A program made the translations under genes and the position numbers. Below the pieces are notes generated by a model. The model saw only the letters and a list, made by a program, of their open reading frames with translations, searched no databases and had not been told where the DNA came from. Source: Ailanthus altissimus (Eukaryota > Streptophyta > Magnoliopsida > Sapindales > Simaroubaceae). From it: DNA of 64,000 nt. Each line of letters begins with the position of its first letter. Positions within the stretch are counted from its first letter, which is position 1. Location of the stretch: contig OX327699.1 in the NCBI GenBank assembly GCA_946807835.1, positions 2,225,001 through 2,289,000 of the forward strand, read 5' to 3'. Below, one piece after another: positions 1-64,000 of this stretch.

Positions 1-1000
1 AGAAACGTGATTGCAAATATGGCGGCTAATTCTCAACAATTTGGCACTAAGCTTAACCCTCTATTAAAGCATGCTAAAGAGGTAAATATTTCCTCTTTTG
101 AAACAGAAATTACAAGTTTAAATTCTCTTGTTCTTAATATGAAAATGGTGAAGGCTTATAGGATTTGTTCTGAAGTAGGGCATTCAATCGATATATGCCA
201 AACTTTTCAATAGGAGCCCATTGAGCAAGTGAATGCGGCGGTTGATTTACCTGGACAACCATAAAGGAATTATGATCCCTATTTAAGCACGTATAACCCA
301 AGATGGAGGGATCACTTAAATCTTAGCTATGGGTATCCATAAGGAAATCAGCCCATGACTTAAAACTGCCCAAGTTACCAACAATATAAACAGCCATACC
401 CCTTAGACAACAACCGAGCCAAACTTCTAATTCTAGTATATCTTTAGAAGATATTGTTAAGTCTCTTGCCATGAATACTTTACAATTTAACAAGAGATGA
501 AACAATTTCAACAAGAAGTGAGGGCTAGTATTCAAAATTTAGACAATCAGATAGCTTAGATGGCCGCAATTAATCGACTAGAGGTGCAAAGTTTAGGGAA
601 TTTACCCTCTCAAATGGCAGTAAATCCAAGAAAAAATACAAGTGCAATCATTTTGAGAAGTGGTAAAGAGGTTGAGATTATAGTAAAGGCAACCCCTACA
701 TTATCAAAGCAAGAAAATGAGAAAAACATCGTTGCAGACAGGAACATTCCCAATGATGATGACGTACCTAAGCATACGTTTCCTTTTAATTATAAACCAA
801 TACCTCATTTTCCTCAGGCTTTAGTAAAATCTAGTAAAGATGAGCAAAATAAATATTTATATAAGACTTTTTGTAGATGCGAAGTAAATATTCCAGTTTT
901 GGATGCTATTAGACAAGTACCTCGTTATACTAAATTCCTAAAAGAACTATATACAATTAAGAGAAAACAAATCTTAAAGGATGTGAGAAGATCAGAGTAG
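1..1000 (+). pseudogene. gag remnant of Athila-like Ty3/gypsy element A
   Basis: Broken gag reading frames of a plant Ty3/gypsy element. The first open stretch (7-213) ends in a CCHC-like knuckle, C-x(4)-G-H-x(4)-C, of the type seen in Athila gag, with its first cysteine changed. The second (560-1000) reads like the Athila gag C-terminus: a VNPRKNTSAIILRSGK segment, an FPFNYKPIPHFPQ segment, then a helical stretch ending in basic residues before the protease. Stops between 214 and 559 break the frame. Gag would package the element RNA, so this copy cannot make a working particle. The 5' part and the 5' LTR lie outside the window. The Athila-like assignment rests on remembered family motifs, not on a search. 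Confidence 0.75.
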
Positions 1001-2481
1001 GAAAGAATGTTTCTACAGTTATTCAAAGAAAACTCTCTGTAAAGTGCAAAGATCCAAGTATATTTACTATCCCTTGTACGATAGGTAACACTAGATTTGA
1101 GAAAGCCATGATAGATTTAAAAGCTTCTATCAATATCATGCTATATTCTATATATGTTTTTTTAAAACTTGAACCTTTGAATAAAGTTGGTGTTGTGATT
1201 CAATTGGCAGATAGATCTAATGCTTATCCTAAGGGCGTAGTTGAGGATGTTCTTATGCAAGTTAATGATTTAATTTTTCCTACTGATTTCTGTGTGCTTG
1301 ATATGGAGAATGGTGATCAAACTACTCTTATTTTGTTAGGAAGACCATTTTTAAGATATCCAAAACTAAGATAGATGTTCATAGTGGCACACTTACCATG
1401 GAATTTAATTGTGAAATTATTAAGTTTAATATTTATGATGCCATGAAATATTCTGGTGATAATAATCATGATTATTCTATTAATGTGATTGATTCTTTAG
1501 CACATAAAGTTTTTGAACTTGATAGAAAAGATGGATTAGAAGTTTCCATTAATAATCATCTTGAGACAGAGAATGAAGAGTTATCAGTGAGTACTGATTT
1601 AAAGGAAACTGTTGCAGCATTGAATGATTTTCCAAAGTTACAACAATTAGGTAACATTCCTTATATTACATTACTAGTTTCTAATGAGAGACATTTACCC
1701 TCTGTTTTACGAGCTCTTATTCCAAATTTGAAGCCTCTCCTCAATCATTGCAAGTACGTGTTCCTTGGTGACGGAGGAACGTTACCAATAATCATCTTTA
1801 GTAAACTTAATGCACCGCAAGAAGAAAAGCTTGTACAGGCCCTTAAGAAGCATAAGACGGCTATTGGTTGATAATTACAGATAATAAAGGAATTAGCTCG
1901 TCTACATACATGCATTATATCTTACTTGAAGAGGGGGAAAAAACCTTTCCATCAACTACAAAGAAGATTGATCCTACCAATAATGGATGTAGTTAAGAAG
2001 GAGATCCTCAAAACTTCTTGAAGTTTGAGTAATTTATCCTATTTCGAATAGTAATAAGGCTAGTCCGGTTCAAGTAATTCCTAAAAAGACTCGAATAACT
2101 ATTGTGAAAAATCATAATGATGAGTTAGTTTATACCCGTGTTCAGAATGGGTGGTGGGTATGTATAGATTATAGAAAATTAAATGTTGTAACCCGTAAAG
2201 ATCACTTCCTTTTACCTTTTATTGATCAAATGCTTGAATGGTTAACTGGTCATTCTTACTATTGTTTCCTTGATGGTTATTCAGGCTATTTTAGGTTGCA
2301 ATTGCTTTGAAGGATCAAGAAAAATGACTTTTATATGCCTATTCGGGACTTTTGCATATTGTCGCATGCCCTTTGGCCTTTGCAATGCCCCAGCCACTTT
2401 CCAAAGGTGTATAGTTATCATATTTTTATATTATATTAAGCATATCATGGAAGTCTTTATAGATGATTTCACAGTATGTAA
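1001..2481 (+). pseudogene. protease and partial reverse transcriptase of element A
   Basis: Continuation of element A. The aspartic protease region (1108-1374) shows DLKAS where family members have DLGAS, so the active site is damaged; a GRPFL segment follows at about 1340. A linker (1398-1871) leads into RT, with CIDYRKLN near 2160, FCYMPFGLCNAPATFQRC-type palm residues near 2350-2410, and FIDDF at about 2458-2472 as the catalytic box. Several stops and frameshifts interrupt it, for example near 1871-2100 and 2310. The coding match stops just after the FIDD box and is replaced by LTR-like sequence, so RNase H and integrase are missing. This is a dead, internally deleted copy. Confidence 0.8.
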
Positions 2482-3700
2482 ATGCAAAGTTTTCAAAGTA
2501 TGTGTCCATCGCCCCAGCGCCACGTGGATTATCGCCCCAGCTCTAGAATAGTGATCGAAATACGACCCGTTGAAGTCACATCTGGTGCCCCATCTCTAAA
2601 CAGTCACCGCGCCAGCGATGCTTCAACGCCTCAGCGCTATAATCCTACCGCTCCAGCGATGAAGCCGTTTTCATACAGCGCCTCAGCAACAAAATCATAT
2701 CGCCCCAGTGGTAGTGCGCATCCTAGTGCGACTAGAATTGAGTTTTTCAAGTTCAAATCAAACCCTGTAAAAAGCCACTCGACCCCAGACGTAAAAGGGT
2801 GACCAGAGAAGAACCTAGATCAACCTAAAGAGAACTTAGAGCAGTTCAAGAGCACCAAGAATCTAGAGCAACATCAATCAAGAGCAATTCGACGTCTACA
2901 TCGGTTTGCAATTGATTGTATCATGTTTTATTTTTATTTTTATTGCTATGATTCTCTAGTAGCTATTAACTAAACTTATTTTCTAGGGTTAATATTTGAA
3001 CTCAATATGTGCGCTTAATGCCATATCTTTTTAATATTTAATAAACTTAGTCCTTTATTATTTAAATTACTTGTGTTTAATGCTTCAATATATCTGGCCA
3101 ATATATGGTGAATGAATTGGTAATATTTTGATAAACTCGGAAGAGGAATCATTATATTTAGACCTAGGTAATTTGATACATGATTGTAGAGTAACATTCA
3201 ATGTTGCATATGCAAGTTTCAATTTAGGATGAGAATATACCTAATTGGCATGTATGATCAATAAGACCTAATCTTAATGAATTTTAGTTTGCTACAAGTA
3301 CCATAGGAATATAGGTATTTGGTAAACTAAGGTATACTTGCAGGACCTTGAAAAAGGCTTGTGAATACATTAGTGTCTTGATCAATAAGAAAGACTAAGT
3401 GAGTTAAATATTAGAAGATTAATCATTAAAAAGCATATTGAGGGATAGTATTAATCTTAGGTTTTCTCTACGTTGCCATCACCCTATTCTCTTTGCATTG
3501 TGTTTTTACTTTTATATTTTTTACATTCATTCTTAGATTTTTATTTATCTGAATAATTATTAGGAAGATATAATTTTACTAATTAGTTAAAAAAAACAAT
3601 TATCCCTGTGGGTGCGACATCCGACTATTTAGTCCCTTTATTACTTGCATATGATAGTGTATACTTGCACTTAGTTATAAGATATAGAAATATCGCATCA
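2482..3700 (+). repeat. 5'-truncated LTR of element A
   Basis: LTR-like sequence directly after the truncated RT. Its first 250 bases carry repeated CGCCCCAGCG / GCCTCAGCG-type words. The region 3050-3480 aligns by eye with the LTR of element D at 28800-29190; both have 'ccataggaatataggtatt' and the phrase gtgtttaatgctt. The end has the usual Athila U5 form: 'tccctgtgggtgcgacatcc' at 3603-3622, a run with ttattacttgcat, and a terminal gcatca at 3700. The following base already belongs to protease-coding sequence of element B, so no PBS or gag follows. The left boundary is a deletion junction, placed to within about 20 bases. Confidence 0.65.
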
Positions 3701-3944
3701 ACTATCAAAAGAAAACACCATGTGAAGAAAACTGCATTTTTGGCAGAACAGGTAAGTGCAGTGATTGAACAAAAGACACCACCCAAGTATAAAAACCCAG
3801 GATGTCCCACAATCTCTTATCAAATTGGGACACATGAGTTTGGTCAAGCTTTATTGGACTTAGGAGCAAGTGTAAATTTAATGCCTTATTCTATTTACTT
3901 GCAATTGGGACTTGGTGAGATTAAACCAACATCTGTAGTCTTAC
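3701..3944 (+). pseudogene. protease N-terminal half of Athila-like element B (left of nested element C)
   Basis: Start of the pol sequence of element B. It encodes the linker and the first half of the aspartic protease, with the intact active-site motif LLDLGASVNLMPYS at about 3850-3890. It stops at 3944 where element C is inserted, and the same reading resumes at 13246 on the other side, through the second half of the protease. No gag lies between the upstream LTR end (3700) and this segment. C inserted after B was already missing gag, or the loss happened independently. Confidence 0.85.
3940..3944. other. target-site duplication of element C (left copy)
   Basis: The 5 bases CTTAC directly precede the left LTR of element C. 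The same CTTAC follows the right LTR at 13246-13250. Five base pairs is the usual Ty3/gypsy duplication length, and removing C plus one CTTAC restores the protease reading frame of element B. Confidence 0.93.
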
Positions 3945-6693
3945 TGTCACGCCCCAGACCCAAAAGATCCGACACACGACATCACTTACATTCATTCACT
4001 GCATGTGCACTCATAAATAATATTACACAAAATTTTCAACTTTCATTTCAATTTCTTTCAGAATTATAGCAATTGAATTATGACTGGGACAATTATTAAA
4101 CCGGAGATACGCAGAGTTTTCTCAGAGATTAACACTCTACTACGTCACCAGTAGCAACTTTGTTACCGGGAGCCCAGAATATATCCATTGCAAATTCTTA
4201 CTTAAAATCATCCAATAACCACACTTTATAAAACTTAAACCAAATCCAATCCACACACAATGAAATAATACATAAGTATTTATTCAATAGGGACAAACCA
4301 AATATCCTATCCCACGTGTCCCCAAATGAAACACACAACAACCTAGCAATTTAGGGAACCCAAGGAACAGCAGAAGCCTTGCCAAATCCGCTAAGCACAC
4401 ATGTACCTTATTTACCTGAAATCACCATAAACTATAATGAGTATAAAACTCAGTAAGCATACTAGTTTTTCATATATCAAATACAAATACATATATGTAC
4501 ACGATGCATATGTATGATATGCTGTGATCAATCAAAATCATAATCTTATCAAATCACATATCATGTAAGCGCTTACACATTCTTTCAAAACACATAATAG
4601 GAATACCATCACTCAACTACTACTTAGTAGGACTTACATATCACATATCACATAATGAGCCAAATGTCACTCGTAGGTGACATACCGTATGAGAGGAATA
4701 GTACAAGTGAGGTCTTTAAATCACACATATATAACGCTTATGCCCGAAGGTAAAAGCCAAACCCTCACCCTGATCATCGGTGAGTCCTCTCACATATACC
4801 AATACGCCACCACACGAATGTGATGACTCACTCTTCCTTTAGGTACCAATAGGATCCTCCCTACATACGGAACACATAACATATACCAATCCCAAAGGAA
4901 AGGCCACACATAAAGGCTCCACAAATCACATAAAATGCCTACTAAGTTAACAGTGAGTTCAAGTACCCTCAAACTACAAAATATTTCTCATGAACATATT
5001 ACACTTCAAAAGCTTTCTTTATTAAACACATCTTATTTTGAAAGCTCACTTACAAAAACACATGTATGTCCATGCTCAATGTCAATGCTCACATTCAGAA
5101 ACATATATTCACATTTCATATCAAAATATACTTTGACATAACATAAACATATTCTTAACCCCGTTTGCAAAATCATACAAAACAATTACTATGTTTATTG
5201 TGATTTCAGTAAAAAGTCTAGTATACTTACCTCTTAACACTTTCAGCTACAAGGCTTAAATCTCCTTAACCTATCAATGGAGATTAATCCTTTCATAAGC
5301 CTCACAATTCACACAAAATACTTTAAATAGCTTACAAAATTATACACAATGCATTTATCACATCAAATTGGTCTAAATATTTGGTTTCTCAAAACCTGTC
5401 ATTCTGACCACTTACACTTAACAAAAATTTCTAATACATCAAATGATGTCTAATTACTCCGAAATCAGAATATATCATTCTTGACTCATATATACTTCTT
5501 ATATATGAATATTATATCAAAATTCCTACACAATCCATTCCATACACACCATCGAATCCAAACTACAAACCTGACAGGATCAAGATACTTACTGAACAGT
5601 ATTCAATCTCCTAATTTTATAAAATCATATACTAACTCAAAAATTATAAAACTACCACATAATTACTCTTGACACATATCTCAGTCCATGATAAATATTT
5701 TGCTTCCAAATAACTGCCAAAAGTATTTTAAAACTATTTTATTTCATAACTTTAAAATTCTGTTAATCAAATACTACAATGAGCTGATACACTTTAGAAA
5801 TTCATAACACTTCAACCACATTGATCCAAATTCTCAATTCCGAGTATATCATATTAGACATATAAAATTATCATATTCCACAAATTCATAATTTTTAAAG
5901 ATCATTCAGCAGGTCAAAAATTATTTTCCACTGTATCATACTGTTTACACAGGAAATTTCCAGAATTCCAGGGTCATTTTGGTAAATTCATTACAAATTC
6001 AATTTCCGAGATTTTCAGTCGATTCAAAGTCTCAGATAATCCTAAACATGTCTAATTTCATATACTCAAAATTCAAAACCAGAATCGAATCACAACAATT
6101 TATAAAATTCCTAGATCAAGAGGTTATCCAGCAGAAATTCCATAATTCATCATGATTTATCAAACTATCTTATAGATCATCATCAATTCTCACAACATCA
6201 AACGAAATACACATCAAATCCTTAATTATACATATTTCCAGAAATAAAAACTTAAAGAAATTAACTTAATTAACACCAATAAATTGATAATTAGTTGTGA
6301 TATACCTCTAAAGATCCAAAATTCTCATTTTCTTCTTCTTTTTCTTCTTCTTCTTCTCTTTCTCTCTCCTTTATTTCTCTCTTCTCTCTCTAAAAATGGG
6401 TAGCTCGACCAAAATGAGAGAATTAGGGTTTTTAAAAGTGTATTTTTATACTAAGTGGTTAATTTTTGGTATTTACGAATTCACCCCCAAAACTTTCAAA
6501 GTATAACAATTTGGTCCCTAAAATAATTCCAAAGTCTTGCAAATAAACCCAATACTAATAGTATATCCTTAACCTATAAAAACACTACTAATAATAATAT
6601 ATAAATCAAGGATCACCCACATGCAAATAAAATACGTATATTTATATATATAAATATACATATTCTTACCGGTTATGGATACTGGTTACTACA
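3945..6693 (-). repeat. 3' LTR of element C (2749 bp)
   Basis: Begins TGTCACGCCCCAG and ends GGTTACTACA on the + strand, so it has TG...CA ends in either direction. It matches 10508-13245 at a constant offset of 6563 bases up to about 6450. It then has 11 extra bases (ctaagtggtta, 6451-6461) that the other copy lacks. I found no substitution in the stretches I compared by eye. It contains a CT-rich tract at 6330-6390. Small open frames inside it occur in both copies and have no recognisable product. Confidence 0.95.
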
Positions 6694-6707
6694 ATTCTCC
6701 CCTCCTT
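6694..6707 (-). other. polypurine tract of element C
   Basis: On the minus strand this reads AAGGAGGGGAGAAT and is directly followed by the LTR start TGTAGTAACC. It is the primer site for plus-strand DNA synthesis and fixes the orientation of the element. Confidence 0.88.
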
Positions 6708-7560
6708 ATAAGAATTTCGTCCTCGAAATTCATAACTTAAGCACATAGATGAGGATACTTAGATCTCATTTCTTCTTCTCATTCTCAATTTTCCTTTTCA
6801 ACTGTATAGTTTATTCATAAAACATTTACAAAGCAATCTTCCTTATATATAGGATTTGCTCATTGTGGTCCAAAATCCTAATAAATACTCATTGATATGT
6901 TAGATTATCTCTAAGTTGGCTCATAGCTGAGTATACGAGAGGAGTACGAAACATATATCCATAAAATAAACATATGACACACATTATGGACTTATAAAAT
7001 TATACACACATATTTTTATTCTTTTTTCCCATTCGTTCAATATTTAATGGGTATCTATACACTTCACCTTTCATTCATTAAAGAATAACATAGATGTAGA
7101 ATACCCATACTAATCTCTTACATAAAATTCTTAACTCCTTTAAAAATTTTAATCCCTTCAACATATACTCATACGTCATAATATCATTCACTACCTTGAT
7201 ATCATTAAAAAAAAATGTGGTATTTCTACGCAACTAAGTTGTCATTCAAATCAGAATATTGAAAGCATTATCTTAAACGATCAAAAATCAACTTCAATAA
7301 AAAGACCTTTAGTTCAACTGATTCTTAAACTATAGATCTTAACATTATATCTCTTACTTTAACTCTTAAAAAAAAATAGTCCACCTTATTGGACATCATT
7401 TTCTCATTGAGATTGACATGTCTGCTTTTTCTAATATGCTCGATTTCAAATAGAAAAGATTCTACTAGCACAATTACTGCGATGGCAAATATGATTCTTT
7501 TAACTATTCCTTTAACATCATCCACGTAAAAGGAAAGGACAAAACGATTATTGATTTTCT
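6708..7560. other. internal non-coding region of element C, with Tekay end remnant
   Basis: The first 35 bases keep the Tekay-type 3' end (minus strand GAGGACGAAATTC). The rest is AT-rich with only short open frames in both directions and nothing I recognise. The downstream end precedes the first antisense promoter (TATA at 7573). Confidence 0.5.
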
Positions 7561-7572
7561 TTCATAAAACTC

Positions 7573-7580
7573 TATAAATA
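7573..7580 (+). promoter_or_regulatory. TATA box of the first antisense cassette in element C
   Basis: CTCTATAAATAG, with TATAAATA 70 bases before the ATG at 7643. The same CTCTATAAATA word stands 60-70 bases before both LOG copies, at 9341 and 17683. A plant start site would be expected about 30 bases downstream, giving a short leader. Confidence 0.6.
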
Positions 7581-7642
7581 GCCTAAACCTCATAATCACT
7601 TTTTTAGCAATAAATAAAACCAACCTTCTTACCATCTTCATA

Positions 7643-8804
7643 ATGAATCCCATTATCATAACTCCTCATGTTCCTTTTTCTCCACCACAATTTCCAGACC
7701 TAATCAAAACCAGAACACTCCATTCCCGTGCCAAAGAATTCATCAGACACTATGCCATCTTAGCAGTCCAAGAACACGGCCTCACAGTTCTTGGTGGCCC
7801 TTTGTTCAACTTAGAATACCCTTTCTTTCACCTGCACTCTTTTTTCCCATTTTCCCAATGGTCCAAACCTGTCCTTTACTTGTTATGGTACCTGTTGGAT
7901 CTGTATACAATCGCCATGGAATTCCCATTACTTAGAACCCTCCAAAAATTAGAAAAATGTGATGAAGATCATCCAGCCCTGATTTTTCTCCAATGATTTT
8001 ACCCAAAGACATGGTGGATAACTAAATTTCAATACATGATTGCAAACAACACAAATGCTGCAGTCCCCAGACAACATCTTTGGTCAGTCTTACTTCTCCA
8101 ACGGAAGGGTATGATTATTTCAGATCACGAGATTCATTATTACCCCACTGTTAAGGATTACTTCACATTTACCCTTTCACTAAAGGGATCAATTAAGCTC
8201 TGGCCTGAAGAAGTAATTCAGCAAAAGAGAGAACTTGAAAGAATTCTTGCTCAGGAAAATCAAATAATTCCTCCGTCTGTTTGGATTTCCCCAGAAGATG
8301 CTGCACCTTGGGAACAAGTTGAAGCTGACTTTACAGAAGACCTGAATTTTTGCCAATATACTCAAATTCCAACAAAGACAAAAATATCATCTTTCACATC
8401 TCAGAAATACAGATTACTCTACTCATCATCACCATATCCCAAACATGACTTATTATGCCAAATACAGACAAGCAATGGATAACCTTCACCAATGGCCTCA
8501 GCTAACTGTCCCGACAGAACTTACCCAATCTCAGCCAGTTATCCCGACAGAACTTGACCAACACCAACCCAATCTTGACTTATCCCTCTTTCAAGACTCC
8601 CAACCTTATCCAACCGACACCCAAATCCAAGAGGAAGCCAGCACATCCCTCATCCAGACCAGCTCACCTGGAGAAGATCAAGATATGGTAGACCCACATT
8701 CCACTCCGCCAGAGCCCTCATTCAATGTATGGGAACAACAACTCCATAAGTTCCTCTCTCACGGATACGACACAGATGAAAGCGACCAAGGAGACTCATT
8801 TTGA
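7643..8804 (+). pseudogene. unknown protein gene carried antisense in element C, broken by one stop and one frameshift
   Basis: Three open stretches read as one protein of about 385 residues: 7643-7996, then 8036-8482 in the same frame past one stop at 7994-7996, then 8445-8804 in another frame. The N-terminal part is rich in aromatic residues (QWSKPVLYLLWYLLDLY, and a YPKTWW segment in the interrupted stretch). The middle has a charged helix (EEVIQQKRELERILAQ). The C-terminal 110 residues are rich in Pro, Gln, Ser and acidic residues and end DESDQGDSF. A TATA box lies 70 bases upstream and AATAAA follows at 8977, so it once looked like a complete transcription unit. I do not recognise the family. 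It is not gag, RT, RNase H or integrase. The frame damage could also be partly spliced out, but I see no convincing intron. Confidence 0.55.
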
Positions 8805-8976
8805 CCTACATTGCTGTTTCTATTTTCACAGAAACTAGATCCGTGTTGCTCTATCACATCAAAGAGAGACTGATTACTGCTTTATCTTTATGTCAAGTGT
8901 GCTTTATCTTTCTTCATATCTGCTTTTAATCTATCGGCCAAAAATTAATGTTAAGACCACAAAAGCTTTGTAATTA

Positions 8977-8982
8977 ATAAAG
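8977..8982 (+). terminator. poly(A) signal after the unknown ORF of element C
   Basis: AATAAA in taattaataaagttaa, 172 bases after the stop at 8804. It is suitable as the 3' end signal of the + strand cassette. Confidence 0.45.
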
Positions 8983-9340
8983 TTAATTTGGCCTCATGTC
9001 CAAAGTCCAATTGTTAGCTCAAAAAGTCTTCAAGTCATTGATGTATTGTCGACCATTAGTGCCAAAATGGCTAAGTCCCTAAATCCATGAAATAGGCCTT
9101 TATTGACTTTTCTTAATTATCTTACCTAACTTATCACACTTCCGACACAATTTTTTTTTTTATCACACTTACATATCAACATATATTTATTCAAGATTTT
9201 GCGACCTATTGTCCCTTATAAAATGATAAAGTAAAACTCATTCTCTTTTTTTTTTTTTTTTTACCTCACAAGAATCGAGAAAAATATATACTTGAACATA
9301 CTTACACATATGCTCCACAACTATTATCAATTTGTTTCTC

Positions 9341-9348
9341 TATAAATA
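9341..9348 (+). promoter_or_regulatory. TATA box of the intact LOG gene
   Basis: CTCTATAAATACA, TATAAATA 68 bases upstream of the ATG at 9409. The decayed LOG copy in element B has the identical CTCTATAAATACA 60 bases before its ATG. Both leaders also share GGTGAG just before the start, so promoter and leader were carried along with the coding region. The 530 bases upstream are AT-rich with poly-T runs at 9149-9161 and 9246-9262. Confidence 0.7.
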
Positions 9349-9408
9349 CATTATTATTGCATCCTTATACAAACTCAAAAATATTCAAAGATTAGGGTGA
9401 GCATAACA

Positions 9409-10062
9409 ATGGAGGAAACCTCAGCTCGTCGATTCACAAAAATTTGTGTCTTTTGTGGATCCAACCCTGGGAATACTGAAGAGTTTACAAAAGTTGCAGA
9501 AAATCTTGGTAAGGTATTAGCTGAGCGAAATATACATTTAGTATATGGAGGAGGTAACCGAGGGTTAATGGGGTCTGTGGCAAAAGCTGCATACAATAAA
9601 GGTAGTCGAGTTTTGGGTATTATTCCAAAACCTCTAGCTATTGAAAATATTGTAGGAAAAACAGTTGGGGATGAGTTACAAGTCTCATCTATGCATGAAC
9701 GAATGGCTCAAATGCTTAGGCATGTGGATGCTTTCATAGCTCTACCAGGAGGTTTCGGGACCTTGGAGGAAAATTTTCAAATTGTCTCATGGGCACAATT
9801 ACAAATCCACCAAAAACCCATTGGTTTGTTAAATGTTAATGGTTTTTACGACGGGTTGATATCTTTTCTTGACTATGCAGCGGGAACACAATTCATCCCA
9901 CTTCTAGCACGACGGATTCTTATTTCAGCTCCAACTGTTGATCAACTAATTGATCAATTACAGTCTTTTATTCCTCTGTCTAATCCAACATTGCATCAGT
10001 TAGATTGGTCTACTCATGACAGTCAGAAGAAGCGCAAAATAGACTTAAATCTCACTCCGTAG
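9409..10062 (+). CDS. LOG: LOG-type cytokinin riboside 5'-monophosphate phosphoribohydrolase, retrotransposon-borne
   Basis: Intact 217-aa protein of the LOG family, which releases active free-base cytokinin from the nucleotide in one step, normally in cytosol and nucleus. Seen here: N-terminal Rossmann start ICVFCGS (12-18), GGGNRGLMG (47-55), catalytic Arg98 in SMHERMAQM, and the signature PGGFGTLEE (113-121) with Glu121, the positions known for plant LOGs. The family's usual length is about 210-240 aa. The ATG at 9409 was chosen over the upstream GTG because it is the first ATG after the TATA box and matches the start of the second copy. Known plant LOG genes have several introns; this one has none, which suggests an RNA-derived copy. 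It lies antisense to element C. The tail KKRKIDLNLTP (207-217) combines a basic cluster with a DLNxxP-like motif. Family assignment is very sure; activity is inferred. Confidence 0.95.
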   Translation: MEETSARRFTKICVFCGSNPGNTEEFTKVAENLGKVLAERNIHLVYGGGNRGLMGSVAKAAYNKGSRVLGIIPKPLAIENIVGKTVGDELQVSSMHERMAQMLRHVDAFIALPGGFGTLEENFQIVSWAQLQIHQKPIGLLNVNGFYDGLISFLDYAAGTQFIPLLARRILISAPTVDQLIDQLQSFIPLSNPTLHQLDWSTHDSQKKRKIDLNLTP

Positions 10063-10116
10063 CCTCTATTGTATTTTTGTTGCTGCTATTGTTGTTGTGT
10101 TGTTGTTTTCCTTTTC

Positions 10117-10122
10117 AATAAA
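10117..10122 (+). terminator. poly(A) signal of the intact LOG gene
   Basis: AATAAA in ttttcaataaaagttg, 55 bases after the LOG stop codon and preceded by a T/G-rich run (gttgttgtgttgttg) of the sort found in plant far-upstream poly(A) elements. The following 360 bases to the PBS hold no gene I can see. Confidence 0.6.
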
Positions 10123-10486
10123 AGTTGTTTCAATTGATGTCTTCAATACTCTACTTCTCTATATTTTGTCATTGAGAAAATTTTCTCAATTTGCTCTATC
10201 ACATGCAAATTATCATTATAAGATATTCAACATCACTCTTACTAAGCATATTAGTCATAACTTAAAAGAAAATCTAAATGGTAACATTAAGATCCACAAG
10301 GTACCATTATCCACAACAACAACAATCTTAGCAGCTCTTGGATACTGTGTCATCTTCACAAAATCATATAAAATTTAAGGAATATGTCAAACTTTTACAT
10401 AACAAAGCTACAAATACAATCTTAAGGATTTGGCATCTGCTCGGTTCCCTTGACTCGACACTTAAAAGTCTACAGAATCATATCTT

Positions 10487-10500
10487 AGCTTTGATACCAA
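10487..10500 (-). other. primer binding site of element C
   Basis: The minus strand reads TTGGTATCAAAGCT, one base different from the tRNA-iMet-complementary TGGTATCAGAGC used by many plant LTR elements. It sits 7 bases from the end of the right LTR. It identifies that LTR as the 5' LTR and sets minus polarity. Confidence 0.85.
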
Positions 10501-10507
10501 TAAAAGC

Positions 10508-13245
10508 TGTCACGCCCCAGACCCAAAAGATCCGACACACGACATCACTTACATTCATTCACTGCATGTGCACTCATAAATAATATTACACAAAATTTTC
10601 AACTTTCATTTCAATTTCTTTCAGAATTATAGCAATTGAATTATGACTGGGACAATTATTAAACCGGAGATACGCAGAGTTTTCTCAGAGATTAACACTC
10701 TACTACGTCACCAGTAGCAACTTTGTTACCGGGAGCCCAGAATATATCCATTGCAAATTCTTACTTAAAATCATCCAATAACCACACTTTATAAAACTTA
10801 AACCAAATCCAATCCACACACAATGAAATAATACATAAGTATTTATTCAATAGGGACAAACCAAATATCCTATCCCACGTGTCCCCAAATGAAACACACA
10901 ACAACCTAGCAATTTAGGGAACCCAAGGAACAGCAGAAGCCTTGCCAAATCCGCTAAGCACACATGTACCTTATTTACCTGAAATCACCATAAACTATAA
11001 TGAGTATAAAACTCAGTAAGCATACTAGTTTTTCATATATCAAATACAAATACATATATGTACACGATGCATATGTATGATATGCTGTGATCAATCAAAA
11101 TCATAATCTTATCAAATCACATATCATGTAAGCGCTTACACATTCTTTCAAAACACATAATAGGAATACCATCACTCAACTACTACTTAGTAGGACTTAC
11201 ATATCACATATCACATAATGAGCCAAATGTCACTCGTAGGTGACATACCGTATGAGAGGAATAGTACAAGTGAGGTCTTTAAATCACACATATATAACGC
11301 TTATGCCCGAAGGTAAAAGCCAAACCCTCACCCTGATCATCGGTGAGTCCTCTCACATATACCAATACGCCACCACACGAATGTGATGACTCACTCTTCC
11401 TTTAGGTACCAATAGGATCCTCCCTACATACGGAACACATAACATATACCAATCCCAAAGGAAAGGCCACACATAAAGGCTCCACAAATCACATAAAATG
11501 CCTACTAAGTTAACAGTGAGTTCAAGTACCCTCAAACTACAAAATATTTCTCATGAACATATTACACTTCAAAAGCTTTCTTTATTAAACACATCTTATT
11601 TTGAAAGCTCACTTACAAAAACACATGTATGTCCATGCTCAATGTCAATGCTCACATTCAGAAACATATATTCACATTTCATATCAAAATATACTTTGAC
11701 ATAACATAAACATATTCTTAACCCCGTTTGCAAAATCATACAAAACAATTACTATGTTTATTGTGATTTCAGTAAAAAGTCTAGTATACTTACCTCTTAA
11801 CACTTTCAGCTACAAGGCTTAAATCTCCTTAACCTATCAATGGAGATTAATCCTTTCATAAGCCTCACAATTCACACAAAATACTTTAAATAGCTTACAA
11901 AATTATACACAATGCATTTATCACATCAAATTGGTCTAAATATTTGGTTTCTCAAAACCTGTCATTCTGACCACTTACACTTAACAAAAATTTCTAATAC
12001 ATCAAATGATGTCTAATTACTCCGAAATCAGAATATATCATTCTTGACTCATATATACTTCTTATATATGAATATTATATCAAAATTCCTACACAATCCA
12101 TTCCATACACACCATCGAATCCAAACTACAAACCTGACAGGATCAAGATACTTACTGAACAGTATTCAATCTCCTAATTTTATAAAATCATATACTAACT
12201 CAAAAATTATAAAACTACCACATAATTACTCTTGACACATATCTCAGTCCATGATAAATATTTTGCTTCCAAATAACTGCCAAAAGTATTTTAAAACTAT
12301 TTTATTTCATAACTTTAAAATTCTGTTAATCAAATACTACAATGAGCTGATACACTTTAGAAATTCATAACACTTCAACCACATTGATCCAAATTCTCAA
12401 TTCCGAGTATATCATATTAGACATATAAAATTATCATATTCCACAAATTCATAATTTTTAAAGATCATTCAGCAGGTCAAAAATTATTTTCCACTGTATC
12501 ATACTGTTTACACAGGAAATTTCCAGAATTCCAGGGTCATTTTGGTAAATTCATTACAAATTCAATTTCCGAGATTTTCAGTCGATTCAAAGTCTCAGAT
12601 AATCCTAAACATGTCTAATTTCATATACTCAAAATTCAAAACCAGAATCGAATCACAACAATTTATAAAATTCCTAGATCAAGAGGTTATCCAGCAGAAA
12701 TTCCATAATTCATCATGATTTATCAAACTATCTTATAGATCATCATCAATTCTCACAACATCAAACGAAATACACATCAAATCCTTAATTATACATATTT
12801 CCAGAAATAAAAACTTAAAGAAATTAACTTAATTAACACCAATAAATTGATAATTAGTTGTGATATACCTCTAAAGATCCAAAATTCTCATTTTCTTCTT
12901 CTTTTTCTTCTTCTTCTTCTCTTTCTCTCTCCTTTATTTCTCTCTTCTCTCTCTAAAAATGGGTAGCTCGACCAAAATGAGAGAATTAGGGTTTTTAAAA
13001 GTGTATTTTTATAATTTTTGGTATTTACGAATTCACCCCCAAAACTTTCAAAGTATAACAATTTGGTCCCTAAAATAATTCCAAAGTCTTGCAAATAAAC
13101 CCAATACTAATAGTATATCCTTAACCTATAAAAACACTACTAATAATAATATATAAATCAAGGATCACCCACATGCAAATAAAATACGTATATTTATATA
13201 TATAAATATACATATTCTTACCGGTTATGGATACTGGTTACTACA
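10508..13245 (-). repeat. 5' LTR of element C (2738 bp)
   Basis: Second copy of the LTR at 3945-6693, with the same ends. It lacks only the 11-base segment seen in the other copy; no other difference was noticed in the stretches compared. The CT-rich tract at 12893-12953 is GA-rich on the transcribed strand. Element transcription would start in this LTR and run leftward, opposite to the LOG gene. Confidence 0.95.
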
Positions 13246-13250
13246 CTTAC
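13246..13250. other. target-site duplication of element C (right copy)
   Basis: CTTAC directly after the right LTR, identical to 3940-3944. The following bases continue the protease of element B (LQLAD motif). Confidence 0.93.
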
Positions 13251-15204
13251 AATTAGCTGACTGATCAATCAAGAAACCACGGGGAATAGTAAAAGATGTT
13301 TTATTGCAAATTGATAAATTTTACTACCTTGTTGATTTCCTTGTTTTAGATACTCATTCTGTTGTTAAAATGGAGTAAAAAATCCTTCTTATTTTAGGAA
13401 GACCTTTTCTAGCCAATGTTAACGCTCTTATTAATTGCAAAAATGCTCTAATGAAATTATCTTTTGGGAATATAACTCTTGAGGTGAACATTTTCAATAT
13501 TGGCAAACAACCACGAGAAGAATATGAGTGCTATCATTCATATATAATAGACACATTTGTAGCAGAAGAAGCTTATAAAAATCATGGCTATGATTCTTTG
13601 AAAAACCTTTTCAATTTTGATTTTGAAGAATTGTATTATCCTGATGTAACAACTGATGTGTTTAGTATTTTTGACTCACAGGAAAAAGCGACTCGATTTT
13701 GCAGCCACGCTTTGAAGAGTTGCCACGAGAGAGGGAGAGACCAAAACCATCAAACCTCGAGACACCACAAGTTGAGCTTTCTCCACTGCCCAAAGGTTTG
13801 AAACACGCATTCTTGGGACCAGATGATACCTTTCCTATCATCATTTCTTCTGAACTTAGTGCTGAACAAGAGAAAAAATTGATAAAATTATTAAAAGAAC
13901 ATAAGTCTACACTAGGTTGGACTATAGCTGATATTAAAGGTATTTCTCCATTGATATGCTCCCATGGAATTCATTTAGAGGAAGGTGCCCAACCTCGTAA
14001 GGACCCACAAAGAAGACTTAACCCAACAATGAAAGAAGTAGTGAAGAAAGAGGTCTTGAAACTATTAGATGCGGGTATAATCTACTCAATTTTTTATAGT
14101 CAATGGGTAAGTCCAACTCAAGTAGTTCCTAAGAAATCTGGGGTCACTGTTGTTGAAAATGAGAATGGGATACCTGTTCCAACTAGGGTAGTAAGTAGTT
14201 GGAGAATGTGCATTGATTATAGAAAGTTAAACACAGCCACTAGGAAAGACTATTTTCCATTGCCTTTTATCGACCAAATTTTAGAACGTGTAGCTGGACA
14301 TCCTTTTTATTGCTTTCTTGATGGGTATTCAGGATATTACCAGATTGAGATAGCTATAAAAGATCAAGAAAAAACCACTTTTACATGCCCTTTTGGTACT
14401 TATGCTTTTTGTAGAATGCCATTTGGATTATGTAATGCACCAGCTACTTTTCAGCGTTGTATGTTGAGTATTTTCTCTGATATGGCTGAAAAAGGCATGG
14501 AAGTCTTTATGGATGATTTGACTGTTTTTGGTAATTCTTTTTATTTATGCCTACTTAACTTGAAATCTGTTTTGAGTAGGTGTGAAGAAAAAAGACTTGT
14601 GCTAAATTGGGAGAAATGTCATTTCATGGTATCTTTAGGAATTGTTTTGGGGCACATTGTATCTGAAAGAAGGATAGAGGTTGACAAGGAAAAAATTGAA
14701 TTAATCTCTAAATTACCTACACCTAAAACAGTAAAAGATGTCCGATTCTTTCTTGGACACGCTAGCTTTTACAGAAGGTTTATACAAAACTTTTCTGCCA
14801 TATCTAGACCATTGTGTAACCTTTTGCTAAAAGATGCAGAATTTACATGGACACAGGAGTGTGAGGAGGCATTCCGAACACTCATTGCCAAACTTACTAC
14901 CGCTCCTATCATGCAATCACCAGATTGGAACCTCCCATTTGAAATTATGTATGATGCAAGTAATTACGCTGTAGGAGCAGTTCTTGGGCAACGTAAGGAG
15001 GGAAAACCCTTTGTTGTTTATTATGCTAGTAGGACTTTGAATGATGCTCAAATGAATTACACTACTACTGAAAAAGAACTACTAGTTGTTGTTTTTGCCT
15101 TAGATAAATTCTGCTCTTATTTGATTGGTTCACCTATTGTTATTGTTACTGACCACGCAGCTCTTAAGTACATTCTTTCTAAGAGGATGCTAAAGCTCGT
15201 TTAA
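13246..15204 (+). pseudogene. protease C-terminus, reverse transcriptase and RNase H of element B
   Basis: Pol of the Athila-like element B after the C insertion. 13246-13450 completes the protease (GRPFL at about 13402) with in-frame stops near 13260 and 13376. From 13699 there is a 501-residue open frame. It holds an N-terminal linker, an RT with CIDYRKLN (about 14209), YCFLDGYSGYYQI, CRMPFGLCNAPATFQRC and the intact catalytic box FMDD (about 14506-14517), and an RNase H with YDASNYAVGAVLG, YTTTEKELL and TDHAALKY. A one-base loss near 15185 shifts the frame at the RNase H end. Codons of the active sites are preserved, so B decayed fairly recently compared with A and D. Confidence 0.92.
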
Positions 15205-16632
15205 TTAAGTGGATTCTTCTTTTGCATGAATTTGATTTAACCATCAAAGACAAGAAAGGCGTTGAAAATGTTGTTGCTAATCATCTATCCCGCCTTGAGT
15301 TCACTGACTCCGCTGATTTGCTACCCATTCGAGATGATTTTCCTGATGAACATCTTTTTGCTATAAGCCAAATACCTTGGTATGCACATATCATAAATTA
15401 TTTGGTTTGTGGTGAATTTCCATCTGACTAGAGTGCACAAGATAAACATAAGTTCTTGGTTAAGGTACATAATTCTTATTGGGTTGATCCATATCTTTTT
15501 AAATACTATCCTGACCAAATCATGAGACATTGCATTCCTGAAAGTAAAGTTTCTAGTGTCTTAAATTTTTGCCATAGTGCTGCTTGTGGTGGCCATTTTT
15601 CTATGAAGAAGACAGCTGTGAAAATTTTACAGTGTGGTCTTTACTGGCCCACTTTGTTCAAAGACACTAATAATTTTTGTCGTTCCTGTGAAAGATGTTA
15701 AACATTAGGTGCTTTATCTCGAAGAAATATGATGTCTCTTAACCCTATTCTTGTTATCGAGATATTTAACTGTTGGGGTATCGATTTTAGTTGTTGACTA
15801 TGTATCAAAATGGGTGGAGGCTGTAGCTTGTCGTACTAATGATAATACAACTGTGGTAAAATTCTTAAAAGAAAATGTGTTATCTAGGTACGGTACGCCA
15901 CGTGTCATCATTAGTGACCAAGGAATATATTTTTGTAATCGTTCTTTTAAAGCTTTGATGCGCAGGTATGGTGTTCTTCACAAAGTTTCCATTGCATACC
16001 ATCCACAGACAAATGGACAAGTCGAGCTAGCAAATAGAGAGGTTAAACAGATTTTGGAAAAGATGGTTAACCCGAATCGCAAAGATTGGACTCTACGCCT
16101 TTCTGATACATTATGGGCATATCGCACTACATACAAAACCATCTTAGGAATGTCTCCATACCGGCTTGTTTATGGGAAAGCTTGCCATTTACCTGTTGAG
16201 CTAGAGCATAAAGCTTATTGAGCTGTCAAAGCCCTTAACTTTGATTTAAATGTTGCAGGTCTCTAGAGAAAGTTACAATTGTCAGAAATAGAAGAGCTAG
16301 GAAATGACCCATATGACAACTCCAGAATTTACAAAGCTAAAATGAAAGTAGCTCATGATAAACAGATCTTAAGGAAACACTTCGAACCAAATCAACGGGT
16401 CTATCTTTATGATTCTCGATTGCATTTACACCTTAGAAAGTTGAGATCTCGATGGACTGGTCCATTTATGGTAAAGTACATTTTTCCTAATGGTGCTGTC
16501 GAAATAGAGGACCCCACTGATGGATGAACTTTTAAAATGAATGGACAGCGGCTAAAAAGCTATGTGGAAAAGGTAGACGACTCTATGTACCTAGGCGAGA
16601 TCCCTCTTGTGGATCCTGTCTATCATGCTTAA
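15205..16632 (+). pseudogene. integrase of element B, frameshifted and internally deleted
   Basis: Integrase region. It begins with the VVANHLSRLE connection (15270), then a zinc-binding H-H-C-C domain (CHSAACGGHF at about 15569; CRSCERC at about 15678). The catalytic core has IISDQG (second Asp), YHPQTNGQ, and the Glu in [10 protein letters not shown] at about 16010-16040. The short stretch after the first catalytic Asp is deleted near 15790. The [14 protein letters not shown] motif (about 16180) is typical of the Athila/Tat group. The C-terminal part ends at a TAA at 16630-16632. Stops at 15429, 15699 and 16219 also interrupt it. It once joined element DNA to the host genome. Confidence 0.88.
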
Positions 16633-16879
16633 TCAGGTTCAATCTATCTGTACCATATTTTATATTTTGTCTATATTTTATCTTTTGACTTTTTATTTTT
16701 GCTTTTATTTTCTTTCACATTTTATTTTACTTTATTTTCTTCTTTTTATTTTTTCTTCAGTGTGATTTTATTTCCCGGTCAAGTGGCGGATATGGTACTC
16801 CGTGACTATTAAAGTCGATTTCTCAGTTCCCTAAAAACTATCCCTCAAACTGTGCATTCATCTCTTTCTTTCTTTCAAA

Positions 16880-17384
16880 ATGGATCACATTCTTGCCAAC
16901 CTTAAAAAATGTTTTCCTTCATTGCCTCAAAATGCTCTACTTAAGATTTACAAAGCACGGTGTGAAAGACTAAGGCTATTGATGTTGGGTAATATCCCTG
17001 TGGATCTTCGTTGGTTAATTGAAGCCAAGGTTCAATTATCTGGTGAGTTTGTAAATGATTTTGTTTCTCATATGCCTGGTCTTGGAAGAAGCTCTTATGC
17101 CAAAGTGACGAGCAAAGAGGTTACAAGTCTGTCATAAATGTGCTCGATGGAATTGTAACCGGAGTTATCGTTCTTTAGGATTTGCATCTAGAAATTGAGA
17201 AGACAAAATTCGGTTCATTAAGGATGGACTGAGTAAGGAGTCTTTGGATAATATCCTATTGACTCTTGAGACGCATCCCTGTGGGCTCGTGCAACGAGAA
17301 CTTCTCGATTTATGGAACAAATTCAAAAATGAACATCAACGGTATAGTCTTCGGAATCTGACTCTAAAAGACCCTGTTTGCTAA
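16880..17384 (+). pseudogene. small cysteine-motif ORF between integrase and LOG in element B
   Basis: About 168 codons, broken by one frameshift near 17120 and one stop (TGA near 17197). The first part (16880-17120) reads MDHILANLKKCFPS and then a helical segment, ending in GLGRSSYAK. The continuing frame starts LQVCHKCARWNC and runs to EDKIRFIKDGLSKES and a stop at 17382-17384. The order GRSxYAK, then C-x2-C followed by another Cys, then FI-x-DG recalls cysteine-rich nucleic-acid-binding proteins of flexuous plant viruses. The match is weak and from memory, so it is only a hint. It has the same strand as pol and lies about 250 bases after it. It is not an Athila env-like ORF as seen in element D. 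Confidence 0.45.
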
Positions 17385-17682
17385 TTTATAAGAAAATTGG
17401 ATAGGAAGCCTATCCTTGACCCATAGAGGGCGTTTAAGCCGTTACTAGACGTAAAACCAGAGGAAGATGTGAGCCATAATCACAACTACTTTGTAAATAC
17501 ATGTGTTTTAATTTCAAAGTTTATTTTATGAATAGTATGGCTACTCATGTAGATGTCTTAAATTCAAATCTTTTTGTTCAATAATGCATGTGGGTCATTA
17601 TGCTTAAATTTTTGTGTTTTATTTGTAACTCTCTTTTGACAAACTGTCAGGTTACCATAATCATTGTTATCATTTGGTACTC

Positions 17683-17690
17683 TATAAATA
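17683..17690 (+). promoter_or_regulatory. TATA box of the LOG pseudogene in element B
   Basis: CTCTATAAATACA, 60 bases before the LOG ATG at 17743, identical to the TATA region of the intact copy. It implies an own promoter inside the retrotransposon rather than readthrough from the LTR. Confidence 0.65.
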
Positions 17691-17742
17691 CAGCACCTCA
17701 TTTTCTTCATTTTCATATATTGAGATAAAGGTGAGTGTAAAT

Positions 17743-18390
17743 ATGGAGGAAACCCCAGTTCAACAATTTTGAAATATATGTGTATTTTGTGGATCTAGTC
17801 CTGAGGAGAGTAAAGTGTTTGTAAAAGCAGCAAACAATCTAGAAAAAGCATTAGCTGCAAGAAAAATTCATTTGATTTATGGAAGGGGTAGCCTTGGGTT
17901 AATGGGGTGTGTGTCAACAGCTGCACATTTAGAAAGAAGTCCAGTTTTAGGTATTATTCCTACAGCTTTAGCCGTGGAAAACCTGACCGGGAAAACAATA
18001 GGGGAAGAATTACGAGTCTCATCCATGCATGAACGTATAGCTAGAATGCTTTGCAATGCAGACGCTTTTATTGATTTACCAAGTGGTTTTGGTACCTTGG
18101 AAGAAATTTTTCAAATTGTCTCTTGTGGCCAACTAAATATCCATCAAAAACCCATAGGTTTGTTGAATGTTAATAACTATTTTGATTGCTTACTTTGTTT
18201 TCTTGATCAAGCTGTGAAATAGAATTTTTTTTCACATTCGGCACGACAGATCCTGGTTTCTGCTACTGAGGCAGATGAATTGATTAACAAATTACAGGCA
18301 GTTACCTACAAACCTGACCCAGCAATAACTCGGATCGATTGGTCAATGGGCTTTAACAAGCGAAAATTGGATCTGACACTTCCTTTGTAA
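17743..18390 (+). pseudogene. LOG: second LOG-type cytokinin-activation gene, decayed, inside element B
   Basis: A 648-base reading of 215 codons plus stop without any frameshift, interrupted only by TGA at 17770-17772 (codon 10) and TAG at 18220-18222 (codon 160). It aligns over its full length with the intact copy at 9409, at roughly 60 percent residue identity by eye. Both share SSMHER and QIHQKPIGLLNVN-like stretches that differ from the common plant LOG wording. Signature residues have drifted: GRGSLGLMG for GGGxxGLMG and PSGFGTLEE for PGGFGTLEE. It is intronless and in the same direction as element B, between integrase and the 3' LTR. The tail NKRKLDLTLPL again has a basic cluster followed by an LxLxL motif. 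Few lesions mean it was probably functional until fairly recently. Confidence 0.9.
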
Positions 18391-19740
18391 ATTTTTCTTT
18401 ATTTTATTTATTTATCAGCATCATCATTTTAGTTTATATTTGCTTAAGTGTCTCTCAGGTTTGTTTCTTTCAAATAACTGGCGTTTCAGGTAATGTCTCT
18501 TATACTTTATCTCTTTCTATTTAAACATTGAGGACAATGTTTCATCTAGTTTGGGGGAGGATAGTAGACACAAGTCTTACTTTAAAAAAAAAAAAATTTT
18601 GTGGTCCGATACTTGATTAAAATGGCAGAGTAAAGAGTTTATTCTTGAACTCTTGAGGCATTCTAGGTTAAGTTAGAATGACAGAGTAAGGAGTTTTAGT
18701 TCTAACTTTTGAAACGCATTTTAACTAACTTTTTGTTGTTTTGTTTTATGTTTTATGTATTGTTGTTTATTACTTGTAGTCTTGGTAATTCTTGTATAAA
18801 GGAATTTACTTTTCTGCCTAGGTATGATTTCAAAATTGTTTAGATTGAGCCACTGTTTCTATTTAGGTTACTAAAGAATGACTTTCAAAATATTTTTGAG
18901 CACAATGCTAAGCTTTGTGGTAAGATGGATGATTCAATTTATACAGCCAGGAGAATTTCCATGTTTAAGTATATATTTTTCTAATCTCACATATCTTTTG
19001 TGAGTAAGTGAAAAGGTTGAGAAAACAGTTTATAAACCTTCATTGATCCTTTGAATTGGTTAATTTTTGTTTAGATTGATATTATTTAAATTACAAAATT
19101 AGTTGGTTGCATTTGCATATAATATAATTTGGTGAGAAATCTTTGTAATGCTTCCTTGTATTCTATAAAAAAAATATATAAAAAAAAATTCAAAAAAAAA
19201 GCAAAATACTGGAAAAAAAAAAAGCAATTTAGTTTAATAAAGTCTTCATTCAATTTTAAAAAACAAACATTTTGTAAAGCAGTTTTTTCACCAAGTTATA
19301 TTTGTATTATTCTCACAAGCCAATTTAAGTTCTAAAGCTGGCGTATGATGGGAATAATTGATTTTTAAACAAATGATTTTTCTATCTTTGGATCAATGTT
19401 AATTTATATGTCTGTCCTTAAAATTGACTTTTTCTTGAGTGCTTAACTATTTTTCAACTCCATAAGAGAAGTCCTAACCTTTTAAACAGTCATACACCTA
19501 TGAGGATATGAAGTTGAGGCTTTTACTTGGAGAAATTCTCAAGGCTATATCTATTGTGATTTGTGGTCAGATGGTTATGGCTTAGTTCACACACACACAA
19601 ATTTTGGAAGTTGTAATTGAAAAAATCATGATAGCAACAGTGATCTTGAACTAACGTTTTGTTTGAAATGCGTAAGTAGTTTTGCATATTCTATTTACGC
19701 TTAAATTGCTAGAGACTAGCAATAAGCTGGTTGGGAGCTA
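18391..19740 (+). other. 3' non-coding region of element B with PPT-like tracts
   Basis: No gene seen. A purine tract GTTTGGGGGAGG lies at 18549-18560, in the GAGGACAATG...TTGGGGGAGG setting usual for Athila/Tat elements. A second, TTGGGAG at 19731-19737, lies directly before the proposed LTR start TGATGAAC at 19741. The rest is AT-rich with A-runs near 19168-19220. Confidence 0.55.
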
Positions 19741-21215
19741 TGATGAACACATGAAAATACATATTTGTTAAGAGATTCAGTCACCATTTAATATCACTAA
19801 TTTTAGCATTTTTCGTATTTTTAGCTTGAAATAAAGTGTTCTCCTTAAATTATGATTAATGAATGTTATTTGGATAGGTTTAGGTAAAATGGACATAACT
19901 CTCAATGTAGAAATTAAAATGAAGAAATTCTTGAACCTGGTGCAACATGACTCAATCTTACACAAATTTTAAGAATAGTAGAAAAGCCAAATCCAACATG
20001 TTATGGGCAAAAAATTGAGATACAATAGAATCAGGCTATAACTTCTGCCCAGCTTGACCCAACTCACGTATGTGGATCGTATCCCACAAAATACATACTC
20101 AATTGGTATAATTCTTGAAGCTGTGAAATGCTGACTTAATTATCAACAACTCGTATGTTGATGGTAAAGTGCAAATCAGCCGTTATCATGGACCAAATTG
20201 TATTACAAATGGGTAAAAAGGTTGTTGGCTGAAATCTGATGTATCGTTGGAAATTTGCTAATATCTCATTGGATACTGATCCAATTTGTGCAAACTCAGT
20301 GCCTATGGAAAGAAGAGACAAAATGCTACAACTTTCATGTCGGTCACAAAGGCTATATCAGTTATTTATATTATAAAAAATATGCTACAACTAGATGAAT
20401 GAGTTATTGGCCTAAAAGTATTAAAGATTGATGTCATCCATGACATATTGCCATTCATTGCCTATATAAGGAGACTCTTAGGACATTTTCAACATTAGAT
20501 AATTCTCTCTTCTTTTCTTTTCATTAACATCCATTGTAATTTAGGCTAAAATTTTTGGCAAGGCTAAGAGATGAACTTTTATGTGTAATAACTCTTATCT
20601 AGTTTATTTTTCATAATCCAGAGGTTATAATTCTCATGTCTCATATATGTTCAGTCATGCTTTTCTTAGGTGATTCTTGTTGAATTATAATTGTTATTGG
20701 TTACATTATTTTATATGTTAATCTTTTACTGCAATATTGTCAAATTGATATATTGTCGATCTTGGATAACATGTAAGGGTAATAAATGTTTGATATTCAA
20801 GTTGATCTTTTACTGCAATATTGTCAAAATAATATATTATTGATCTTAGATAACTTGTATAAATAAACATGATTTGTGTTAATATTTGCAAAAGAGTTTA
20901 GTCATATCCAATGTATGTGTTATCAAATGTGCTATATTTTACATATCTTTCGATTGATTGTTTAGATGTAAAACTGGCAATTGAGTTACAAACATTGAAT
21001 TAAAGTGTAGAGTAGGTTTATAAAGCATAATTGTGATTCTCGAAGCCTTGTTTGAATTATCATAAGACATTTCCTTCAAATCATAGACAATTCCATCTCA
21101 TCAACCTATTTTTATCATTTGCTACCTCTTTAATATTTTACTTCACCAACCTATTTTTCCAAGAGCTTCCTCGTGGGATCGACACCTCAATCTATACTGT
21201 GATAGCCGCGTTATA
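19741..21215 (+). repeat. 3' LTR of element B (right end approximate)
   Basis: It starts TGATGAACACATG after a purine tract, like the D LTR (TGATGAGTATG). It has a TATA-like TATATAAGG at 20463-20471 and ends with the Athila-type U5 phrase CCTCGTGGGATCGACACC at 21170-21187. The exact end is not clear because no PBS follows; the next recognisable sequence is protease code of element D near 21462. The estimated length of about 1.5 kb matches the D LTR once its nested insert is removed. Confidence 0.6.
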
Positions 21216-21461
21216 TTTTGAGCGTAAACAACTGGATGTTATGGTGTCCAGCCATGGGCGCCGTAGCATTTAGGCTTGAACTACCAATTCATCTTTTTTC
21301 ACTATCTTGTGTTCGTTTCGCATCTATTTTTTCTTGAATCTTCACGCATTGGTTAGTAAACCTATATATGATCAAAAATAAAAAATAAATAACCAAAATA
21401 CTCTTAATTTAGAGCAAAACTTAAGTCTAAAATGATAGAAATAATAGTATATATAAACCTA

Positions 21462-24400
21462 TCAACAACTCTTTTACTTATCTAAAGGGAGTGATTGAAA
21501 ATGTGCTAGTTAAGGTAGACAAGTTCATCTTCCCGATAAATTTCATAGTGCTTGACATGGATAAGGATAGTGAAGTACCTATCATCTTAAACCAGCCATT
21601 CTTGGCAATCGAAAGAACCTTGATTGATTTCTAAAAAGGTGAGTTGACAATAAAGGTCTAAAAATGAAGATGTAACCTTTAATATCTTCAAGGTTATGCA
21701 ATTTCCTATTGAGGCTAATGATTGTTTTGAGGCTGATGATTAAGAAAGAGGTGAAAAAGGTCTTTAGAATTAATGTCCTCAAAGATCCTCTTAAAAATAT
21801 CATTGTAAATAGAGATGATGTGGAGACTCTTGAAGTATAGGAATATAAGATAGCATTGGTTGCTACACACTTTTAGCCATATGAAGGAAAAATCTGAGCC
21901 TTTGGAATATTTGAAGAATACAGAGATAATGCATAAGCCATCTATAGAAAAGGCCCTTACTCTTAAGCTTAAGCCACTACTGAGTCATTTGCAATATACT
22001 TATCTTGACAACTCTTCTACACTTCTTGTAATTATTTTAAGCAAGCTTGATAGGAAATTCAGGAAGAAAAATTACTTAGAGTACTCCGTGAGCATAAGAG
22101 AGCACTAGGTTGAACTATAGCTGACATTCAGGGTATAAGTCCATCATTGTGCATATATAGGATTCTACTTAAAGAAGACCATAAGCTAACTATTGAGTAA
22201 CAAATTAGGTTAAATCCAGTGATGAAGGATGTGGTCAAGAAATATATCATTAAATAGTTAGATATGAGAATTATTTATCCCATCTCAGATAGTTCATGGG
22301 TTAGTCCGGTATAATATATTCCCAAGCAAGGAGGTGTCATTGTTGTAAAGAATAAGAACATAATGAATTGATTCCTACACGTACAGTGATCGGTTGGAGA
22401 TTTTGCATGGACTATTGGAAGCTCAACAAGGCTACAAGAAAAGACCATTTTTCTCTCCTATTTCTTGATCAGATGCTTAACAGACTAGCTAGACACATGT
22501 ATATTGTTTTCTTAATAGGTACTTTAGCTATAATCAAATTGCAATCAACCTAAAAGACTAAGATAAGACCATATTCACCTATCTTTATAGTACCTTTGCA
22601 TTTAGGAGGATTCTATTTAGATTATGTAATGTGCCTGTGACTTTTCAATGTTGTATGATGGCGATCTTCACAGACATTGTGGAATAATTCTTAGAGGTAT
22701 TTATGGATGAGTTTTCTATTTTTGGTGATTCATTTGTCTTAATAATTTAGCATTTCTTTTAAAAAGATGTGAAGAAACTAATTTAGTATTAAATTAGGAT
22801 AAATGCCATTTTATTGTCAAAGAATGTATTATCTTAGGCCATAAAATTTCATCTGGAGCATTGAGGTTAATAGGGTGAAAATTGAAACTATAGAGAAATT
22901 GCCCCTTACTAATGTGAAAGAAGTTCAGAGTTGTTTTTTAAATATGCAGGTTTTTCAAGCCCCTTTACATTTTGTCGGAGAAGGATGCACCATTTCAATT
23001 TGATGAAGAATGTTTTGAAGCTTTTGAGGCATTGAAGAAAAAGCTCATTTCAGCCCCTATAGTCATAGCACTAGATTGGAGTCTTCCATTTAAGTTAATA
23101 TATGATGCTAGTGATCAAGATATAGGTGCAGTACTTGGTAAAGGAAAGGAATAGGTTTCTACACTATTTACCAGCAAAACTTTGAATGAAGCATAAGTTA
23201 ACTACACTAATATAGAAAATGAGCTCTTAACTGTGGTATTTGCTTTTGATAAGTTTAGATCTTACTTCATAGGAGTAATCTTGCAGCCATTAAGTACTTA
23301 ATCACCAAAAATGAAGCAAAGCCTTGCTTGATTAGATGGGTATTAAGAATTTAATTTAGAAATTCATAATGAAAAAGGGATAGAAATTCAAGTCACTGAC
23401 TATTTGTCTAGATAAGAATGAGGAGAAAAATATGGAACTTTGATCAATAAAACCTTCCTTGATGAACAAATCTTTATAGCTCAAAACCTTCAAGTGCCAT
23501 TGTATGTTAATTATGTGAATTATGTGAATGTTGAGAAGATTATGTGAATTGTATGTTAAAAATCTCTTTCACATCATACCATTGTATGTTAATTATGTAA
23601 ATTATTTAATATGTGGCATTATACTTCCAGATTTAAATTTTCAACAAAGAAAGAGATTTTTGTATGATGTGAAGAGATATTGTTAGGATGAGCTATTTTT
23701 ATTTAGGTAATTTGCTAACAAAATGTTGAGAAGATGTGTGCCTCAAGAAGAGGTAGAAGGTATTTTGTACCATTCTCATGCTTCATATTATGGTGGCTAT
23801 TTTGGGGGTAATAGAGTAGATATGAGAGTAGTAAAATATGGCTTATATTAGCCAACTTTGTTTAAGAATCTATGTCTTATAATGTGATAAATGTTAAAGG
23901 GTCGGCAACATCTTAAGGAAGCAAGAGATTCCCTTACAAGGTATTTTAGAAGTATAAATATTTGATATATGGGGGATATATTTCATGGGTCTTATTGTTT
24001 CATCAGTTATGAATAAGTATATTTTAGTTATGGTGGACTACGTGTCTAAGTGGGTGGAAGCAGTTGCACTCCACATTGATGATGCCAAGGTGGTGCTAAA
24101 ATGTTTAAAGAATATTTTCACAAATCATGAAACTCTAAAAGCTATCATAAGTGATGAAGGGTCTTATTTTTATACTAAGTACTTTTCAGCACTTCTTCAA
24201 AAATGTAAAGTGAGACACAAGGTAGCACTACGTATCACCCTCAAAACAAGTGGTCAGGCAAAGATCTTGAACCTATAGATTAAATGCAATCTTGAGAAAA
24301 CTGTGAAGCTAGCCGAAAGGATTAGGCCATAAGACTTTATGATGCACTATGGGCTTACTATACAACTTTCAAAATACCTATAGAAATGTTACCATATCAG

Positions 24401-24780
24401 TTGGTTTATGGGAAAGCATGTCATTTGCCATTCGAGCTAGAGCATAAGGCATATTGGGCGATTAAGACCTTAAACTTTGATGCTCAAGCTATCAGAGAGA
24501 AACATTTGCTTCAACTTCATGAGTTAGATAAATTTTTGCTTCAAGCTTATGAAAACACCAAGCTTTACCACGAAAAGACTAAGAAATGAAATGATAGAAA
24601 GATTGCACATAGAGAATTTCATCCTGGACAATGGGTATTATTGTTTAACTCTCCTGTTGAAACTTTTCTAAGAAAGGCTTAAGTCAAGATGGTCCGACCC
24701 ATTTCAAGTCACTTAGGTGTTTTTTTATAGAGCTATTGAGATTGCAGATGATGAGGACAAGTAATTTTTTAAAAGTAAAT
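21462..24780 (+). pseudogene. pol remnant of Athila-like element D
   Basis: Heavily decayed pol with many stops. In order: protease C-terminal half (VDKFIFP and VLDMDKD wording, 21490-21600), linker (21860-22110), RT from about 22120 with FCMDYWKLN near 22395 and FMDEF in place of FMDD near 22700, RNase H (YDASDQDIGAVLG at 23100), a zinc-domain trace near 23760-23900, integrase core ([12 protein letters not shown] at 24030; IISDEG at about 24150), and [15 protein letters not shown] at about 24415. The catalytic RT aspartate change alone makes it inactive. No gag is found between the B LTR and this point. Confidence 0.85.
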
Positions 24781-25250
24781 GGATAGAGGTGAGTATTATT
24801 GAGGGGATGATATTGATCGCCAAAAGTCATCCCTTGAATTAATTGAGGCATAAAGATCAAGAAGCAAACCATCAAGCCGATGGCATTAAATTAAGCACTT
24901 GATGACACAACAACATTCTGATGTCTCAAAATTTGAAGAGTTAACTTCAAATTGCAAAAACATGATGAATGTTCATGTGTTATAAAGAGAATACAGTGGC
25001 ATTAGCACAAAAATTAGCTTTAAATGCCATTTGTTTCCATTTTCTTCACTCACTCTCTCTTTGAGTCTTATTCTCTCTTAACCAAATATCAATCCACAGT
25101 AACATTTACCTAAACTAACTTCAGAAACATATTTACCACCATCCTAATATTATGTATACTGAATTAAAACAACAAATCATCACAACAATCTTCTAAATTT
25201 AAACCATATCCACCCATTCACAAAACTTAAAACTTGATCTGATTTTTATA

Positions 25251-26380
25251 ATGGCACCTAAGAGGAGCAGAGCTAGTACTCTGAGGAGTCCATCTTACGA
25301 TTCTACTCGATTCATGTCCTAAAAAGTGACTGGTTATTTTCACAACACGATTTTTCACAAGTCCATCATTCCAAAAAAAGGATTGTTTAGATGAGAATAA
25401 TTTCCTTAACATTATCTGGATAATCATAGATAGACATTGAAGGACATTTTGTAAGACTTCAAACCTGGGGGTTGTGCTGATAGTCTGAGAGTTTTACGTG
25501 GCCTAATTATAGAATATAGGTTCGTAGAAGAATGGTGCCTTTTGACTATTGCACCATCAATGAGTTGTTTGATCTACTGATTGATGCACTAGATGAGTAG
25601 CCCGATAATAGGAAAGACTTGGATTATGGGTTGACCATTCAGACTTTATATGAGTTGGGCACTAAGTAGAAGACCTCTCATGCTCTACTGCTCTATTTCA
25701 GATCAAGTGCCCTGACTAATGATGCTAAGGCTGGGTATATGTTCCTCTCCTCATGGATTATGCTGGTGATGCACACCAATGACATCAAGGTCAGTGTGCT
25801 ATATGCTATATTGACCGAGAAGTTAATCAATATTGGGTGGATCTTATCGGTGAAGATCTTAGCTTACTTGAGGCTTGCTAAAAATAGTTTATGCTTACCA
25901 TCCCTGATCACTACATTGTGTGCTAAAGCTAGAGTGTACTCGGAGGTGTACAAGGACCTGATCCCTTTACTATTTTAGCACAATCCAAAAGCTGCATATT
26001 GAGGAGAGCCAGAGGCAGCCACCACATTAAAAAGCTCAGCCACTACCATCGGTAGCAACTGATCTAGTAGTGTCATCCTCTTCAGTAACAGGCTCATCTA
26101 GGAGCATGACAATGGTAGCTAGGGGGACTCGCATAGAGGCCCAGACTGAACAACACAAGATGAGCTTCGCATCACTTCACCCGGAATTCTCATCTTTAAG
26201 AGATTGCCACCTCCAATGGATGCAAATATGTGTAGCCCACTAGGATATAGACATCAGTCATATCCCTCAAAAGTAACCATTGCCAGTAGCAGCCACCCTG
26301 CCAGCACCTAATGATGAGGAGACACCATCACGAATAACTTGGACATCCTTATTTTAAAGATGAAAGACATTACCAAAGAT
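25251..26380 (+). pseudogene. Athila-type second ORF (plant-transposon-protein-like) of element D
   Basis: The reading starts MAPKRSRASTLRSPSYDS at 25251, a start typical of the extra ORF found after integrase in Athila elements. It continues with stops through a central part with LITTLCAKARV wording (25739-25978), which fits the 'putative plant transposon protein' domain. Its function in such elements is not established. At the matching place element B has instead the cysteine-motif ORF and LOG pseudogene. Confidence 0.6.
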
Positions 26381-27903
26381 TTGTAGGTATTTAGGGGAGT
26401 CTTGATTTTCTCTTGTTTTCGCCATGGGGACCATGCCTAGTTTAAAGTTAAAAAAATGAAAGGGAAACAAATCTTTATGGTTACGATATTTTTTGATCAT
26501 TTTTATATTATGTCTTTTATTTCTTGTTTATATTTTGTCTTTTATTCCTTGGCTTTTACTTCTTATGTGTTATTTTTATATCTTTTGCAGTTGAAAAGGT
26601 ATGAGTAATATAAGTATCTTCCATTTATAAATCTTGTGTGATATTGCCATACTTTGTTGTGTTGGGTTATACTGATGAACACTTGTTTATGATGAAAAAT
26701 GTATTTAAGCACTTACTTCTTAACTTCTTAGGAAATGATTTATAGTTGAAATTATCCATGCATCAACTACTCTACATAATTCAACCTCATTCGATCATTT
26801 ATGTATGAGCACTTATATAAGCTTATGTTAGTTGAGTTATACCTAGAAAAGTCATGCTTAGCTAGTACACTACAATCTTAATGATAGAGCACACTAGAGG
26901 TAGTTTGATTACAACTCGAGGCAAAATTCTAAAAAAACGAGTATAGAAAGAAAATTAGGACATTTTTGGACCATTTGAACCTTTCTAGCCTACCCGAGTA
27001 TACATTAACCCTTTGTCTCTTAATTTAAGAGTAAATTACCCTTTTTATTTAATAACTACATTACAAGTCTAAACTATATGTTAAATACCCCAAACCACCT
27101 TTAACATCATAAACATGGAGCTCAATGAAAATGTTGGGATTGGGATTAAGTTGAGTAAGGTGGCAATAAAGTGGTAAAATTTCAGTTACTATAAGAAGTT
27201 TGGGGGAATAATGCTAGTTACCTAAATTATCTGGTTATTATTTGAAAAAAAAGTATAAATCACTCTTGCTTAAATGAAATAAAAGTAGTTTTGGGTTTAA
27301 GTTCGAGGGAAAAATTCAAAAGTGAGGTTAGTGAGTTCAAATATTCGGACTTAGTATTCATGGTGTGATTTATACCTAATTCTCATCTAAATATCCCACC
27401 TTAACCTTAACTTTATGTTACAAGCTTATGAAAGTCCTAATTAATCCTTATTTATGAGTTTTCCTACATTAGTTGAGAGTTGTGTGAAAAATTAGCCTAT
27501 GGTAGTGCTTTATAACTAAGGATGTTAAGAAAACATTTTTATATGCAAACTTGAGTTCTTGAGCCAATCTAGGTTAAATTCAATTAGCATTTGCTCTTTT
27601 CACACACACACACACACGGGTGACTATTTATAAGGAATAAGGGAAGTGTTAAAACTTGGTGTTTATGGATCATTGAAAGTCATTTATTGTTTCTAACAAG
27701 TTGAAGTTAAGTGGGACATTCCCTAAGATAAAAAAGTAACCATCAATACAATTTTACCATACCTATGTTTTCTTTTAAATTTTTAGGTCTGTTTTTTATT
27801 TACTTTAATTTCTTTTATTTAGTTTCCAGTCAATCAGTTCCTTGATTGTGTTGTTTCTCTCTTATTACTCGAGAAGGAGCAATCATTTAGGTTTGGGAGA
27901 GTT
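26381..27903 (+). other. 3' non-coding region of element D
   Basis: No gene seen. It contains a short (CA)n run at 27602-27616 and ends in the PPT-like GGTTTGGGAGAGTT directly before the LTR start at 27904. Confidence 0.5.
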
Positions 27904-30175
27904 TGATGAGTATGAAATCGACATATGTTGTAGCCCTGTTTTAACTTAGATTTTTGCCATTTTTGAGTAATTATATACTATTTATGCACCAATGTGTTAA
28001 ATTTGCAGGATAAATAATAGAATGGATGAATTAAAGGGAAAAAGCAATAATAAGGGAGCAAAAGAGTGAGAATGCAGACAAAGGAGTACAAAGAAGAGAT
28101 GAACGTGGCTACATTCTTCAAAGAAAATGCGACAACTTTTCATCCATTTGGATGAGTGTCCCAGTGTTAATTCACCAATGCCTTAGCATTTCTAAAAAAT
28201 TTGAACATTGTGGTATAGGGATGCGTTCTAGGCCACATAATTCCCCAAGAAAGACCAAGTCAGCCAGTGCTACATTGCTAGTTAAGCATCGCAGTTACAT
28301 TATAACGCCCCAACGTTGGATAACAAGAACGCCCCGATGTTAATACAATACTGATGGGAACACTTTAGTGTTCCAAGCTTAATGCTGTAGTGTTGCCCCG
28401 TACTATATAAAGCAACTCTTTTGGAATTTTGTAGAGATGACGTTTTAACTTCAACTTTAAACCAAAGTAACTCATTCTAGACTAAAAATCTTTCCTTTTT
28501 GCTATTAACAAACATCATTCAACACTTGGAATTAACTTTGGAGGGATTCAACATGATCAAGGAAGATTGACAACTTCAAGAGAAGCATTAGAACTCTGAC
28601 AACTGTGGCTTCTTTGGATTTCATCTACTACACTTTTGGATTTAATCATGGTTATTTTATGCTTTCTCTTATATTTTTTCATCTAAACTTAGTTATGTTG
28701 AACTAATTTCATTAATCTAGGTTTGTATTATTGAACCTAATCATATGTTTGTAGATATTTATAACTAATGAAATGAACTTGGTTATTATTTGATTTGTTG
28801 GTGTTTAATGCTTACATTTAATATGGCCAGTTAATGTATGATTATTGGATTCATTGAGATAAACGTAGAAAAGACATCTTATTAAAAAAACCTAGAACAA
28901 TTTGATGTACAATTGTAGAATAGCATCTACAAGTTTCAGATTAAGATATGAATATACTTAATCGACATACATGGTTGAATCAACTTGGATATAATGAATT
29001 TCATTTTAATCACAGTATCATAGGAATATAGGTATTGGATTAAGGGAATATAATCGTTTGACTATCGGAAGAGGCTTGCAATAAACCTAGTGTTGAGACC
29101 GATAATAGACCAAGGGATTAGCATTCAATGTACACTTTAAACAAACACGGGTTGAGGGATAACTACGCTCCTAGTTACTCTTTATCTTTGATAGTATTGT
29201 GTGTTTTAATTTGCTTATTTAAATAGATAATTTATAATTAATTTTAGTTCCTATTTGCATTGAGTTATCAAGATAAAGAAAAAGAAAAAGAAAAAGAAAA
29301 TTAATTTTAGTAATTGACCTAGAACAAAGCATCTAGTCCTCGTGGGATCGACACCCCTTATGTAACGACCCAAATCCCACATCGGACAGACTCGTCCAAA
29401 GTAAATGCCTTATAAGGAAAAATCCCCCCTACCTTTGTGAGGCGCCTTTTGGGGATGGCGATGCGTTTCGCCCATAAAGGACAAAATCGTGAGGGGGAAG
29501 AACGCGTGTGTGAACTCCAAAGCGAATAATACCTTACACAGGGATTCGTGTAGGCTCTTTCATTTGATATCAGAGCCGATGACGACTCTGTTTCGATGGT
29601 GGGTAGTTATGTAACGACCCAAATTCCACATCAGGCAAACTCATCCAAAGTAAAAGCCTTATAAGGAAAAATCCCCCTACCCTTGTAAGGCGCCTTTTAG
29701 GGATGGCGATGGGTTCCGCCCATAAAGGACAAAACCGTAAAGGGGAAGGACGCGTGCGTGAACTCCAAAACGGACAATACCTTGCACAGAAATTCAGGTG
29801 AGCTCTTTTATTTGGTATTAAAGCCGAGGATGAGTCTGCTCGATGTGGAATTTTGGTCGTTACATAACCCCCCACCATCGAAACAGAGTCGTCCTCGGCT
29901 CTAATACCAAATGAAAGAGCCCACCCGAATCCCTGTGTAAGGTATTGTCCGCTTTAAAGTTTACGCACGCGTCCTTCCCCCTCATAGTTTTGTCTTTTAT
30001 AGGCAGAACGCATTGTCATCTCCAAAATGTGCCTCACAAGGGTATGAGGGATTTTTTCTTATAAGGCCTTGACTTTGGACGAGTCTGCCCGATGTGGGAT
30101 TTGGATCGTTACACCTTATCTTTATATTACTTGTTAAGCGATAACGTGCACTTACACTTGAACACATACACACCT
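27904..30175 (+). repeat. 3' LTR of element D, containing a nested TRIM
   Basis: It starts TGATGAGTATG after a purine tract. Its U3 has CGCCCCAACG and CGCCCCGATG words related to those in the A LTR, a TATATAAAG box at 28403-28411, and U5 text CCTCGTGGGATCGACACC at 29338-29355. The U5 is interrupted by the TRIM at 29361-30113 and resumes with CCTTATCTTTATATTACTTG. Without the insert the LTR is about 1.5 kb. An (AAAAG)n-type run lies at 29276-29299. The right end is approximate. Confidence 0.65.
29361..30113. mobile_element. composite TRIM: three about 202-bp LTR copies with a 47-bp internal region
   Basis: It begins TGTAACGACCCAAAT and ends with its inverse, ATTTGGATCGTTACA, flanked by the 5-base duplication CCTTA (29356-29360 and 30114-30118). 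Units: LTR copy 29361-29562; internal 29563-29609 with PBS TTTGATATCAGAGCC and purine run GATGGTGGG; LTR copy 29610-29810; a PBS-containing fragment; an inverted LTR stub ending at 29864; an inverted internal region 29865-29911; an inverted LTR copy 29912-30113. The internal region has room only for the two priming sites. This matches terminal-repeat retrotransposons in miniature, here in a mixed direct and inverted arrangement. It has no coding capacity; open frames across it are chance. Confidence 0.8.
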
Positions 30176-30204
30176 ACCATCTAAACAACAATACTTATTG
30201 AACA

Positions 30205-31130
30205 GAATCTTAAACTTTATAAAGCACTGAAAGATGCAGTGGTCGATAGAGAATCTTATCAAAGATTAGTTGGACCAACTAATCTATTTTTCCTATACTA
30301 GATTAGACATAGCCTATATTGTAGGAGTGGTGAGTCAATTCATGCACAACCCAAAAATGTATACCATCAAGTAACACATCAAATTCTACAGTACTTAAAA
30401 GTCATTCCAAAAAAGAGAATATTATTAGAAAAGGCAATTAATTGACACTGAAGTATACACAAATGTAGATTATGCTAGATCGTTGATAACAAAAGATCAA
30501 CTTTAGGCTATTATACATTCTATGGAGGCAACTTTGTAATATAAAGAAGTAAAAAGTAAAATATGGTTGTAAGGTTGAGCTCATAAGCTGAGTTCAGAGC
30601 TATAGCATTAGGAGTTACTAAGCTTTTATGGTTGAAAGTAATCTTGGAAGATTTGAAGATTACATGGGAAGGGCCTATGAATCTATATTGCGATAACAAG
30701 TCAATAATTAATAAATAGAAATATATAGACATTTTATAAATAAAAAGTTAGACAATGAATTGATTTGTATTCCAATTATGTGAACCAAAGGTCAACTTAT
30801 AGATGTGTTAACTAAAGAGTTAAGTGGTTCTGGATTTCAATTTAGTGTTAGCAAGCTAGAGATGGAAAATATCCATTCACCAGCTTAAGGGAGAGTGTTA
30901 GGATTAACAATCATGATGTGCAGATTTTACAGTTCATTAGATATGAAAAAACAAGTATGATAACTATGCATATATCCTTAATTAAAATGTATATTCTCGT
31001 AGTTAATATCCCTAATTTATGGAGATTAAGTCTTAGGAGAGTTTTTTTTTTATAGTCTAGTCTTTTTTTACATATTTATGTATATTTATTGGTTGAATAT
31101 AAGTGAATTTTTCTAATATTTTGTTAATAA
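30205..31130 (+). pseudogene. Ty1/copia 3' fragment: RT end, RNase H and 3' LTR
   Basis: Read with frameshifts, 30205-30890 gives the copia RT end and RNase H: a YQRLVG start, VYHQVTHQILQYLK, a GYYTFYGGN segment, CDNKS-type wording near 30690, and LTKEL near 30810. GGGAGAG (PPT) at 30889-30895 is followed by the LTR start TGTTAGGATT at 30896. The LTR end (about 31130) is a guess. The 5' part of the element is absent; the fragment abuts the LTR of element D. Confidence 0.7.
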
Positions 31131-33300
31131 TTATTGGCAAATATATAAAATATACATTAAATGTATTTCTATTTAAAAGTCATTACATAGTCAATACAAA
31201 AACTATACCATGACTAATCTATCATTAAATAGGACTTAATTATTATTAATTTTGGAATTGAACAAAGGGATTGTTTCTTTGTTGATAAGCATTAGGTTGA
31301 GGTTAAAAGACTATTATATGTATGTATTTTTTACATTTCTTGCCTCTAATGGATTATATCAACAAACTAATAAGGTTTTATACAAACTATAATTTGCATA
31401 AGTATACATTTGAATAAATATACAAGTAGGCATTGAATTGCAAAAAAGGTTGATTTTTTACAAAGAAGGATCACTGTATTTAACTCGAGTATTAGTGATT
31501 ATGCAAACAATATCTTTGGGGCTTATGTGGCTCTTATATGCATACTGAATCATTGATTTCACTATATGTTCATTTTATTGAATTTTACATTAAGAGGGGT
31601 GATGTTACATTGTATATGTAAAGATTTTTTTTAAGTTGTTAGCCTAAAGGAAGGAGTGCTTTAATAAATAGTTTAAATGGTAATTGTGGGGTGTGTCTAA
31701 ATTTATAGAGCATTTAACATTGCTATAATATTTGACTTTAGGCCCGAGAGTGATTTGTATTTTAGATAGAAAATGATAATAGGATTATGGAGCAAATAAA
31801 TGAAATAAATGAGTGCTTCCCATGACATGTTGTATATGTCGATAAACTTTGTAATTTTATGCCATAGTTTTTTATGTCTAGTTATCGTAAAAAAAAATCA
31901 ATTATTATTCTCTTGTGCTTTTTATCTAATATTTTAATAATTATACAAAAATTAACCATTTATCATTAAAAAAAATATAACTAAAGCATTAATAATATTC
32001 ATGAGAAATTAAAAATTCATAATTATATAATAATACACTGAAGCATTAATAATCTTTAGCTGAAATTAACAATATATAGTTATACAAAGATAATATAAGT
32101 AATACAACGTCAATTACTCGGCAATGCAATAAGGTTTGGCAAGTTTGTGATAATGTTCAAGTTGTTTACATAGACAAATACTTTCCTTAATGGTTCCCCA
32201 CATTGTAATAGAATATGGTTCTCCTTTACTGATCCGATTGTTTATGTCTAAATTGAAACTTTAATGTCTACAGATTGTGACTCTTTGAGTATTATCCAAT
32301 ATGACATATGACCAACGGGATGGATTGATTCAACATATACGACAAGTAGTCTCCCAAAGTGTAATAAGCATAGCAAAGAGCTTGATATTCTAACCTAGCA
32401 TGTCTATATACAACAACCATGGGCACAAAGATAGTTAGTGAAAAATAAACTTCTAACAACTGTATGTTTTTGTGTGGATGTGTTAAATTTTCCATTCCTA
32501 TGGTCCTTGACTAGGATATCTTTGTTCTTTATTATAAAAAAAAATGATTGGCATTAACGTTAACGTCTCATATATCGTTTGGTCCTTTATTTCTCCCATT
32601 ATTATGTGCATTCCTATTATCTTTGACATCTTCATCATAAGTGTATACCAGACTACTATAATGATCATGAGTAGGGTCGTCATTATATCAAATAGGGGAA
32701 TAGTAATGGTCAAATAAAGTGGAGGTTAAAAAATTCGTATTTAATGTTATTGAAAATGTGTTACTAATTTAGTTACTATCATTTATCGACATAAAAGAAT
32801 TATGACATAGTTGTTGCTCATCCATGGATGCCCGTGCATCGCATATAGGAACTTTATGATCCAACATAACAAATATAAGAATAAAATATTATTATTAACT
32901 CTAGAAAAAACTTCACATCTTTATCCATTTAAATTTTCATTGATTTTAGTTTAACCATTATTACCTATATAAAAAATATATGTACATTGTATTTATCAAA
33001 ATTTATTCCCATTGCATAGTATCAAAGAAATTATAGATGATGACATCATATAAAAGCATAATATCCACATTTTGATATTTAATATATTTCCCTTCACCAT
33101 CTTTTAAACTCTCTCGTATTTCCTCAAAACAAACAATTAGCAAAACTCTATCCATGTTCTCAATAAAAAATTAGGTATTATCTTAATATCATTTAAAGGG
33201 CAAAATACTAAAAGGTAACTGAAAACTAAGGGTCCAACAGTACCAAAATTGTATGATTATTATAAAAACTTCCCCTAACCTTTTTATGGGTATTGGCGCT
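31131..33300. other. AT-rich intergenic region upstream of FANCM
   Basis: Only short open frames in both strands (for example 32292-32713 on the minus strand), with no family I can name. It has no clear repeat ends or tRNA. The last 100 bases lead into the FANCM leader, with a T-run at 33328-33340 and no clear TATA box. Confidence 0.45.
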
Positions 33301-33415
33301 TGATACATAGCCAATAATAGCAAAAGGCTTTTTTTTTTTTAAGTTTTGCCGCCAATCTATCACAAGGGTTTCTCTCCAGAAATCAAAACCAGAAGGATCA
33401 GCTCAAATCAAATCA

Positions 33416-36400
33416 ATGGCTGCAAGCAATATTCCGATCGAAATCGAAGACGACGTAATTCGAATTTGCTTTTTCTTTCTCTCTTTTCCTCTCTCTATAA
33501 CATCTCCATAAGCTTCACTTTTTGTTTTTCTTTTTGCAGGAATTTGATTGGGAAGCAGCTGTTAGAGAAATCGATGTGGCCTGTGAAAGCTCAAAGCCCT
33601 CTACTTTTAACTCAACTAATTTATATTCCATTGGCAAGAAAAAGCCTTCCGCTTCTACTTCTAAACAATCTACGCTTGATAAATTTTTCGGCAACCCGGG
33701 TCCTGATCCCAAACCTAAATCCGATGAGGAATATATTGAACCTCCCCTTGATGAGAATAAATGCCATGTTGATATTGATGCCGAGGCTGCTAAAACTTGG
33801 ATTTACCCAGGTTAGGTTAATTTTTTCTTTTAATCAGATTTTGAATTTTGTACTTGGTTAGCATGCTAAGAAAAGAACAAAATTTATTTTTATATTCGCA
33901 ATTTTCATTGTTATGCAATGTTTTTTATTTTATTTTACGGCTCTAATTGTTTCATTGATTCGTATATTGAGCCAATTGAACTGTGGAATATAATTAGTTT
34001 TACAAATGTGGTTCAACTGTTAGGATGTTTGGACAATTTTATGGATGCATCTGGGTTGTAGTGAATAATTTGAAATTGTTATTATTTCAGTTTTTTTTTT
34101 CTTTTAAAAAAAATTCTCGGGCAGTAAATGATTAGGACAAATTTTCCTCGTGTTTCAGCAAATTATGTTTCTAGAAATTATATCAAGAGTTTCTTGTGGT
34201 TCATTTTTGCAAAGCTGGTGTCTTTGAGTTTGTTAATATGAGTTCATATGATGTTAATTCCCAGATGTGGACTTATCTCTTATTGGTCTTATTATTATTA
34301 TTATTATTTATGTTTCATGCAGTTAATATTCCTGTTCGTGACTATCAATTTGCTATAACCAAGACGGCACTTTTTTCAAATACATTGGTTGCATTGCCAA
34401 CAGGACTTGGGAAAACACTTATTGCTGCTGTTGTTATGTTCAACTACTTCAGATGGTTTCCAGAAGGTAACACAATTTTGTGCCCCTTCTTTTTGATGTT
34501 ACATGTTTCAACATAGCATTTTACAGTACATTATTAGTATAAAGCTTTTTACTGTGGTTATATAGGCATTTAGAAAGTACAAGTAGAGATTAGACTTCTT
34601 TGTCTATTGCCAAAGAAGAGAGAGAGAGAAAAGAGTAGATGAAGATGCTCAGGAGTCTTCTTTTTATCAACTTTTAGAATATTTTCATGCTTGTGAGCCA
34701 ATGACAGCAATGTCCATGCAAGCTAAATTTCTTTCATTTGGTTACTAGTACTGCTATATTGTTTTATCAAGAATCCAATAGTTGGATGGAATAACTTCAA
34801 TTTTATTATATTAACCAAACCAAATATGTTAGCAAAGAAGACCATTATGTTGCTACTTGAAATATATATGCAAATTACTTTCTTACAAAATGATTTCTTT
34901 TATTTTTACTGCACATCATAAAAACCTGATTATATATTTTTCCAGAAATTTTTTCGTGACGTACTGGACGCCATCTAAATTTCAATTTTTTTCGATTAGA
35001 AAGTGCAATTCAATGTATATCTTTTTTTGTAGTTTTTATTTTTTTCTTCCGAAAATTAAGGTCAGTTGGTTGTTAATTTCTCTTTTTTGTTCATATTGAG
35101 AAGTATGGAAAACTAATTTGGAAACATCGGCATTTGCACTTGAGTTAGAAGCTCAACTTGTATGGCATATAGCATTTAGTAATATTATTAGTTAATTACT
35201 TGTTTTCCAATTCCTCACATTATGTATTTCTTGGGTGCAATATTGGTCACTGATTAAAATTGGATATTAGGTTCACATATAATCTGTTTTGGCAAAAATT
35301 CTTAATGTTTCATAACTTCTTTATTTTTCTGCACAAAGAAGCATATGGGATACTTAGTTTTGAATTGCCTCTAGATAAAACCAGACATGGACTACTTCCC
35401 TGCGATGTGAATTTCTCTAGTTTTGTTTGTAGCTCTATCTATAAAATTGACAGCTGTGCTTGGTCTCACCGTGGCAGGGAAAATAGTCTTTGCTGCTCCT
35501 TCTCGACCTCTCGTCATGCAACAAATAGAAGCATGCCATAATATTGTAGGAATACCACAAGTAAGATGTTGATTTGCTTCACATCATTGAGTGATTTGGT
35601 TAACAATTCATTGTTGATTTGAAAATTTTCTTTATAAGAATAGTAACATATTTTGAGTATATTCCGATCAAACTGATTGCAGGAATGGACAATTGATATG
35701 ACGGGACTGATAAGTCCTATGAAAAGAGCAAGCTTTTGGAAAACTAAACGAGTTTTCTTTGTTACTCCACAAGTGCTGGAAAAGGATATTCAGTCTGGTG
35801 ATTCTTTAACTTGTAACTTACAGATGAAGTATGACAAACAAGTAATTGTCAATGTGTGAATATATGAAAAAAGCTTTATATGACGCCCCCATTAGATGCA
35901 TCATTTTCTGCCTTTATATTCCATTACCTTATTTTGCTCATAAAGCAACTTGTTCTAGGCACTTGTTTAGTGAAATACCTGGTATGTTTGGTCATTGATG
36001 AGGCTCATCGAGCATCGGGAAATTATTCATACTGTACAGCAGTTCGTGAGGTTTGTTGTGCGGAATCTTCTGTATTTTTTTTTTTAATTTCACTTAATTA
36101 TTCTGTATATAGTTGTAACTTAAGGGATTTAATTGTGCATATAATTTCTGGTTCAAGATACTAATGATCCTTAAAATTTGCAGTTGATGTCTGTACCAGT
36201 GCAACTGAGAATATTGGCTCTGACTGCAACACCAGGATGTAAGATACATAATCTACTTTAATTCTATTGCACTCTTCTCTTATATCTTAAATCCTTGTGT
36301 TTAATGCACTTATTCAGCGAAGCAGCACACTATCCAGCATATTATTGACAACTTGCATATATCAACACTAGAGTATCGCAATGAAAGTGATCATGATGTC

Positions 36401-39400
36401 ATCCCATATGTTCACAACAGGAAGATAGAACTGATTGAGGTATATGCTGGTCTATGTCACTGAAAATCTATTACCTGTGACTCTAGTTTTTAATAAGTAC
36501 CATATTAACAGGTTGAAATGGGGCAAGAAGCTGAAGAGATAAATAATGGGATATGGGCGGTAATACGTCCATATGTGTCCAGGCTTTCTGCAATTGGGCT
36601 TCTCCAGAATAGAGACTACCAAACTGTATGGCTTTACAGTTTAGTTGATGTTTGACCAGTAGATTGATGCTTACATATTTTCTTCTGTTCCACTAGTCTT
36701 GTAGCATACAACATTTCTTTGAGTGCACTTATTGGAAAAGTTACAATAGTGTCGAATAAAGTACAACTGATCTTATTAAAGTACAACTGATCCTCGCTCA
36801 GGTTCACTAGTTCAGACTGAATGATGTGTTTGCACATTAGTTGCAGTTTATTTTGCTTCAGCCAACAGTTGGGATATTAAACGCAGTTGTTACCTTCATT
36901 GGTCACTTCTTGGAAACTTTTCAGTTAGTCAACATTTGGTTAGGTTGAAGTGGTACTCTGTTGGAGTGCGAATCCTTTAATTGTTACAATAGATGATTGT
37001 TCGCTGTAAGGAAAAAGGGTGAAAGTTAATGCTGATGATTGATAACTGATGTGCTCTGTGTGGGCCTATCTTATGGGAACTAGATGATTATAAAACATAT
37101 CTCAGCTTCTTTTCATTGCATCCCTTTCTGACATGTTTCTCAGTTCTCAAGGCTTTTGCTGAAATAAGCCGTTGAATTGTCTATTGTTTTTGTCAAGTGA
37201 GAAGATTTCTATTTTTCATGTATGCAAAAAACATTTATGACAAACTATATTATCCACGGTGCTGATTCCACCATTGTAAAATTAGGGGGTGTAAGCACAT
37301 TTGCGGTATTATCATGCTTTATGTATTATAAACATCTTTTGAAGATGTTACTTTTTGATAACAAGGGGCCGTTGAAAAGGAAAATGACAGTTGTCTCACA
37401 ATGTGGAAAAACATTGGAAACATGCCTGACAAATCTTGAACAAAATTATGTGATGACATATGGTGGTCGCACCAATTTTTTTCAAAGTAATATATTCTAT
37501 GATTATGGATTTATGCGTTGAGCTACTAACATACCAATAGATGTCCAAATATGCAGTGAAATCTTTTCTGAGAACATTTTACACGATTTTATTCTCTTAT
37601 CTCCTCATTTTCTCAGTTAAACATTTCAGGTTGCAAGTATGAATATGCTGGGATTTTACAACTTTTGAATTCAACTTGGTCTTTTCATGCAAATTGTGAT
37701 TCTACTCTGAATTCTGGTTACCTTATCTCACATGCTGCTTGAAACCTTGAAATTCTGTGACCAAATAAGCTGTTATTGTTTTTGATCAAAACTTTGTTGA
37801 ATTAGTACTGAATGAGATCATAGCTTATGTAGTTCTCTTACTTGCATCTCATTTTGGCATTGGGACAGTTGAGCCCAGTTGATTTACTAAATTCAAGGGA
37901 CAAATTTCGTCAAGCACCTCCTGCAGACCTTCCCCATATGAAATTTGGAGAAGTGGAAGCTTATTTTGGAGCTCTTATTACTCTTTACCACATCCGTAGG
38001 CTGCTTTCTAGCCATGGAATAAGGCCCGCATATGAGATGCTGGAAGAGAAGTTACAACAAGGGTATGTTCTTCTCCACACTCTTTTTAGTGCTATGTTTA
38101 TCAGTAAAGACAGATTTCAGGATATATGCCAGCTGTTCTTGTTATTATTTCAACCGTGTTAAACTTGGTCTATTTAGCAGTAAACAATCTGTTCAATACC
38201 TAAATAATATGTTATCTAGCTATTGGCTGAAGCACCAAATTTTGTTTGAGTGGAGGCTCTACTGCTTTCTCATATGGGTTGATTTGATTATTATTGTTTA
38301 ATTTGAGAACCATATAATCAAGGAAATACTACATTTGCATTGTAGAATGAGTTTTTGGTAATTAGTATATGGTTGGATCTGTTTAGAAAGCTAGAATTTG
38401 AGTTGGGCTTCTGATCTTGTTAAATGCTGCTAACTTAAACATGCTGATTCCGTTTCAAGAGTATTTTAAAGTGTCTGGAATTACCTTTTGCAGGTCATTT
38501 GCAAGATTTATGAGTAAAAATGAAGAAATTAGGAAAGTGAAGCTCTTAATGCAGCAAAGTTTATCTCATGGTGCTCCAAGTCCCAAATTATCAAAAATGT
38601 TAGAAGTACTGGTTGATCATTTCAGTATGTGATATTGTCAACTTCCTCTTCTTTTCACAGATGTGCTTTTTGATTTGCTTGACCAATTTGGTTTTACTTT
38701 TCTACTGCTTCTTAATACTAAACCTCATTTTGTGGATTACTTTTAGAACTTAATTTTTGAACTCTTATTGCTGATGTGGAAATATTTTTATGCATTTAAC
38801 AATTCTCAGAGAAGTTGTGATGCAACTGTGTAGTTCAAACTGGTAATTTTGCCATCATCTATTCATTTATTTATTGACAATTCTATTCATTTATTATTTT
38901 TGGGGTTAGATATAATAAAACTTGTTTGTAATTACTCCAAATGGTCTAATTTTAGAATCATCTTGTATATCTACTGTGGTTGAAAACTATGTTTTGCATA
39001 TTCCTGTTTAGAAATTTCCATTGGCTCATGATCTATTGAACATTGAATTTTTTACTTCTTTTCAACCGACTCTTCAAGTAGCAGTCCTTACTTTTTTTTT
39101 CCAAATGACCATTTCTGAAAGTTGATATGTTTCTGTTTGCCAATTGGCTCACTTAAAACAGGAAATTTTGTTTTCATTTGTAATTCAATCACTTATTAGT
39201 GGTATTTTATTTTCCATCTAGTCATACTTTTGATTAGGGATTTTACATTTGATCCATACTTTGCATCAAAAAGCTTGAAATCATTGCCATTTCTCTTATG
39301 ATCATAAAATTATTTTGGAATCAATTAGGGCCATGTTTAATTGCATTAGCGCATCTTACCTGTTGGACCAACCTGTAATGCACAACTTTTTATAAAATCT

Positions 39401-42400
39401 AGCATATTAATGATTTAACAAGCTCCCTTTGCTTGATTTGTCTTTGTAAGAGTAATTGAGAGAAGAAGACTTGTATATTACTCTTTTTGTTTACAAGTAT
39501 AGATGATACAAGTATTTATAGAAAGAAGGAAGTCATTTAATTTCTACTATACAACTACTATCTATTACTTGACAACTATCAACTACTTTTACAAGTAATT
39601 AATATACTTCAACACTCCCCCTCAAGTTGGAGCATATAAATCATACGCGTCAAACTTGTTACAAATAAAATCAATTCGAGGACCCCAGAGAGATTTAGTA
39701 AGAATGTCTGCTAGTTGATCGTTTGAGCTGACATAACTGGTGGAGATACTGCCAAATAAAATCTTCTCTCGGACAAAATGGCAATCAATCTCTATATGTT
39801 TTGTCCTTTCATGAAACACTGGGTTTGATGAAATGTGAAAGGCATCTTGATTATCACAAAGTAATTTCATTTGTGATATATTTGCAGATTTTAGCTCTTG
39901 GATTAATTGTTCAACCATATAAGTTCACATGTTGTTAAAGCCATTGCACGATATTCTACTTCTGCATTTGACCTAGCAACAACAGCTTGCTTCTTACTTT
40001 TTCAAGATACAATATTTTCTCCAATAAGAACACAATACCCTGTGGTAGAACGTCTATCTGATGGAGATTCTGCCCAATAAGCATCTAAGTATCCAACAAC
40101 CTGCGTATGACTCTTATTCTCATATAACAAACCTTTACTTGGTGCACTTTTGATATATCGTAGGATTCGAATAACCGCATCTCAATGAGTGTTATATGGA
40201 GATTGTAGAAATTAACTGACAATATTAACCGGAAAGGAAATATCAGGCCGTGTAATTGTGAGATAATTAAGTTTACCAACTAGTCTCCGATATCTCACAG
40301 GTTTGCAAGAGGCTCCCCCTGTCCAGGTGGAAGTTTAGTGTTAGGATCCATGGGAGAGTCTATGGGTTGGCAATCCATCATCCCTGTTTCTTGTAGAATA
40401 TTCAAAGTATATTTTCTTTGAGAAATAGCAATCGCAGAGTTAGACTAAACTACCTCAATACTAAGGAAGTATCTGAGTAATCTCAAATCTTTAATCTGAA
40501 AATGATCAAACAAGTGATTTTTTAATTGTTTAATACCATCTTGATCATTTCCTGTTATGACAATATCACCAACATAGACTACCAGATATATACATTGACC
40601 TTGTGGTGTATACTTATAGAAAACAGAGTAATTTGACTGACTTCGAATCATGCCAAACTCTTTGATGACAGTGCTGAAATGACCAAACCAGGCACGAGGA
40701 GATTGTTTTAGATCATACAATGAGCGACAAAGTTTACATACCAAACCAGATTCTCCCTGAGCAACAAACTAGGTGTTTGCTCCATATAGATTTCTTCCTA
40801 AAGTTTACCATAGAGAAATGCATTTTTGATGTCGAGCAGGTGCAACAATCATTGGCGAATAACAGTCATAGATAAGAACAATCGAATAGATGACATTTTA
40901 GCCACAAGAGAGAAGGTGTCAGAATAATCCAGGTCATAAGTCTGTGTGTACCCTTTGGCAACCAACCGTGCTTTCAACCTGACTACTAGGTTCAATCTTA
41001 ACAGTATAAATCCAACGACAACCAACGGTGGAGTGGCCGGGGGACAATTAGACTAATTTTCATGTTCCATTATTGTGCAAAGCAGTCATTTCCTCAATCA
41101 TTGTTTGACACCACCCAGGATGTGAAAGAGCATCAAGGAGAGTGGTAGGGACAGAGACAGGATGAAGTAGACACAAAAGCATAATATAGTAAAGATAATC
41201 AATGATAACTAAGAAAATTGTATATAGGATAAGGATTACGAGTGAAGCGTATACCTTTGCGGACAGTAATGGAAAATTGGTTAGCAGGTAGTGGGACTTC
41301 AGTAAGAGAGTGATTGGAGCAGGAAGTGAGTCGGTAGGAACCTCAAGTGCTGCAGGAGCGGTATCACTATCATTACCTGCAGGAGAAAAAGGAACAAGAC
41401 TCTCATGAGCCGAAGAGGGAGAATCCTCAGGAGGAGGATTATATTGTGGGACAGGAATAGGTTTAGTGTTTGACTCAGAAGGAGGAATAATATAAGGAGC
41501 TGGAAGATCCTCTGTGATTGACATATATACTGAAGCAGAGGAAGAAAAGAAAGGGGAAGACTAAAAAAATGTGACATTAGCAGAAAGGAAATGACGTCAG
41601 GTGTCAGGAGAATAACACTTATATCCTTTTTGAAGACGTGAGTAGTCAAAAAAAATACATTTGATGGACTGAGCAGATAATTTGTCTTGACCAAGAGAGA
41701 AAACATAGACAAAACATATGTAGCTAAAGACACGTGGCAGAAGAGAAAACAATGGTTGATCAGGATATAGAACAGAATAAGAGATCTGATGTTGTAACAT
41801 GGAGGAGAGCATTCGATTTATCAAAAAACGAGCAGTAAGAACAACATCCGCCCAAAAACGAAGATAAACATTATTATGTAGAAGTAAAGTGCGAGTAGTT
41901 TCAATGAGATGTTTGTTTTTATGCTCGGTAATTCCATTTTGTTGTGGAGTATAGACACAGGAAGATTGATGTAAGATGCTCTGAGAAGACATAAATTTAG
42001 CAAAAGGAGTAGAAAAATTTTCACGTGCATTATCACTACGCAATATATGGATAGTAGTGGAGAATTGTGTTTTAATTTCAACACATAAAGACTCAAAGAT
42101 GAAAAATAATTCAAAGCGATCTTTCATAAAAAATAACCAAGTGCAACGAGAATAATCATCAATAAACGTAATAAAGTATTTAAAACGTAAACAGAGGAGA
42201 CTCGACTAGGATTCTAGACATCTAAATAAACTAATGCAAAAGGGGATGCAGTTCGATTGTTGACACGCATTAGAAATAATCCGTGAGAGTGTTTCCAAGC
42301 TGACAAGACTCACAATTGAAAGACGATAATCTAGAGAGACCTAGAACCATTTTTCAAAGCTTTAACAGATTTGGATGTCCCAGACGATCATGAAGAAGTG

Positions 42401-45400
42401 CTGGTGATTCAGTGACAGTGCATGCAACAGATGGTTTAGGAATACTTAGATGATAGAGCCCCTGTGACTCGCGACCTACGCCAATCGTCTTTCCTGTACT
42501 GTGATCCTAAATAAGAACAGAGTCATTAACAAAGGTGATTGGACAGTTTAAAAAGCAAATGAGTTTACTGACAGAAATAAGATTAAAAAGACAATGCGGT
42601 ATATAAAGAACATATTTTAAAGGTAAGGAAGGAATAGGATGTGCTTGACCAACTGCTTGAGCAGTAGTTGTGGACCCATTAACTAAGATGACAGGTGGCA
42701 ATAACCTAGATGTAAAAATATGAGAAAGTAATTGGAGGTTATCACAAATGTGGTTAGAGGCACCAGAATCAAGGACCCAAGGTCCTAAAGAAGAGGGCTT
42801 AGTAAGACAAGCGACCGATTTACCAGTATGTGCAACGGAGGCAGTGGAAGAGGTAGACTGCTTAGCCGCTTGGTATTTAAGGTATTTCTCATAGTCAACA
42901 TCGGTGAGAGTCACGGATAGAGGGTGCCTGTTTGTTTTAGAGTTCTCAGTAGTAGTCAAATTTGCTCACAAATCGAAGAGAAGGATGAAGGAGAAAACAA
43001 CTGAGAAGTTCTACAATCCAGAAACAGTTTTTCGGCAACATAGTTGCGGTTTTCGGCGATGGCAAGTGGCCGGATGGAAGGGATTCGGTTCGCCGACGTT
43101 GCCTGAATCTATTGGCGCCGTCTGTAAGGACTCACACTCGCAAGAGGAGGAGGAGATCAGTTGGTCATGCGACGACAGCGAAGAGGTGGCACGTCGGGGC
43201 TCGTCTGGCGGCCGATGAGTGTGCGGCTACTGGTTTTAGGTCACCTGCTTCGTTTGAGTCCAGTGAGGCTAGCGGTGAGATCTTAAGCGCGCCGGAAAGA
43301 AGTAGATCAGCGGTTAAAGATCGCCAGAGAGTACTATTACTGGCGCATGGAGGTGCGTCCGATGGCCAGTGAGGATTAGGCTGTTGCAGACCTGGTCACT
43401 GGCACCTTCTGTGGTCAACGGTGGTGATCGGGAACTATACTACTGTCGGAAAATAGGATAGTCGCTGGAGAGTGTTTCTGTTACCAGCGCGTCTAGCAAT
43501 GCTTCCGACGACGATTTTTCTGGTCTTGCTGGCAAGAACCTTCTTAGGTCACAGCCACCGGAAAAAGTGAGCACGGTGGCCGGAAACTAGACAGGCAGTA
43601 TTGCCGAAAAAATTCACAAGTCAGAAGCCAAGAGTTGGCTCTGATACCATATAAAGAGTAATTGAGGGAAGAAGACTTGTATATTTCTCTTCTTGTTTAC
43701 AAGTATAGATGATACAAGTATTTATAGAAAGAAGGAAGTCATTTAATTTCTACTCTACAATTACTATCTATTACTTGACAACTACAGACTACTTTTACAA
43801 CTAATTAATATACTTTAATAGTCTTTAAGAGCATTTTGGTACCATGTATAGATAAGATTAAAAACAATAAATTTTACAGTGCTCATGTTGGCTGTACTTT
43901 TGCACTGATTAACTTATCCAAGATAACTGTCTAATACAGCCTACATGGTGCTAGGTTATATTTAGGGTGGTTACATTGAACTGTTTTGGGTAATACACCT
44001 TTTTCATCTCATTTCAACTCTTACCTCTGTCTTTGCTTGTAGATCTTTGACAAAAGTATTCTCTCCTTTACCTTATTTCTCCCAGGTCTAATAAAATTGC
44101 CAAAACTCAATCCCCATTTTCTCTTCTTAGCTTTGCTTCTCTCATGTATTCACTAACAAAATTCAACAAATAAAATGTCCAACTCAAACTCTTCTTTCTT
44201 TTATAAACATTCTCCACCAATTGTAGATCTGGTTCCTGCATTCTCGATTTATACACTAGGTTAGTCTGTTAGCTTCTTTGATGCTAGTTTTATATAATAG
44301 TTGTATTTCAATCTTTCTTTGTTTTTTCCTTTTCCCCTTCCACACACCCCACCAAACCCTCCCACATGTTCATATTTTGATATGGAAACTATCTCATGTG
44401 ATGGGAGTTGTCAGTGCAATATGATTATGTATTAAATATGATGTAGTCTGTCCATACTCAGTCCGATAAAACAGCAAACTTGGTGTTGTACTTAGTACTG
44501 TCCAACATGATTCAGTAGTCTGACAGAAACAATTGTTCAACTCTTTGGTTTCTGTATGAAAATTGATTGTCTATTTTGTTAAGAGTTTTTATGGTTCTGA
44601 TCATAATTTCAATTATTACACTTTTAATTTGAAGACAATTAAGCAACTCTCCGGTTTTTGAATGGTTATCGATTTTGTAATTTCTATTTTCTCAAGATTT
44701 TTCAAGAGATTGATTGTTAATTATGTTGAATGTCATTTGGCAGGGATGATAAATCTTCATCTGTGTTTAGTTATTCATAGGAGCTTTTGTCTTGAATCTT
44801 GTAATTGAAAGTAATTTGAGAATTATGTGGTTGCAGAAACAAATGATCCAAAACAATCAAGGGTTATTATTTTCTCAAATTTTAGAGGAAGTGTCAGGTG
44901 CAAAATTTTGTTTTTAGTCAATGTGTTTATGATGATTATCTATCCGCATGTCTGAAATTAGTCAAAACTTCCTTTTGGTGATTGTACTCCTGTCCAGGGA
45001 CATAATGAAAGCGATAGGAACCATTGGGGATTTAGTTAAAGCAACCGAGTTTATTGGTCAAAGTTCAGGTTTGTAGATCTTGCACTTTCTTATTTTTTCC
45101 CTAATTTTCTTTTCTTCTTTTATGTTCTTTTCGCAGGAAGAAAACTGAGATGTAAACTATTAACTTTTACTGAAAATATATTAGTGTCATAGTAGTCGAG
45201 ATGTCAGATTTGTAGATTTCCTTCGAAAAAGTTCTGTTAATTCAATTTGTCACAGGTAAAGCATTGAAAGGCCAGTCACAGAAGGTTCAACAAGCTGTTC
45301 TGGAGGTAACTATGCTACTTTTTGTTGATTTTCTCACCTGCTATTGGCTTATTCATTCTTTTACAGAAATTTCGGGCTGGAGGATATAATGTCATTGTTG

Positions 45401-48400
45401 CCACATCAATTGGTGAAGAAGGTCTAGATATAATGGAAGTTGATCTTGTAATATGTTTTGACGCTAATGTGTCACCTTTGAGAATGATTCAGCGAATGGG
45501 GAGAACAGGAAGGAAACATGATGGAAGAGTTGATATCCTTTTTTCTGATTAACACAGTTAATAAAAGGGGTAATCAGTCAATGATATGACCTCATCACAA
45601 CTTTCAATATATCCATATTTATTTCTGAATGCCTTAACCTCTTCATTGTTTCCATAATCTTCTAACTGTTTATTCTAGCTGTCCCTTAACAATTTTTACT
45701 AGTTTTAGCTTGTAAAGGGTCAGAATTGAAGGGCTATATGCGAAAGCAAGCCACCAGCAGGGTTATCAAAAAACACATGCGAAACGGAGGGATGAATAGC
45801 TTCAATTTCCATCCTAGTCCAAGGATGGTGAGATCTACTCGAAGAAGTTGTTGGTCACATCCTTTATTGTTATAGTATCAACTACTTAACCTATACATTC
45901 TATTATGTTGGTTGTAGATTCCCCATATTTTCAAACCAGAAGTCCAGTTTGTTGAGCTGTCAATTGAACAATATGTTTCTCGTGGGAAGAAAGTGAAAGA
46001 TGATCATGTTATGGAGACACCTGCTTTCAAAGAAACATTAACTACTGCTGAGACTGATTTAATTGCCAAGTATTTCAGTCCCACAAGTGATAGCACTTGG
46101 AGACCATCTCTTATTGCCTTTCCACTCTTCCAGGCATTACCCTCGAGAGTGCACAAAGTAATGCATTCTTATAGAACAGGAATGCTGATTGACATGATGC
46201 AACATTTGCAAGGACTGACTTTTTCTAATAATGACAGAACTTTTCCTGTAGAGGTTTGCTTTCTATCTTTGAGTGAGACTAGCTGTGAGACTGTGTTGTG
46301 ATTTTGCTTATGCTTTTGTGCAATGGATACAGGATGATGCATCTTTGAATAAACATTTGGGAGTTCAAACTGTTGAGCAATGTGAAAATGATAACAAAGG
46401 TAGTTTACCTTTTAACTTTAAAAATGACAATTTTTATGAAATTGGTATTCAAAAAATTTCAGTTCAGTTTATTCTGCCATATCTTATGCAAAAACATCAG
46501 ACATAAACATCTTGTACAAGAAATTTATACAAATCTAACTGGTGGTAAAGGTATATTTGCCTTGCCTTTTTTTTTCCTTGTTCCCTATTGGTTGCAAGTT
46601 CTGTACTGATAACCTGCATACAAATATAACTAAGAGTAGGAGGCATATTCACCTTTTCTTCCTCTTTCGTTGCTTGATACCTGTTGATTCTGTTATTGTG
46701 AGAAAAGATAAAAATAAAATAAAAAGATAGCAAAAATATTTAAGAGAAACTAGAAAACTTTAATGATTACATTGTTATTATAATTCTATATATTACAAAT
46801 GCTATATAGATGGTCTTTATATAGGCTTTAGATTAACATAAATAAAGAATATAAATATATATAGAAACTAAATATAACATATTAATTATAAAATATATAT
46901 GGTAAGAATCAATTATCTTGATTTCTTTATATTTTTAACATCCCCCCTCAAACTCAAGATGGTAGAAGCTTGAGTTTGAAAATGAACATTCTTGATTGTA
47001 ATCGTGCACGTTGAGATACAACCGTTGTCAGCGAATGATAACCTTTGTTGGAGAGAGACAACCCTTGTGGAAGAGAGGCAATGTTGTCAAAGTAACAAGC
47101 AAGTCGAGAAGATCAACCACTGCGATTGCAAACGCATTGATAGAGAAAATAAAAAATCAACTGTTGCGAGTGCAAGTGCGTTGAGAAGATCAACCATTGT
47201 GATTGCAAACATGTTGATAGGGAGACAAAAAATCAATCGTTGCGAGTGCAAGTGCATTGAGAAATTCTATATTAAAAAAGATAAAGAAATCAACGAAAAT
47301 TAACTCTTAGAAATGATCAAAATGCTCTGAGAAGGATCGTAACTTAGCTCTGATACCATGTGAGAAAAGATAAAAATAAAATAAAAAGATAGCAAAAATA
47401 TTTAAGAGAAACTAGAAAACTTTAATGATTACATTATTATTATAATTCTGTATATTACAAATGCTACATAAATGGCCTTTATATAGGCTTTAGATTAACA
47501 TAAATAAGGAATATAAATATATATAGAAACTAAATATAACATATTAATTATAAAATATATATGGTAAGAATCAATTATCTTAATTTCTTTATATTTTTAA
47601 TAGTTATAGTTAATGTGATAACTTTATTATGATTATACACTCCCTCTGTCCTTGTTGATAGTTTACTCTCTTTTTGAGTTTCTTCCAAAGCATTGCTCAT
47701 TATCTGAATTTAAAGAATATTCATGCTCTTCTATTTTTTTTTTTTTTTTGCAATGCCATGTATCTTTAGCATTAGTTACATTTCAAAACCCATTGGACAC
47801 ATGTAGTTTAGTGATAATTGGAATAACAATGCACGGTAAATGGGTGAAGCATTTATGATGTTTCTTTTGAATGTGTTTTCTCAAAGGGGAAAATAATTCA
47901 AGGATGAAGGAAAATTTTCGGTATCTAATCTACTGTTTTTAAGGTTAACACATTACTATCTTCCAAATTTCTAAGGATTTTGGCTTACGTTATATACGCA
48001 GCATCATCATTCCAGCATTATTTTCAACTTTTACTATTAGTTTTTGTTCATTTTCACATGATGTGTATACCTGGGTATTGAATTATACTGGGTTGAAGAG
48101 GAAAAAATGTAGAGAGTGATAGAAAGAGAGAACTTCACTGTATATGTGGATTACGTAATTCTGATTTTCCAATGTTAAGAGTTTAGTTCTTTCATGAGGG
48201 GCCAGCAGTTGCCCATCAAGGCTGTCCAACCATCATAATATACTGCAATTGCTTGAATTTCTATGCATTTGATGTCAGTTGCAACGCAGATGAATCATGT
48301 GCGCTATTGCATGAACTTATTTCAAGATTTTGCCTCAGTTTGTAACTCCTTAAGAAAGTTGAAATGTAAGATTAGCTGTCAAGACCTCTCGTTGTGATAG

Positions 48401-51400
48401 ATGTATTCTAATTCTTTTTCTCTTCCTCCCATATTTAATTTTTTAAGTTCACAACATGGAATTGAAATTGAACTGCTAAGTATCAGCTTCAGTTCAGCAG
48501 CTAAGTACCATCCTTGTTATCCCCTGCATACAGAATTTTGTAACAGTTGTCTAAAAGATACATGCAATTACCTGAATTTACATTTTCATAAGTCTATAAT
48601 ATACATTTTCAAAATGCTTGTGCAGACTCTAATATTTTGAATAATTTCCAAGGCACCAATTCACTGAGAGAAGTAACAGATTCTGAACTATCACCTGTAA
48701 GGACATTGAGAACTGAAGAGAAGCAGAGAATGCCTGATTTCTGCAGCAAAAGTCCTGCAGCACATTCCTATCTTTTTGGTTCTGATTTTGTATCACTTGA
48801 TGCTCTAGGAAATGTCCTAATTATATCTCTCCCTGCACTTCCTTTTAAAGAATTATCGCCTTCTGAAAAAATAAGATCTACTAATACACTGCTGCTAAAT
48901 AGTTGGAAACACGATTCTTTCCGTTTGAAGACTTCTGATAAAAACTATGATGAATTTACTATGCAAGCTAAAGCTGTTGAAGAACTAACAACTTCCGACA
49001 TACCGTGCTTAAAAGATGGGGCTCTTCCAGTATCCCAAGTATGCAAGTCTGATGACCGGACAGAAAAACCATTTGATGGGTTTGAGAAAATCCTTGAGTG
49101 TCCAGTTTTAAAGAGAAATCACTTACAGGAAGGAGATACCACTTGTGAGACGCTTGATGTTGTTGAAATCAAGGATCCATTGCCGCTAGCTGATGAAGAT
49201 GATGATTATCTCAGAGATGAACTGAGTCCCAGGCTTACTAATTTGATCAACAGTGGTGTTGTTCCAGAATCTCCTATAAATGAAAATGGTCAGCATCCAT
49301 AATCAAATAATACAATGTTATATTTTCAAAGTTTACAGTTAATGTGTTTGGTTGACTAATCCCTGATGAATAAACTTCAATTTTGCGGGACTATTGAATG
49401 GTACAGGTAGAAATGCTCTCATTCCAGATCTTGCTTCACCTCACAAACTGTGTTCTGCACAGCCAAGCAATTCTTCAAGTGTGGGGAAAAATGAAAGGAG
49501 GCACAGTATAGATGATGGAGCTAGTGGAGGGGATGTCTCAGTTTCTCCTGTTAATAAAAAAATTCAAACTCCTTTGCTTAAGATGAACCAATTAGCCAGT
49601 GCAGGAGGATATGCTCCGGCATCACCAGTGGTTGAAGAAACCAAAACTCCCTTGGCAAACCTTACAAATAGTAGCTGTAGAAGAGATTGGTGTTTGAGTT
49701 CTGGAGACAAGTCAGAAAATGTTAAACCAACACGCAAATTTAAAAGGTTGTGCAAAGTTGCAGATCGTGGAAGAAATAGGAATCAGGAAAACATGAAAGA
49801 AAATACTGCAGTTCCAGTAGTGAACCTTGCCCAACGTTATTCTGGTACTAGTCCTATCCCAAATAAGCACGCCAGAGGTAACTTGATTTTATGGTTTTTT
49901 GTTTTCTGTTTGTTCCTTCATTATTTTTGTTTGTCCGTCTTTTTTGCTAGTATCAATGAGTTCATGTTTGATATAACTTCTTATTGTCATTTCCAGCCTG
50001 GAAATCTGTATTTCCGATTCTTTCTGAGTTTTTAGTAGAGTTTAATCATTTACCTTTTATATTCAGGACCAGATTTTCAAATCTGAATGATTGTTGGTAA
50101 TACTTGGTAACTTTTATTGGATTCAGGTAAGAAGAAACCAATGGACAACGTCAGAGCATTTATTGAAGAGGAAGCCGAGTAAGATTATGTTAAGATTTTT
50201 CAACCAACTGTTCCAGAGTTTTATTTTTTCAATTAAGGACTATAGCTAGTTTATTCAAAAGCATACCAGAAAATGGAATTCCTATTCAAAAACTTCTTTT
50301 GGATGATGATACCAAAATTCTGTTGTATGAAGAAATGAAATGAAATTAAAAATTACTTCACCAAAGGTTACAAAATGGTTACATATTCTTGAATATTTTG
50401 CCTGCTTCTCAGGGTGTCTTCAGAAGCTGAAATATCTGGTGATGAGGAAGATGACCAAGATAATAATTCATATGATGATAGTTTCATAGATGACAGGATA
50501 AATCCTACAGCAAGTACTCAAGCTGTATCCAGTGGAGTTGACATGATGGCAATTTACAGGTTTTTCATTCTCTCTATCCCTCACACACACCCTAGCATTC
50601 AAGTATGTCTGTGGTAGTGTGACTCCCTTAAAGGACGGACTTGTGTCCTAGAAAAATCTCAGCATGTGGCCAGACCCAACTAAATCTTTTGCTGTGTGAA
50701 ACAGTAAGTTATATTTGAAACAATAAGTTATATTAATGGAAAAATACTGCTTTTTTGTCTTGAATTTTTCCAGTGTCTTTTTCTTTTTGATACCCAGAAC
50801 CCCCATGACCTATCTATGTTCGCCAACTTTTAAATTGGGGAGTACTGCCAAACCCAACAACCTTGGTAGTCGAGAATCTCATAGGATATAAATATCCTAG
50901 TAGGTGGCCTGAAGGGGGTTGACCCCTAACCTATTGGTTTTATCAAAGGGGTCTTTACCACTGAACTGACCCCCTCAGGGTTTTTCAGTGTTTTTGGATA
51001 TGCAATATTGGATTACTCCTGAGAAGGTTTAATATTTTCCTCTACATGTTAGGAAATTTAAAAATCAATTATGTGATCAAGTGACAAGACTGAAAACCAC
51101 TAGGTATTCTTTCCAAGAATTGCATGACTAATAATCCTCATGCTTTCCAAGAACCCAGGTATAAAATTTTCAAATTATAACTAAAATGTTGAGAACAACA
51201 ATTTGTCATTTTCTGGGAGTTTGTGAAAATTGATTTTGGAAATAGACCAAAGCTTTCCTCGGAAAATCTAATTTACTTGTTTTTCAAAACAATACCAAAC
51301 ATGTTCTCCCCATTTTTATTTATTTATTTTTTTTCAAAAAACAATTTTAAGCATACCAAACACATTTTCCCATGTTAAAAACAATATTTTGAAAATATCA

Positions 51401-52637
51401 TTTCATTTTCAAGAGTAGTTACAAACCATCTTTCGAAAACGTAACCAAACACGCCTAACTTTTTTGTTGTAAGTAGTACATAATGTATGGAGAAATGCTA
51501 CACTACTCAGCTAATTATGATTAAAGTTTTTTGTTATTATGAGTCAGTACTTTAGATGTTGTCCAAAGATTTAATACTTTTTTCATGTTATTAAATATAT
51601 ATTAATGGAACTTCATTACTGAAGCCAGTATAACTTTCATGAAATATCTGGGAGCAGTTAATCATTTGGCATAAAATTTAGAGTGTCCAGCAAGGGAGAT
51701 ATTAATTATATTATGGATGACTTAATCTGCTTTATATAAATTATAATGCCGACTTTTTTTTTTTGTTCTTGGAAACTTAAATCCTATGGTGGATGTGCGT
51801 GGTTTGTATGTTTTCTAATTTTGGCTTTTGTTTTGTCTGAGAAGACTATATTAAAATGTTTCTTATTTTAGTTTTTTTTTAATTTCTTGTTGCTTTGCTG
51901 CAAAACATAATTTCCTTTCTATGTTTTTCCCATTCTCTTTATATGAAATTGCCCTCTAAAATTCTTTCCTCTTTGAAGTTCATTATTCAGCTTTCTATTA
52001 GTGAAGCTGCAATTTTTGAAAATTATTTCATTTCTACAATAGGCGCTCTTTGCTCAGCCAATCACCAGTTGTGAGGCAGCCGAACTTTTCTGCCATTTAT
52101 AGTCCTGATTGTGCCGCTCCCATGGCCAGAATAAGCGAGAGTGGAAGTTCCTCTGAAAAGACATTGAATTCTCTCCAGACACCTCATACTGAGTCTGCAA
52201 ACCAGTCTGCCTCCAGAAATTCAGGATGCATTCAAATAAACCAACAAAGAACTGCTTCAGATGCCATGAATTGTACGAGTACTGATTTAGTAATGGGGAA
52301 TGAGAGGAATATGGAAAATAGGAAAAGAAAATTGAGTTATTATCAGTCTGGGTCCATACCTGCAATCAACTTGGAGCAAAGATTCTCATTCCAATCTGAG
52401 AACATGATCAAACAATCGTGTCAACGGGGTCAAGTTGACACCATTGATGCAAATGGAGAGACAATGGATGATGATCGATTTTATGAGAATCTTGATCTTG
52501 ATGCTGTGGAGGAACAAGCTGCCTTGCTTCTCAAACAGAAGTCTGAGTTTCCTGTCCACAACCAACAGCTAATTTCTCAACCGGAACAACAAAATCTTGG
52601 TGCTCATGGTTCTCCATCATTTGATCTTGGGATATAG
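33416..52637 (+). CDS. FANCM: FANCM-type DNA helicase/translocase, 23 exons, 1388 aa
   Basis: Nuclear SF2 helicase of the Fanconi anaemia M family; in plants it limits meiotic crossovers and remodels stalled forks. Exons: 33416-33454, 33540-33810, 34323-34466, 35478-35560, 35683-35797, 35959-36050, 36184-36238, 36318-36439, 36512-36625, 37869-38062, 38494-38624, 44837-44897, 44998-45068, 45256-45305, 45367-45532, 45700-45827, 45918-46253, 46333-46399, 48626-49288, 49407-49877, 50127-50178, 50413-50559, 52043-52637. All join in frame with no stop (4167 nt). Motifs: PIP-box-like QSTLDKFF (56-63), Walker A PTGLGKT (129-135), DEAH (231-234), TAT (262-264), QRMGRTGR (556-563). The C-terminal half is low-complexity with conserved SPRLTN and SFIDD blocks and ends SFDLGI; no ERCC4 nuclease domain. 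Length is close to Arabidopsis FANCM (about 1340 aa). All introns are GT-AG except 45533-45699. Very sure of family; exon ends not tested against transcripts. Confidence 0.95.
39440..39444. other. target-site duplication of the intronic copia element (left copy)
   Basis: GTCTT before the left LTR; the same GTCTT follows the right LTR at 43821-43825. Confidence 0.85.
39445..39614 (-). repeat. 3' LTR of the intronic copia element
   Basis: About 170 bp, matches 43651-43820. On the minus strand it begins TGTTGAAG directly after the PPT. It is short even for copia, where LTRs of 150-300 bp are common in the Ale group. Confidence 0.85.
39622..41110 (-). pseudogene. RT and RNase H of the intronic copia element
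   Basis: Minus-strand reading with stops and frameshifts. The RT start has [13 protein letters not shown] at about 41060-41100. Further on is [16 protein letters not shown] (40690-40735). The catalytic box is YVGDI (about 40568), where the first Asp of YVDD is lost, so polymerase activity is abolished. The RNase H part (39622-39918) shows [28 protein letters not shown] and ADILTKSL, in the usual copia order. No intact frame spans the region. Confidence 0.85.
41597..42480 (-). pseudogene. GAG-pre-integrase and integrase of the intronic copia element
   Basis: LHDRLGHPN wording near 42380 marks the pre-integrase zinc region. The core (42127-41597) has LRSDNARE for the second Asp and [15 protein letters not shown] for the Glu site. 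A spacer with many Pro and Ser (41060-41524) leads to RT. Stops and frameshifts between 42130 and 42380 break the N-terminal part. Confidence 0.82.
42507..42959 (-). pseudogene. aspartic protease of the intronic copia element
   Basis: An open stretch of 150 residues containing [11 protein letters not shown] (D-S-G active site) and LISVSKL downstream, as in copia pol. The N-terminal 60 residues (KYQAAKQ, Ser/Thr-rich) are the usual link after gag, but the CCHC knuckle expected just upstream is absent. Confidence 0.82.
42960..43636 (-). other. GC-rich leader in place of gag in the intronic copia element
   Basis: About 680 bases between PBS and protease, clearly richer in G and C than the surrounding intron, with many CGG and GGCG words. 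No gag motif was found in any frame. Open frames on the + strand here are composition effects. It may be a non-coding leader or captured sequence replacing gag. Confidence 0.5.
43651..43820 (-). repeat. 5' LTR of the intronic copia element
   Basis: Matches 39445-39614; its inner edge meets the PBS ATGGTATCAGAGCC. Its outer end TTTAATA is mutated from TTCAACA. Confidence 0.85.
45533..45699 (+). other. putative U12-type AT-AC intron of FANCM (intron 15)
   Basis: The exon reading GGA AGA GTT G is followed by ATATCCTTTT, the U12 5' splice consensus. Near the 3' end, TCCCTTAAC (45682-45690) fits the U12 branch site, with the branch A about 10 bases from a terminal AC at 45698-45699. Splicing here joins exon 15 to TAGTTTTAGCTTG in frame, giving RVVVLAC after the QRMGRTGR motif. 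No GT donor nearby gives as good a protein. Confidence 0.85.
46697..47602 (-). mobile_element. 906-bp TRIM in FANCM intron 18
   Basis: Two LTRs of 244 bp (46697-46940 and 47359-47602), about 95 percent alike by eye, flank a 418-bp interior. GTTAT duplications lie at 46692-46696 and 47603-47607. Minus polarity: the PBS ATGGTATCAGAGCT adjoins the right LTR and the PPT TTTGAGGGGGGA adjoins the left LTR. The interior holds no protein-like frame but has a direct repeat of about 75 bases (about 47105-47185 and 47190-47265) with the words gatcaaccac/attg and gcgagtgcaagtgc. It must have moved with proteins from another element. Confidence 0.9.
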
Positions 52638-55379
52638 TATTTTTGGAGGGTAATCCAAGTTGCTATCCTCATCATTCACCCAAGGGATACTGCCGGACAT
52701 GTTTGTGCAAAATTTAATCAGCACAAATTGGGTTTGTAAATTGTCAGTCACGAGTAACGTTTATGAGGTTATATGCAGGGAAGGGATGAAAATTAATTGT
52801 CAATAGATGTAATTCACAATTTAGTGAATTTTGTATAGTCCGTGTACAGAGGAAATAGCATATTTATGTTCAGTTAGATCATTGTATTATATCAGTCACT
52901 AGAATATATAGCGATATTTATACGAACCTGCTGGGCATTGCTGATTCTTTATGATACAGCTGAGCTATCTGACCAGTTTGCTATTTACTTGGATATGATG
53001 TAAATTACCTCAGATATGCCAAGATTTAAAAAGATTAAAATGTCCTCCGTTTGGAACTAAATTTCATTAAAAATTGTGCAGTTTAAATTTTACACAGGAA
53101 AAAAGACATTTAAATTTTTAATGTTTAAAAAAAAGACATGTAAATTTTAATAATTTTAAAAATTCTTCTGACATTTTTATTGGACGATAATTTTTGTATA
53201 TTTCAATAAAAAAAGAACATTTAAATCTCCGAAATTTTAAAAAAATGTACATATATTTTTCTACCGTTTAAATTAACACAATTCATTATTTAACAAATAT
53301 ATAAATAAAAATTTTGAAACTATTAAAATTTGTATTTTTTTTTTCAAATTTTAGGAGTTTAAATATTTTTTTTTATATATAAAAACTTATGTATTAGTGG
53401 GCTATTGATACACAATTTGTACACTATTTTTATTATGTAAAAATTTATTAAAAATTAGTGATTCAACAATCTTGTATAAATAAAATTTAAAATAAATACT
53501 AAGAGAATAGTTATTATAATGTTAAGTACATATTGGGTGATACTCAATTAAATGAGACTAGCTAGGAGAAGGGAAAGGAGAACTGCTTGACTTTGAGAGT
53601 TGAGCTCTTGCCACCAATTCTTCATAGGAGAGAAAGAGAGGAGTAAAACAAAAAACAAAATAAAATAGGTATTATTCACGGTGAGAACTATGTTCCGGGG
53701 AAAAACTGTTCACGACAAGGTACTGTTTCTGGGTACTGTTCACACAATAACTTATGATATTTTTTATATTGGCTCAATTGACTTTTTAAAGTTGAATTAG
53801 GACTCTTACAAGTAATGATTCTTATTCCAACTAAGTTTAAGGTTTGTAAAGGTATTTTATTCATTATATAAACCTTTCTAAATATAAGAGAAAGTAAGCA
53901 TCTAAAGTTTCAAGATGTAAACCATAAAAGAGAATAGATGAGCTATGTAGGCATTAAGTGCATGGTGTACTAAGATGTAACCTTTTATGGGTGTTTTCTT
54001 TTGGTTTTTGAATGAACAAAAGAAACATTATAGATTCTTTTAGTTTAGATGCTTAGGTCTTGTATTCTTTATAGAAATCTCTTATGAGAAGATACTAAAA
54101 GATATTGAAAAAATCATGATAATAAAAAGTGGATACTTAGATATTTTTATGACAGATACTATGGTGATCTATGAGAGATACCATAGGTATTGTGGGATCA
54201 TTGATGATGTAAGAAGATACTTAGTGATTTATATCAATAAAAGAAGTTGGATCATGAATCCTCTACGAACGTAGATAATTTTGAGCCGAACAATGTATAT
54301 TTTATGTCTTATTGATTGTTTATTTTTTTTATCTTTATTGATGTATTGATAATATATATTTTTACTTATTGTGTGAATTATTATTTTCGTTGTTCATAAA
54401 ATAAAAAAGATATTAAAACTGTAACTTAATTAATATCATCAGAATGTCAAATTTAAAAGTATTCCTTGATATCCGTAGCAAAAATTAGTAATAAATTTTT
54501 TTTAAAATGAAACCATTGCAACTTTAAAAGTTGGTATTCCATGATACATACACTACTTCAATTGTGTATTAATATATAATAAAATTTTAATTAATGACTT
54601 TGTCATTTTGTATCATGTGTTACATTATATGACCAATACATGTCCTCCGCTACTGCAGCGGTTTAGCGTTAGCTACAACAATCTTAATGTCAAATGTTAT
54701 TTTTGTTATATAACAGTTGTTAGTCCATGAAATGTGCACAACTCACACGCTACTCCAGTCGTTTAATGATGCATAAGGATTTACCAATTTGATAGTTGTA
54801 TATTTTTACTATTACTGAGGTGATATATGCCCAATTATTAAATATAACAATAGTTATATATATATATATATACACTTTATATTTTCACCTACAAATAATA
54901 ATAATATATATTTTACTTTATTATATTATTTTTATATAAATATTTATATTGTATTTATATTCACACCTACAAATATAAAAAATATATATTATAATATTTT
55001 TTTGATTTTATTTTAAAAAAAAAAATTGAAGATAACTCACCACAAGTCGTTTCACCAACATTGTCATTCATCTATGAAGAATAAAGTTATCTAAAGTAGT
55101 TTTCACAATTAAAAAATAAATAATAATCTTCGAACGTGACTTTTATAACTGAAATGATCCTCTGTATGCACCTGCAATAAGAATTTGGAAGCTCAAATTA
55201 GAATTTTTCTAAGTAAATTCTTTATAAAAAAAGGTTAAAAAAGTAAATTTCTCTATCGAATGCCTCTCCTACTTTTTCAGACCCATTTGTCTGTCAATCT
55301 ATCTACCTTTGGACCGTCCAATGCTGGTCCATTTACCATTCAATCTCCTAGCTCTGTCATATCACACAGCTAGAGTGTC
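52638..55379. other. FANCM 3' end and AT-rich intergenic region
   Basis: The first 250 bases are probably the FANCM 3' UTR; I see no classical AATAAA there. The rest is AT-rich with no gene. A (TA)n run lies at about 54856-54874. Confidence 0.5.
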
Positions 55380-55409
55380 TCTGATCTACCTGCAGAAATC
55401 TCAACTACG

Positions 55410-56960
55410 ATGGAAATGTCTGCTCTTTTCATCATTCTAAATGAGGAGGAATGGTGAGTTCTTTTTTCTTACTTCCTACTTACCTTTGTCTGACACTTAT
55501 ATGTTCTTACTGGTGAAGTGTATCAATTTTCAGACCTTCAGTCTTACATGGAGGATCTTTTGAATGTGTTACTTGAATCCTTTGGAATAAGGTTTAAAAA
55601 ACAAAAAAAACTATAAAGAAAAAGAGAATTTTTTACGTACCTGAGGGTTTGAAGCCTGACTCTTCTCCCTCTGTGAAAAAATAAAAATCTTTTGCTCCTC
55701 AGAAGGGTAGTTCTCATCTTGAGAAAGTTTCTACAGTTCCCATTTTTGCAATCCAATTTGATCCTGCCTCAGTTGCCGTCTTCTCCCTGAACTCATACCA
55801 CTCCTTTTTAGTCCATTCTACTCCTACTCTAGTCCAATTGGTTCCCGCCTCGGTCCAAGAACCAACTTTTGCCTCTGTTCCACGATGAAGCGTTATGCCT
55901 CTAGATATTCATTTTCTCTTTTCAAATTTTCCTTTGGATTGCATGGTTCTGATTTTGAATAACTATCTTGCAGATGTCCCCATCGTGGATCTTGGAGGTC
56001 TGAGCTCTTTGAGTTCTTCATTAGAGAGCTTCTCAAATCGTCCTACTCACCTAAGAGGACAAATCAGGAAAAGGTGTTGGTTTTGCTGCTCTTGGGCTAC
56101 CTTCCAAGCCAACTAGTCCATACGAGAAGAGTTTTTTTGCCTCCTCCCCCTAAGTCCTCAACTAGGGGTGAAAATGTGTTTTCTCTTGGGTTTTTGAAGG
56201 CTGAGGATTCTGTCTGGTCCTTCATTCAAATACCCTACATTTAAACCCTGTGCAGCTGAGATCCTTAGTCAACTTTTTACTAATGTTGATATGAAAATGA
56301 TCCTGTAGATGACCAATGCTGAATGGGAACTGAAGAGTTCTTAGTGATGGATTATTGTAAGTGTTTTTCTTTTCTTTTTTTCAATGATAATTTATGTTTT
56401 TGTTTTTGTGAGGGTCTTTTCAGGTCATTCAGGATAGTAGCCGAATTGCTTTGTCTTTCAAGGCAAAGCTTCTGGGTAGTAGGTGAGAGGTAGAATCTCC
56501 GAAGAAACAAATTTTTGATATGTATGAGAAGGCCCTTTTATAAAAGGGTCACTCGGTGATTATAAGATCTACTTCTCATCATTTGAAGGAAGAAAATAAG
56601 TAGTTGAGGACTGGGCTGTAAGGAAGTATGGTTGCTGTGGAGCTTAGGCAATAGTTGAAAGACGCAAAAAAAAAGGCTAGAGAATTCGTCTTCTTTGATA
56701 GAAGAGTTGAAAGCTAGGAAGGAGACATTACTGAAAAAAGGCTGAAGAATTCGTCTTCCTTGATGAGCTAGACTTGTACGTGAATTAACTTTCCAGCTTG
56801 AAGTCTAGAAAGGATGCTTTTGAGAGCTCAATGGTGAGGTTACAAAAATAGTTGTCTGCTTGAATGTGGAACTACAAAAAAAGGCATTATGAACTGTGTG
56901 CGGCCAATAATAAGGCAATATAGGTGTTGATCTCCTAAAGGCTTTAATAGAGGGTATCAC
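55410..56960 (+). pseudogene. degenerate ORF, probably the antisense ORF of a Tat/Retand-like element
   Basis: The reading starts MEMSALFIILNEEEW at 55410 and meets a possible GT donor at once. Downstream are coding-like but broken stretches: a Pro/Ser-rich part (55640-55890), and a helical charged part with KKRLENSSSLIEEL and KARKETLLKKAEEF wording (56650-56780). Tat-group elements such as Retand are known to carry an ORF in antisense between integrase and the 3' LTR. Integrase C-terminus of that type lies on the opposite strand at 57670-58015, which fits this reading. Many stops; low certainty about limits. Confidence 0.4.
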
Positions 56961-57009
56961 GGATGGTCAGCGAGGCACTTTGAGGACAATCCTAAGTGAA
57001 TAAATTCCA

Positions 57010-57510
57010 AGTACAGAACCTTCGATGATTGGGCGGCCTGAGACACACTACCCTTCCAAGAAGGTGATATTTGATAATCTAAGCACATGAGTGGTTGGGT
57101 GGCTTAAGGCACACGGCCTTCCAAAGAAAACAACATTTGATCATTTAAGCACATGACCTTTAATATGGTTAGGTGGGCCGAGGCATACGACCCATCTAAA
57201 AATGTGACATTTGATAATTTGAGTTAATTGGGTGTCCTAGGCACATACTCTTTTAAAAAGAAAATATTTTAAAATTTTAGCATATAACATTTTTATGGTT
57301 GGGCAGCTCAAGGCACACAATCCTTTTAGAAAGGCTACATTTAATAATTTGATAACACAACCTTTCTATGGTTAGGTGATTTAAGGCACGCGATCTTGTC
57401 AAAAAAGCAACATTTGATAATTTGAACACATAATTTTTCATAATTTGATAGTCTGAGGCACATGACCTCTAAGAAGATGACATTTGATAATCTAAATTGA
57501 TGCTTTTAGA
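57010..57510. repeat. degenerate minisatellite, about seven units of 60-75 bp
   Basis: Repeated core: tggttgggtggcttaaggca, then cacgacctt, then aacatttgataatttaagca. Units start near 57024, 57090, 57167, 57228, 57297, 57371 and 57440. Such tandem blocks are typical of the region between pol and the 3' LTR in Tat/Ogre elements. Confidence 0.75.
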
Positions 57511-57669
57511 GGAAACCTTACCATTGGCATTTTAGTTCCTTCTGTAGGGTTGATTTTTCTCCTTCTAAAGAACTTGAAAACTTGTTTTGGTTATTTCTTT
57601 AGAAGTTATTTGGGTTAAGAATTATAAAGTTTGAAAAATTAATACTTTACATATAAAATTTTTTAAGCT

Positions 57670-58015
57670 TTGTATATGTTCCATGGTGTGAGTATGCTCT
57701 TTCCATTTAGAATCTGCAGTATGAAGGATTTTTTACCCAATTTCTTGATTACCTTAGATAATTCTTCTCATGCTTCAGCCACCTTTCTAGCATTCAACTC
57801 CTTATTGATATTCATAGCGTGTCTTAGCACTAAGTCACCTTCATTAAGTCCACGCCTTCTTATCTTTTTATTGTACTGTTTCTTCATCCTTTCCTTGTAT
57901 ACAATAGTGTATATTGCTATGATTTCCCTTGCTTCATCTATTGGATCTTTTGTAGTGGCTAGGGCTTCATCATTTAGATCTAACCTTACCAGTTTTATTT
58001 CTCATTAAAAACTAT
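57670..58015 (-). pseudogene. integrase C-terminus of a Tat/Retand-like Ty3/gypsy element
   Basis: The minus strand reads, with one stop, a Tat-type pol end: DEAREIIAIYTIVYKERMK, QYNKKIRRR, LNEGDLVLRHA, then a basic segment and PWNIY. This is the chromatin-proximal C-terminal part of integrase followed by the usual LxG...WN ending. The + strand open frame over the same bases is a shadow. Upstream pol parts are not recognisable to the right. Confidence 0.7.
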
Positions 58016-61000
58016 GGATGATACGTTCATCTCACATGACTCTTAAGTAATAAAAGTAAAGAAGAACTTATCTTCTTTCTTTTTTTATTAGAACTTATCT
58101 TTTTTATTTTTTTCATACCTTTCTTGAGTATGTATAAGAATGAATCTATTTGATTTCTAAAAAGGATTACCATAAAATAGGGTTGAACACTTCCATTAGT
58201 AGCATCAGTTTCATTCCATACACAAGGGTTTATAGGAAGCTTTCTATCGATCTAGCCTTAGTTGTTCTGTATTCCTATAGAACTCCTAATTAAGGATGGT
58301 AAAATGGGTTAAGACATGAATATACGACATAAATTTGACACACTTTAAAAGAATATAGATAGAGGTAAATTAATACGATTAATAAATGGTCAAATTTGTA
58401 TTATCTATTTATTAATCATGTTGAATATGTATTTAAACTTTACAATTCGTAAATTCGTTTAAGACACGTTACTGCTTAACTTATTGTACACTTTTATTAT
58501 TTTAATAATTTTTTCCATTCTTTTTTAACTTTTCTATTTCAAAATAATCTCCATTTTTTTTTTAAAAAAAGTTATATTCTATTTCAATGTCTTTGTCTTC
58601 ATTTTCAACTTCCTCAGATCCACCACATTCCTTATTTTTCTTTTTCTTTTTATATATTCAATTATTTCAATTTTTGGCCAAAAAATTTTTCAAATTAACT
58701 CAAACTAACTAAACATTACAACTTCTTGAAAATAAGAGGAGCCTATCTCTCTCATCTCTCTACATCATCGCTACCCAGCCCACCTCAGCCAAGATCTTGT
58801 GTCACTACCCACAAAGAATAAACTGGACAATGCTTATTGCCTAGTTGCTTCTTTCATGATCACCGTCGATTGATTCTTTTGAAGTTATGTTAGCCCCAGT
58901 TGCCATGAAATAGCTATTGGCCAGGAGGTCTAGCACTAAGTTATCGTCTATCATCGCCTCACCTGTAAGTATATTCAACCAAATGTTAGAAGTCAATAGT
59001 TTTGGTGATCGAATGTGTGACATACGAATGTATACATAATTTTAAAAATTACTACACGCACAAATACACCAAATTTAACAAATTAAACATATATATCACA
59101 TATGTACATAAGTATAACTATTATACAAATTTATACATGATGAACAATTATATTAAAACATTATATAAAAACACTTACCTAATGAATGTAGCTTTACAAA
59201 TTCTTCAAGTCTTCCAACAATTCAAGTAAAGAGCTCACTTTGAAATATATTGTTGAACAATTCTAGTCCATGACGGTTTGGTGGGATTATGGAGTTAGAA
59301 TGGTAGCTTTAGTTTTAGAATTTCTAGCAACATGTATTCAAACTCTTTTGAATACAATTTTGTTTCTTAAATGGAAATGGTAAATATTTTTCATACAACT
59401 CTTGTATAATTCTTAGAAACAATTTTTATAGGATAATTATTTTTAATAACTCTTCTCTAAAATAATTATCTTTTTCTCCAATTTTCTTTTATTCATTTTG
59501 GGTCATTCATTAGAGAATGAGATGAAGAGAAGTTTTACATATTTTCAACACTTGAAAGAACAAAAACAAAACTCTCCCTCTTACCTTAAAATCCTTGGCC
59601 GAATTTTGCTCCAAAAAATGAATCAATTAATTCAATTGTTTTGCCAGAACATTTTTGTTATTCAACATTTTGATTAAACAAAAATAAGTGCTCCACCAAT
59701 TTTATTGTTAGTCTCCTATTTAGGATTAATTTAACCAAGCACTAGAATAATGATTACCTAAATTAATCTTTACTTAACAAATATAATTACTTTAATTATA
59801 ATGGGTAAATAAATTGTCAACATCTATGTCTCTCATTATATTAAAAATAATGTCATGATAAACTTATTTTATTATTATCTAATAATATAAAATTTAATTA
59901 TTCAAAATAATTTTGAATAATTAGTTTTTTACCTTACTAGTTTTTATTACCAAGGTTAAATGGTAAAACTAAGGTAAAATCAAATCATTGAACAATTTGT
60001 GCCATTTGTCAACATTCTATTAATTAACAACCCTTGTTAATTAATTAAGTGATATACTTAACAATTAAGTCTTGACAAATGTACAATCCGAGGGATCCCG
60101 AAATAATCGATCTATTTTGCTAAAATTTATTGGATCGAATTATTCAATCCAATCTACTACTCTAGTGCGCAACGAGTACACTTCATATTGTGAGATTCTT
60201 TAGATCCACACCTAATTTGTCATATAGATCTCCTCTATACGTCAGTGAACGATGTCCCACACACACGTTACAGATATTACAAATCAACGTGTTAGACCAT
60301 GCAAGTTGAAGTAATTGTATATTCGTATAATCCATCAATCATTTATATCCTTGAAGAGCATAGATATAGATCATCACCTTCAAATCTCTATTTGCTCAAC
60401 CATGAACTTATCTCCATATTTATATTTCATTAAACGATATCCACAAATATTTTTGTGATATTGTTTATTCCTTCGGGATATATTTTCTAAGGTTTATGAT
60501 TGTGACCACAAGACTTTTTGAAATACAATCTCGGAGCATCAGGATATACTACTCACTCATATGAGCTGATGGATCCCATATCTACGCACACCGAACTTTA
60601 TGAGCATCAGACCATACCCAGCGACACCCAGCCGTCAGACCATGAAAGGTTTCTGACATATGTGGAACCAAAGTATAGTAGATTACACATAAGCCCACTG
60701 TGGCTGATAAGACCTGACCCGAGACCCTCTACTATAGATCCCAATGGCCCTGCCGGGCACCCTGACGAAAGTTTCTCAAAGCCTAACTGGGTAAGTTAAA
60801 AATTTTGCAAGGCGAACCTCTTTTTAGTTCTTGCTACTACTGAGAAAGTATTGTAATATACATAAAAATAACATCTTAATTTTATAAAAAAAACGGACAG
60901 AGTTTCCCCTATTTTTCAAAAAATCCATATAAAACCTGTAAAGAAGTTTCACTTCTATTTCAAACACTTCTCAATACTACCAATTTGGACCTCCAATCTT

Positions 61001-61049
61001 TTTCAAATCAAATCCAACACAACTCAATGTTTCATTTAAATCACAAAAT
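58016..61049. other. AT-rich intergenic sequence, no gene recognised
   Basis: Short open frames only (such as 59002-59229 and 60518-60799), none with recognisable motifs. 60060-60530 is less AT-rich and could be an old repeat, but I could not define ends. Confidence 0.4.
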
Positions 61050-62160
61050 GAGCATACTCATAAAAAGGTAAAAATGATCATCATAATATTGAAATCTCTT
61101 CTGGTTGGTTCAAAGCATACACACAAATATACATTCCTACAACTACTATGTAGAAAGCAAATGGTGCTATTTAGCATATTTACATATACAAAAATGATCT
61201 TTAGATTTAGCCCACTACTGGGCAATAGGAGAATCAGCAGCTTGTGTACCGAGACTTGCACCTGAGAAAGGGTTTAGAAAATATAAAACACAAAACGAGT
61301 GAGTTAAATGAGCTCAATGAGTGCAATTACGATTTCAAATAAAATAACATTATGCATAAATAGTAAATTCTAAGTACATGCATAAATCGTGCTTCTAAAA
61401 CTGATGTAAAGCTATAAAACGATTTCTAATATCATGTGCTGATGAAATCTTACCGAGCGAGTTTTATCTACATCTTTAAAAAACAATATCCAAAATCTAT
61501 GTAACACAATAACTATCATGTGCATATAAATGCATAAAATGCTATCGAAAACTAGTAAAGTCCTTGCTTAGCCATTTTCTTTCTAAACTGTACCAATGGT
61601 AACCCTAAAGCTCTATACTCACGCGATGACTCAATTAGCACTGCACACGTAAGTACGTCACGGGGCACCTCAATTAGCATCACCCACAGTGACATCTCAA
61701 GACATCTTACTGGCTATGCAACAGAATCCTACATCGCATACATAGAGCGAGACAATACCCAGTACACATAGAGCAACTCACATGACTCGACACCTCTACT
61801 TTTCGGAGTTAGTGACATGCCCCCCATGACCTGCCCATGTGTACGGGATATACCGGCCGGATCTAATACAATCACCATCATTATAATCTGAGGGTACCAA
61901 TGGCCTTTAAAACGGATGCAAAAATTTTAAAACTGTTTTTCAACCCGAACAAGTAAAAGCATGTCTATGGATATATATCAAGATCATAAATCATGTTTAT
62001 ACATCGAAAGCTCATAAAATATACATATTCATTATGCGAAAACATAATAAACAAAAAGTAAAAGAGATGGCAGATTTTTACTCACAACCGCTCCGCGCTT
62101 AATTTCGCTCCCGTTACCGCTCTCGGTTATCTTCACCTACGTGCCATAAATGACATTTAG
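61050..62160 (-). repeat. LTR relic resembling Tekay-type LTRs
   Basis: It shows the same order as the LTR of element C on the + strand: ...acctgaga, then a 'gagtgagttaaatgagctca' segment, later blocks of paired 'gtgacat' words and a CCCCCCATGACC stretch, then a TCGCTCCCGTTACCG stretch. No inner element, PBS or PPT was found, so it may be a solo or broken LTR. Limits are approximate. Confidence 0.35.
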
Positions 62161-63287
62161 AACCAAATCGATTGCTAGAATCTTATTTAACTACTAAACG
62201 TCTTAATCGGCACACAAAATTTGGATGGATACTACTTTCCAATTTTTATTTACGGAGTCATTTAATCTAATCTAACTCACCATCCGGCGCCCTGAAAATT
62301 ATTGAACGCCTTATAACTTGGTTGGACATAATTGCCCTTCACCTTTTCAAAATGGACAATTATGTTCCGTTTAACATGGAATGGATATAATAGAACATCT
62401 ACCTATTACATTTGGCAAAAAAGTATTTTTATTAATAATGACATATTACTTTAACAAATGGGTGGAAGTAGAAGTAAACAACCACATAATTAATATGAAG
62501 TGAAGAAGTTTATATGGGTTAACACGATCACCATATACGGTATGCCACAAGTGCTCATGATGGACAACAAAAAGCAATTTTTCATCAAAACAGTCATAGA
62601 ATTCTTCCAAACCTACAAGATCTAGCAACATTTTTAGCAAGCAGAAATCACAAACAAAACAATCTTCATAATCTTGGAAAAATACTGAAATGCAAGAAAA
62701 GGAAATGATTGGAAGAGTTGTCAAGAGTAGGAGTGGCAATTCGTGTAAACGAAACGTATTTGCCTGGTGGATGATTATTTAGGGTAAACACGGATCTTTG
62801 CCTCCATCTTATATTATTTTACCCGTAATATGTTCTCCTTGATTTATTTCATCAAAAACCCAATTATGCCAACATATTAAAGCATGAATGAATCACCTTT
62901 AAAGGGTCATCTCTGAAGAAAAGGATACATTTTATCTACAATTTCATCAGTGTTTCACAATTCATCATGATTTCACTATTACCAGGTTCAGGCTGTGAGA
63001 GTTTTGTATTCCTCACAACCCAGCAAAAAATTTTCAGGCTCCACAGAAACTCAGATCGCAACAGCAAAAGAGGGAATAAGAGAACTTCAAAGAAGATAAA
63101 ACTTTCACATTAAATCAATCAGCATACAAACAAAGCATCTATCAGTCAATAAAATTCTCTATACATCTCTAAAGGTTAAGGGTTAAAACATTTTTTTACA
63201 TGCACTGAGGAATAGACACATCAGAAACAAACAGATACCTCTTGACATGAATCTGGGATTGGGGAAAATGGTCCACTAATAGCTGCA
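62161..63287. other. intergenic region and 3' UTR of the minus-strand gene
   Basis: No gene recognised. The part from about 63120 to 63287 is probably the 3' untranslated end of the gene whose last coding exon begins at 63288. Confidence 0.4.
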
Positions 63288-63507
63288 TTACTCGCCACCA
63301 GACATGACCGACATGGCTCGTCTGAATTCTAGAGATTTAAGGGCCGACTCTGGGAAATGTTTTCCATCAGGTAACCAAAATCCACCTTTATGGGGTAGCA
63401 AGACCTGTGGTCCGGTACCTGTTAGACCGCCTTCCTCAGCAGTTGCAGTTTGATCTTCTTTCTTTTTCTTCACAAATTCAAAAAACTCTGCCACTTGACG
63501 AGCATAC
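63288..63507 (-). CDS. last exon of an unrecognised conserved host gene
   Basis: Minus-strand open exon of 73 codons plus one base. It starts after a fair 3' splice site (TTTTTGTGAAG, acceptor AG at 63509-63508) and ends at the TAA at 63290-63288. The protein piece runs YARQVAEFFEFVKKKKED, then an Ala/Glu/Gly-rich linker, then LLPHKGGFWLPDGKHFPE, ending RRAMSVMSGGE. There is no transposon motif, and the codon use and composition differ from the AT-rich flanks, so I take it as a host gene. I do not recognise the family. The rest of the gene lies in 63508-64000 as intron and beyond the window edge. Confidence 0.65.
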
Positions 63508-64000
63508 CTTCACAAAAATTAAATATGACACGTTAGTCTACAAGCCTATGGCAGCTAGGATTCAAGAGTGACAATTATAGCCTAACAGAATATGCAGTGC
63601 ACATAAACCCAGTACCAAGGGGAAAAGTCAACAGGAACGACACAAGTCTTGGCAACAACATAAAACCAATTCAACAACTGTTTCATGTAGGCACCTCTTC
63701 CAATAGTCCAATTTTGAGTTTTGACTTGTTATGAGCTTAAAAACTAATTTCAGACCCTTGGCAAATTATGCATGGAGCATCACATGCTGTGATTATAATA
63801 GATACCAAATAGGAAGAGATTCTCACATAATCATAAGACATTTGTCAGATCCAATCTAGGATTAAGTTTTTCTGAATTACCAAGTATATGTTTGATATGA
63901 CAGCCACAAAATACTAATGGGAGGAGGGGCATGCTAGGAACGGAATTGTTAAAAATACAAAGATCCTACTAATGCATGTAAAATTAGATAATTTAGCGAA
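63508..64000 (-). other. intron of the minus-strand gene, open at the window edge
   Basis: No exon of more than a few codons with good splice sites was seen. The stretch is probably the intron before the exon at 63288-63507. Confidence 0.4.

Follow-up and report, generated by a model that had tools for sequence, protein, structure and literature searches.

Introduction

Extra open reading frames (ORFs) are common in plant retrotransposons and for the most part unexplained. In the abstract of their 2011 study, Steinbauerova and colleagues reportedly mention a pair of Athila-like elements that resemble LOGL4. According to the available text of PMC6317226, 21.4% of the extra ORFs of plant retrotransposons resemble any known domain. 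A comparable case is the captured AlkB-type RNA demethylase of Phalaenopsis Gypsy elements, as described in portions of PMC9289625. There, as here, a host-type enzyme acting on N6-modified adenine became fixed in a retrotransposon lineage; it differs in enzyme class and in belonging to an orchid lineage, and its activity was shown in vitro whereas the LOG protein considered here is known from sequence. The sunflower Tekay, a chromovirus-type element in the accessible part of PMC11728184, resembles our element C in having an extra ORF of about 400 aa with predicted nuclear signals. Its ORF(+) lies on the 5' side, whereas element C carries two antisense ORFs, one of them LOG, and no pol.

The closest described elements contain LOG itself. 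LOG/YgdH extra ORFs in Gypsy elements of Citrus sinensis, C. clementina and Populus trichocarpa are mentioned by Alvarado-Marchena et al. 2022 (PMC9289625, citing Steinbauerova et al. 2011), so that a LOG-type domain within LTR retrotransposons had already been published. Among the matches listed in a literature search that covered few subscription works, we found no other account; PMC8087826, in the text available, treats LOG expression and Gypsy content separately. As far as the consulted portion of PMC9289625 goes, its account of the LOG domain does not place it in a lineage or count its copies, and is silent on a promoter, on changes in pocket or tail, on a NABP partner and on a move to a second element type. 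New here are the antisense LOG in element C, the gene unit shared by elements C and D, the pocket and tail changes, the ORF resembling a viral nucleic acid-binding protein (NABP) that precedes LOG, and purifying selection.

Compared with canonical plant LOGs (LOG1/3/4 and LOG8; structures 2a33 and 1ydh), the transposable element (TE) type has the same fold family, PGGxGTxxE motif and catalytic Arg and Glu, but is intronless and transposon-borne, has Lys100 and Glu125 replaced, and ends in a basic tail with LxLxL or DLNxxP. Elements B and D resemble the Athila lineage of Ty3/gypsy in the order gag-protease-RT-RNaseH-INT, in extra 3' ORFs and in showing no chromodomain or second RNase H among Pfam matches, the domain reading of D being limited to the integrase. 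Where the available part of PMC6317226 reports Athila ORF-1 in 16% of Athila elements, the extra ORFs of B and D are a NABP-like ORF and LOG instead.

Results

Anatomy of the locus

The DNA analysed, hereafter the window, is a 64,000-nucleotide stretch of the Ailanthus altissimus contig OX327699.1 (positions 2,225,001 to 2,289,000). It contains an Athila-type element, B, interrupted by a second element, C, the latter recognised by its LTR pair and CTTAC duplication (Table 1).

Table 1. Features of elements B and C in the window (positions counted from its first nucleotide).
Feature	Position	Strand	Remarks
Element B protease-region remnant, left of C insertion	3701..3939	+	97% to Athila copy L049 5052-5295
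Element C target-site duplication CTTAC, left	3940..3944	.	right copy at 13246-13250
Element C 3' LTR (element orientation)	3945..6693	-	99.6% identity with 10508-13245; 0 substitutions in 2738 aligned sites
Element C polypurine tract	6694..6707	-	AAGGAGGGGAGAAT on minus strand; same in 20/21 copies
Element C second ORF, antisense to element	7568..8801	+	broken in window copy
TATA-box-like CTCTATAAATACA of LOG C	9338..9350	+	also left end of homology with Athila D
Gene unit shared with Athila D (TATA box, LOG, 3' flank with AATAAA)	9338..10173	+	blastn C vs L090
LOG C	9409..10062	+	intact, intronless, 217 aa; catalytic Arg98 and Glu121 retained; Met99 and Gln124 in pocket; tail KKRKIDLNLTP
Element C primer binding site	10488..10499	-	TGGTATCAAAGC in window copy; TGGTATCAGAGC in 19/21 copies
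Element C 5' LTR (element orientation)	10508..13245	-	LTR comparison
Element C target-site duplication CTTAC, right	13246..13250	.	sequence
Element B reverse transcriptase and RNase H	13699..15204	+	PF00078, PF17919, PF17917
Element B integrase core	15751..16221	+	PF00665
Element B viral-NABP-like ORF	16806..17423	+	broken in window copy; tblastn with L049:8897-9517
TATA-box-like CTCTATAAATACA of LOG B	17680..17692	+	exact in 19/21 B sequences
LOG B	17743..18390	+	decayed; sense to element B
Element B 3' LTR	19741..21231	+	matches both LTRs of Athila copy L049/L050

Both LOG genes recorded in the initial annotation were found where it had placed them. The intact one, LOG C, is a single frame between the two LTRs of element C, with a stop codon at its end only. 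It belongs to the LOG family by domain (PF03641, 6.3e-38, 130 bits against a cut-off of 27) and by fold, as judged from sequence matches to 2a33 (2.1e-61) and 1ydh (5.2e-56). The decayed one, LOG B, lies between the integrase and the 3' LTR of element B. Its 648 nt include premature stops at codons 10 and 160, with length unchanged relative to relatives, and PF03641 matches its open piece (1.9e-28); 7 of 21 B LOG sequences are intact. At the DNA level LOG C and LOG B are 75.6% identical over 455 aligned columns.

Assignment of B to Athila came by way of a sister copy with two LTRs (L049/L050), in which LOG occupies the same place. The LTRs of this copy are 97.9% identical, its gag-PR-RT-RH-INT domains lie in order, and neither a chromodomain nor an additional RNase H was found among the Pfam matches of its pol, two absences that the accessible text of PMC6317226 gives as marks of Athila. 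The single B copy fetched with long flanks (1/1) lies within an LTR element. Left of position 3701 of the window there is no same-direction match of at least 150 bp to the 5' half of the sister copy; hence the 5' part of element B is missing or rearranged. The order integrase, NABP-like ORF, TATA box, LOG is common to B and to a further Athila-type element, D. The NABP-like ORF (about 182 aa) passes the curated PF05515 cut-off of 23 bits in both types (32.5 bits in L049, B-type; 31.7 bits in L090, D-type), and the B-type ORF of L049 also passes that of PF01623. These are profiles of viral NABP and carlavirus cysteine-rich proteins, from which the ORF here, a putative relative, differs in being retrotransposon-borne. 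Among the works found that pair retrotransposons or Athila with carlavirus nucleic acid-binding protein, the only match concerned, in its available text, viral proteases.

The primer binding site and polypurine tract put element C on the minus strand, and LOG C is therefore antisense to it. The alternative of a sense LOG was rejected, as all 21 copies examined have both signals on that strand. The minus strand of C holds no frame longer than 110 aa, and the ORFs tested gave no element-type Pfam match, so that the pol with chromodomain expected of a Tekay was not found. TGGTATCAGAGC would fit tRNA-iMet, and the element ends and polypurine tract may be of Tekay-like style. The name Tekay-like, given in the initial annotation, has this primer-site and polypurine style as its sole basis. 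Of the 21 sequences compared, 15 have the second ORF of element C as a single frame that measures at least 395 aa from stop to stop; no Pfam profile matched it. LTR-like sequence flanks all 20 C copies fetched with long flanks on both sides, and the median LTR-LTR K of 21 copies is 0.0011, a figure that retains the value of 0.14 from one poorly aligned copy (L011).

A TATA-like box and a gene unit shared with element D

The sequence CTCTATAAATACA occurs exactly twice in the window (9338 and 17680), with about 0.01 occurrences expected from base composition. It begins 71 bases (C) and 63 bases (B) before the ATG, close to the 60-68 bases initially given for a shared upstream motif, and it may serve as a promoter next to the start codon. 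Genome-wide, the 13-base box followed by a start codon defined 2,102 units; the reversed-pattern control gave 0. Host LOGs were sought by motif pattern (DNA for MHQRKAEMA), which gave 10 loci, instead of by an AtLOG8 protein query, for which the 150 scored of 5,595 candidates were single-frame, near full-length matches. Partial reading of two of the 10 host loci showed introns clearly interrupting one, and a sequence consistent with introns in the other.

A blastn alignment of C with D (L090) spans 881 columns at 77% identity, its left end being the TATA box and its right end the final base of L090. The homology starts at the box and reaches at least position 10173, where the fetched D stretch ends. 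Upstream of the box C is unlike D, save for a 39-base match (82%, C 9154-9192 against D 1172-1209, E 2e-4). Since the likeness runs from the TATA box through LOG and not upstream, a self-contained LOG gene appears to have passed between elements, probably from Athila to element C. A joint origin of LOG and the second C ORF as one Athila cassette was rejected: in L049, neither gag or pol nor the NABP-like ORF matched the second ORF (best E 0.24).

A single LOG lineage with altered pocket and tail

In the tree, C, B and D group with relatives from other plants, apart from the sampled LOG1/3/4 and LOG8 rows. The clade of 41 TE-type rows has support of 99/91, or 98/90 when the tail and pocket (trait) columns are removed. 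The rows were hand-picked from three lists of 120 entries, which supplied 37, 15 and 17 rows respectively, and the canonical types in the tree are LOG1/3/4 and LOG8, with LOG5/LOG7-type rows left out. Thus, the suggestion of one TE-borne lineage withstood the test of whether the copies part and fall beside canonical LOGs: C, B and D stay together and the canonical rows apart, with and without trait columns. Members come from several plant orders and have long open frames; they include an annotated LOG gene, Populus LOGL10. Identity between LOG C and the 240 canonical rows ranges from about 44% (worst row) to about 53% (best row). The 120 relatives used below are the best matches to LOG C and hence not a neutral sample of TE-type LOGs; copy number and names point to a TE context for those outside this genome.

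The catalytic Arg and Glu, in PGGxGTxxE context, are kept in C, D and an intact B copy. Among the 120 relatives Arg99 is kept in 113, Glu122 in 116 and Trp129 in all, and the phosphate loop is retained in nearly all rows. Two other residues behave differently. Lys100 and Glu125 are both kept in 240/240 canonical rows; in the portion of PMC4979012 from which residue roles were taken, they are identical in AtLOG3, OsLOG, CpLOG and CgLOG and would belong to the prenyl pocket. Among the relatives Lys100 is replaced in 107 of 120 (Lys in 13) and Glu125 in 106 (Glu in 14), 101 of the latter having Gln or His. The corresponding residues are Met and Gln in C, and Ile and Gln in B and D; early-branching members, such as those of Xanthoceras, retain Lys and Glu. 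The same text reports almost complete loss of AMP hydrolysis on alanine replacement of AMP-site residues, among which it includes Lys100.

A C-terminal LxLxL is found in 98/120 relatives, preceded by a basic cluster in 95/120, as against 0/240 canonical rows for both. C ends in DLNLTP, which fits DLNxxP; B ends in LDLTLRL and D in IDLTLRL, with LTLRL. As sequence motifs these agree with the EAR consensus, LxLxL or DLNxxP, given in excerpts of PMC6283911 and PMC9956375. Short motifs of LxLxL type arise easily by chance; their constant C-terminal position here does not.

Selection on LOG

LOG is under purifying selection. Between B and D, dN is 0.23 and dS 1.94 (ratio 0.12). Among C copies found through their flanks (20 taken from the 40 that were listed out of 1,348 candidates), changes shared between copies were 9 nonsynonymous and 18 synonymous, and single changes 38 and 13 (Fisher p 0.0006), the variants scored as shared not being independent events. 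At one of these 20 loci (L060) LOG had no match at the expected place and another (L066) is rearranged; both were excluded from this count and L060 alone from the pN/pS count, which gave a pairwise 0.41 for the sample and 0.29 for intact copies. Divergence in the same sample, with L066 included, was 3.3% for LOG, 2.5% for 159 upstream bases and 7.3% downstream. The constraint is thus seen in the kind of change and not in its amount, LOG being no less divergent than the upstream bases. For B LOG the contrast between shared and single changes gave p 0.013. The B copies compared were 20 of the 39 non-window matches (rows 2-20 and 25) in a list that drew on 3,036 candidates and was ordered by similarity to the decayed copy in the window. 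The NABP ORF of B showed no such contrast (p 1.0; L075 and L079 excluded). A pN/pS of 0.097 and the low LOG divergence of 20 full C copies were not used as evidence because these copies came from a list ranked by LOG similarity. From the pattern of change in the copies, it would seem that LOG is both retained and used by the elements that carry it.

Discussion

The history that best fits these results would begin with a plant LOG becoming a resident accessory gene of Athila-type elements, between integrase and 3' LTR. The resident gene would have had its own TATA-type promoter by the ATG and, in B and D, would have stood behind the viral-NABP-like ORF. The TATA box and LOG, together with 110 or more bases of 3' flank, would then have moved as a unit from Athila into element C, in antisense; element C, which lacks pol, would have multiplied to high number very recently. 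We hold this anatomical and evolutionary part with high confidence, lowered slightly because the right end of the C-D homology coincides with the end of the fetched D stretch. As to function, retention of the catalytic pair makes it most likely that the protein is still a LOG-type nucleotide 5'-monophosphate phosphoribohydrolase, though one whose adenine/prenyl pocket has been reshaped and whose substrate may have changed. Nuclear entry and contact with TOPLESS-type corepressors would probably be the work of the tail. The net effect may be that, in the expressing cell, chromatin repression and signalling by hormones or nucleotides move to a more permissive state that favours proliferation, to the benefit of the element. 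This functional part is tentative, at somewhat less than even chances; taken whole, the explanation stands a little above even. A bolder version, which we consider doubtful, has the pocket rebuilt for a new N6-substituted nucleotide and joined to a nuclear TOPLESS-recruiting tail; together with a silencing-suppressor-like ORF it would form a two-gene Athila host-manipulation module whose LOG half spreads free-standing. An unusual cytokinin or N6-methyl-AMP as the new substrate is a guess.

The initial annotation called the release of active cytokinin by LOG established. For the gene considered here it cannot be assumed, given the changed base/prenyl pocket of C, B, D and most of the 120 relatives. 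Were the protein nonetheless to activate cytokinin as host LOGs do, it would raise active cytokinin wherever the element is expressed and so favour cell division and meristem identity, in the manner of tumour-inducing genes. The full-length match to both LOG structures, the retention of the phosphate loop, catalytic pair and Trp129 in nearly all rows, and the Lys and Glu of early-branching members speak for such activity, but C, B and D have all changed two residues invariant in every canonical row, and the alanine changes cited above are reported to nearly abolish AMP hydrolysis; we regard it as fairly unlikely. Rather unlikely, too, is that enzyme activity is absent or secondary, a nuclear protein with basic tail and EAR-type end titrating TOPLESS and so loosening repression of element or host genes. 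The LxLxL end is found in most of the 120 relatives and in none of the canonical rows, C fits DLNxxP, and pathogen effectors that bind TOPLESS are described in the available text of PMC8126959 and PMC7446885; a pure scaffold, on the other hand, would have no need of the catalytic Arg and Glu, both of which are kept, and TOPLESS binding is predicted from the motif.

That LOG might be passive cargo, copied without benefit to the element, its low dN/dS reflecting youth or few source copies, agrees with the very young age of element C, with the decay of many B copies and with the finding that, in the C copies located through their flanks, LOG has diverged no less than the bases upstream of it. It is harder to reconcile with a B-D ratio of 0.12 at a dS of about 1.9, with the excess of synonymous changes among those shared by C copies, and with long open frames in a clade spanning several plant orders, and we judge it improbable. 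Least credible, to the point of being hardly worth entertaining, is that these are host genes, a LOG subfamily that the plant retains for its own purposes and that was mobilised by chance. Some relatives are indeed annotated as LOG genes, but the 2,102 units across the genome, the constant place inside LTR elements of copies fetched with flanks, and the separation of the clade from the sampled canonical rows all argue against it.

Whichever function applies, the lineage can be traced by its pocket changes, recognisable tail and promoter-like box; its reaction chemistry is known, selection on it can be measured, and it has probably moved between two kinds of element. It makes the benefit of extra ORFs to their elements a question for the bench. 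An Athila context for the Xanthoceras annotation P0002 is weakly suggested by 46 gag-like residues that lie between the two LOG pieces of that annotation (E 3e-4). Some annotated LOG genes may in fact be transposon copies, as with Populus LOGL10, and would inflate counts of the LOG family.

LOG-bearing elements of the window

The window maps to C17:2225001-2289000 of an assembly of 939 Mb in 37 contigs. Element C, an LTR element, is inserted in the Athila-like element B and flanked on both sides by a CTTAC duplication; its two LTRs are 99.6% identical, with no substitutions. These boundaries enclose an intact LOG gene (LONELY GUY, a cytokinin-activating enzyme family), as the initial annotation had claimed, and its report of a decayed LOG within element B likewise stands, the reading frame being interrupted at codons 10 and 160 and followed by the 3′ LTR of B. 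The internal region of C measures only 3.8 kb, and no minus-strand frame above 110 aa was found in the element, so that C is without pol. Since C reads on the minus strand, its LOG lies antisense to the element. A second antisense ORF forms a single frame of at least 395 aa in 15 of 21 sequences; counted from the Met of MNPIIIT, it spans 375-397 aa in the 12 open copies. Pfam and PDB searches with this ORF gave no match; its C-terminus is acidic and pN/pS among the open copies is 0.45.

Positions of features in the window and in two copies elsewhere (L049, sister copy of B; L090, family D). NABP-like ORFs resemble viral nucleic-acid-binding proteins; all three directly precede LOG in Athila elements, and those of L049 and L090 exceed the Pfam viral NABP cut-off.
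Feature	Position	Strand	Remarks
Element C	3945-13245	minus	LTRs 2,749 and 2,738 bp, terminal duplication
C primer binding site	just inside LTR	minus	TGGTATCAGAGC in 19/21 copies
C polypurine tract	end opposite primer binding site	minus	
Second C ORF	7568-8801	plus	antisense to C; broken in window copy
LOG C	9409-10062	plus	intact
B NABP-like ORF	16806-17423		broken in window copy
LOG B	17743-18390		decayed, premature stops
B 3′ LTR	19741-21231		
NABP-like ORF, B sister copy	L049:8897-9517		
NABP-like ORF, family D	L090:1380-1937		
Athila-like remnant	22393-24481		second stretch resembling RT and integrase regions of B
Inverted repeat	29361-30113		arms 286 nt, 87% complementary, spacing 181 nt
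Element remnant	39448-43823	minus	short terminal repeats; Pol_BBD, SH3_retrovirus
Direct repeat pair	46697-47600		242 nt, 97% identical, 662 nt between
Series of long ORFs	48637-52637	plus	

Element B retains remnants of protease, RT/RNase H and integrase. In its sister copy on contig C12 (L049/L050) the two LTRs are 97.9% identical and the gag-pol frame is interrupted by one stop. A 182-aa ORF there matches Pfam Viral_NABP (1.1e-7) and Carla_C4 (1.6e-6), and an intact LOG lies in sense orientation ahead of the 3′ LTR. The single copy representing D, a third, Athila-like family, repeats this arrangement of integrase, NABP-like ORF (2e-7), TATA-like motif and intact LOG. The NABP-like ORF of B is intact in 9 of 21 sequences. 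Carlavirus-type cysteine-rich proteins are described as suppressing silencing and determining symptoms, one of them inducing hyperplasia (PMC12172455). The pairing of an NABP-like ORF with LOG in one Athila element suggests a possible host-manipulation module.

A single lineage with altered pocket and tail

Among the best 120 relatives of LOG C, one row is 99% identical and the rest 58-74%. Species names include Reevesia (36 rows, spread over 15 differently numbered chromosomes), Xanthoceras (9), Populus (5), Paulownia (3) and Diplodiscus (2); 65 rows are nameless. Of these genera, Reevesia and Xanthoceras belong to the malvids and Paulownia to the lamiids. Copy number and names lead us to infer that relatives beyond this genome are also transposon-borne. 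In trees with 15 LOG1/3/4 and 17 LOG8 rows, 41 transposon-type rows form a single clade (support 99/91), which persists at 98/90 without the tail, catalytic and pocket columns. The single lineage proposed in the initial annotation was thereby recovered.

PMC4979012 proposes Arg99 and Glu122 (CgLOG numbering) as the catalytic pair; the adenine is held by Met96, Lys100 and Glu121, and the inferred prenyl pocket consists of Met96, His97, Lys100, Glu125 and Trp129. The 120 relatives largely keep Arg99 (113), Glu122 (116) and Trp129 (120). In 107 rows M, L or I stands in place of Lys100, and in 101 Q or H in place of Glu125 (another residue in 5), whereas both are unchanged in 240/240 canonical (LOG1/3/4 and LOG8) rows. 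The changes are coupled: 101 rows carry both replacements, pairing a hydrophobic residue with Gln or His, 13 keep Lys with Glu, and 6 belong to neither class. His97, retained in C, B and D, is lost in 57. A C-terminal LxLxL occurs in 98/120 relatives versus 0/240 canonical rows, the tail of LOG C terminating in DLNLTP. LxLxL is absent from 12 of the 13 Lys/Glu rows; since the exception, P0006, branches between the two groups in one of the trees, the tail may have arisen before the pocket change. Either LxLxL or DLNxxP defines an EAR motif (PMC6283911, PMC9956375), and we infer that the transposon-type proteins could undergo nuclear import and bind TOPLESS.

Copy number, age and selection

A genome search for the TATA-ATG unit, CTCTATAAATACA-N40-70-ATGGARGR, yielded 1,001 + 1,101 = 2,102 units, versus 0 for the reversed pattern. 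Spacing among the 94 sites listed on contig C1 was of B type (71) in 19, C type (78-79) in 52 and D type (84) in 23. The canonical motif (DNA encoding MHQRKAEMA) occurs at 10 loci. Two were read in part: one has introns either side of the motif exon, and in the other homology starts after CAG and stops before GT, consistent with splice borders. Of 6,214 candidates for LOG C, the best 150 were scored; every one of these is full-length and 148 are stop-free.

The LTR-LTR distance of C has a median of 0.0011 (21 copies). At a substitution rate of ~1.3e-8 per site and year, the copies would date back some tens of thousands of years. Same-strand LOG pairs 6.4-6.7 kb apart (e.g. C18:21863081 and 21869530; C10:13839934 and 13846488) fit LTR-internal-LTR-internal-LTR tandems arising by recombination.

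Between B and D, dN/dS is 0.12 for LOG (dN 0.23, dS 1.94) and 0.20 for NABP; for LOG between C and D it is 0.37. Integrase gives dN 0.20 with dS saturated. Copies of C were sampled by a flank 600 bases from LOG, including the window copy and excluding L060; LOG was intact in 15 of these 20 sequences. With L066 also excluded (19 sequences), changes in at least two copies numbered 9 non-silent versus 18 silent (per-site ratio 0.15), and single-copy changes 38 versus 13 (0.88; Fisher p 0.0006), one shared and one single stop lying beyond these counts. LOG of B showed the same direction (0.43 versus 1.19, p 0.013); the contrast was absent in the B NABP-like ORF (0.53 versus 0.52, p 1.0). Such a pattern is expected if source copies are constrained and inserted copies are free to decay. 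Against this, divergence of LOG in the flank-found sample is not below that of its upstream flank.

Probable transfer of the LOG unit

Likeness between C and D starts at the first base of the TATA-like motif (9338) and reaches at least 10173, the position aligned with the final base of the L090 stretch. Upstream of the motif they are unlike, except for one 39-base match (82%) distant from it in D. This match (9154-9192 versus L090:1172-1209) lies outside the LOG unit and could reflect low-complexity chance. LOG dS is 0.44 between C and D, versus 1.94 between B and D. On the simplest reading, an ancestor of C took the unit from a D-like Athila element; the entire integrase-NABP-LOG layout common to B and D makes the reverse movement, from C into Athila, less likely.

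That Gypsy elements can carry LOG is itself known: PMC9289625, which cites Steinbauerova et al. 2011, reports LOG/YgdH domains in Gypsy consensuses of Citrus and Populus. Among the literature matches listed there was no further account of LOG in LTR elements, and none of the lineage and how far it has spread, of the modified pocket and tail, of the probable transfer, together with a putative promoter, into an antisense, pol-less element, or of the NABP pairing. In PMC6317226 extra ORFs were included only if they had at least 250 codons, a threshold at which transposon LOGs and NABP-like ORFs would be passed over.

Other features of the window

The remnant with Pol_BBD and SH3_retrovirus domains derives from a copia-type element. 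The long ORFs at 48637-52637 gave no Pfam match and resemble the exons of a host gene.
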